Source: Fimbriimonadaceae bacterium (lineage in GTDB: Bacteria > Armatimonadota > Fimbriimonadia > Fimbriimonadales > Fimbriimonadaceae). From it: 36,528 nt of DNA. The translations under genes and the position numbers were made by a program. The notes under the pieces are model-generated. The model worked only from the letters and a program-made list of their open reading frames with translations, was not told where the DNA came from and made no database searches. Location: contig JAHBTC010000015.1 in assembly GCA_019638835.1 (NCBI GenBank), positions 1-36,528 of the forward strand, read 5' to 3'. The first letter of the stretch is position 1. Each line of letters begins with the position of its first letter. Below, piece after piece: positions 1 to 36,528 of this stretch.

Positions 1-1
1 C

Positions 2-556
2 GTTCGTGCGGAAGCGATTCCCGGAGCAGACCCTCGGTTCATGAAGCTAAAGCTCATTACGGATGCCGGGCACTCAATTGCTTTCGTAGATGGCCGCAGA
101 TTGGGCCGAATCTGGATTGGTGAATCCCCCGAACGCGATCGGCGAGTGAGTGCTCTCGGACCAGACGCCCACGAGGCGCTACCGCCTGTAACTGAGCTTT
201 TCCAGCAGCTCCGCAGGCGGCGAACGCCGATAAAGGCCCTGCTTTTGAACCAGAAGTTTCTTGCGGGAATCGGGAATTGGTTGGCCGATGAGATTCTATT
301 GAAAGCTCTCATCGCTCCGGCGAGGTTGGCGAGTTCGCTAGATGAGACGGAAGCGATGGCTCTTCACCAATCCATCAAGGATGTTGTCACGCACGCGGTG
401 AACGTGGATGCGGATTACCAACAGTTCCCTGATGATTGGCTGTTCCACGTGCGTTGGGGTGGCGGTCGCGGCGACGAGATGTGGCGAGGGCACCGGATTC
501 AGCGCGACACCATTGGGGGCCGAACGACCGCATGGATCCCTGACTTACAGCACTGA
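2..556 (+). CDS. Fpg/Nei-family DNA glycosylase, C-terminal part (zincless finger), truncated by window edge
   Basis: This is a base-excision-repair DNA glycosylase/AP lyase of the formamidopyrimidine-DNA glycosylase family. The reading frame is open to the window edge, so the catalytic N-terminal proline and most of the beta-sandwich domain lie outside; the ATG at 41 is probably internal. Visible are the helix-two-turn-helix core (IKALLLNQKFLAGIGNWLAD) and a C-terminal hairpin ending in IQRDTIGGRTTAWIP. In canonical Fpg/Nei this hairpin is a four-Cys zinc finger. Here none of the four cysteines is present, while the DNA-contacting Arg region and the GGRTT turn are kept. That resembles the 'zincless finger' known from NEIL1 and plant FPG. 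The gene converges on the DUF1289 gene with a 12-bp overlap. Substrate specificity cannot be assigned. Confidence 0.85.
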   Translation, partial: VRAEAIPGADPRFMKLKLITDAGHSIAFVDGRRLGRIWIGESPERDRRVSALGPDAHEALPPVTELFQQLRRRRTPIKALLLNQKFLAGIGNWLADEILLKALIAPARLASSLDETEAMALHQSIKDVVTHAVNVDADYQQFPDDWLFHVRWGGGRGDEMWRGHRIQRDTIGGRTTAWIPDLQH

Positions 557-745
557 GTCATGTTCCGATCGATCCAGGAGCCTCTCCGTAGCCAGTTTCT
601 TTATGGTGCGTTGCTCGTCTGGCCGGAGGAATGGCCAGTCGCAGATCTCCTCAATTGTTCGTCCGCAACCGACGCAAACGTCGCCGCGCAGTTCGCAGAT
701 CCGAACGCACGGGGATTCAACGAAGTCCCCGTCTGCTAATCGCAT
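545..745 (-). CDS. DUF1289 family small cysteine-rich protein
   Basis: This 66-residue protein has four cysteines spaced C-x3-C-x6-C-x2-C (residues 13, 17, 24, 27) within SPCVRICELRGDVCVGCG, followed by RTIEEICDW. This is the DUF1289 signature. The family is thought to bind a metal or Fe-S centre, and its function is not established. The start overlaps the end of the upstream P-loop kinase gene by 10 bp, which indicates translational coupling. It is the last gene of a three-gene minus-strand operon and overlaps the convergent glycosylase gene by 12 bp. Confidence 0.85.
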   Translation of the reverse strand: MRLADGDFVESPCVRICELRGDVCVGCGRTIEEICDWPFLRPDEQRTIKKLATERLLDRSEHDSVL

Positions 746-1362
746 AGTAATTCCAAGAGCCGTTCTGCCCGGGCTTCAGGAGACTCCACCTGATCCAAGA
801 CGTGCCATCCAGAGAGATCTGCTTCAAGATACGACTGATTCACGGATTGAATCACCGGAGTCAAAACTACCGGATCAAACGATTTGTTCTGGCGGGCAGC
901 GTTTTGCTGAAGAACGGTCTCCGTTTCGATCACGATTGCAATCCGAGAAACTCCCGCAAAGCCAAGAGATCGCTTTTGCCAAGTAAGGACATTATCGGGG
1001 AGTCGGCAGTGGTCTATCAACACCCAGAAGCCGTGATTTGCGTAGAGTCGGGCCACGGAAGCGACCGCGTCTTCCGCTAATGCAAACTGACGGCTTGTCT
1101 CTTCAGTCCACTCAGGAAGCGTGTCGGCGAGTCCGGATTTCACCCAACCTCGTAAGTCATCCACAGGGATGACGATTGCCCGTTCCCCTCTTTCCTCAAG
1201 AAGGGAGCCAAGCGCGAGTGACAGGGTCGTCTTTCCGGCCCCGGGAGCACCGGAGATGACGAGGATCGGCTTATGTTTTCCTTGTGTATCTGAGTTCCCA
1301 CTGGGTTTCCCATGTGGCCCCGCTATCGGTTGATCGTTGCCATCGCCACCAGAAACCGTCAT
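736..1362 (-). CDS. P-loop kinase-like ATPase (AAA_33/zeta-toxin-like fold)
   Basis: This is a probable small-molecule kinase or nucleotide-binding protein of 208 residues. A Walker A motif (GAPGAGKTT, about residues 38-46) follows the first beta strand (PILVISG). A Walker B-like strand (FWVLIDHC) and a C-terminal helical region follow, as in AAA_33, zeta-toxin and chloramphenicol-phosphotransferase-like proteins. The substrate is unknown. No ATG, GTG or TTG codon lies between 1362 and the Walker A region, so translation must start at about 1362. A GGGAAG sequence sits about nine bases upstream. The first ~30 codons therefore overlap the preceding gene by 92 bp. That N-terminal leader is Gly/Asn/Ser-rich and not part of the fold. 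The gene overlaps the DUF1289 gene downstream by 10 bp. Nothing in it shows a toxin function. Confidence 0.75.
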   Translation of the reverse strand: MTVSGGDGNDQPIAGPHGKPSGNSDTQGKHKPILVISGAPGAGKTTLSLALGSLLEERGERAIVIPVDDLRGWVKSGLADTLPEWTEETSRQFALAEDAVASVARLYANHGFWVLIDHCRLPDNVLTWQKRSLGFAGVSRIAIVIETETVLQQNAARQNKSFDPVVLTPVIQSVNQSYLEADLSGWHVLDQVESPEARAERLLELLCD

Positions 1363-1798
1363 GGGAGATATCTTCCCAGATCATCCGCATATCGGTTCCG
1401 GGACTAGCATTTATCAGGCGAAGTTCGCGAGCATCGCCGGAAATCTTGCCTTCAAAAAGAAGGTACGAACCTGAGTCGTCCACCCAAGTCTGCTGCCACA
1501 GTCCTTTCGGGGCGTTGTAAACGCTCCAACTACGACCACTAAATCCTTCCATTGCGAAGTTTTCTTCGATCACTTTGCCGCCCAAAGTGGATCTGATTGA
1601 ATTTGTGCACTTCGTCTCGGACCACTCGTCTTCGCCTGGTTTTGTTCGACTGCGGCCGACACATTCCCACTCGCCGACCCAAAAGTCTAGTGCCCGCGCG
1701 GGATCAGAGTTGGATTGGTTTGTCGTCATGATCGTGCCCAGGATGAGTGCGGTCAGTGCCATGAGTGAGAGACTTGTCTGGCTCCACGATTGGTTCAA
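1271..1798 (-). CDS. secreted DUF1579-like protein
   Basis: This 175-residue protein has an N-terminal hydrophobic segment (LSLMALTALILGTIM), consistent with a signal peptide or anchor. The body begins with LDFWVGEWEC, a hallmark of DUF1579/heme-binding-like beta-barrel proteins, and is rich in Trp and beta strands (FWWRWQRSTD, WETQWELRY). The ligand is unknown; the family is often annotated simply as DUF1579 domain-containing. The gene is first in a minus-strand operon and its last 92 bp overlap the P-loop kinase gene. It is divergent from csoR, and the copper operator lies in the shared upstream region. Confidence 0.7.
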   Translation of the reverse strand: MNQSWSQTSLSLMALTALILGTIMTTNQSNSDPARALDFWVGEWECVGRSRTKPGEDEWSETKCTNSIRSTLGGKVIEENFAMEGFSGRSWSVYNAPKGLWQQTWVDDSGSYLLFEGKISGDARELRLINASPGTDMRMIWEDISHDGFWWRWQRSTDSGATWETQWELRYTRKT

Positions 1799-1840
1799 GC
1801 AGTCGGAACGACGTACTTCGACCTACCCTCGGAACTAACG

Positions 1841-1857
1841 ATACCCTATAGGGGTAT
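1841..1857. promoter_or_regulatory. CsoR-type copper operator upstream of csoR-copA
   Basis: The 17-bp sequence ATACCCTATAGGGGTAT is a perfect inverted repeat: arms ATACCC and GGGTAT, spacer TATAG. It matches the general TACCC-N-GGGTA pattern of CsoR/RcnR-family operators. It lies 9 bp upstream of the csoR start codon, so a bound repressor would block transcription of both csoR and copA. TATAAA at 1855-1860 could be a -10 element. If so, transcription would start at or next to the GTG start codon, giving a nearly leaderless message. Confidence 0.8.
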
Positions 1858-1866
1858 AAAGAAAAT

Positions 1867-2151
1867 GTGGACGAAAATGCGAAAAAGCAGTTAGATCGAC
1901 GGTTGGCCCGAATTGAAGGTCAAGTGCGAGGGTTGCGACGACTGGTAGAAGAGGACGCTTACTGCATTGATGTCCTCAATCAGATCGCGGCTGTGACCTC
2001 CGCTTTGAACCAAACGGCCGCCGCTATTGCCTCAGGACACATTCGGCACTGCATCACAGGTACTGAGTCTGCGCACTCGCATGCGAAGTCCATGTCAACC
2101 GAGGAATTGCACGAGGAACTGGATGAGGTGCTTCGTCGCCTGGCCCGATAA
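1867..2151 (+). CDS. csoR: CsoR-family copper-sensing transcriptional repressor
   Basis: This 94-residue all-helical DUF156 protein has the opening signature LDRRLARIEGQVRGLRRLVEE. The copper-type ligand set is present: Cys33 on helix 2, then His58 and Cys62 in GHIRHC, with the same H-x3-C spacing as His61/Cys65 of mycobacterial CsoR. In this family, Cu(I) binding releases the repressor from DNA. The start is GTG, with only a weak purine-rich stretch in front. It is followed after 14 bp by the copper ATPase gene and preceded by a palindromic operator, so autoregulation of a two-gene copper-efflux operon is the natural reading. Confidence 0.93.
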   Translation: MDENAKKQLDRRLARIEGQVRGLRRLVEEDAYCIDVLNQIAAVTSALNQTAAAIASGHIRHCITGTESAHSHAKSMSTEELHEELDEVLRRLAR

Positions 2152-2165
2152 AGAGAAATATACCC

Positions 2166-4337
2166 ATGGCAGTATCAGGCCACAAAGAGACCGAGATGAA
2201 TATTAGCGGGATGCACTGTGCTTCCTGCGTTGCTCGGGTAGAGGGGGCGATTGCCTCTGTACCTGGAGTTGAGTCCGTGAACGTGAATTTGGCCACAAAG
2301 ACCGCTCAAATTCACGGTCATGCCGATCCAAGTCACGTCGCCAGGGCGGTGCAAAGGGTGGGTTATGACGCCTCCATGGCCGATGAGATGGACCACGACG
2401 ACCATCAACATGCGCACTACGCGGATATGAAGACTCTCCGCATCAACTTTTTCGGGGCGGCTGTCCTTACGATACCGGTGTTTCTGGGCTCGATGTTTTG
2501 GCATCCACGACCTGAATGGGCGAACTATGTGCTCGCCATCCTGACAACTCCGGTGATCTTCTGGTTCGGACGCGAATTCTTCATGAGAGCGCTCAAGTCC
2601 GCCCGGTTCGGTCACGCCAACATGGACACTCTGGTTGCCCTCGGTTCTGCTTCTGCGTGGTTGATCTCCGTCATCGCATTGTTCCGGTTCCAAGGGCATG
2701 GACATCATCAAAGCGAGCAAATCTACTTCGAAACCGGAGCGGTGATTGTCACACTAATTCTTTTTGGGCGATTCTTAGAAGGACGCGCAATGCACCAGAT
2801 GACCGGCGCGATTCGTGCTCTCATGGACTTGGCACCTGCCAAAGCGATTCGACTGAGCGAAGGGACCGAACCTGAGGAAATCAGCGCGAAGCAGATTCAA
2901 GTAGGAGATGTACTCCTTGTAAAGCCCGGCGCGACAATCCCCACCGATGGCACTGTTATCGAAGGAGAGTCTTTCGTTGTCGAGGCGATGATCACTGGCG
3001 AACCCGAACCCCAGAAGAAAGGTGCCGGTGACAGCTTGACCGGCGGTACCCAGAACGAGAGTGGGGCGTTGACGATGCGCGCGGACCGAGTGGGTGGTGA
3101 CACGGTGTTGTCGCAAATCGCTAGTCAGGTGAAGCGTGCGCAAGGCTCGAAGGCACCCATGCAACGAATGGCGGATCGAATCTCTTCGATCTTCGTGCCA
3201 ATTGTGATTGCAATCGCGCTTCTCACTGCGTTTGCGAGCCCTGCGTTCGGCATTAGTTGGGATATTTCGCTCCTACGGGCAATTGCCGTACTTGTCGTTG
3301 CGTGTCCGTGTGCCCTCGGATTGGCGACTCCGACCGCGCTCATGGCCGGAGTTGGGCGAGGTTCTGAACTTGGGATACTAATCAAGGATGGATTAGCGTT
3401 AGAGAGGGCCGCCCATCTGCATACGGTTGTCTTAGATAAGACGGGGACACTGACCGACGGTCGCCCACAGCTTATCGGGGTTGCTACCGAAGGATGGACC
3501 GAGACGGAGGCGATTCAAACCGCCGCCGCTCTGGAAAGCCGTAGCGAGCATCCAATCGCCCGGGCTATCGTGAGTCGCGCCGAGGCGTCCTTGCCGGAAG
3601 TGAGTGACTTCTCAGCCGTCCGCGGTTCGGGAGTGCAGGGCCGGGTTGCTGGTGAACCCACCGCGATCGGACGCGTTTCGTGGATCGCTGAGATGGGAGG
3701 TTCGCTCTCGTCTGAACTCAGCGCTCGGGCCGAAGCGTGGGCCGAGCAAGGGGCTACTGTCTTTGCGATGGGACAAGGCGACCGCCGAGCCGTGTTTGCC
3801 GTCCAAGACCCCATTTCCGATACGGCTCAGCCCGCACTCTCAACCTTGAGCGAGCAAGGATTGCAAATTACTTTGGCAACGGGCGATCAAGCGTCGGCGG
3901 CGAAGAAACTCGCGACTACGCTTGGTATTCAAGACGTGCACGCGGCGATGAGCCCAGGCGGAAAGGCCGAACTGGTCCAAGAACTGCAGAAACAGGGCCC
4001 GGTCGCCATGGTGGGTGATGGCATCAACGATGCGCCCGCGCTCGCTCAGGCTGACCTCAGTATCGCGATGGGGCACGGCACGAATGTGGCGATGGAGACG
4101 GCCGGAGTGACTTTGCTTCAGGCCGACTTGCGAGGCGTCTCCACGACAGTTGCCCTGGCCCGCAAGACGCTAAGCATTATCAAAGGCAATCTTTTCTGGG
4201 CGTTTGCCTACAACGTCGTAATGATTCCCCTCGCAATCACGGGGGTGATCAACCCCATGATCGCGAGCGGAGCAATGGCACTGAGCAGCGTTTCCGTCGT
4301 GGCTAACTCATTACGATTGAAGAGGTTCGCAAAGTAA
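2166..4337 (+). CDS. copA: Cu(I)-exporting P1B-type ATPase CopA
   Basis: This 723-residue heavy-metal ATPase pumps Cu(I) out of the cytoplasm. In order it shows one N-terminal HMA domain with GMHCASC (Cys18, Cys21); a histidine-rich linker (DHDDHQHAH, about residues 76-84); membrane helices; the TGE actuator motif (ITGEPEP); the ion-path CPC at residues 380-382; the phosphorylation motif DKTGTLTDG starting at Asp424; the nucleotide-domain SEHP motif (His462-Pro463); and GDGINDAPA near residue 618. The last two helices carry AYN and MALSSVS, the YN and MxxSS signatures of the Cu(I)-specific P1B-1 group. It is co-transcribed with csoR and followed by a strong hairpin terminator. Confidence 0.96.
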   Translation: MAVSGHKETEMNISGMHCASCVARVEGAIASVPGVESVNVNLATKTAQIHGHADPSHVARAVQRVGYDASMADEMDHDDHQHAHYADMKTLRINFFGAAVLTIPVFLGSMFWHPRPEWANYVLAILTTPVIFWFGREFFMRALKSARFGHANMDTLVALGSASAWLISVIALFRFQGHGHHQSEQIYFETGAVIVTLILFGRFLEGRAMHQMTGAIRALMDLAPAKAIRLSEGTEPEEISAKQIQVGDVLLVKPGATIPTDGTVIEGESFVVEAMITGEPEPQKKGAGDSLTGGTQNESGALTMRADRVGGDTVLSQIASQVKRAQGSKAPMQRMADRISSIFVPIVIAIALLTAFASPAFGISWDISLLRAIAVLVVACPCALGLATPTALMAGVGRGSELGILIKDGLALERAAHLHTVVLDKTGTLTDGRPQLIGVATEGWTETEAIQTAAALESRSEHPIARAIVSRAEASLPEVSDFSAVRGSGVQGRVAGEPTAIGRVSWIAEMGGSLSSELSARAEAWAEQGATVFAMGQGDRRAVFAVQDPISDTAQPALSTLSEQGLQITLATGDQASAAKKLATTLGIQDVHAAMSPGGKAELVQELQKQGPVAMVGDGINDAPALAQADLSIAMGHGTNVAMETAGVTLLQADLRGVSTTVALARKTLSIIKGNLFWAFAYNVVMIPLAITGVINPMIASGAMALSSVSVVANSLRLKRFAK

Positions 4338-4338
4338 A

Positions 4339-4366
4339 CCCCTCGCCCGATTCAAAGGGCGAGGGG
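4339..4366. terminator. hairpin terminator between copA and the NHL lipoprotein gene
   Basis: A perfect 10-bp stem (CCCCTCGCCC / GGGCGAGGGG) with an 8-nt loop starts two bases after the copA stop codon. It sits between two convergent genes and can serve both strands. There is no long U-tract on the plus side. Confidence 0.8.
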
Positions 4367-4374
4367 TACAAGTC

Positions 4375-6873
4375 TCAACGAACGATTCGTTGAACGAGCA
4401 TGATGCGATATCTGTCCGCAATCCAAAGATCGCCGCTCTGTGGATCCACTGCAACAACCCGAATCGGATTCGGATTACGGAATTGGCTGCCTGTTCCGTC
4501 GGTTGCTGTACCAGACGTGAATCTGAGGACTGACTCGACTCTTCCACTCCTTAGCACTCTTAGCGAATACCCGCCGTCTTCCGCAACATAGAGGTTGCCA
4601 GCGGAGTCACTTGAAACATGGAATGGGCTCGTAAACGTCGCGACAGCCCCGTCCGAGTTACCAATGGAGCCCGTTCCCGCAACCGTCGTGGCAGAGCCTT
4701 CGGGAGTAACGAGTCTAATTCGTTGATTGGAATAATCGGCAACGAAGAAACCTCCTCCTGGCGCCGCGGCTACACTAGTCGGTTGATTGAACTGCGGTGC
4801 CGCGCCGTCAGCGAATCCGCTAGTCGATCCGGCAACGTTCAGTACGTACCAGTTAGCATCGGAGTCAATGTTGCCGCTCAAATAGCGAATTGACTTGACT
4901 TTGTGGTTTTGGTAGTCAGCGATGAAAAGGGTGGCCGAGATCGGCTCAAAAAACCCACTGTACAAACCAGCGAATCTAGCAACTGAGCCAATTCCCAAGA
5001 CATCTCCAGAAGTATCTGCTCCGGCGATACGATTGAAGTACCAGCTTCCGGCATTGTAACGATTTCCTGAGTTGTAAACGCGATAAACACCGGAGAATGT
5101 GACGTAATAGAAGACGTCGGAAGTGTCGGAAGCAATCAGACCCGATGAGACTCCGCTGGGATAGTTTGCTCGGCCATTACCACTGTTTGCGGCAACAGAG
5201 TTAAGCGCACCAACAATCGTATAGGTTGCCCCTTGCTTAGTGACTATTCGGACAGCTGATCCATCCAGAACAAAGAGCTCTCCATTGGGCGCGGCGGCAA
5301 CACTGAAAATATTGCTAAATCTAGCGTTGGGACCGATCCCATCAGAGAATCCTCCCTGATTTGTGAGTGATCCCGCGATAGACCGGACCACAACATTATC
5401 ACTCGGCGCACCCGTTTGGGCGTCGGGTGGAATTTGGAGATCCGAACTCGCATCTACGGTCACGTAGAACGACATAGCCGCCGGGTAAGGCACCGAAAAA
5501 CTCATCTTCACCTTGCGGAACGTATTCGGCTGCAATGGGCCAATGGCATAACCGGCCACCGAGCCGGGCAAAGTGAACGACGGGTTGATGAATTGGGTGG
5601 TCTGCGCTGAGTTGCCGGGCAAAAGCGTCGGTAGCTCAATCGTTCGAACACGGTTGCCCGAGTTGTCAGCGAGCAAGAGTTCATCGGCGGCTCCCGTTCC
5701 AAGATGAAGTGGATTGTTGAACCTCGCGTTTACACCGTTGGCAAACCCCGCTCCCGAGCCAATGATGGACTCGTTTGCCCAGGAAGTCGCCTGAAATGGG
5801 TTAGCACCAAGGGCGGCCCGGATGATGGTCAACTGGTGGGTCGTCTGGTTAGAAACGGCGATGCGATTGTCAAGAACGGCAACCCCTGAGATGTTCGGTG
5901 ACAACGACTTGATAAGTCGAAGCGCGCCTGCACTAATGTCGTAGAGATACACGTTTCCGGTCGTCTGGCTCGTAATGGCGAGACCGGGTCGACCTTCAAA
6001 ACCGCCGTACGAAATCCCGTAAGGGTTGGACATCGTGGTGATGGTGTAAACGATCGGTGAGCCGTCCGGGTCGACGATCCGCCGGACCTTTCCGTTGGTG
6101 TAGTCGCAGACATAGAGAGTTCCCGCGTTGTCGCGGGTGAGCCCCATTGGGTTGTTGAAGCGAGCGGAAGCTCCCGGTCCGTCTGCATCACCGGCTGTGT
6201 TTCCGGCGATGATCTGTCCCTGCACACCATCCTTGCGGAATCGGTACACGCGGTGCGCAGTCTGGTCCGTGAAGTAAATGTAGTCACTGTTGGGGTTACC
6301 CGTGATTCCCATTGGTCGGGAGAGTCCACTTGCAATCGTAGTGACCACCCCGTTCTTGATGCGCCGGACCGAACCCGATGCGATCTGAGTGACAAAGATG
6401 GTTCCATCCGCGTCCTGCCAAACACCGTTTGGACCCCCAAGTGTGGCCGCACTCGCCGCACCGTCTGTCGAACCGGAAACTCCAGTTCCCGCGAGGGTGT
6501 TCACGACAGGTGCCGCCGGTGCAACCTGCATGAGGATGTTAGGATTGAGAAGGTCGTAACCCGTCTTATTGTCCACCGTGAGCTCCAGCAAACGGACATT
6601 CGAAGTGCTTCCCGCAACTTCCGTCACAACCGCTTCGGTGACACGCACGGCGCTTCCGCCAAAAGCCGCACGGCCCGTGGGTTCATCAAAGTTGGTGACT
6701 CTGACTTCACCCGTATTAGGGTTATAGTCAATCCTGGCTGTGACTTCGGCCGGCGCGGTTCGAAGAGGAGCAGTATCACCGGGAATGACGGAGACCGGAT
6801 TGAGGCCGCCTCCTCCGCAACCAATGAGAGTGAGGGCCACGACGACCAACGAAAGGGGCAGGAAAGACTTCAC
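4375..6873 (-). CDS. NHL-repeat beta-propeller lipoprotein
   Basis: This 832-residue secreted lipoprotein has a signal peptide that ends in a lipobox (LIGC; lipidated Cys about residue 19) followed by GGGG. The rest is built from repeated NHL-type blades with recurring patterns: VAGT/VAGS, then GxxDG, then a phrase like FNxPxGV, a strand such as GTLYVCDY or GGFFVADY, and then N-x-R-I/V-R. Examples lie near both ends, with a Ser/Thr-rich linker region in the middle. Such propellers usually act as extracellular binding scaffolds; no catalytic motif is visible. A plausible -35/-10 pair lies upstream. The gene is free-standing between the DinB-like gene and the copA terminator. Ligand and localisation (inner or outer membrane) are unknown. 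Confidence 0.85.
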   Translation of the reverse strand: MKSFLPLSLVVVALTLIGCGGGGLNPVSVIPGDTAPLRTAPAEVTARIDYNPNTGEVRVTNFDEPTGRAAFGGSAVRVTEAVVTEVAGSTSNVRLLELTVDNKTGYDLLNPNILMQVAPAAPVVNTLAGTGVSGSTDGAASAATLGGPNGVWQDADGTIFVTQIASGSVRRIKNGVVTTIASGLSRPMGITGNPNSDYIYFTDQTAHRVYRFRKDGVQGQIIAGNTAGDADGPGASARFNNPMGLTRDNAGTLYVCDYTNGKVRRIVDPDGSPIVYTITTMSNPYGISYGGFEGRPGLAITSQTTGNVYLYDISAGALRLIKSLSPNISGVAVLDNRIAVSNQTTHQLTIIRAALGANPFQATSWANESIIGSGAGFANGVNARFNNPLHLGTGAADELLLADNSGNRVRTIELPTLLPGNSAQTTQFINPSFTLPGSVAGYAIGPLQPNTFRKVKMSFSVPYPAAMSFYVTVDASSDLQIPPDAQTGAPSDNVVVRSIAGSLTNQGGFSDGIGPNARFSNIFSVAAAPNGELFVLDGSAVRIVTKQGATYTIVGALNSVAANSGNGRANYPSGVSSGLIASDTSDVFYYVTFSGVYRVYNSGNRYNAGSWYFNRIAGADTSGDVLGIGSVARFAGLYSGFFEPISATLFIADYQNHKVKSIRYLSGNIDSDANWYVLNVAGSTSGFADGAAPQFNQPTSVAAAPGGGFFVADYSNQRIRLVTPEGSATTVAGTGSIGNSDGAVATFTSPFHVSSDSAGNLYVAEDGGYSLRVLRSGRVESVLRFTSGTATDGTGSQFRNPNPIRVVAVDPQSGDLWIADRYRIMLVQRIVR

Positions 6874-6905
6874 TTCAACTCCAGTAAACCAAGCGGTTTG
6901 ATTGG

Positions 6906-6935
6906 GTTATAGCGACTCACCCAAACCGTTGTCTA
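6906..6935 (-). promoter_or_regulatory. candidate sigma70-like promoter of the NHL lipoprotein gene
   Basis: Read on the minus strand, TAGACA (6935-6930) is separated by 18 bp from TATAAC (6911-6906). These match the TTGACA and TATAAT consensus at five of six positions each. The -10 lies about 32 bp upstream of the ATG. Sigma-factor preferences of this lineage are not known to me. Confidence 0.45.
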
Positions 6936-6972
6936 CGGTGAACTGAAAATGACTAGATTTCTATGACATAAA

Positions 6973-7449
6973 TCATGAGTCAGAACGCATGATCCAGACA
7001 ATTTGGCGGATCGAGCCGAGATGGAAGGCGGCATGGGCGACCTGACCCCAAAGGTAAGCGGCGTGGAGTTCGTTGTCGGGGACAAGCCGCCCAGAATCGA
7101 CGTGACTGAGAAGGAGTTGGTACTCGTGACGTAGTCGATCCCGCATTACAGACCACTCTTCTTCATTTACGTTCTCTTGACCCCAACTCGCCGTCCAATC
7201 TGGTCGGACTTCATCGCCAGCAACCACACGGTTCAGAAGGTTGACGTAGTAAGTGGTGTGATGGGAGTGCCCCGCTACTGAGTTGACTCCTGCGCAAATG
7301 TTCCTTGAGGCTTCGTTTGCCGAGAGTCCGTCTAGGATCGGCATGATTGCTTCACTCTTCTCGACAACCATCGTTCCGTCCGCACCCGGCACGACCCCCT
7401 CAAACATCTCACGGAAAAGCACAAGCCAGGCGGAGAGATGAACATCCAT
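6973..7449 (-). CDS. DinB-like four-helix protein (first copy)
   Basis: This 158-residue protein has the DinB/YfiT-like layout. A metal-ligand His cluster follows helix 2 (SVAGHSHHTTYYVNLLNR), and a conserved C-terminal helix carries another His (VAHAAFHLGSIRQI). Members of this superfamily coordinate a divalent metal with three His residues; several are thiol-dependent transferases, but most are uncharacterised. The gene lies on the minus strand, 33 bp downstream of the M28 peptidase gene, and may be co-transcribed with it. A second, divergent DinB-like gene is at 20056-20553. Confidence 0.75.
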   Translation of the reverse strand: MDVHLSAWLVLFREMFEGVVPGADGTMVVEKSEAIMPILDGLSANEASRNICAGVNSVAGHSHHTTYYVNLLNRVVAGDEVRPDWTASWGQENVNEEEWSVMRDRLRHEYQLLLSHVDSGRLVPDNELHAAYLWGQVAHAAFHLGSIRQIVWIMRSDS

Positions 7450-7482
7450 CCGCCTAGCCTATCTTACAGAAGGTTTTACGAC

Positions 7483-8946
7483 TCAGTGGTCGTGGTCGTC
7501 TTCCATCATTCCGCCCGTGTTGCCTGCCGGGCGTGCGCCTCGTCCGCCCTGACCTGCGGCTTGAGGTGGTACTCGGGGAAGCAGAGCATCGGCACAAGCA
7601 ACGTTGTAGCTCATGACCGCGCTATTCGTACTCGACTGAACTAGATATTCAGGAATCACGTACTGAAGGTGGTCGTGTTGCGTGTGATGGATGAAGCGGT
7701 AGTCTTGCCTCCCAGTTTCGAACCAGAAGAACCCTGGAACCCCGGCTTGATTGAAGGGCGCGTGATCGCTACCGCCGCCGCGTGGCATATTCTCGACGAC
7801 TCGCCAATCAAATGGCATATCGGGGAAGACCCCCGTCATTGGCTCTTGCGCTTTCCTGAGGATTGGCTCCATTCCTGCCATGAGCGTCATTCCGCCCTGG
7901 TAGTTGCTCCCGCCATCGTCAACAAAAACGCACGAGATCTTTTCCAGTTCGTCCCTGTGCATTTCAACGTACTGCCGCGAACCATGCAACCCTTGTTCCT
8001 CGCCTGTCCAAAGGATGAAGCGGATCGTGCGCTTCGGTTTCGCCCCGGCGGCTTTTAGAATCCTCGCTGTCTCAAGCGCGACCGATACACCCGTACCATT
8101 GTCGCTGGCTCCAACGCTTCCCGGTCCGTCCCAGGAATCAAGGTGACCGCTCACGATCACATACTCATCTGGATGCTCGGATCCTCGGATATCCGCAATG
8201 ACGTTCGCGTTTTTTCGCGGCCCTTTGATGAATTTCTGATCTAAGTTGATCTCCAGCATTGGCCGTTGCCCTGCCAGCATGGAAGTAACGAGAACATCCA
8301 TGTCACTGTTGCGGATGATTACTCTTCGCACACTAGGCAGGTTGTTCGGATCGATGTTCCATCGACCGCTCGTGATTACGAGTTCCTCATTCGAACGAGT
8401 GATTCGCCCGGCTACGCCAGCCGCCTGCATTGCCGTATCAATCGGTGTCCAGTCTTGACCGCGTGTAGTGGGATAGGGATCAACAATCCAGGCGCCTTTG
8501 AGGTCCGAGCGAATTGCATTGAGTTCTTCCATCGAAGACGGTGCAAACATCGCTCGCCCCCGGTGCGGGCCATTCGTGCCCGGAGTCCACGACGGCGATG
8601 TGAACTCAAAGTCGCGGATCATCGGGGAAACCATGCGGGCCGAACTGTTTCGACCCCGCTGAAAACCGACCGGCCACTCACCCCACTCCTCAAGGTGGAC
8701 GTTGGTAAGGCCGTAGCTACGGAACTTAGCCATGCTCCACTGAGCGGATTGATCCAGCGTATTCGACGTGGTCAAGCGGGGGCCTATCGCTGTCAACCCT
8801 CGCAAGGTCGCCATCACTTGGTTATGGTTCTTACCGATATCGATGATTCTTCGGTTCGTGTTAGGGTCGCCCTGCGCGAAGGCCGAAGATAGTACGGCGG
8901 CCATCGCAATTGCGGCCCAAGGTCGAAGGTTCTTTCCTGTCGTCAT
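7483..8946 (-). CDS. secreted M28-family zinc aminopeptidase
   Basis: This 487-residue exported metallopeptidase begins with a signal peptide (AAIAMAAVLSSAFAQG). A PA-like insertion occupies roughly residues 110-235. The catalytic domain has the full M28 ligand set: His268 in SGHLDSW, the bridging Asp282 in SDNGTG, catalytic Glu316 with Glu317 in TGEEQGLHGS, Asp343 or Asp344 in FVDDGG, and a C-terminal His in IHHTQHDHL (about 420-425). GGGSDHAPF is also typical. The tail is Gly/Arg-rich and ends in DDHDH, an unusual acidic/His terminus that might help bind metal. It probably degrades peptides outside the cytoplasm. It is followed closely by the DinB-like gene. Confidence 0.92.
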   Translation of the reverse strand: MTTGKNLRPWAAIAMAAVLSSAFAQGDPNTNRRIIDIGKNHNQVMATLRGLTAIGPRLTTSNTLDQSAQWSMAKFRSYGLTNVHLEEWGEWPVGFQRGRNSSARMVSPMIRDFEFTSPSWTPGTNGPHRGRAMFAPSSMEELNAIRSDLKGAWIVDPYPTTRGQDWTPIDTAMQAAGVAGRITRSNEELVITSGRWNIDPNNLPSVRRVIIRNSDMDVLVTSMLAGQRPMLEINLDQKFIKGPRKNANVIADIRGSEHPDEYVIVSGHLDSWDGPGSVGASDNGTGVSVALETARILKAAGAKPKRTIRFILWTGEEQGLHGSRQYVEMHRDELEKISCVFVDDGGSNYQGGMTLMAGMEPILRKAQEPMTGVFPDMPFDWRVVENMPRGGGSDHAPFNQAGVPGFFWFETGRQDYRFIHHTQHDHLQYVIPEYLVQSSTNSAVMSYNVACADALLPRVPPQAAGQGGRGARPAGNTGGMMEDDHDH

Positions 8947-9033
8947 GAGATCTCGTTCGACGCAATCGTGCGCGAGTCAAACATAGCCTACTGGAGAAAG
9001 TACGGGTTTCGCACCCCCCTCAAAGAAAATCCA

Positions 9034-9059
9034 CCCCGCTCGAATCGCATCGAACGGGG
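9034..9059 (-). terminator. intrinsic terminator after the double-CxxC lipoprotein gene
   Basis: The stem CCCCG / CGGGG extends by three more pairs past a mismatch, with an 8-nt loop. On the minus strand it is followed by GGATTTTCTTT. It lies 35 bp downstream of the lipoprotein stop codon. Confidence 0.7.
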
Positions 9060-9093
9060 CGGTCTTCAGGAAACCAAATGAAAAAGGACGTGA

Positions 9094-9498
9094 TCAGTGA
9101 CCGTGCGCTGCGTCGCAGGCTTTGCAAACGAAGGCGTCGCCATGAGCGATGAGTTCCGTCTTCGCCATCTCTTTTCCGCAGTCGGCACACTTTGCCATCG
9201 CGACTTCTTCGCCGCCAGCAGCCGTTGTCGTTCCCTCGGGGGCGCAATGCGTGCAAAGCATCTTCCCGTCAACACTAACAAGGGTTGCCTTATCCACGGC
9301 AATCTGGCACTTATCGCAGTTCGCCATTTCAGCCGTCGAAGCTGTCGTGCTGGCTCCACTGTCATTGGCGACGGAAGTGCTTGTCGTCGGATTCTCGCCT
9401 TCAGCGGCCGGAGCCTCTGAGGGAGTACAGCCCGTAAACCCGATCATGAGGGCCGCTCCTAACAGAGCGGAAAGAAGCATTTGTTTCATAGCATTCAT
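9094..9498 (-). CDS. lipoprotein with two tandem C-x2-C-x17-C-x2-C modules
   Basis: This protein of about 134 residues has a signal peptide and lipobox (GFTGC, lipidated Cys about 24), then a Thr/Ser/Ala-rich linker of about 35 residues. Two copies of the same cysteine spacing follow. Module one runs from CDKC to CTHC and module two from CADC to CKAC, each with exactly 17 residues between the pairs. Module two continues to a short His-containing tail (DAAHGH). The spacing resembles zinc-ribbon or LIM-type treble-clef knuckles, which are rare on exported lipoproteins. Metal binding or a role in metal storage or delivery is inferred; no family is recognised. I chose the ATG at 9498; a TTG just before it and an ATG at 9489 are alternatives. 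A short hairpin (AAGCC/GGCTT) ends one base before this start codon. Confidence 0.75.
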   Translation of the reverse strand: MNAMKQMLLSALLGAALMIGFTGCTPSEAPAAEGENPTTSTSVANDSGASTTASTAEMANCDKCQIAVDKATLVSVDGKMLCTHCAPEGTTTAAGGEEVAMAKCADCGKEMAKTELIAHGDAFVCKACDAAHGH

Positions 9499-9571
9499 CA
9501 AGCCGTAAGTGGCTTTCCATGATAAAGACGGCCTGCAGAGGCAAAGTTCCCTGTGTGGGACTGAAGGCTGC

Positions 9572-10354
9572 TTAGTACAGGAGTTCTCCGCGCAATACCG
9601 TTACAGACTCACCGGAGAGAAAACAACGCTCACCGTCTACTCGCACTTTCACGTAGCCACCCCGGGCGGAGGCTTGGTAGCCCCGCATATCTGACTTCCC
9701 TTTGCGTTGCGACCAGAACGGAGCGAGCGCGCAGTGCGCAGATCCAGTCACCGAATCCTCGTCCACCCCAAATCGCGGCGCAAAGAATCGCGAAATGAAG
9801 TCCGTTTCCGTTGCTTCGGCGGTGATGATCACGCCTCGGCATTCAACATCACGTAAGCGCGAAATCAGTGGTGCGGCACCTCTAACGGTCACTTCATCGG
9901 CAACTTGAACAAGGAAGTCCATGTCGTTCCGTCCCACCCACTTGGGTTCGACGCCAAGAGCATCGATCAATCCAATCGGTGGCTCGCACTTAAATGACTC
10001 AATGGCGGGGAATTCCATTTCAATCAGGTCATCACGTCGGCGGCAATGAAGATCACCTGATTCCTTGGTTCGAAAAGTGATATCGCCAAGGTGGGCCCTA
10101 GACTCCCAGAGGGTATGGGCCGAGGCGAGGGTGGCGTGACCGCAGAGTTTGACCTCAGCCACGGGCGTAAACCACCGAATCATCCAAATGCCGCCCATCG
10201 GCCAGACGAATGCGGTTTCGGCATGCTTCATTTCTGCCGCTACCTTCTGCATCCAATCTTCAGTCGGTTGTTCAGTGAGGAGGCAAACGCCGGCCGGATT
10301 TCCCTTGAAGGCTTCGGACGTAAACGCATCCACGACGAAAATCGGTTGGCTCAT
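9572..10354 (-). CDS. PhzF-family isomerase/epimerase
   Basis: This 260-residue protein of the PhzF/diaminopimelate-epimerase-like fold has the opening IFVVDAFTSEAFKGNPAGVCLL. The catalytic Glu45 lies in HAETAFV, the position used by PhzF. The C-terminal half carries DEDSVTGSAHCALAPFW, the conserved second-domain motif. The family catalyses 1,3-proton shifts on diverse substrates; phenazine synthesis is not implied, because no other phz gene is present. I place the start at ATG 10354 because the stop codon of the upstream nitroreductase overlaps it as ATGA, a classic coupling arrangement, and the homologous region begins there. The longer form from 10408 is unlikely. Confidence 0.9.
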   Translation of the reverse strand: MSQPIFVVDAFTSEAFKGNPAGVCLLTEQPTEDWMQKVAAEMKHAETAFVWPMGGIWMIRWFTPVAEVKLCGHATLASAHTLWESRAHLGDITFRTKESGDLHCRRRDDLIEMEFPAIESFKCEPPIGLIDALGVEPKWVGRNDMDFLVQVADEVTVRGAAPLISRLRDVECRGVIITAEATETDFISRFFAPRFGVDEDSVTGSAHCALAPFWSQRKGKSDMRGYQASARGGYVKVRVDGERCFLSGESVTVLRGELLY

Positions 10355-10959
10355 TCCGTGACCCACCGCACTTTGTCCATGATCGGCCGCCGTTCGCCCG
10401 ACATCCACTCGCAGTTGGGCCAGCCCAGCATGAAGAAGCCGAGCAGATAGCGGGGCTCCCTTAGGCCAAGCCCTGCCGCTACTGCAGGATGCACAGACAC
10501 ACCCTTGCTATGCCACATCCCCGCGAGCCCCAAACTCGATGCCATGAGATGAAGATTGAGAACTGCTCCCGACACCGCCATCACCTCCTCGATCTCCGGG
10601 ACAAGAGGATTGCCCGCTGAGTCGCGCCCTGGCTCCATCGCGATAGCAATCCAAACGGGTGCGGCAAACGCTCGGTCTCGATACCCTTGCAATGCCACGG
10701 GATCCATGGGCTCGGCGTGGTCGGATCGATAGGCCGCCTCAAAGAAGTCAGCTAAATGTCCTCGCCCTTCTCCAGAAAAGATCGTGAAGCGCCAAGGCTC
10801 GGTGTCCTTATGACTGGGAGCCCAGTTAGCGGCCTCAAGCATCGTCTCGATCAGTTCCTGAGGGACGGGCGCGTCACTCATGCGCGACAATCCCATGCTC
10901 CGACGTTGGGCGATTGCCGCCATCAAACTTTCGGCTCCGACCGTTGTCGTGGAATTCAT
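10351..10959 (-). CDS. nitroreductase-family flavoprotein
   Basis: This oxidoreductase of about 202 residues is an FMN-dependent nitroreductase-like protein. The N-terminal part has the phosphate-binding motif RRSMG and the segment APVPQELIETMLEAANWAPS with HKDTEPWRF, both typical of the family. GLAGMWHSKGV and LGFFMLGWP follow near the C terminus. It probably uses NAD(P)H to reduce quinones or nitro compounds; the true substrate is unknown. The ATG at 10959 is preferred because the extra 35 residues of the longer frame (from 11064) show no family similarity. The gene is translationally coupled (ATGA) to the downstream PhzF-like gene, suggesting a shared small-molecule pathway. Confidence 0.88.
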   Translation of the reverse strand: MNSTTTVGAESLMAAIAQRRSMGLSRMSDAPVPQELIETMLEAANWAPSHKDTEPWRFTIFSGEGRGHLADFFEAAYRSDHAEPMDPVALQGYRDRAFAAPVWIAIAMEPGRDSAGNPLVPEIEEVMAVSGAVLNLHLMASSLGLAGMWHSKGVSVHPAVAAGLGLREPRYLLGFFMLGWPNCEWMSGERRPIMDKVRWVTE

Positions 10960-11078
10960 GCCGCTAATTCTGATAGGTTTTTTGTCATCGATTAGGGCAT
11001 TCAAACACAGCGGTGACGGTGAAAATCCGCACTTTTTAACCTGAACATTCCCAAATTTAGCCATTCAATTTGGGTTGC

Positions 11079-11094
11079 CCCGTAAGAATACGGG
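11079..11094 (+). other. short hairpin with pyrimidine-rich tail upstream of the PEP-CTERM promoter
   Basis: CCCGTA-AGAA-TACGGG is a perfect 6-bp stem with a tetraloop, followed by CTTTCTTCGCTT. It resembles a terminator on the plus strand, but no plus-strand gene precedes it. It lies before the candidate promoter, so it may simply insulate that promoter from read-through. Confidence 0.35.
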
Positions 11095-11110
11095 CTTTCT
11101 TCGCTTGCCA

Positions 11111-11139
11111 TTGAATTCCAGTTCAAATTCAGATAGAAT
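11111..11139 (+). promoter_or_regulatory. candidate sigma70-like promoter of the PEP-CTERM gene
   Basis: TTGAAT (11111-11116) is separated by 17 bp from TAGAAT (11134-11139), five of six matches at the -10. It lies about 80 bp before the ATG. An inverted repeat (TGAATT at 11112-11117, AATTCA at 11126-11131) spans the -35 and spacer and could be a regulator site. Confidence 0.45.
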
Positions 11140-11217
11140 CGTTGGGTCAGTGGCTTACGGAGCCGATTGAATCGGATGCACCTGCACTCCATTTCCACTG
11201 AAGAGGAAATCTAAACC

Positions 11218-11856
11218 ATGCGAAATCTTCTTCTGCTTGCCGCCGCAGTTGTTGTCGGAAGCGCAAATGCCGCCACCCTCTGGGACAACGGCTACGCTTC
11301 GCCCGACGGCTACTTCTCAGACGCACTCGCAACCAACGGTTCCCAGTTCTGGGCCCAAACGATGGGTGACAACTTCACGCTCTCCAGCGCGTCCACCATT
11401 ACCCAGATCTGCTTCACTGGTTCCAGCGAGAACTTTGTGTTCCCTGGTCTCGACAACTTCTCATCGTTCGAAATCAACATCCTTGACTCGAGCTTCACAC
11501 CAGTGTTCAACACGACGGTCGCCACGGCGGGATTGAGCCCGACGAGCACCGGCAACTTCAATGGTGCGCTCGGCGAAGAGTTCCTGATGACGGCCAACGT
11601 GAACGTGAACCTCGCCGCAGGAAACTACTTCTTGAACGTAGGCTCCAACAACATCGCTCCTGGCGATGATGGTTGGATCTGGGCAACGGGAAGCCGCGAT
11701 GCCTCGCTCATCTTCAACTTGTTTGATGGTAACGGTTGGCAGACTGCGGCTGACGACGTTTCCTTCCAAATCAAGGGCGACGCGGTTCCGGAACCGGCAA
11801 CCATGATTGCTCTCGGTGCTGGCCTTCTTGCTTTGGCCCGCCGACGCAAGGCGTAA
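11218..11856 (+). CDS. PEP-CTERM sorting-signal surface protein
   Basis: This 212-residue exported protein has a classical signal peptide (LLLLAAAVVVGSANA) and a C-terminal PEP-CTERM tripartite signal: VPEPAT, a hydrophobic helix (MIALGAGLLALA) and a basic end (RRRKA). The body is beta-rich with many Asn, Ser and Gly residues, as in surface or extracellular-matrix proteins. The PEP-CTERM signal is recognised by an exosortase, which must be encoded elsewhere since none is in this window. GAGGAAA lies in front of the start. The gene is monocistronic, with its own promoter candidate and a strong terminator. Its function beyond surface targeting is unknown. Confidence 0.92.
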   Translation: MRNLLLLAAAVVVGSANAATLWDNGYASPDGYFSDALATNGSQFWAQTMGDNFTLSSASTITQICFTGSSENFVFPGLDNFSSFEINILDSSFTPVFNTTVATAGLSPTSTGNFNGALGEEFLMTANVNVNLAAGNYFLNVGSNNIAPGDDGWIWATGSRDASLIFNLFDGNGWQTAADDVSFQIKGDAVPEPATMIALGAGLLALARRRKA

Positions 11857-11882
11857 GATCTCGTTTCGAGAACGAAGCCACG

Positions 11883-11912
11883 CGGGGTCCGACTCACTTG
11901 AGTCGGACCCCG
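11883..11912 (+). terminator. strong intrinsic terminator of the PEP-CTERM gene
   Basis: A perfect 13-bp stem with a 4-nt loop (ACTT) is followed by TCCTTTTTTCG. It begins 26 bases after the PEP-CTERM stop codon. This is the best-formed Rho-independent terminator in the window. Confidence 0.92.
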
Positions 11913-11973
11913 TCCTTTTTTCGTTTTGGCGAAACTAATGGTCAACTAATGGTCGGTGCGCAAACATCAATCC

Positions 11974-13131
11974 ATGAAGCGAAGCGCCTTGTCCGCGATC
12001 ATGATTTCGACTCTTGCTTTGACATTCACCGGGTGTGCCAGCGCGAAGGTGGCGAATGCTATCGAAGCGCCGTCGCCGGTCGATTCCGTACAGACAACAT
12101 CCCCTCAGACTTCTCCAAACGTGTCGGAATTCGTGACCATCGAAGACCCGGTGGAGAAGTGCTTTACGGTGGAATTGCCGAAGGGATGGTTCAACCGCGC
12201 CTACACTTCGCGTGCGTTCGACGTTCACCGCCAGGTCGTCACCAGCGTGAGCCCTAACGAGGACACTGTACTTTATCTCGGTGACCCAAACATCCCCCAA
12301 TATTGGACGCCAGAGTTCGCCCACGACATGATTCGAGAGTGGGCACGGGTCAATCCGATGGTGAAGATTGAGCCATTCCAAGAAGCGAAGACTTACCTTC
12401 CTGCGTATGTGAAGCGCAAGTTTGGTTCCCTTGAAGGGTTTGAGATCACCAAGACCGAGGACAATCAACAAGCTGCCCAAAGCTACCAACGCGCTCTCGC
12501 TCAGAACGATATGCAGGGTGGGGCAACCGCCGCCAACGTCCATTTCCGATACAAAGATCACGGCAAACAAATGTCGGCGATGGTGGTTGGATTGGCCGCT
12601 TATTCACCGGGATTCTGGATCGTTGATGTCAACGGACTTTCCACTACCGGAAATGCCGAAGACTATCTACCTCTGCTTGCAAGGATCAGCCGAACCATGA
12701 AAACGAATCCGGCTTGGACTCAGCGGCAGCAGCAACTGCACGAGCAACGCATGGCGCAAATTGCCGATTTTGGGAGGCAAATGACCGCCCAACACAATCG
12801 CAATATGCAAGCGATTCAACTGAGCGCACAGCGCCACCAAACTCGGATGGAAGCGATATGGGCGGCGGGAGAGGCCAGTAATCGAGCGTATTACGAGCGA
12901 TCAGCGGCGAGTGACGCGCAGCACAGTCGATTCCTCAACTACATCAACGATGAGCACACCGTCGTCGGCTCTTCGGGTGCGGTGCGGCAAGTGGATAACA
13001 GCTATCAACGGTACTGGATCAATCGCAACAACAACTCGTATGTTGGTGGTGACATCAACTTCGACGATCGTTCGATCCGGGCAATGGGATTGAATCCGGA
13101 CGACTACGAGGAAGCACGGATACGACGGTAA
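11974..13131 (+). CDS. lipoprotein of unknown function with Gln/His-rich helical region
   Basis: This protein of about 385 residues starts at ATG 11974 (MKRSALS); a GTG six codons earlier is less likely. The signal peptide ends in a lipobox (TFTGC). The middle part has the look of a PsbP/DcrB-like ligand-binding fold (CFTVELPKGWFNRAY, then FWIVDVNG). A long charged helical stretch rich in Gln, Met, His and Arg follows (WTQRQQQLHEQRMAQ onward) and is probably a coiled coil. The end is a polar region with YQRYWINRNNNSY. I do not recognise a named family. It stands alone between the PEP-CTERM terminator and the carboxypeptidase gene, and may share transcription with the latter (45-bp gap). Confidence 0.8.
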   Translation: MKRSALSAIMISTLALTFTGCASAKVANAIEAPSPVDSVQTTSPQTSPNVSEFVTIEDPVEKCFTVELPKGWFNRAYTSRAFDVHRQVVTSVSPNEDTVLYLGDPNIPQYWTPEFAHDMIREWARVNPMVKIEPFQEAKTYLPAYVKRKFGSLEGFEITKTEDNQQAAQSYQRALAQNDMQGGATAANVHFRYKDHGKQMSAMVVGLAAYSPGFWIVDVNGLSTTGNAEDYLPLLARISRTMKTNPAWTQRQQQLHEQRMAQIADFGRQMTAQHNRNMQAIQLSAQRHQTRMEAIWAAGEASNRAYYERSAASDAQHSRFLNYINDEHTVVGSSGAVRQVDNSYQRYWINRNNNSYVGGDINFDDRSIRAMGLNPDDYEEARIRR

Positions 13132-13176
13132 ACCTAGTCACGGAAGCAGTGTGAGGCCAAAGCGTATCCTTGGCGA

Positions 13177-13872
13177 GTGCGTCAATTTGCCTCGGTTATG
13201 GTTCTCTGTTGGATCGTTTCGGCTCAAGCTTCTTTGGTCACCACCGTGGGTGCGTCGTTCGAGGGGCGTGAAATTCTCGCCACAACCTATGGCTATGGCT
13301 CAACTGAAGTGTTGGTCATCTCCGGAACGCATGGTGACGAGATAGAAGGGGTTTGGCTCGCCGAGTCGTTCATGACGGACCTTGCCGCGAAAGAAAGCGA
13401 GATCACCGAGTTCTCAATTCATATAATCCCTCGGCTCAATCCGGATGGCATCGCGAAAATGCAGCGTGGAAATGCCCGAAATGTTGACTTGAATCGTAAC
13501 TTCGCTGAAGGCTGGAGCGCGGCAAACCAGCGAGGTTTCAGTACGGGATCAGCCCCTCTTTCCGAGCCAGAGACGGCAGCACTTCGAGAGTTTATCCTCG
13601 CGCGCCCCGGAATCAAGCGAATCCTATCCATTCATGCTCCCCTCAATATGCTTGACTTTGATGGCGAGGAAGGGAAGCGTTTAGCGCAGTTAATGGCCGA
13701 GCGAAATGGGATGAGGGTCGCGACGGTTGGTTATCCTACGCCTGGTTCACTGGGCAAGTTTTGCCAAGCCTTTCGCATCCCGTTGGTGACGATGGAACTG
13801 CCCCGGGGTGGCGAGAAGAACGCGATTTGGCAACGTCATCAAGCGGCAATTTGGGCTTTCATTGGCGGCTGA
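13177..13872 (+). CDS. exported M14-family zinc carboxypeptidase (MpaA-like)
   Basis: This 231-residue zinc peptidase has a signal peptide (VMVLCWIVSAQAS). The metal-binding HxxE is in SGTHGDEIEG (His52, Glu55), and the third ligand His153 is in LSIHAPLN. The substrate-binding segment NVDLNRNF is present, and the catalytic Glu is probably Glu208 in TMELP. The short length and the NPDG/NVDLNRNF spacing resemble murein tripeptide amidase MpaA and DUF2817 proteins more than digestive carboxypeptidases. The substrate may be a peptidoglycan peptide. Translation can start at GTG 13177 or at ATG 13198, seven codons later; both leave a usable signal peptide. Confidence 0.87.
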   Translation: MRQFASVMVLCWIVSAQASLVTTVGASFEGREILATTYGYGSTEVLVISGTHGDEIEGVWLAESFMTDLAAKESEITEFSIHIIPRLNPDGIAKMQRGNARNVDLNRNFAEGWSAANQRGFSTGSAPLSEPETAALREFILARPGIKRILSIHAPLNMLDFDGEEGKRLAQLMAERNGMRVATVGYPTPGSLGKFCQAFRIPLVTMELPRGGEKNAIWQRHQAAIWAFIGG

Positions 13873-13948
13873 TCGTTCGCGATAAGTCTGTAGCCGAAGC
13901 CAATACGGTACGGCGTTTATCCCCGTAATAGTACTGGGAAACTTGAAC

Positions 13949-14551
13949 CTATCCCCCCCTTAATTTTACTGGGATGACGAGTTTAAGCGCACTGAGTTCT
14001 TCTGAAAACTTGACAACTTTGACATCCACCAATCCGTTCAACAAAGCGAAATTGCGAATGTGTCCCTCACCAAACTCCTTACGTCCTTTCTGCCACACCG
14101 TCCAAATCATTCCGCTGGTCTTGATGATGGACCGGCATTCGACGACCGCTGGCAGATCTTCATTCGTGGTAAGCGAGATGAATGCGCAGTCGAAGGGGGC
14201 TGTCCCCTCACACCCGATTCGGTCTTCGACTTCCCGTCTAAAATCCGGATCGAATCCCGCACCGATTGTCACCGCCATCCCCTTTTTGACTCCGAGTTTG
14301 TCAATCAGAGATTTGGGATTGAGAATGGCGTGGTGCCACCGAGCGGCGTCTTCTCCTAAGAAGAGTGTTGCCTCAATGTCTCCCCGCTGAATCGTCAGTG
14401 CCCCGTTCGAACTCTCAATATGAGCAAGGTCCGTCCACTTCCATCGGAACGATTTCTCTCCCCTAAATGAGATCTCACCGCTTCCACAGTGAGCCCACCC
14501 TTCAAATTCTCCATCCGGCAAGTGGATTCGGCAGGTTCGTTCGGCTCCCAT
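13949..14551 (-). CDS. DUF3052-like protein
   Basis: This is a 200-residue cytoplasmic protein. The N-terminal ~80 residues form a beta-rich region (SGEISFRGEKSFRW, TIQRGDIEATLFLGED). The second half has the Rossmann-like DUF3052 pattern: a LIDKLGVKKGMAVTIG strand-turn, FDCAFIS, a helix, IWTVWQKGRKEFGEGHIR, LVDVKVVKFSEELSALKLVIP. The function is unknown, though the order of elements recalls methyltransferase-like folds without a clear SAM-binding site. The gene converges on the carboxypeptidase gene. Confidence 0.7.
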   Translation of the reverse strand: MGAERTCRIHLPDGEFEGWAHCGSGEISFRGEKSFRWKWTDLAHIESSNGALTIQRGDIEATLFLGEDAARWHHAILNPKSLIDKLGVKKGMAVTIGAGFDPDFRREVEDRIGCEGTAPFDCAFISLTTNEDLPAVVECRSIIKTSGMIWTVWQKGRKEFGEGHIRNFALLNGLVDVKVVKFSEELSALKLVIPVKLRGG

Positions 14552-14650
14552 AATGTTCCTGTAGTTTCAGTTCGCGATCGAGTTGACACTCGCATCTCGT
14601 TCCCGTAGAGGAATACCAATAGTTTGCGCAATCTACTTCAACTGAGTCGT

Positions 14651-14681
14651 CAGGTTCCCCGTCAAACTACGAGGGAACCTG
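14651..14681 (-). terminator. hairpin downstream of the S41 peptidase gene
   Basis: CAGGTTCCC and GGGAACCTG form a perfect 9-bp stem with a 13-nt loop, 17 bp beyond the S41 stop codon. No U-tract follows on the minus strand, so factor-dependent termination or RNA stabilisation is also possible. Confidence 0.5.
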
Positions 14682-14698
14682 TACAAATTACCAGGAAG

Positions 14699-15649
14699 CT
14701 AGTTCGCGGACTTGACCGACTCTAAGGCCCGCTCCAATAAAGAACGATGTTCAGAATTCACCTCATTCTTGATCAGATTCTCAAGCGCCAAAACATGCGT
14801 ATCCTTGAGTGAGTTCGCGGGATCGCATGCCACATCGGGGATTACTCCTGTCCCCTCCCAATTCGTCTTGGTGTAGGGATTGATCGCCATGCCCACCGGA
14901 ATGAAGCAGGCAAAGTGATCGTCCAAGCGCACGACTCCGCCGGGGTTCGCGCCGCCCCACGTCGGTTCACCGATAATCGGACCGCGTTTCAATTGCTGAA
15001 TGTTGTAGGCACATTCCTCAGCCCCCGATCCTGTGCGACGACTTACGAGAACATAGATGGGAGCCTCATATCTTTCCCAGTTCAACTCTTTGAGAGTCCA
15101 GAACTCGCGGGGCTTCTCCTCACCTCGAAACTGAATGGTATTCAGCAAGACCGGCTCTCCGGAGAAGAACGAACTACAGAACAACTGCACTCCCCGAGGG
15201 TCGCCGCCACCATTTGTCCGCAGATCGATGATCATTGCTTCCGTGTGTTGGAGGAAGTACATTGCGCCCTGCAATGGTCGATACATCTCGAGCGGCGATC
15301 GGAATCGATTGAACTTGATATAGCCTATGTTCCCGGCTAGTCGCTCGACTCTCTCGAATTCAGCATTTCCGTAACGGATCATTTGTTGTTCGGCCCGGAT
15401 CTCCGCCTCAGACGGTTCTCCTGGAGCCTCCCGTTGAGGCAAAGGTTGCGCGGAATACTGGAATCGCAAGTGCGCATCGGTCACGCTGTGCCCAATGATC
15501 TCATTTACCTTTGCGGCAAATGCGATCGGGTCATTGAGGCCCTTGTATTCGTCGGATTGCATCCAAGTCGTCAGTTCCCTTTCTATCTTCTCCGCGATTT
15601 CCGGCAAAACGTAGTTCTCGTTCATCTGGGTGATCAAATTCTCGATCAC
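14699..15649 (-). CDS. S41-family (tail-specific/IRBP-like) peptidase, 5' end disrupted
   Basis: This serine protease domain of the S41 family has the layout of IRBP-like members. A helical N-terminal region (LITQMNENYVLPEIAEKIE) is followed by IGYIKFNRF, IIDLRTNGGGDP, the nucleophile region SRRTGSGAEECAYNIQ (Ser within GSGAEE) and GEPTWGGANPGG. The intact frame of 316 codons can only begin at GTG 15649, in the middle of the conserved N-terminal helix. Upstream, the same frame continues with a Pro/Thr linker to a stop codon at 15731-15733, and beyond it to a signal-peptide-like start at 15769. The product as annotated would lack an export signal. Either the gene is a recent pseudogene, the stop is read through, or a base is wrong in the assembly. 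Confidence 0.8.
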   Translation of the reverse strand: MIENLITQMNENYVLPEIAEKIERELTTWMQSDEYKGLNDPIAFAAKVNEIIGHSVTDAHLRFQYSAQPLPQREAPGEPSEAEIRAEQQMIRYGNAEFERVERLAGNIGYIKFNRFRSPLEMYRPLQGAMYFLQHTEAMIIDLRTNGGGDPRGVQLFCSSFFSGEPVLLNTIQFRGEEKPREFWTLKELNWERYEAPIYVLVSRRTGSGAEECAYNIQQLKRGPIIGEPTWGGANPGGVVRLDDHFACFIPVGMAINPYTKTNWEGTGVIPDVACDPANSLKDTHVLALENLIKNEVNSEHRSLLERALESVKSAN

Positions 15650-15769
15650 CTTCGTCCGAAGTTCGATCGAGTAACTACTTGTCTGATTGGTCGTCTGTGG
15701 AGCGACGGGGGCGGGTGCGATTGCGGTGGATTAGAGGATTGCGAATCCAAGGAGGAAGCTAGTGGTCAT
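15650..15769 (-). pseudogene. in-frame upstream part of the S41 gene with a premature TAA
   Basis: Reading minus from ATG 15769 gives MTTSFLLGFAIL, then TAA, then STAIAPAPVAPQTTNQTSS and onward into the S41 coding frame without a shift. The hydrophobic start followed by an Ala/Pro/Thr linker is exactly what an exported S41 protease should have. The ATG sits six bases after the stop of the TetR gene, a normal operon spacing. So the original start of the peptidase was very probably 15769, with codon 13 now a stop. Confidence 0.7.
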
Positions 15770-15775
15770 ATTGCT

Positions 15776-16390
15776 TTACCGTTTGCGCTCGCACAAGACC
15801 CCGGCGAGCAAGAGGGAGATCATGGCGTCAAGCCGTTGGGTCACTTCGGCGGGTGAGCCGAGTTCATCCGGGCTGAGCGAGTACGGGATGAAGGCGTTGG
15901 TCGCCAAGAGCATGGCATCAGCAACCGCAGTGGGAGAATCTAGGTGAAAGGCCTGACTGGCTTTCCCTTCCTGTAAGAGAGATGCAATGAGCAGTCGTTC
16001 TTTTTGAAACATCTCGGCTCGTCGCTGCAAATAGGCAGGGCGCACGGCTTCGAACAGTTCATCAAGGCTTGTGGCGTACTCACGAACTCTTTGAAGGCGA
16101 CCTAACGCACGGTGACGCAGAACGCCAATCAGTCGATCCGACACCGTCATCGGGCATTCTGAGATCGCGTGCATCTCGGCAAACACGCCGTTCACGACAC
16201 GGCCGATGGATGAGAGACCGACGTCTTCTTTGTTCTTGAAGTGCAGATAGATCGTCCGACGACTGACCCGAGCCTCTTGAGCGATGTCCTCCATTGTCAT
16301 CTTCCGAAAGCCGAATCTCGCCATCAAGCGATCGGCGGCATCCAAGATTGAGTTTTCTGTGCTTCCGGACTGTTGTTCGAGAGCGGCCAT
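15776..16390 (-). CDS. TetR/AcrR-family transcriptional regulator
   Basis: This 204-residue repressor-like protein has an N-terminal TetR helix-turn-helix: ILDAADRLMARFGFRKMTMED, then IAQEARVSRRTIYLHFKNKED, about residues 15-60. The C-terminal ligand domain is helical and not assignable to a known ligand. The disrupted S41 peptidase gene follows after 6 bp, so the two form an operon. It is divergent from the thioredoxin-fold gene across a short intergenic region, where it may bind and control both units. Confidence 0.92.
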   Translation of the reverse strand: MAALEQQSGSTENSILDAADRLMARFGFRKMTMEDIAQEARVSRRTIYLHFKNKEDVGLSSIGRVVNGVFAEMHAISECPMTVSDRLIGVLRHRALGRLQRVREYATSLDELFEAVRPAYLQRRAEMFQKERLLIASLLQEGKASQAFHLDSPTAVADAMLLATNAFIPYSLSPDELGSPAEVTQRLDAMISLLLAGVLCERKR

Positions 16391-16410
16391 ATTCTTCAGA
16401 TACTCAAATA

Positions 16411-16430
16411 CACATTTTTCGTTTTATGTG
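16411..16430. promoter_or_regulatory. possible TetR operator half-sites
   Basis: CACAT and ATGTG form a 5-bp inverted repeat separated by 10 mostly T residues, in the 77-bp region between the divergent tetR and thioredoxin-like genes. The repeat is short and may be chance. Location is the main argument. Confidence 0.25.
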
Positions 16431-16467
16431 CAGAGCGAATTGGGTCTGTTTTCTTTGTTTGGACCTA

Positions 16468-17040
16468 ATGAGAATCGGGTATCCCCGGGGAATGCAACGT
16501 GTTTTGCTCCTTATCGCGCTACTTAGCAGCCTCGGTATTCCCGTCGTCGCATCAGCGGCGGAATCGACGGGGCAGATATTGCGCGCGGCGAGCGTACGGG
16601 CATTGAGTGAGCACAAGAACATCTTTCTGATGTTTCATGCATCGTGGTGTGGCTGGTGCCATCGGCTAGACGACTTCCTGACCAAGACTGATGAAGGCAA
16701 GCTTGTTGCCGATCAATTCGTAATCGTTCACATCACGGTACTTGAAGATCAGGCGCACAAGGCTGACGAGAACCCCGGTGGTGCGGAGCTACTCAAGAAA
16801 CTGGGTGGGGAAGGCTCAGGAATTCCGTACTTCGCGGTACTCAGCCCGAATCTGGACACCATGATTACCAGCAACCCGGAAATCAATGGGCCCGGCAACA
16901 TTGGATATCCGGTCGCCCGAGAAGAAATCACTCACTTCATGCGAATGCTATCGATCGGAGCCCCGAATTTGTCCTTCAGTCAACGCAACGCAATTGTCCG
17001 AGCGTTGAGCCACGCCGGGCAGGCATTGACAGGAGGATAG
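16468..17040 (+). CDS. exported thioredoxin-fold protein (CGWC active site)
   Basis: This protein of about 190 residues has a signal peptide (RVLLLIALLSSLGIPVVASAAE) and a thioredoxin-like domain with the redox motif in FHASWCGWCHRLDDF. It then has FVIVHITVLEDQ, and the cis-proline region GIPYFAVLSP. It resembles DUF255/thioredoxin_7-type proteins that reduce or isomerise disulfides outside the cytoplasm. I chose ATG 16468, with TTTGGA in front; ATG 16492 would give a shorter signal peptide. The longer frame starting at 16294 runs antisense through tetR and is not believable. The gene is divergent from tetR. Confidence 0.85.
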   Translation: MRIGYPRGMQRVLLLIALLSSLGIPVVASAAESTGQILRAASVRALSEHKNIFLMFHASWCGWCHRLDDFLTKTDEGKLVADQFVIVHITVLEDQAHKADENPGGAELLKKLGGEGSGIPYFAVLSPNLDTMITSNPEINGPGNIGYPVAREEITHFMRMLSIGAPNLSFSQRNAIVRALSHAGQALTGG

Positions 17041-17046
17041 AGTGCT

Positions 17047-17062
17047 GGCGTGACTACACGCC
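17047..17062. terminator. shared hairpin between the thioredoxin-like gene and the 49-codon gene
   Basis: GGCGTG-ACTA-CACGCC is a perfect 6-bp stem with a tetraloop. It starts 7 bases after the thioredoxin-like stop codon and contains, in its loop, the TAG stop of the convergent 49-codon gene. Confidence 0.55.
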
Positions 17063-17203
17063 CTGCTTTCGGATTCGCTTGCTGGACTTTTTTGGCGCAA
17101 GTTTGCCGGCCTGATCAGCCTGTTTGAGCGGTTGCGGCTTTGTAGGATTCTGTTTGAGCGCGTCTACTTTCGCTTTGATTTCGGCCTTTGAGAGTCGTCG
17201 CAT
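17054..17203 (-). CDS. 49-residue basic small protein (unannotated type)
   Basis: Reading minus from ATG 17203 gives a 49-residue Lys/Arg/Gln-rich protein beginning MRRLSKAEIKAKVDALKQ, with PTKPQPLKQADQAGKL and ending KKSSKRIRKQGV. The N-terminal 18 residues are predicted amphipathic helix, and the tail is strongly positive, which suggests nucleic-acid or ribosome contact. Codon choice resembles that of neighbouring genes. It is divergent from the GH95-like gene, and its stop lies inside a hairpin shared with the convergent gene. No family is recognised. The evidence for reality is composition and context only. Confidence 0.5.
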   Translation of the reverse strand: MRRLSKAEIKAKVDALKQNPTKPQPLKQADQAGKLAPKKSSKRIRKQGV

Positions 17204-17298
17204 AAGTGAAAGAACGTTCTAAGACACCAAAACGGTTTCATAGCCTCATTGTTCGAAGTGACTTTGTCGAATACCAGCAGTTTGGTAAGGTGAAATCC

Positions 17299-19596
17299 AT
17301 GCTTCTCGGCCTTCTTATGGCTTCAATCAGTGACCCAGGAGTGCTCAAAGCTCCCCACTTCGAAATGAAACTCGAGGCCCCGATTCGAACTTGGGATGAA
17401 GGCATTCCGCTCGGGAATGGCTTATTGGGTGGCTTGCTTTGGGGAGGTGGAAGTTCGATCAACGTCTCTTTGGATCGTGGCGACCTTTGGGGTGAGCGTC
17501 CGGCGAAGGGGATGCGTTGGGAAGAGTTCAAGTATCGTCGCTTAATTGAGTTGGTACGGGCCAATGACCGGGCGGCGATTGACGACATTTTTGAGCGCGC
17601 GTACAACGATGTCCATCCTTCAAAACTCCCGGCAGGCCGTCTCGTCATTGAACTTGGTGATCGTACAGAGATTTCTTCCTTTGGATTGAACCTAAAGGGC
17701 GCTCAAGGACTTGTCAATCTTGCGGATCAATCTCAGGTGAAAGCGATTTGGAGCGCAGACGAGAAGGCAGGCGTTTTTCATATCCCTGGCGGAGCAAGCA
17801 TCAGTTTGAGACTGATGACTCCGGCGATGGTTGCAGGAGCCGGCGCGACTGACACCGGCCCAGACAGCGGAGGCGTGGCAGCCCTCGGCTACCCGACCGC
17901 GAGTTTCGGAAGTGAGGGTGACGTGATTTGGTACGAGCAAGAGGCCGCAGACGGTCTTCGATACGCTGTGGTTGCGGGCAAAAAGCAACTCGCAGACGAA
18001 TGGCGGGTTGTCGCGACTGTCACCTCAAACATAGACGGCTCTGAGCCGGTCGCGATTGGGAAAGAGAGAGTGAAGGCGACACTTCAAAAAACGGAATTAG
18101 AGATTGTTTCCCCCCATCGCCAATGGTGGGAGAGATTTTGGGAATCGTCGGCCCTTGCTATTCCGGACGAGCGAATTCAAGACCATTACGAGTTTGTTCG
18201 CTACCTTTATGGCGCAGGTTCTCGTCGCGGGGCGCCGCCCATGCCTCTGCAAGGGGTGTGGACGGCCGATGCAGGCAACTTACCGCCATGGAAAGGCGAC
18301 TATCACAACGATCTGAATACCCAGATGACGTATATGGGCTACCAAGGGTCAGGCGATTTCGACTCTGGCCTGTCGTATCTGGACTTCCTTTGGGATCGCC
18401 GAGATCGGTTTCGCCAGTTCGCACGAGAATTCTATGAGACGGATGGGTTGTCCACGCCGGGAGTGATGACGATATCGGGGCACCCTCTCGCAGGCTGGGT
18501 TCAATACAGTCTCTCTCCCACCATGACAGCGTGGAGTGCGCACCTGTTTTATTTGCACTGGCGCTACACCGCCGACGAGAAGTTTCTGCGTGAACGGGCA
18601 TACCCGTGGTGCCGGGAAGCAGGACAATGCATTGCGGCACTTCTCAAAGAAGATGGTGACGGCAACTTAGCTCTTCCGCTCTCCTCATCTCCAGAGATCT
18701 TTGACAACTCGAATCGAGCCTGGCTCAAGCCAAACAGCAACTATGACTTGATGAGTATGCGAATGCTGTTTCTGAGTCTGGTGGAGATGGCAACGGCATC
18801 GGGGGATGTCGCTGAGGCCGCTAAATGGCAATCGCTTTCGGATCGGCTTGGTGACTATCACGTTCGGGAGGACGGGACGTTGAAACTCAACTCGGTGGAG
18901 GACTTGCCGGGTAGCCACCGGCATCTCTCCAACTTAATGGGAATCCACCCCTTCAACCTCATCAACATAGAGCAAGGATTTCAGGCGCGGCGGCAGATTT
19001 CTCGTTCGCTGATGGAATGGGAGAACTTTGGGACTCAGGCGTGGACTGGTTACTCGTTCAGTTGGATGGCCGCACTCCAGGCAAGGGTAGGGAATGGTGA
19101 TGCGGCATTTCGGTACCTTGACATCTATGCTCGGGCGTTTGTCTTGCGGAACGGATTTCATGCAAACGGGGACCAGAGCGGCGAAGGATATTCGGGCTTC
19201 CGATATCGCCCGTTCACATTAGAAGGAAACTTCTTAGCAATGAACGCCGTGCACGAAATGCTGCTACAGAGTTGGAGCCCAACGCCTGGAATCCTAGACT
19301 CCGAGGTGATTCGCGTGTTTCCGGCCGTACCTGACGCTTGGCAAGACGCATCTTTCCGCGATCTTCGAGCCGAAGGCGGGTATCGGGTGTCCGCATCTCG
19401 AGAAGGCGGAGTTACGAAATCAGTTTCGATCACGGCGAACCGTGATACAAGCTTACGGGTACTAGACAACTTCCCCGCGAATCTTGAGTGGTCTGTCACT
19501 CCAGAAAAGCGGGGCCGCTACCTTATATTCAAGATGAGAAAGAATCAAACACTGAATGGGCTGGCGAGCAGACAGACGAGTTATGTGGGTGATTAG
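17299..19596 (+). CDS. GH95-like glycoside hydrolase
   Basis: This carbohydrate-active enzyme of about 765 residues is related to GH95 (alpha-L-fucosidase/galactosidase) proteins. The N-terminal domain starts with EGIPLGNGLLGGLLWGG and SLDRGDLWGE. The alpha/alpha barrel contains LQGVWTAD and HNDLNTQMTY (Asn337, Asn340), SSSPEIFDN (Glu466, matching the family's general acid region) and LEGNFLAMNA. In GH95 the last motif usually reads DGNFG with a catalytic Asp; here the position is Glu642. The C-terminal beta domain includes the family's VIRVFPAVPDAWQDASFRDL. I place the start at ATG 17299, preceded by GTAAGGTG; the first residues could form a short, atypical signal peptide. The frame from 17206 is a longer alternative. 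Sugar specificity is not assignable. Confidence 0.82.
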   Translation: MLLGLLMASISDPGVLKAPHFEMKLEAPIRTWDEGIPLGNGLLGGLLWGGGSSINVSLDRGDLWGERPAKGMRWEEFKYRRLIELVRANDRAAIDDIFERAYNDVHPSKLPAGRLVIELGDRTEISSFGLNLKGAQGLVNLADQSQVKAIWSADEKAGVFHIPGGASISLRLMTPAMVAGAGATDTGPDSGGVAALGYPTASFGSEGDVIWYEQEAADGLRYAVVAGKKQLADEWRVVATVTSNIDGSEPVAIGKERVKATLQKTELEIVSPHRQWWERFWESSALAIPDERIQDHYEFVRYLYGAGSRRGAPPMPLQGVWTADAGNLPPWKGDYHNDLNTQMTYMGYQGSGDFDSGLSYLDFLWDRRDRFRQFAREFYETDGLSTPGVMTISGHPLAGWVQYSLSPTMTAWSAHLFYLHWRYTADEKFLRERAYPWCREAGQCIAALLKEDGDGNLALPLSSSPEIFDNSNRAWLKPNSNYDLMSMRMLFLSLVEMATASGDVAEAAKWQSLSDRLGDYHVREDGTLKLNSVEDLPGSHRHLSNLMGIHPFNLINIEQGFQARRQISRSLMEWENFGTQAWTGYSFSWMAALQARVGNGDAAFRYLDIYARAFVLRNGFHANGDQSGEGYSGFRYRPFTLEGNFLAMNAVHEMLLQSWSPTPGILDSEVIRVFPAVPDAWQDASFRDLRAEGGYRVSASREGGVTKSVSITANRDTSLRVLDNFPANLEWSVTPEKRGRYLIFKMRKNQTLNGLASRQTSYVGD

Positions 19597-19598
19597 CG

Positions 19599-20054
19599 AT
19601 GAGTATGGATGAGCCAACGGAAGTATGGGCACGTTCGGACATCAAGATGATGCTCGATTTGCTTCCAATCATGGAGCAACCCGGATTTCGGGTTGTCGAG
19701 TGGGTGAAGCGCACCGACATCGCTCCGGATGATCCGTTCACTCATGATCGGGTGTATCACCCCGTAATCGATCGTTTTTGGCATCTTTGCTACGCCACAA
19801 GTTGCTACATCGCTCCATACGATCCGCTCCCCGAGGATAAGACTCCCGAAGGTATCAAGTTTTGCACCCTCGGGATGTCCTTTGCCGAAGACTATTTTGC
19901 TGCCGCGACACTCAATCAAGTTCGCCGCTACCTCCTCTTGATCACACGAAGTGAGAGGTTCTGCGATGGATTTATCCAAGGCGAGTTTGAGTGCGGAAAA
20001 ATGCTTAGCGCCTTCCGCCGAGTTCGTGAACTTTATGAAGCAGAAGCGAAGTAA
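19599..20054 (+). CDS. DUF6508-like protein
   Basis: This 151-residue, probably cytoplasmic protein has a helical pattern recalling DUF6508. VWARSDIKMMLDLLPIMEQP is at the start, a mid-part mentions PYDPLPE, and the C-terminal signature is NQVRRYLLLITRSERFCDG with FIQGEFECGKMLSAFRRVREL. The family has no known function. It starts two bases after the GH95-like stop codon, so it is probably co-translated with it, and it ends one base from the convergent DinB-like gene. Family assignment is from pattern memory only. Confidence 0.6.
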   Translation: MSMDEPTEVWARSDIKMMLDLLPIMEQPGFRVVEWVKRTDIAPDDPFTHDRVYHPVIDRFWHLCYATSCYIAPYDPLPEDKTPEGIKFCTLGMSFAEDYFAAATLNQVRRYLLLITRSERFCDGFIQGEFECGKMLSAFRRVRELYEAEAK

Positions 20055-20055
20055 T

Positions 20056-20553
20056 TTATTCCCATTCTTCCGGACCGCGCCACAACTCCCAGATGTGGGA
20101 TTCGCACCACTCCTCGGAAGGATCTTCTCCCGCCAACCGCAGGCCCAACAAGATCAATCCCGCGTGATAGCCCTCATGCCAGACCATATGTTGCATAAAG
20201 AGAACGGCATTGTCGTAAGGGCCAAACTTGCCTCCACTCTTGAGTCCGGCTTCCGTAGCCTCCCGCACAGCTCTTTCGCTTACGGTGAGTTGGCGTCGAA
20301 TTTCGTCAAGATCTTCGATCGGAACCCCCATCGCGCCATCGTCCATTAATGCGTCTCCAAGGGTTTTGGCGAGTTCGGGCATACATTTGGAGAGCCACCA
20401 GTAGCGAACCTCGTGGATGTGGGCGAGTTGATAATCAAGCGTCCAACCGTCTGAAGAAGGTTTTGCCTTTCGGTTCGTCTCGTTCACGAGACCAGCGAGC
20501 GAATCGATGATCTTGGCCTGTCGGTCCCACGATTCGAGTAAGAGTTCCGTCAC
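20056..20553 (-). CDS. DinB-like protein (second copy)
   Basis: This 165-residue four-helix protein has the DinB-superfamily metal-site pattern: YQLAHIHEVRYWWLSKC after helix 2 (His in LAHIHE) and MQHMVWHEGYHAGLILLGLR in the third conserved segment (several His, with HxxxH). Such proteins usually bind Ni or Zn through three His; their enzymatic roles are varied. It is only distantly similar to the copy at 6973-7449, so they are not a recent duplication. It converges on the DUF6508-like gene with a single base between stops. Confidence 0.8.
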   Translation of the reverse strand: MTELLLESWDRQAKIIDSLAGLVNETNRKAKPSSDGWTLDYQLAHIHEVRYWWLSKCMPELAKTLGDALMDDGAMGVPIEDLDEIRRQLTVSERAVREATEAGLKSGGKFGPYDNAVLFMQHMVWHEGYHAGLILLGLRLAGEDPSEEWCESHIWELWRGPEEWE

Positions 20554-21003
20554 ACAATCAGTATAGCAGACGGATGTCTACTTTTACCACTTGCTGGCTC
20601 TAAGTTGATTCAGCGATAAAGGAGTGTAAGATTTCAAGATTAGCTTGCCTACTTGCTTTCCCGTGGCAAGAACTAATCAATCTTGAATAGACCCTCTAAG
20701 ATTGGTATCCGAATTCCTACAAAGGGCTGTTCATCCTTGGTTTCGACTTCGAAGTCGTCGATTGCCCAAGATAAACTTCACAGATTCCTCGGAAGTGTTC
20801 AATCGATCGTTCGACTGGATGTTTGAGTATCTGATCAATGCCATTCTGTGGCGTGCAACTCCTCACGCGCTGCTTGCTAAGCTGCCGCCGCATACAAAGG
20901 GCGTATAAACCTAAGGTGCATAGTTCGGGCCGTGAATTCCCAGTCTGTCCGCAGCAAGGAACTAGGCTGCCTTGTGTTGCTCATGGCAACCACATCAAAG
21001 ATT
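20554..21003. other. gene-poor region between the DinB-like gene and tRNA-Leu
   Basis: About 450 bp without a convincing gene. It holds an imperfect inverted repeat (20633-20687). The only long open frame is a 68-codon one starting with TTG at 20702, and it has no recognisable domain. I could not match the stretch to tmRNA, SRP RNA, RNase P RNA or 6S RNA by eye. A structured RNA or an untranslated leader is possible. Confidence 0.5.
20633..20687. repeat. imperfect long inverted repeat
   Basis: TTCAAGATT (20633-20641) pairs with AATCTTGAA (20679-20687), and CTTGCC (20644-20649) pairs with GGCAAG (20665-20670) inside it. There is an unpaired stretch of 2 bases on one side and 8 on the other. 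The loop is 15 nt. Two nested perfect stems suggest a folded RNA or a protein site. Confidence 0.5.
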
Positions 21004-21090
21004 TGGTGCCCAGGAATGGACTCGAACCATCACCCCCTTGCGAGGACTAGTACCTGAAACTAGCGCGTCTACCAATTTCGCCACCTGGGC
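21004..21090 (-). tRNA. tRNA-Leu (anticodon CAG)
   Basis: Read on the minus strand this is a class II tRNA. The acceptor stem GCCCAGG / CCTGGGC is perfect, and the discriminator A and CCA are encoded. The anticodon loop TTCAGGT within CTAGT/ACTAG gives anticodon CAG (Leu, CUG codons). The long variable arm and the T-loop GGTTCGAGTCC are normal. Confidence 0.95.
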
Positions 21091-21130
21091 ACAGATGGAA
21101 GTCAAAGTATGACAGCCCAGCAGGTTGGGG

Positions 21131-22099
21131 TTAGGCCCCCTTCTTTAGGCGATCCATGGCGAGTCCACGTGCGGCATCAAGTGTCGCGGCCTCGGCCGTG
21201 AGTGAAACGATCCAATGGCCACTTCGCCGTACAATCACTTTCAGAAATCTGTCTTCGTCGCGAATCTTGCGGCGAACGATGGCTTCAAACGCATCGTCTG
21301 TTTTTTTGCCTTCAATAAACTCCACTTCGAAGTCCGCCGTCCCTTGAACGGCGTCAAGTGCGGTCTGCTCATCAGAGATTTCCGGTGCTTCAACTTTTCT
21401 TTGTCGCACGTCCAGAACCCAGTTAATCTCGTCTTCGTAGCGCATCGCTCGCAGGATCGCCGTGTCGTCTGCTCGCGGCTCCAATCCAATTTGAGGCAAA
21501 AAAGGCGCCCTTGAATCCACGCCAAATGGCACGCCGAGGATTGAGTAAGTTCCAGTGTTTCCAAACTTGTTCGCGAGTTCAGCGGGCGGATCGTTGTCAC
21601 CCCATTTGCTGTCGCGAAGTGAAGTGAATGCGTTAGCGTACTGACTCGCGGAATAGGACACCCAAATCGCTTCGTATGCGTGGGTCTCCGTACGAAAAGC
21701 CGCTGAGTTGAAATATATCGAGATCACATTGTTCGTCGCGCCGGGGCCGAGCATCGAACCGGTCACCGAAACGAAAGGCAACTCACCCAACTTTGTCTTC
21801 TGGGTCAGAAAAAGTTGCGCGGCAAAAGTTCGATTGGTGCGCTGTGCACGGTCGTGAAGGTCAAGAAAATCCTCGGAGTCCGGTACGTTCGCGAGACCCG
21901 ATAAGTCGGTCTTCATGATGCGGATCGCTTCGACGAACGCGTCACCGTCCTTCACCTCTCCCGACCATACGGTTGTGTTGCCTTCCTCCGTCTTCGGCAA
22001 GTTGATCGGTACGTTGATTTTCCAGCCATCAAAGTCCTGCACGACCGAATGGGCGGCAGCAGAGCAAGCAAGAAGCAGGATGAAAGAGGCCAGACGCAT
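21131..22099 (-). CDS. secreted protein of unknown function
   Basis: This 322-residue protein has a signal peptide (LASFILLLACSAAAHS). The body looks like two related alpha/beta domains. The first starts DFDGWKINVPINLP, and the second region has GTADFEVEFIEGKK with VIVRRSGHWIVSLT; both contain alternating strands and charged helices. No family was recognised. It is divergent from pilB across a 90-bp spacer and follows tRNA-Leu on the same strand side. Confidence 0.8.
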   Translation of the reverse strand: MRLASFILLLACSAAAHSVVQDFDGWKINVPINLPKTEEGNTTVWSGEVKDGDAFVEAIRIMKTDLSGLANVPDSEDFLDLHDRAQRTNRTFAAQLFLTQKTKLGELPFVSVTGSMLGPGATNNVISIYFNSAAFRTETHAYEAIWVSYSASQYANAFTSLRDSKWGDNDPPAELANKFGNTGTYSILGVPFGVDSRAPFLPQIGLEPRADDTAILRAMRYEDEINWVLDVRQRKVEAPEISDEQTALDAVQGTADFEVEFIEGKKTDDAFEAIVRRKIRDEDRFLKVIVRRSGHWIVSLTAEAATLDAARGLAMDRLKKGA

Positions 22100-22189
22100 G
22101 AAGTGCTAGACGCCCCAAGTGCGATGCCAGATTCGCCTACCCAGTAGGAATGCCAGGGTCTTCGAGTTCCCGAATGTGGAACGAGACTC

Positions 22190-23920
22190 GTGGCGATGTT
22201 GACGGGCGACGTGTTCGTGAGCGAAGGGCTCATCACGGACGATCAACTCCAATTGGCGATTGCCAAACAGTTGGAGTTGGGCGGCACCGAACCAATTGCG
22301 CGTGTCATGGTGGACATGGGCATCATCTCCGAGCGTGATCGAGTGCGTCTCATGGGGAAGGTTTGGGGAATCACATTTGCCGACGTTTCCACCGTAACGC
22401 CCGAAGCGGATGCGATCGGCCTCGTTACCGCCCAGACCGCCAAACGATTCAAGTGCCTTCCGCTTGCCCGACGCGGAGACAAGTTGATCGTTGCGATGGC
22501 AAATCCGCTCGATGTATTCGTCATTGACGAATTGCGGATGAACACCGGCCTCGAAATCGAACCTGTTATCGGCGTCGAGAGCGACATCCTGGAATCGGTG
22601 GGAGCGATCTATAAGGTCGAAACCAGCAATGTAAGCGAAGCCCTGCAAGGGATGATGAAGGACTTTGATGGCGACATGGCCATCCAGTCCGGCGATGACG
22701 AAGAGGATATCTCGGCCGACCAACTCAAGGCGATGGGAGAGGATGCTCCTATCGTGCGCCTCGCCAACCTCATCGTCAATCAAGCCGTTGCCGATGGCGC
22801 GAGTGACATCCATATTGAACCGCGTCGTGACGGGTTGGTGGTGCGCCTTCGTGTGGACGGCATCATGTTGGAGGCGATGCGCCTGCCGAAAAAGGTAATC
22901 GCGCCCCTTACTAGCCGATTCAAGATCGTCGCTAACATGGATATCGCGGAAAAACGTGCGCCCCAAGACGCCCGCATTTCGGCCGTGATCAACGGCAAAG
23001 AGTACGATTTCCGTGTCAACACGCTTCCGCTTATTTACGGCGAGAAGATCGTCATGCGCGTCCTCGATAAGGGCGGTATCAGCATCGGTTTGAGCAAACT
23101 TGGCTTCCTTGAGCACAACCTGAAGATGCTCGAAGATATGGCTCAGCGATCCTATGGCATTGTGTTGGTGACCGGGCCGACAGGGTCTGGAAAGTCCACG
23201 ACGCTTTACTCGCTGATCAACCAGACCAACGACGGCCTCAAGAACATCGTTACGATTGAAGATCCGGTCGAATACGAACTCGAAAGTATCAACCAATGTA
23301 GCGTGAACAACCGCGCGGGGATGACCTTCGCGGCAGGTTTGCGCGCCATGCTCCGCCAAGACCCTGACGTCATCATGGTCGGTGAGATGCGGGATAACGA
23401 GACCGCGACAATTGCCATGGAAGCGGCATTGACCGGTCACTTAGTGTTCAGCACACTCCACACAAACGACGCGCCCAGTGCCCCGACGCGCTTGATCGAC
23501 ATGGATGTCGAGCCGTTCTTGATCTCGTCATCCATCGTCGGAGTTCTGGCGCAACGTCTGATCCGCGTCATCTGCCCAAAATGCAAAGAGAGTTACACGA
23601 CCTCTCGGGAGAGTCTCTTGCGATACGGATTCCCGGTTCCGGAAGAGGTCGGTGCCGAAACAGGTGGGGAGGTCACATTGTTCCGTGGTGCTGGTTGCGA
23701 CCACTGTAAGGGAACTGGGTTCAAGGGCCGAAGCGGCATTCACGAAATGCTGGAAGTTTCGGACGAGATCCGAGATCTGATCTTGCACGGTCAGCCCGCC
23801 CACATCATACGCAAAACGGCGCTGGAGCAAGGAATGAAGACGCTTCAGATGGATGCGGTTCAGAAGATTCTTATGGGTAACACGTCGGTAGATGAAGTCT
23901 TGAGGGTCGTTTACTCCTAA
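22190..23920 (+). CDS. pilB: type IV pilus extension ATPase PilB (GspE family)
   Basis: This 576-residue cytoplasmic motor drives pilus assembly. An N-terminal GSPII_E_N-like domain opens with LTGDVFVSEGLITDDQ. The ATPase core holds Walker A GPTGSGKST (about 329-337), the Asp box TIEDPVEYEL, Walker B-like DPDVIMVGEMRD, and the His box TGHLVFSTLHTNDA. The tetra-cysteine zinc module typical of PilB/GspE is present: CPKC and, later, CDHCKGTGFKGR. The start is GTG 22190, with GGAACGAG at good spacing; ATG 22196 is two codons in. HDOD and pilT genes follow on the same strand, a natural operon for pilus dynamics. Confidence 0.96.
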   Translation: MAMLTGDVFVSEGLITDDQLQLAIAKQLELGGTEPIARVMVDMGIISERDRVRLMGKVWGITFADVSTVTPEADAIGLVTAQTAKRFKCLPLARRGDKLIVAMANPLDVFVIDELRMNTGLEIEPVIGVESDILESVGAIYKVETSNVSEALQGMMKDFDGDMAIQSGDDEEDISADQLKAMGEDAPIVRLANLIVNQAVADGASDIHIEPRRDGLVVRLRVDGIMLEAMRLPKKVIAPLTSRFKIVANMDIAEKRAPQDARISAVINGKEYDFRVNTLPLIYGEKIVMRVLDKGGISIGLSKLGFLEHNLKMLEDMAQRSYGIVLVTGPTGSGKSTTLYSLINQTNDGLKNIVTIEDPVEYELESINQCSVNNRAGMTFAAGLRAMLRQDPDVIMVGEMRDNETATIAMEAALTGHLVFSTLHTNDAPSAPTRLIDMDVEPFLISSSIVGVLAQRLIRVICPKCKESYTTSRESLLRYGFPVPEEVGAETGGEVTLFRGAGCDHCKGTGFKGRSGIHEMLEVSDEIRDLILHGQPAHIIRKTALEQGMKTLQMDAVQKILMGNTSVDEVLRVVYS

Positions 23921-23967
23921 TCCTTCGCCCGATTTGAACCGAAAACAAGAAGAGGAAAAACAACGGA

Positions 23968-24834
23968 ATGTCGGCGGCACCCCTGAGAGATAACAAGGCT
24001 TCAATTGAACGCGTTCTTGGCACAAGTAGCGAGATCGCGGTCATGCCGCAGGTTGTTTACAAAATCGTTGAGATGGTCCGCTCGGAGAGTTCATCGGCGA
24101 GCGATCTCGAACGAGAAATCGTTGTCGATCCGGCATTCTCGGCGAAAGTTCTGGCTCAGGCGAACTCCGCTTTCTTTGTCCTCCCCAAGAGAGTCACATC
24201 GATCCGGGAAGCAGTAATGTTTCTTGGGTTCAAACAAGTTCGCATGATCGCGATGCAAGTTGGTGTATTCGACTTCTTCGTGGGCAAAACTGACAAGGAC
24301 TCGCTGCGCCGTAGAACCTGGTGGCGCCATGCACTTGACACGGCGGCGGCAGCTCGATCATTGGCCGTAGAGATTCGGAAAGGAAACGCGGACGAAGCGT
24401 ACACCTGTGGACTCCTCCATAGCCTCGGCAAGACGTTGCTTTGTCGTCACGATGCAGAGGCATACACAAAGGTTGAGTATCTAATGGAGCATGGCGCACC
24501 CGCTTGGCAGGCCGAGCAGACAATTTACGGTTGTCATCACATTGAAGTGATTCAGGCGGCCGGCAAGCATTGGGGACTCCCGGTCGAGATCGTTGAAGGT
24601 CTGGACTATCTTTCTCCGGCAGACGGCGATGACTTCGCGAACCTTCGCGCAGTGGTTGCGATTGGTGAAGGTATCGCGACGCTATCTACCCATGGCAGCA
24701 GCGATCCCGAGCATGACGCCGAGCGACTGCCCGAATGGGCTCTCAACCAACTAGAAATTGACCCTGATGCCGTGCAAGGCATTGTGGCGAGCACCCTCGC
24801 CGAACTGGCCGCAACCGCGGCAAAGAACCATTAA
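23968..24834 (+). CDS. HDOD-domain protein between pilB and pilT
   Basis: This 288-residue HDOD-domain protein has an N-terminal part (EIAVMPQVVYKIVEMV, VVDPAFSAKVLAQANSAFF, TSIREAVMFLGFKQVRMIA) typical of HDOD regulators. The HD-like metal site is degenerate: GLLHSLGKTLL has His151-Ser152 where HD phosphohydrolases have His-Asp. HDOD proteins generally act as binding or scaffolding modules in signalling, not as enzymes. Its place between the two pilus ATPase genes (47 bp after pilB, 15 bp before pilT) suggests a role in controlling pilus extension or retraction. No output domain is attached. Confidence 0.92.
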   Translation: MSAAPLRDNKASIERVLGTSSEIAVMPQVVYKIVEMVRSESSSASDLEREIVVDPAFSAKVLAQANSAFFVLPKRVTSIREAVMFLGFKQVRMIAMQVGVFDFFVGKTDKDSLRRRTWWRHALDTAAAARSLAVEIRKGNADEAYTCGLLHSLGKTLLCRHDAEAYTKVEYLMEHGAPAWQAEQTIYGCHHIEVIQAAGKHWGLPVEIVEGLDYLSPADGDDFANLRAVVAIGEGIATLSTHGSSDPEHDAERLPEWALNQLEIDPDAVQGIVASTLAELAATAAKNH

Positions 24835-24849
24835 GGAACGGAGCGTAAC

Positions 24850-26784
24850 GTGAGCAATCAAGACGGATTCGATTGGAAGAAAGTCATCGGTGAGGGCGAT
24901 CAGTCCATCCCCGATGGTAAGTCGAAAGAGGAAGAACTGCACGACATTTTGCGGCAGATCTCGGACGCAAAGGATAACGACGTTGCCGGTCCACACTCTC
25001 CAGATCAATCAGATGTAGCTGCCAGTTCCGAGCCCCAAGAGTCTTCGGAGTCGCCGCAGGCATCGGACGTGGACGATGATCTTGATGTCTCAGAGGTCGG
25101 GCATCCAGTCAATTCACAGGATGACTTGATTCACGAAGAATCGGGCGACGAAGTTTGGAAGGCCGAGTCCGATGCTCTTCCCCCGAGTTCTTGGGCTTCG
25201 GACGAAATCAGCGACGAAGGGGCCGAAGCGCATGCGGACGATCACTTCGACAAACCGGACTCCGAGCCCGAAGGGGATGACGACACCGAACTCTCCTTCT
25301 CAATGGACGATGGGCCGGGAACGGAAGATCACGACTTGCCCACACCACTCCACATTGCGCCCTCCGCACCCCCGAAGATGGAGATTCCCGCCGAGGTCAT
25401 TGATCCGAAACTTACGGCAGAGGAACCGAGCATTGAATCGGAGGAGCCGACAGGAGAATCATCTATGAACGAGCAAGAACTCGCAAAGAAGTCTCCTGTT
25501 CCGGACATCTTCACCAAGAATATGCCGAAGGAAACGGAGAAACCGACCCTTTTTGGCTATGGTCCAGATCCCGACGATGTTTCTCCCATTGACCAAAACT
25601 CTCCTGCATTCGTACCTGAAGGCGTTCGGGAAGTGGAGAAGCCGAAAGGAAAGTACTTTATAGACGACGAGCTACAGGAAGAAGGAATCGTCCGCACCGG
25701 GGAAGACTTACGACCGCTTCTCGGAGTGCATATTGATGAGATCCTGCGCATGGCCGTTGAGCGCAAAGCCAGTGACGTTCATATTTCAACTGGCTTGCCG
25801 CCAATGATCCGCATGGACGGTGAGATCGTACCGCTACCTTTCGAGATTATCAATCCGCAGGAAGCCCAACGCTTGATTTACGAAACCCTCACCGATGAGC
25901 AACTGGAGAAGTTTGAGCAAACGCACGAACTCGACTTTGGATACTCGGTCAAGGGGTTAGCCCGATTCCGCTTCAACGTGTATATGCAGCGCACGTCAGT
26001 CGCGGGGGCCCTGCGCATGATCCCCAATCGGATCCCGACGTTTGACGAATTACGGCTCCCGCCGATCATCCGGGAAATCAGCAAGCGATCGAGTGGTCTC
26101 GTTTTGGTTACGGGACCGACGGGTAGCGGTAAGTCCACTACGATTGCCGCGATGATTGACGACATCAACGAGACGCGTCAATCACATATTCTGACCATCG
26201 AAGACCCGATCGAATACTTACACCGTCACAAAAAGTGCATGGTCAATCAGCGCGAAATGCACAGCGACACGTATTCGTTCCACGGTGCGCTTCGGGCCGT
26301 CCTTCGCGAAGACCCAGATGTTATTCTCGTTGGAGAGTTGCGTGATCTGGAAACGATCGAAGCGGCTCTAACTCTGGCCGAAACGGGGCACCTTGTCTTC
26401 GGCACTCTGCATACCCGGAATGCTCCGGCGACGATTGACCGCGTCGTGGATGTGTTCCCGGCGGATCAGCAGGATCAGATTCGTGTTCTCATGGCGAACA
26501 CGATCGAAGGCGTTATCTCCCAACAACTCTTGCCAAAACTCGGCGGGGGCCGCGTCGCGGCACTTGAAATCATGACCGGAATCCCGGCCATCAAGAACTT
26601 GATCCGCGAGGGCAAGACGCATCAGATGTATTCCATCATCGAGACGAACAAGAACGTTGGGATGCGCACCATGGACGCGAGCCTCGCCGAGTTGTTCCGT
26701 CAAGGGGATGTCAGCTATGAAGAATGTTTGATGCGAGCGGTGGACAAGGAGACGTTTGCTCGCCTCGCGAAGAGCGCGGCGTAA
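24850..26784 (+). CDS. pilT: pilus retraction ATPase PilT with long acidic N-terminal extension
   Basis: The 644-residue product has two parts. Residues about 294-644 are a complete PilT, about 350 residues as usual: HIDEILRMAVERKASDVHIS, Walker A GPTGSGKST (422-430), LTIEDPIEYLH, DPDVILVGELRD, TGHLVFGTLHTRNA, and GGGRVAALEIM. Residues 1 to about 290 are an extension dominated by Asp, Glu, Ser and Pro with almost no hydrophobic core, probably disordered. It has a short ordered-looking start (DGFDWKKVIGEG) and a later segment KPTLFGYGPDPDDVSP. The start is GTG 24850, with GGAACGGAG in front. The core is expected to depolymerise pili for twitching movement. The extension could bind a regulator, for instance the adjacent HDOD protein. 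Confidence 0.95.
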   Translation: MSNQDGFDWKKVIGEGDQSIPDGKSKEEELHDILRQISDAKDNDVAGPHSPDQSDVAASSEPQESSESPQASDVDDDLDVSEVGHPVNSQDDLIHEESGDEVWKAESDALPPSSWASDEISDEGAEAHADDHFDKPDSEPEGDDDTELSFSMDDGPGTEDHDLPTPLHIAPSAPPKMEIPAEVIDPKLTAEEPSIESEEPTGESSMNEQELAKKSPVPDIFTKNMPKETEKPTLFGYGPDPDDVSPIDQNSPAFVPEGVREVEKPKGKYFIDDELQEEGIVRTGEDLRPLLGVHIDEILRMAVERKASDVHISTGLPPMIRMDGEIVPLPFEIINPQEAQRLIYETLTDEQLEKFEQTHELDFGYSVKGLARFRFNVYMQRTSVAGALRMIPNRIPTFDELRLPPIIREISKRSSGLVLVTGPTGSGKSTTIAAMIDDINETRQSHILTIEDPIEYLHRHKKCMVNQREMHSDTYSFHGALRAVLREDPDVILVGELRDLETIEAALTLAETGHLVFGTLHTRNAPATIDRVVDVFPADQQDQIRVLMANTIEGVISQQLLPKLGGGRVAALEIMTGIPAIKNLIREGKTHQMYSIIETNKNVGMRTMDASLAELFRQGDVSYEECLMRAVDKETFARLAKSAA

Positions 26785-26790
26785 GAAAAC

Positions 26791-26831
26791 ACATTCCCGC
26801 TCTCTTGCCAATGGGCAAGGGGCGGGAATGT
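26791..26831. terminator. long hairpin terminator between pilT and a small minus-strand gene
   Basis: ACATTCCCGC (26791-26800) pairs with GCGGGAATGT (26822-26831), and inside it CTTGCC pairs with GGCAAG around an AATG loop. On the minus strand it is followed by GTTTTCTTAC. The stem starts 6 bases after the pilT stop codon and touches the stop codon of the convergent small gene. Confidence 0.8.
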
Positions 26832-27058
26832 CATGCCGGCCGAACGCGACTCACCACCACCAAACCATTCTCGCCGAGCGACTTCGATTTCCGGAGATAG
26901 AACGCCGCTCCCGGCGTATTCACGGCATAGAACACATCGGCATCATCGAGATATACAATCCCTAAGCCCGGAACCTCGACGTCCGTCGGTACGGTCGGCT
27001 TGCCAAGTTCCTCCCAAGTAAGGTAGTAACGGTCACCCACCACGGGTTCAAAGGCCAT
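26831..27058 (-). CDS. 75-residue protein of unknown function
   Basis: This small protein (PVVGDRYYLTWEELGKP, VPGLGIVYLDDADVFYAV, GLVVVSRVR) is probably a compact beta-rich domain. No family is recognised. Support comes from a GGAGGT Shine-Dalgarno-like sequence 12 bases before the ATG, a terminator hairpin at its end, and aligned gene borders on both sides. Its ATG overlaps that of the divergent diacylglycerol-kinase gene (CATG), so neither gene has its own promoter space downstream of the other's start. Confidence 0.65.
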   Translation of the reverse strand: MAFEPVVGDRYYLTWEELGKPTVPTDVEVPGLGIVYLDDADVFYAVNTPGAAFYLRKSKSLGENGLVVVSRVRPA

Positions 27059-27953
27059 GCCAGTAACGATACCTCCGGGAACTGAGACCGTCCTCCTTCA
27101 CAATCGGGTTGCGGGACCTCGGCCATTCCCGGGATTGGAGTCTGCTCCTGAGTTTCGCCTTCACCCGACTACACCCGAAGAAAGCACGGAGATCGCTCGA
27201 GAAGCGGCAATTGCCGGTGTTCAACGGATTATTGTCGCGGGAGGAGACGGCACCCTGCGCGACGTGGCCCGGGGAATCGTCGGCACCCAGACAGCCGTCG
27301 CGATTCTGCCCGCAGGTACCGCGAACGACTACGCCGCCAGTGCAGGCATCCCGAAAGAGGCAGGACAAGCGTGGGAACTAGCGAGGAATGGTGTCGCGAC
27401 CCGAGTTGATGTGGCTAAGGTTAACGGAGACCTGATCAGCATCAATATGGGAGGCATCGGATTTGATGCCGAAGTTGTCCGTCGGTACCACCAAGGCGCC
27501 GCTTGGCAACGCAAGTTGCCGGCCCGGCTCCGCTATCACCTCAGCATCTTCGGCACCTTTGCCAAGTTCAAGGGGGTGCGTGCTCGCCTTGATTTGGATG
27601 GAGAAGTCATTGAGATCGACCGGCTCATGTTGCTTGCATTTGGCTCAGCAAGGCAATACGGCGACGGCATGGTGATTGCCCCCGACGCTCGATTGAGCGA
27701 TGGCCTCTTAAATGCGGTTTGGGCGACGGAATTGTCGGCGGGTGAACTCGCAGGATTACTACCAAAGCTAACTGCGGCAGGTCACGTAGGGCACCCGAAA
27801 GTAACGATGCGGACGTTTCATTCTTTGCGAATTGAAACGGACCCCCCGGCGGCGTTCCACATTGAAGGAGACTTGCAAGGTCATGCGCCAATTGAGATCA
27901 AAGTGTTACCAGCGGCCCTCAATGTCGTGGCGGGCTCGAACGCAGTTCTCTAA
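27057..27953 (+). CDS. diacylglycerol kinase-family lipid kinase
   Basis: This 298-residue protein has the DAGK/YegS-type catalytic domain. It shows the nucleotide-binding GGDGTLRDVARG (GGDGT about 62-66), the substrate-side LPAGTANDYA, and INMGGIGFDAEVVRRY. The C-terminal beta domain has FGSARQYGDGMVIAPDARLSDG and HIEGDLQG, characteristic of the family. It phosphorylates a lipid such as diacylglycerol or a relative; which one cannot be told. The ATG at 27057 is the only reasonable start, although upstream sequence is the coding region of the divergent small gene. The end overlaps pyrE by 4 bp, tail to tail. Confidence 0.93.
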   Translation: MPVTIPPGTETVLLHNRVAGPRPFPGLESAPEFRLHPTTPEESTEIAREAAIAGVQRIIVAGGDGTLRDVARGIVGTQTAVAILPAGTANDYAASAGIPKEAGQAWELARNGVATRVDVAKVNGDLISINMGGIGFDAEVVRRYHQGAAWQRKLPARLRYHLSIFGTFAKFKGVRARLDLDGEVIEIDRLMLLAFGSARQYGDGMVIAPDARLSDGLLNAVWATELSAGELAGLLPKLTAAGHVGHPKVTMRTFHSLRIETDPPAAFHIEGDLQGHAPIEIKVLPAALNVVAGSNAVL

Positions 27954-28519
27954 GCCGTGGGGCGAGTTCCCGGCTTAGTTACAGGAAGTTTCGCAAGCCA
28001 ATCGGGAATCTCTTCCTCAGACCACGATTGGGCGGTGACCTCATAGGCTGCGCCAATCGGGCAACCTAACTGGACACAGCCACCGGACCGGTCAATCAGC
28101 ACTTCAGCGGCCAGGACAACGCCACCGGCGTTCTCAATCACCACCTTCGATTCTTGGAGTGACAAACCAGTTGTGAGAACATCATCAACCAATAGTACGC
28201 GCGCGCCTGCCTCAATAGATGCCCCTCGCCGGAGCATCTTTTCGCCATTCTCTGACTCAACATACACCGATCGAACGCCCAGTTGACGAGCCGCTTCGAA
28301 CGCAATGAGGATGCCGCCAGTCGTTGGCCCAGCGACCACATCTATTGTCCCTGGAGCGTGCCGCGAAAGGAAGGCGGAGACTAACGCGCTCACCACGTCG
28401 GGTCGTTCCAGAACGCGAAATTTCTCAAAATAGATGTCGCTGTGCCGACCGCTCGTCAAGATGAAATGTCCACGGAGGATGGCCCCGGCGTCTTCGAGCA
28501 GTTGTTCTAGTTCAACCAT
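27950..28519 (-). CDS. pyrE: orotate phosphoribosyltransferase
   Basis: This 189-residue enzyme attaches ribose-5-phosphate from PRPP to orotate in pyrimidine synthesis. The type I PRTase PRPP motif is VLLVDDVLTTGLS (about 108-120). LTSGRHSDIYFEKF near the N terminus and the flexible-loop region ESENGEKMLRRG are as expected for PyrE. It is last in the ccmE-ccmF-panD-pyrE operon and overlaps panD by 8 bp, so it is probably translationally coupled. Confidence 0.95.
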   Translation of the reverse strand: MVELEQLLEDAGAILRGHFILTSGRHSDIYFEKFRVLERPDVVSALVSAFLSRHAPGTIDVVAGPTTGGILIAFEAARQLGVRSVYVESENGEKMLRRGASIEAGARVLLVDDVLTTGLSLQESKVVIENAGGVVLAAEVLIDRSGGCVQLGCPIGAAYEVTAQSWSEEEIPDWLAKLPVTKPGTRPTA

Positions 28520-28874
28520 GAACGGTAAAGGGCGTCATATCCCGCACGATCTCATTTGATTCGTTGACGAGCACCATTTGCGGAATCACGGGTTCATCGG
28601 TCATGCAGAAGGCGGCAATGATCACGCGATCACCTTCCTTGAAAAAGTGAGCAGCACCTCCGTTCAACCCGATGACCCCGTTCGGACCCCGGAACACGTA
28701 AGTCTCCAATCGAGATGTGTGGTCCACGGCCCATACATGAACGAATTCGCCATCCATCAAGCCAACTGCATCCATGAGGTCGCCACCGACTTCAATGCTG
28801 CCCACGTAATCGGGGTTCGCATAGGTCACGCGAGCGTGGTGGATCTTAGATTTGAGTAGTTGGCTGAACTTCAT
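28512..28874 (-). CDS. panD: aspartate 1-decarboxylase (pyruvoyl enzyme precursor)
   Basis: This 120-residue proenzyme makes beta-alanine for pantothenate and CoA. It has LKSKIHHARVT at the start and the self-cleavage site DYVGSIEVG, where the bond between Gly25 and Ser26 would be cut to form the pyruvoyl group. TSRLETYVFRG and IGLNGGAAHFF carry the expected active-site residues. The start overlaps the end of ccmF by 29 bp and the end overlaps pyrE by 8 bp. It is embedded in a cytochrome-biogenesis operon; the other pan genes are not in the window. Confidence 0.95.
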   Translation of the reverse strand: MKFSQLLKSKIHHARVTYANPDYVGSIEVGGDLMDAVGLMDGEFVHVWAVDHTSRLETYVFRGPNGVIGLNGGAAHFFKEGDRVIIAAFCMTDEPVIPQMVLVNESNEIVRDMTPFTVHG

Positions 28875-31266
28875 CCGACTCCTTGCTTTGGACGTTAGAT
28901 TCTCCGCTTTCGTCGTTGCCCGAACGGTCTTCCTCCCCGGTGTCTCTTCCGGAGGTGGGTCCGACGGACCCTTTCCGATAGCGTGCTGACATCAGTCCTC
29001 CGAAGGTCATGAGGCCGACCCCGAGCCAGACGAGAATCGTAAGAGGCTTATAGAAAACTTCGACCGGATAAGCGGGGTTGATATAAAAAAGGGTTGCCAC
29101 GGCGTCCCCGGTTTCAGCCATCACCGCGTCCAATCGCAACTCGTACACATCGTCCAGACGTGCCATAACGGGTTCCGCGCCACCAAGAACCAACTTCAGT
29201 TCTGGCTTGACGATCTTCGGTTCGCCGTCAAGGCCCTGAAACTCGAATTCGGCGATGAAGTGCGCACCCGGCCCGATTTCACCGTTCGACGTATATCCCT
29301 TGTACGTAAGTGTGATCTGTTGGTGAGCCCGCAAATCCCCTTTCGCAAACGTTGTCGGGTTTGAAGCCTGAAAATCCATCGGATACACGATGAGGATGAG
29401 ATCCCAGAAGGGATGCCTGCGAATCGCAGGCCAGACGACTGGATTAGGATCGCCACCGGGTTCGTTCGGAGGCATAAAGTAGAGGCCGGGATTCGCTTCA
29501 AATTCTTCGCCATTACCTCGCACCAAAACGCGCATTTTGTTGTGCCTGTCTGTGAACTGGTACGGAGCGTCGAGGTACGCGAGCCGATAGCCAAAGGCTT
29601 CTCCGGGAATATCGGGGTGAACCAACGTCTCCGCCTTCTGTTCGAATCCTCGGGAGAAGATCAGTCCCAACAAGGTCATGGCAAACCCGAAGTGAGTGAT
29701 GAGACCGCCGATAGATGGCCGTGCTCGCTTCCACAACGCAGCGGCGGCGGCTAGATTCGTCACCAGCGCAAAAACGCACAACCAGGTTAGGAACAGCACG
29801 AATGGTAAGGCGGGAACGTTTTGACCCCACGACATTTCGACGGTCCGATCCATGGGGAATGGAATCCAGACTCGGTCACTATTCAGCCCCACAAGCAACA
29901 TGCCTGTAATGAAAATGGAGACGGCCAGCAACTGATTGACTTTGACCAGCAAGTCTCGGCCCCTCATCCCGCGCCAAGTGACCATCGGGAACAGCGCTAA
30001 CGCCAACATGAAGGGTGGAAAGAACCAACTCAGCACGGAGTGATAGAGATGTTCTTCCACCATCTTTGGTTGCACCCCTCGCAGGGACATGATCATGGGC
30101 ACACTCATGCCGAATGCGGTGATGACACCGAATGCAATGAGGAGCCAGATCGCAGTGGCATATCCCGACGTTCGATTCAACGGGAAAGATTCAATCGGTT
30201 TGGCCTCGGTATCAGGGGACTTTCGTGCGGCAATCAGTCGTACCGTCCAAAGGGCGAGGAATCCGAAGATCGCAAACCCTGCGATTCCCACCAAAATCCA
30301 CAGTGCGCTCCGGTCCATCTGGGCGAAAGAATGAACACTGGTGTCGCCCAAGAATCCGGAGCGAGTGAGGAAGGTTCCGTAGCAGAAGCACATAAACGGA
30401 ACGGCTCCGAGTAAAGCCGTGCTGAGATGCCACTTTTTGCGGGCGATTTGGACAAAGATCGCGTGAATAAACGCGACCATGGTCACCCAGGGAACGAAGC
30501 TGGTGTTTTCCACTGGATCCCACATCCAGAAGCCGCCCCAGTTGAGCATCTCGTAAGCCCAAAACCCACCCATACAAAGGCCGAGTCCGTTGAAGGTTAA
30601 GCCGAATAGCGCCCAAGGTCGAACGATAGGAACCCAGTCATTCAAGTTCCTCTTGATGAGCGCGGCCGTCGCCAAGGCAAAGGGAACAATCAGGGCGCCA
30701 AACCCAAGGAAGATTGTGGGCGGATGAATGACCATCCAGTAGTTGAGCAAGGCAGGGGAGAGCCCGCGTCCATCAAGTGGCATCCGCAGCACACCGTTCA
30801 AAGGCTCAATCAATCGAAACGGCGACTCAAAAGCAAGAATTCCGGCGAGTGATCCGAGGATTGCCGCACATATTGCGAGGAAGGCTCCTTCGTACTGTGC
30901 CGTGCGCCTTCGGGCAAACCAAGCGCAAGCGGTGCTCATCAGTGCCCAGAGAAGGAAAGAACCCTCTTGCCCCGCCCACACCGCTGAAATCCGGTACTGC
31001 AACTCCAAGTCCTTCATCGTGTGTTCCCACACGTATCCAAAGTGGAATTGCCCCGTGACCGAAAGAGAAAGTAGGCAAAGGAAAGCCCCCACGATGCTGA
31101 ACGAACCGATATGGAACGCCCATCGCTGGACGCGCAATCTTTCGGTGAATCCGAGAACAGTGGTAGCGAGGAATGAAATCGCAGAGAGAACGATTAATCC
31201 ACGTCCGAGGGTACCGACAGCAAGCGACCAGGCCGGCGGGTCAACGAAGAGCGCGTTTGGGTTCAT
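28846..31266 (-). CDS. ccmF: cytochrome c-type biogenesis protein CcmF
   Basis: This 806-residue multi-spanning membrane protein is of the heme-handling family (System I heme lyase component). WAGQEGSFLLWA (about 97-108) and the WWD domain WGGFWMWDPVEN (243-254), with HPPTIFLG and other periplasm-facing His residues, define it. A large C-terminal soluble domain lies around residues 560-720, and one last membrane helix is followed by a charged Ser/Glu/Asp-rich tail. It takes holo-CcmE heme and ligates it to apocytochrome. The start overlaps ccmE by 4 bp. Other ccm genes (A, B, C, D, G, H) are not in the window. Confidence 0.95.
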   Translation of the reverse strand: MNPNALFVDPPAWSLAVGTLGRGLIVLSAISFLATTVLGFTERLRVQRWAFHIGSFSIVGAFLCLLSLSVTGQFHFGYVWEHTMKDLELQYRISAVWAGQEGSFLLWALMSTACAWFARRRTAQYEGAFLAICAAILGSLAGILAFESPFRLIEPLNGVLRMPLDGRGLSPALLNYWMVIHPPTIFLGFGALIVPFALATAALIKRNLNDWVPIVRPWALFGLTFNGLGLCMGGFWAYEMLNWGGFWMWDPVENTSFVPWVTMVAFIHAIFVQIARKKWHLSTALLGAVPFMCFCYGTFLTRSGFLGDTSVHSFAQMDRSALWILVGIAGFAIFGFLALWTVRLIAARKSPDTEAKPIESFPLNRTSGYATAIWLLIAFGVITAFGMSVPMIMSLRGVQPKMVEEHLYHSVLSWFFPPFMLALALFPMVTWRGMRGRDLLVKVNQLLAVSIFITGMLLVGLNSDRVWIPFPMDRTVEMSWGQNVPALPFVLFLTWLCVFALVTNLAAAAALWKRARPSIGGLITHFGFAMTLLGLIFSRGFEQKAETLVHPDIPGEAFGYRLAYLDAPYQFTDRHNKMRVLVRGNGEEFEANPGLYFMPPNEPGGDPNPVVWPAIRRHPFWDLILIVYPMDFQASNPTTFAKGDLRAHQQITLTYKGYTSNGEIGPGAHFIAEFEFQGLDGEPKIVKPELKLVLGGAEPVMARLDDVYELRLDAVMAETGDAVATLFYINPAYPVEVFYKPLTILVWLGVGLMTFGGLMSARYRKGSVGPTSGRDTGEEDRSGNDESGESNVQSKESDEVQPTTQI

Positions 31267-31667
31267 TTCTGGGCGGACTCGCCGCCAGACTCGCTCTCAT
31301 ACTTCGACGGACATTTGAGAAGTAAGTCGCGCGCCTCAAAAGCGCCATCCTGGAAACCACCAATCGCGACGACTCTGTCAGCCGTTCGCAAGTTGGGCGG
31401 GGCAGGCCGCTTGTAAACCACAGGGAGCAAGTCGCCCTTGTCATCTTGAAGCATGAAACTGACCTTTGCGCTCCCGCTTGCCGTGGTCTGAATACTTCCC
31501 GGCACGATTACGCCTGCAAGGTGAAGGTTGTCGCCGCTCATTGTTTTGGCTTCGGCAACGGTCACATAAGGACTGCTTTGCATCAGGAATGCAAAGACGA
31601 CCCCGGATAGTGCGAGGACCGAAACCAGCACGACCACAATTGCAGTGAGATTCTTCTGCTTCGCCAC
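31263..31667 (-). CDS. ccmE: heme chaperone CcmE, Cys-type (CxxxY)
   Basis: This 134-residue membrane-anchored OB-fold heme chaperone has an N-terminal helix (AIVVVLVSVLALSGVVFAFLM) and the CcmE strands HLAGVIVPGSI, VSFMLQDDKGDLLPVVYK and VVAIGGF. In most bacteria the heme is bound covalently through the His of an HxxxY motif. Here the motif reads CPSKY, so Cys119 replaces that His and Tyr123 is kept. A Cys-type variant is known from archaea and some sulfate-reducing bacteria. The start is GTG 31667. It is first of the overlapping ccmE-ccmF-panD-pyrE series. Confidence 0.93.
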   Translation of the reverse strand: MAKQKNLTAIVVVLVSVLALSGVVFAFLMQSSPYVTVAEAKTMSGDNLHLAGVIVPGSIQTTASGSAKVSFMLQDDKGDLLPVVYKRPAPPNLRTADRVVAIGGFQDGAFEARDLLLKCPSKYESESGGESAQK

Positions 31668-31769
31668 GGCTTATGTAAGTGTACGCGAGTCTGGCGAGAA
31701 TCGTTGGTCCGAAGGAGTGGGAACGACCCGTATGGTCCGGGTGTTTTGCTTCATAATTAGGTCAGTTTC

Positions 31770-32312
31770 ATGCACGTGCGAGGCTCTATCGTTGTTCTAG
31801 GGGCATCCCTGCTAGCCGCCGTAATGTGGGCGCAACCCGCTACTCCGGCGCAAATGGGATCGATTCCTGATAAGCCTGAGTACGGCACTTTGCACTTGTC
31901 AACTCGCCTGGGCAGTTTCCGAACGATTGATGGAGTTGGTCGGGCAGAGTTCACCTTCTCCGGCACGGTCCTGGTCAGCAAACTCAAAGGCAAGGTGACC
32001 ATGAGTGGAAACGTTCGCGAGGAGTACAAGGACGAAGAGCGTGCTGTGTACCACGGAACTGGTCGATGCGTCGTGGAAGGCGAATGGCGAGCGGTTCAGT
32101 GGTTCGGACGCGATATGAACTTCGTTTGGTACGGAAAAGGAATCGCTCGCGTCACCGGAGACTTCGACGCCAATCAAGAAACCGGCTGGTATTGGTACGA
32201 CGATCCGACAGACCGTATGCCGTGGCCCGCCGCCAATAGCCGAGATGTAGTTTTGCCGAAACGAGGCGTTACCGACCGTATTCCCACCATCCGACCACGA
32301 AGTGGCGGATAG
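31770..32312 (+). CDS. secreted protein of unknown function
   Basis: This 180-residue protein has a signal peptide (IVVLGASLLAAVMWAQP). The rest is beta-rich and aromatic (LHLSTRLGSFRT, FTFSGTVLVSKLKGKVTMSG, GEWRAVQWFGRDMNFVWYG), suggesting a small beta-barrel or sandwich. No known family was recognised. It is followed after 2 bp by the exonuclease-like gene, so the two are probably co-translated although the products would be in different compartments. Confidence 0.75.
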   Translation: MHVRGSIVVLGASLLAAVMWAQPATPAQMGSIPDKPEYGTLHLSTRLGSFRTIDGVGRAEFTFSGTVLVSKLKGKVTMSGNVREEYKDEERAVYHGTGRCVVEGEWRAVQWFGRDMNFVWYGKGIARVTGDFDANQETGWYWYDDPTDRMPWPAANSRDVVLPKRGVTDRIPTIRPRSGG

Positions 32313-32314
32313 GC

Positions 32315-33109
32315 GTGGTCGAACGCTCGTTTTTTCATATTCCGCACGTTGGACAAGCCAGCGAAGTGAGACTGTGGGCCGCCGGATGCCACGACTGGGA
32401 TTGCTTCGAATCTGATCCATCTTCGTGGCCCCTAACCCAAACACAGCGTGAGTCCATGAAATCGATGATTGGCTTCTCACGCAACGCCCTCGCTGCCGGT
32501 GACTACCGGTTCTTCGCTGAAGCGATGCCGGGCGAAGTCTGGCGAACGTGGCCTTCCTTCCGCGACCGAGTTTGCTACTTGGATATAGAAACTGACGGGG
32601 GATTTACCGGCGACGCGATCACCGTCATCGGTCTGTACGATGGATTTGAGTTTCGCTGTCTAGTGAAAGGTCAAGATCTAGACGAGTTTCCCGATCTCAT
32701 TGCCGACCGGGCAATGTTTGTCACCTTCTTTGGGTCGGGATTCGATATTCCGATGCTGAAAAAGCGATTCCCTCAACTTCCGTTCGATCAACTTCATTTT
32801 GATTTGTGTCCGGCATTCCGAAAAGTCGGACTGAAGGGTGGACTCAAAAAGATTGAAGTAGAACTTGGGATAGACCGAGGGGACGACACCTACGGATTGG
32901 ATGGACGAGACGCGATCCGACTTTGGAACTCCCATCGGTACGGACGGGAAGGCGCACTCGAACGACTGATCGCCTATAATCGGGAGGACGTCGTAAACAT
33001 GGAAACCCTCGCCCATATCGCTTACGAACGGCTGGCACGGCAAACGCTCGACCCTGCAGGCTTGGGCCACATCGCACGCGACCTTGTAAAGAAATCCCGT
33101 ATCGTTTGA
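32315..33109 (+). CDS. DEDD-type 3'-5' exonuclease, YprB-like (RNase H fold)
   Basis: This 264-residue nuclease-like protein has a ribonuclease-H fold exonuclease core. Motif I is YLDIETDGG (Asp90, Glu92), motif II is the FFGSGFDIPMLKKRF region and motif III is YNREDVVNMETL. The arrangement matches YprB/RNase_H_2 proteins. The acidic residues would bind two metal ions for hydrolysis of DNA or RNA ends. The N-terminal ~85 residues contain no known domain. The start is GTG, two bases after the previous stop codon. It ends 5 bp from the convergent threonine aldolase gene. Confidence 0.85.
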   Translation: MVERSFFHIPHVGQASEVRLWAAGCHDWDCFESDPSSWPLTQTQRESMKSMIGFSRNALAAGDYRFFAEAMPGEVWRTWPSFRDRVCYLDIETDGGFTGDAITVIGLYDGFEFRCLVKGQDLDEFPDLIADRAMFVTFFGSGFDIPMLKKRFPQLPFDQLHFDLCPAFRKVGLKGGLKKIEVELGIDRGDDTYGLDGRDAIRLWNSHRYGREGALERLIAYNREDVVNMETLAHIAYERLARQTLDPAGLGHIARDLVKKSRIV

Positions 33110-33114
33110 GGTCG

Positions 33115-34158
33115 TTAGTGGCCAGGGGAGAATGAGAGGCTAGCGGCGATTTCTTGTGCTTTGTCGTAGGCGAGTTCAATGCCTGCATCATCCACATCAT
33201 AGTGCGTGACAAAGCGCACTTTATTCGGCCCGAAGGGCACCGCACCGATACCGTGGCTCGCCAACGCATCAACCCAAGTGTTCGCGGGGATGACGGTTTC
33301 GACAATCACGATATTGGTTGCGGGCACCTTCGTCTTCATGCCATTCACGTCGTCGAGCAGGGTCGCGAGTCGCTTAGCCCGCACGTGGTCTTCGGCCAGA
33401 CGATCGTACATTTGCTCAATCGCAACGAGGCCACACGCGGCGAGCAGTCCGGATTGTCGCATCCCGCCGCCGAGTCGCTTTCTCCAGAAGCGGGCTTCTT
33501 CAATAAACTCGCCATTCCCCACGAGCACAGAGCCAACGGGAGCACCGAGACCCTTACTAAGGCAAACACTCATAGAATGAGCGTGGTTTGCGAGTTCTTT
33601 GGGCGTAACTCCAAGCGCGATGGCCGCATTCCAGATGCGGGCCCCGTCTATATGGAAGATGGCGCCCTTTGAGACGGCGTAATCCTGCATCGCGGCCAAG
33701 GTGTCTCTATCGGTCACTGCACCCCCATGTCGGTTGTGCGTGTTTTCCGCGCAGACGCAGGTCGTTCCCGGAGTATGTACGGATCTTTCGAGCCACTTAC
33801 TTCGTATGCTGTCGAGACTCGGAACACCGTCCGCACTCTCGTATGAAATCGCCAAGACCCCAGCAAGCACGGCAGGCGAACCTCCCTCGTAATACAGCAT
33901 GTGGGCTTCTTCGTCAAAAAGCGCACTATCTCCGGGGCGGCAATGGACTGCTAGGGCAACCTGATTGCCCATAGTGCCGCTTGGAACGAATAAGCCAGCC
34001 TCATGTCCCAGCAAATCGGCAACCGATTCCTCAAGTTTGCTGACCGTAGGGTCATCCCCAAGCACATCATCGCCCAACGGCGCCCGCGCCATCGCTTCGT
34101 ACATCGCAGGCGTTGGGCGAGTAACGGTGTCGCTTCTGAGATCAACGCGCAACGGCAT
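33115..34158 (-). CDS. low-specificity L-threonine aldolase
   Basis: This PLP enzyme of about 347 residues is of the aspartate-aminotransferase fold. It cleaves L-threonine or allo-threonine to glycine and acetaldehyde. It shows [44 protein letters not shown] (PLP-binding Asp) and the lysine that forms the internal aldimine in [14 protein letters not shown] prefer ATG 34158 because conserved sequence starts there; the alternative at 34194 adds 12 residues. The start overlaps the end of the alpha/beta hydrolase gene by 17 bp, indicating one operon. Confidence 0.93.
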
Positions 34159-34903
34159 GATCAAAGACTCGACGTAAGAAAGAGGTGGCTTCATGCCGGA
34201 TCTTCAGCCACCCATCCATCGTGAACGAGTGCGCTTCACCTTCGAGTTCGAGAAGCGTGACAAGTCGTCCGTCCTGCACTGCCTGGGCTGCGAACGCACG
34301 GCTCTGTGAAACAGGCACAATTTCGTCATCTCGACCATGGATGACAAGCAACGGGCATCGTAGATTCTCTAGCAGAGTGATCGGACTTGCGGCTTCATAG
34401 GCTTCGGGCTTTTCGGACGGCAACCCACCCATGAATTGCTCCACGAACGAAAGCGCAATCTGGAATTCAGCCTGATCCGTCCCCCGAACGTCCGTAATGG
34501 GGCAGATCGCGACGGACGCTGCAAGGATGGAAGCAGGATCGAGCGCTGCCATCAAACTCAGATGTCCGCCCGCACTATTTCCGAAACTGACAATCCGTTT
34601 TGGATCGCAGCGCAACTCGTCGGCTTCAGTTGCCAGGTGCCAAAGGAAGGCATTAACGTCATCAACTGCAGCGGGGAACGGGTAAAGCGGAGCGAGTCGA
34701 TACTCCGGCGTTGCCACCGCATAACCTTGGCTCACCCAGTATGGAGCTTCATCGGCATACATGGACCGATCACCGCTGATCCATCCGCCCCCGTGCCAAA
34801 AGACGATGGTGGGAAACGGGCCGGGGCCCTCCGGCACGTACCAATCGTAGAGAAGCGGCTTACCATGACCGCCGGGATATTCCCGCGCCATTGAATGACC
34901 CAT
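34142..34903 (-). CDS. alpha/beta hydrolase (HSL/acetyl esterase-like)
   Basis: This 253-residue cytoplasmic esterase-like enzyme has the oxyanion motif HGGGW (37-41), a nucleophile elbow GNSAGG (Ser110), an acid in HGRDDEIVP (Asp192 or Asp193) and the His in GEAHSF (225). No signal peptide is present. The substrate is unknown; the HGGG motif places it with the hormone-sensitive-lipase-type esterases. It is upstream of and overlapping the threonine aldolase gene. Confidence 0.9.
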
Positions 34904-34946
34904 TACGACTTAGTCTAGCCGAACGGTGCGCCCTTTCACACAAAGA

Positions 34947-34979
34947 AACGCCCTGTCCCAGCGAGTGGTACAGGGCGTT
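34947..34979 (-). terminator. intrinsic terminator after the secreted protein gene at 34993
   Basis: AACGCCCTGT and ACAGGGCGTT form a perfect 10-bp stem, with an inner CCA/TGG pair in the loop. On the minus strand it is followed by TCTTTGTG. It lies 13 bp past the stop codon. Confidence 0.82.
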
Positions 34980-34992
34980 GAAGTTGAATCCT

Positions 34993-35847
34993 TTAGTCTT
35001 GGATTCGCTCTTCTTTCGTGTTCATCGTGTTGCTCACGATGACCACGTTCATATCAATGGTCTGCGACATATCAGACTCGAACTTGGTGGTGACACCCGT
35101 TTGCATGTCCACCCACATCTTTGTCGTGCCGTTTGCTTCCATCGTTCCATCACCGGCTTGAGGCGAAGAAACCTTCAATGTGCCCGCCGTAATCGCGGTG
35201 ATGACTGCGTGGGGCTTGCCCTTATAGTCTTCAACCGAAATCACTTTGTAGACCACGTCAACCGCGTCGCTGGAAGTGACCATGCCACCCGAAACGTCTT
35301 CGAGCATGCGGCCCATGTAGAACTTCTGCGTCCAAGTCGTTCCGGCTTTGATACCGTCGCTCGGGAACTTGAGTCCCATGATTCCGAGGTCATTCATGGC
35401 TTGACCTGCACCGCCCAGCGCCATTGCAACCATGGGATCGGTTTGATCGGCACCCTTGAGTGTGAATCCACGGATTTGACCAAACTCGTTGACTTCACCC
35501 GTGATTTGCACCTGCTCCGTCAACTTCTTCAGGTCTTCGGTGGACGGACCACCCATCGGCGTCTCGCCATCGTTTTCGATGACTACGTCACTGTTCGAAA
35601 TTGTGAACGGAGTCCAGCCTTCCTTTGCCTCGCCCAACTTGAAGGTCCGAACCATCGATTGGGTCGAAGCATTCGCCATTTCAAGCGCGCCGGAAATGTT
35701 CATTGTCGATTTCGTTTCAGACTTGAACTTGTAGACCTCGCCCGAACTCATTCGGAGTCGGACTGCGGTGGCATCTTGAATCGCCGCACCGGCAACGGCT
35801 ACCAAAGCGAGGGCGGCCGCCGCCCATCCATATGTACGCATAGTCAT
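34993..35847 (-). CDS. secreted protein of unknown function (DUF6263-like)
   Basis: This 284-residue protein has a signal peptide (WAAAALALVAVAGAAIQ). The body is beta-rich: VYKFKSETKSTMNISG, QVQITGEVNEFGQIRGFTLKG, GIKAGTTWTQKFYMG and a C-terminal MWVDMQTGVTTKFESDMSQT. The pattern recalls DUF6263 lipoprotein-like proteins, but that is only a guess. The gene is monocistronic, with a terminator downstream, and is the last gene with the composition of the main part of the window. Confidence 0.75.
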   Translation of the reverse strand: MTMRTYGWAAAALALVAVAGAAIQDATAVRLRMSSGEVYKFKSETKSTMNISGALEMANASTQSMVRTFKLGEAKEGWTPFTISNSDVVIENDGETPMGGPSTEDLKKLTEQVQITGEVNEFGQIRGFTLKGADQTDPMVAMALGGAGQAMNDLGIMGLKFPSDGIKAGTTWTQKFYMGRMLEDVSGGMVTSSDAVDVVYKVISVEDYKGKPHAVITAITAGTLKVSSPQAGDGTMEANGTTKMWVDMQTGVTTKFESDMSQTIDMNVVIVSNTMNTKEERIQD

Positions 35848-35978
35848 CTCTCAGAAGGGGCATCGCCCCACTCTGTTGAACTATACGTTTGGGAGTTGAA
35901 AAGGATGCAGTCCTGGCCTACCAATGTCCCAGCGGCGCAATTGCGCGGCCCAAGAGTCAAGTACGGACAAAGTTGGAA

Positions 35979-36055
35979 TGGCCCGGACGGAGGGATTCGA
36001 ACCCCCGACCCTCGGTTCCGAAGACCGATGCTCTGATCCGCTGAGCTACAGGTGC
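35979..36055 (-). tRNA. tRNA-Arg (anticodon TCG), acceptor stem mismatched (chimeric)
   Basis: Read on the minus strand, the D arm, anticodon arm (TCGGT-CTTCGGA-ACCGA, anticodon TCG, reading CGA), 5-nt variable region, T arm and CCA are normal. The acceptor halves are not: the 5' strand is GCACCTG but the 3' strand is CGTCCGG, and only about three of seven positions can pair. Each half looks like a good half of a tRNA from a different genome. The DNA composition changes across this gene, so it marks the probable join of two sequences. Confidence 0.8.
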
Positions 36056-36124
36056 AAGGCCCGCATCATACGAGAGCGGGCGGCAGTCTTCCGACCGCCG
36101 GTCCGCTCCCGGTATCCTGACCCC

Positions 36125-36528
36125 ATGACCGCCACCGCAGACTCCCCGGCATTGGCCCCCTCGTCCACCCTCATGAAGGGCAAGCGCGGGCTGATCGTCG
36201 GGATCGCGAACGACCACTCCTACGCCTACTTCATCGCCGAGCGGCTGCTGCGGCACGGGGCGGAGTGCCTCTTCACCCATCTGCCCGGGGAGAAGATGGA
36301 GCGGCGGTGCAGGAAGGCGATCGAGCAGCTCGGCGTCACCGACCCGTGGCTCGAGCCCATGGACGCCGGCAGCGACGAGGATCTCGATCGGGTCTTCCAG
36401 AAGCTCGCGGCCGAGGGGACGCAGATCGACTACCTCGTCCACTCGATCGCCTTCGCCGACAAGGACTGGCTGAAGGAGGGGGCCTTCACCGCGACGCCGC
36501 GGCAGGTCTTCACGCAGGCGATGGACAT
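36125..36528 (+). CDS. fabI: enoyl-[acyl-carrier-protein] reductase FabI, N-terminal part (cut by window edge)
   Basis: An ATG at 36125 opens a frame that runs to the window end (134 codons). It shows KGKRGLIVGIANDHSYAYFI (the SDR-type NAD-binding start of FabI), the D/E-rich mid region (PMDAGSDEDLDRVF) and IDYLVHSIAFADKDWL with QVFTQAMDI, all typical of FabI. The enzyme makes the last reduction in each fatty-acid elongation cycle. I count only five A/T-ending codons among 134, unlike any gene to the left. The gene therefore probably comes from another organism; a GC-rich one such as a planctomycete would fit, as a guess. Confidence 0.9.
   Translation, partial: MTATADSPALAPSSTLMKGKRGLIVGIANDHSYAYFIAERLLRHGAECLFTHLPGEKMERRCRKAIEQLGVTDPWLEPMDAGSDEDLDRVFQKLAAEGTQIDYLVHSIAFADKDWLKEGAFTATPRQVFTQAMD

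What the first reader, a model, noticed from the sequence alone, without database searches (positions are those of the whole stretch)
35979..36528. Sequence switch inside a tRNA-Arg: probable chimera or novel junction
The tRNA-Arg acceptor strands (GCACCTG versus CGTCCGG) do not pair, although every other arm is normal. To the left, genes have mixed codon endings; to the right, fabI has about 96% G/C third positions by my count. The simplest reading is that an assembler joined two genomes at the conserved body of a tRNA. Integration at a tRNA is less likely because insertions normally restore the acceptor stem, and the right side is a core gene, not an integrase. Anyone using this contig should not treat fabI as a neighbour of the main segment.
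Basis: partly seen in the sequence, partly recalled or inferred. Interest (0 to 1): 0.8.

Follow-up and report, generated by a model that had tools for sequence, protein, structure and literature searches.

The report
Chimeric contig joined within tRNA-Arg
The odd tRNA at the end of this contig is an assembly error: the last ~500 bases come from a different bacterium (a Phycisphaerae planctomycete) and were glued on at a 46-base stretch of a tRNA gene that the two organisms probably share, so the tRNA and the fabI fragment behind it say nothing about this genome's biology.

Summary
The window is one whole contig (C57) of a 207-contig draft genome. Its tRNA-Arg(UCG), minus strand 35979-36055, has a normal body, but only 3 of 7 acceptor positions can pair, and ARAGORN does not call it. 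Left of 35989 the tRNA matches a family relative (G004, intact CCGGACG/CGTCCGG). Right of 36034 it matches an intact tRNA-Arg(UCG) (GCACCTG/CAGGTGC) in a Phycisphaerae genome, and that same genome holds the closest fabI found (81% identity). The two parent-type tRNAs share an exact 46-nt block (35989-36034), where the switch must lie. In four relatives, three of them single-contig genomes, this tRNA is followed by motE-like, transglycosylase, fliJ and fliI genes. In the window's own genome these genes sit at the very start of another contig (C2), which is therefore the true continuation. The genome also has its own, different fabI (C68). The fabI fragment at 36125-36526 is foreign; in Phycisphaerae, fabI often lies beside a tRNA-Arg(UCG). 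This is a cross-species misassembly at a short shared repeat, not a biological junction.

The parts
1..35988 (.). Native segment of the window's own genome (contig C57)
   Evidence: Genes next to the tRNA are syntenic with closed genus/family relatives; uniform GC about 0.55.
35979..36055 (-). Hybrid tRNA-Arg(UCG): 5' part (GCACCTG, D loop) foreign; 3' acceptor (CGTCCGG) and CCA native
   Evidence: 3 of 7 acceptor pairs; not called by ARAGORN; Rfam match truncated to model 6-65.
35989..36034 (-). 46-nt block identical in both parent-type tRNAs: the interval within which the assembler switched genomes
   Evidence: Window is identical to Phycisphaerae G041 over 35989-36056 (68 nt) and to relative G004 over 35976-36034 (59 nt); overlap 46 nt.
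36035..36528 (.). Foreign end of the contig (Phycisphaerae, Planctomycetota)
   Evidence: tRNA 5' part identical to G041 tRNA-Arg(UCG); fabI 81% to the same genome; GC and GC3 jump.
36125..36526 (+). fabI, first 134 codons, cut by the contig end; foreign
   Evidence: Pfam PF13561 63.9 bits; best 80 loci nearly all labelled Phycisphaerae/Planctomycetota; 30-32% to the genome's own FabI on C68.
34993..35847 (-). Native gene (no Pfam family found) beside the tRNA
   Evidence: Orthologue 40% in G001 near its tRNA-Arg(UCG), and 28% in G008 adjacent to the tRNA; no Pfam match.

Best explanation
Assembly chimera. Two bacteria in one metagenome each carry a tRNA-Arg(UCG) gene, and the two genes share an exact core of about 46 nt (35989-36034). 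The assembler walked from the window's organism into that core and out into the Phycisphaerae genome, in which fabI lies beside the tRNA-Arg(UCG). This produced a hybrid tRNA and about 490 foreign bases at the contig end. The true continuation of the left side (motE-like, transglycosylase, fliJ, fliI) was left as the start of contig C2. Shown: both parent types of tRNA, the foreign origin of fabI, and the displaced native neighbour at C2. Inferred: that the sample was a metagenome, that the join was made by software and not in a cell, and the assembler step involved.
For: Acceptor mismatch. The left tRNA part is identical over 59 nt to relative G004, whose 5' acceptor is the matching CCGGACG. 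The right part is identical over 68 nt to an intact tRNA-Arg(UCG) in Phycisphaerae genome G041, which also holds the closest fabI. In the four relatives G001, G002, G008 and G011 (G001, G008 and G011 are single contigs) the tRNA is next to motE-like/transglycosylase/fliJ/fliI; in G000 these orthologues start at base 3 of contig C2, in the matching orientation. The genome has its own complete FabI on C68, 71% to a family relative. tRNA-Arg(UCG) lies within 300 bp upstream of fabI in 25 of 65 Phycisphaerae/Planctomycetota loci. No other tRNA-Arg(UCG) was found in the genome, so a real break would have destroyed the only copy. Compositional step at the same place.
Against: No reads were available, so coverage and pair spanning were not examined. 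The native 5' half of the tRNA was found in no contig, so the true left parent is inferred from G004. The two same-genus genomes carry a slightly different tRNA body, so the 46-nt length is an estimate. In G041 itself fabI and this tRNA are on different contigs, so the exact right parent is a related species, not G041.
Confidence: 0.97

Rival explanations
1. A real horizontal transfer: a piece of a Phycisphaerae chromosome recombined into the native tRNA-Arg(UCG) gene, splitting the motE-tRNA neighbourhood.
For: The join lies exactly in a tRNA gene, a common site of integration (established knowledge); C57 and C2 are not joined in the assembly, so an island between them is not formally excluded.
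Against: No integrase or element genes in the right-hand segment, as far as it goes; it is a core gene in a common Phycisphaerae setting. Insertion at tRNAs normally rebuilds the acceptor stem, but here it is destroyed in the only UCG copy found. The genome already has its own FabI. The foreign part shows no adaptation in GC3 (0.963).
Confidence: 0.02
2. A genuine unusual tRNA: a split, trans-spliced or mismatched tRNA-Arg whose acceptor is completed by editing or by another transcript.
For: Acceptor mismatch in an otherwise normal body.
Against: Relatives carry ordinary intact genes at this locus; the mismatching half is identical to a foreign tRNA and is followed by a foreign gene.
Confidence: 0.003

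Closest known systems
Inter-species misassembly in de Bruijn graph metagenome assemblies
   Same: Two genomes joined through a short exact shared sequence. [quoted passage not shown]
   Different: Nothing of substance; here the shared sequence is only a tRNA core of about 46 nt rather than a long repeat such as rRNA.
Genomic islands integrated at tRNA genes
   Same: The junction falls inside a tRNA gene.
   Different: No integrase seen, no restored tRNA; the right side is a chromosomal core gene of another phylum next to the 5' half of that phylum's own tRNA.

Membership tests
Inter-species assembly chimera | The two sides belong to different organisms | tested here: met
   Left: synteny with genus/family relatives. 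Right: fabI 81% to Phycisphaerae and 30-32% to own FabI.
Inter-species assembly chimera | The join lies in an exact sequence shared by both parents | tested here: met
   46-nt block 35989-36034 identical in G004 and G041 tRNA-Arg(UCG), used as stand-ins for the two parents.
Inter-species assembly chimera | The true continuation exists elsewhere in the assembly | tested here: met
   motE-like/transglycosylase/fliJ/fliI at the start of C2.
Inter-species assembly chimera | Break in read coverage or lack of spanning pairs | not testable with these tools
   No reads available.
Integration at a tRNA gene (genomic island) | Acceptor stem restored by the insertion | tested here: not met
   3 of 7 pairs.
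Integration at a tRNA gene (genomic island) | Integrase or element gene next to the tRNA | tested here: inconclusive
   Only a fabI fragment in the ~490 bases to the contig end; nothing beyond is available.

The most novel reading that the evidence does not exclude
A real recent recombination between tRNA-Arg genes of two phyla brought a Phycisphaerae chromosomal segment with fabI into this genome and left a hybrid tRNA.
Probability: 0.02. Interest if true: 0.5.

Novelty: not a real feature. Interest (0 to 1): 0.06.

Why it matters
It matters only for data quality. The last ~490-540 bases of this contig should be cut off: they add a foreign fabI fragment, a false tRNA-Arg that could hardly work, and ORFs that read across the join, and they hide the true link between contigs C57 and C2. 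A tRNA whose acceptor strands do not pair near a contig end is a cheap sign of a cross-species join.

Tried and rejected
Looked for an intact tRNA-Arg(UCG) elsewhere in the genome: none among the 44 tRNA-family matches, and no separate native 5' half (one search found only other tRNA genes: Arg TCT, GCG, CCG and CCT, Met, Phe, Trp). Checked plasmids for the right-hand segment: only two weak short matches. Checked whether G041, the closest fabI genome, has tRNA-Arg next to fabI: it does not, although many other Phycisphaerae do. Considered a genomic island and a split or edited tRNA; rejected for the reasons under the rivals.

Full report
What is there. The window is the whole of contig C57 (36,528 bases) of a 2.74 Mb, 207-contig genome. 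On the minus strand, 36055 to 35979, lies a tRNA-Arg with anticodon UCG and an encoded CCA. The D, anticodon and T arms are normal, but the acceptor strands GCACCTG and CGTCCGG make only 3 of 7 pairs, G-U included. ARAGORN does not call it. Rfam's tRNA model aligns only positions 6-65, at 47.6 bits. Seventy bases further right, fabI begins at 36125 and is cut by the contig end. Its GC3 is 0.963, against 0.614 on average (maximum 0.716) in 52 pieces of equal length from the genes to the left.

Left side. Relatives of the genome carry an intact tRNA-Arg(UCG). Most of their matches run from the 3' end of the gene up to 36049 and stop at the 5' acceptor strand. The best, in family member G004, is CCGGACG...CGTCCGG with all 7 pairs, and is identical to the window over 59 nt, 35976-36034. 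In same-genus G001, a single-contig genome, the genes left of the tRNA are orthologues of the window's genes at 32315-34903, in the same order, and an orthologue of 34993-35847 lies near the tRNA. So the left side and the 3' part of the tRNA are native.

Right side. A scan of the species genomes with the fabI fragment gave Phycisphaerae/Planctomycetota records for nearly all of the best 80 loci (a few are labelled only 'uncultured bacterium', and one carries a Candidatus Kuenenia label, also a planctomycete); the best is at 81%. The fragment is only 30-32% identical to the genome's own, complete FabI on contig C68, which in turn is 71% identical to FabI of a family relative. The genome with the best fabI (JAEUIU010000084.1, handle G041) also carries an intact tRNA-Arg(UCG), GCACCTG...CAGGTGC, identical to the window over 68 nt, 35989-36056, including the D loop AGCGGATCA that the left-hand relatives lack. 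In 25 of 65 Phycisphaerae/Planctomycetota loci examined, a tRNA-Arg(UCG) lies within 300 bp upstream of fabI, 15 of them in the divergent orientation seen here. The right side is therefore an ordinary tRNA-Arg/fabI neighbourhood of a Phycisphaerae species.

The join. The two parent-type tRNAs share exactly 46 nt, AGAGCATCGG...CCCTCC (35989-36034). The switch must lie inside this block. An exact repeat of this length is enough to merge two genomes in k-mer based assembly if small k is used (inference). [quoted passage not shown] Which assembler made this contig is not known to me.

The displaced native neighbour. In G001, G002, G008 and G011 the tRNA-Arg(UCG) is followed by a motE-like gene, a transglycosylase gene, fliJ and fliI (names by my reading of the sequences). 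In the window's own genome the orthologues of these four genes begin at base 3 of contig C2, on the minus strand, with the motE-like gene cut at its 3' end. Order and orientation fit C57 continuing directly into C2, with roughly 125 bases missing (estimated from G001). This is the strongest single argument, because it shows where the real sequence went.

Why not biology. The hybrid gene is the only tRNA-Arg(UCG) found in the genome, and with 3 acceptor pairs it could hardly work. The native genes on either side are conserved together in closed genomes, the foreign part has no element genes, and the genome has its own FabI. An island between C57 and C2 cannot be formally excluded without reads, but nothing speaks for it. 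I put the chimera at 0.97.

Noticed in passing
window 35924-36526 (+) and 35957-36442 (-): ORFs read across the false join; the + strand one extends the fabI fragment backwards by 67 codons through the tRNA, so automatic annotation may deposit a chimeric protein.
   Followed up: partly
L070-L142 (Phycisphaerae/Planctomycetota fabI loci): tRNA-Arg(UCG) lies within 300 bp upstream of fabI in 25 of 65 loci, in either orientation (15 divergent, 10 same strand); the recurrent neighbourhood with flipped tRNA orientation is not explained here.
   Followed up: partly
G000:C2:3-2879 (L197): Start of contig C2 holds motE-like, transglycosylase, fliJ and fliI genes and is the true neighbour of the right end of the native part of the window.
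   Followed up: yes
G000:C167:14451-14619 (L013): Two tandem tRNA-Cys(GCA) genes about 20 bases apart.
   Followed up: no
L175-L181: Within one family the tRNA-Arg(UCG) body has two forms: GCACCAGT...ACTGGGTGTC (G001, G002, G008, G011, G017) and GCATCGGT...ACCGAGGGTC (G004, G010, and the window).
   Followed up: no
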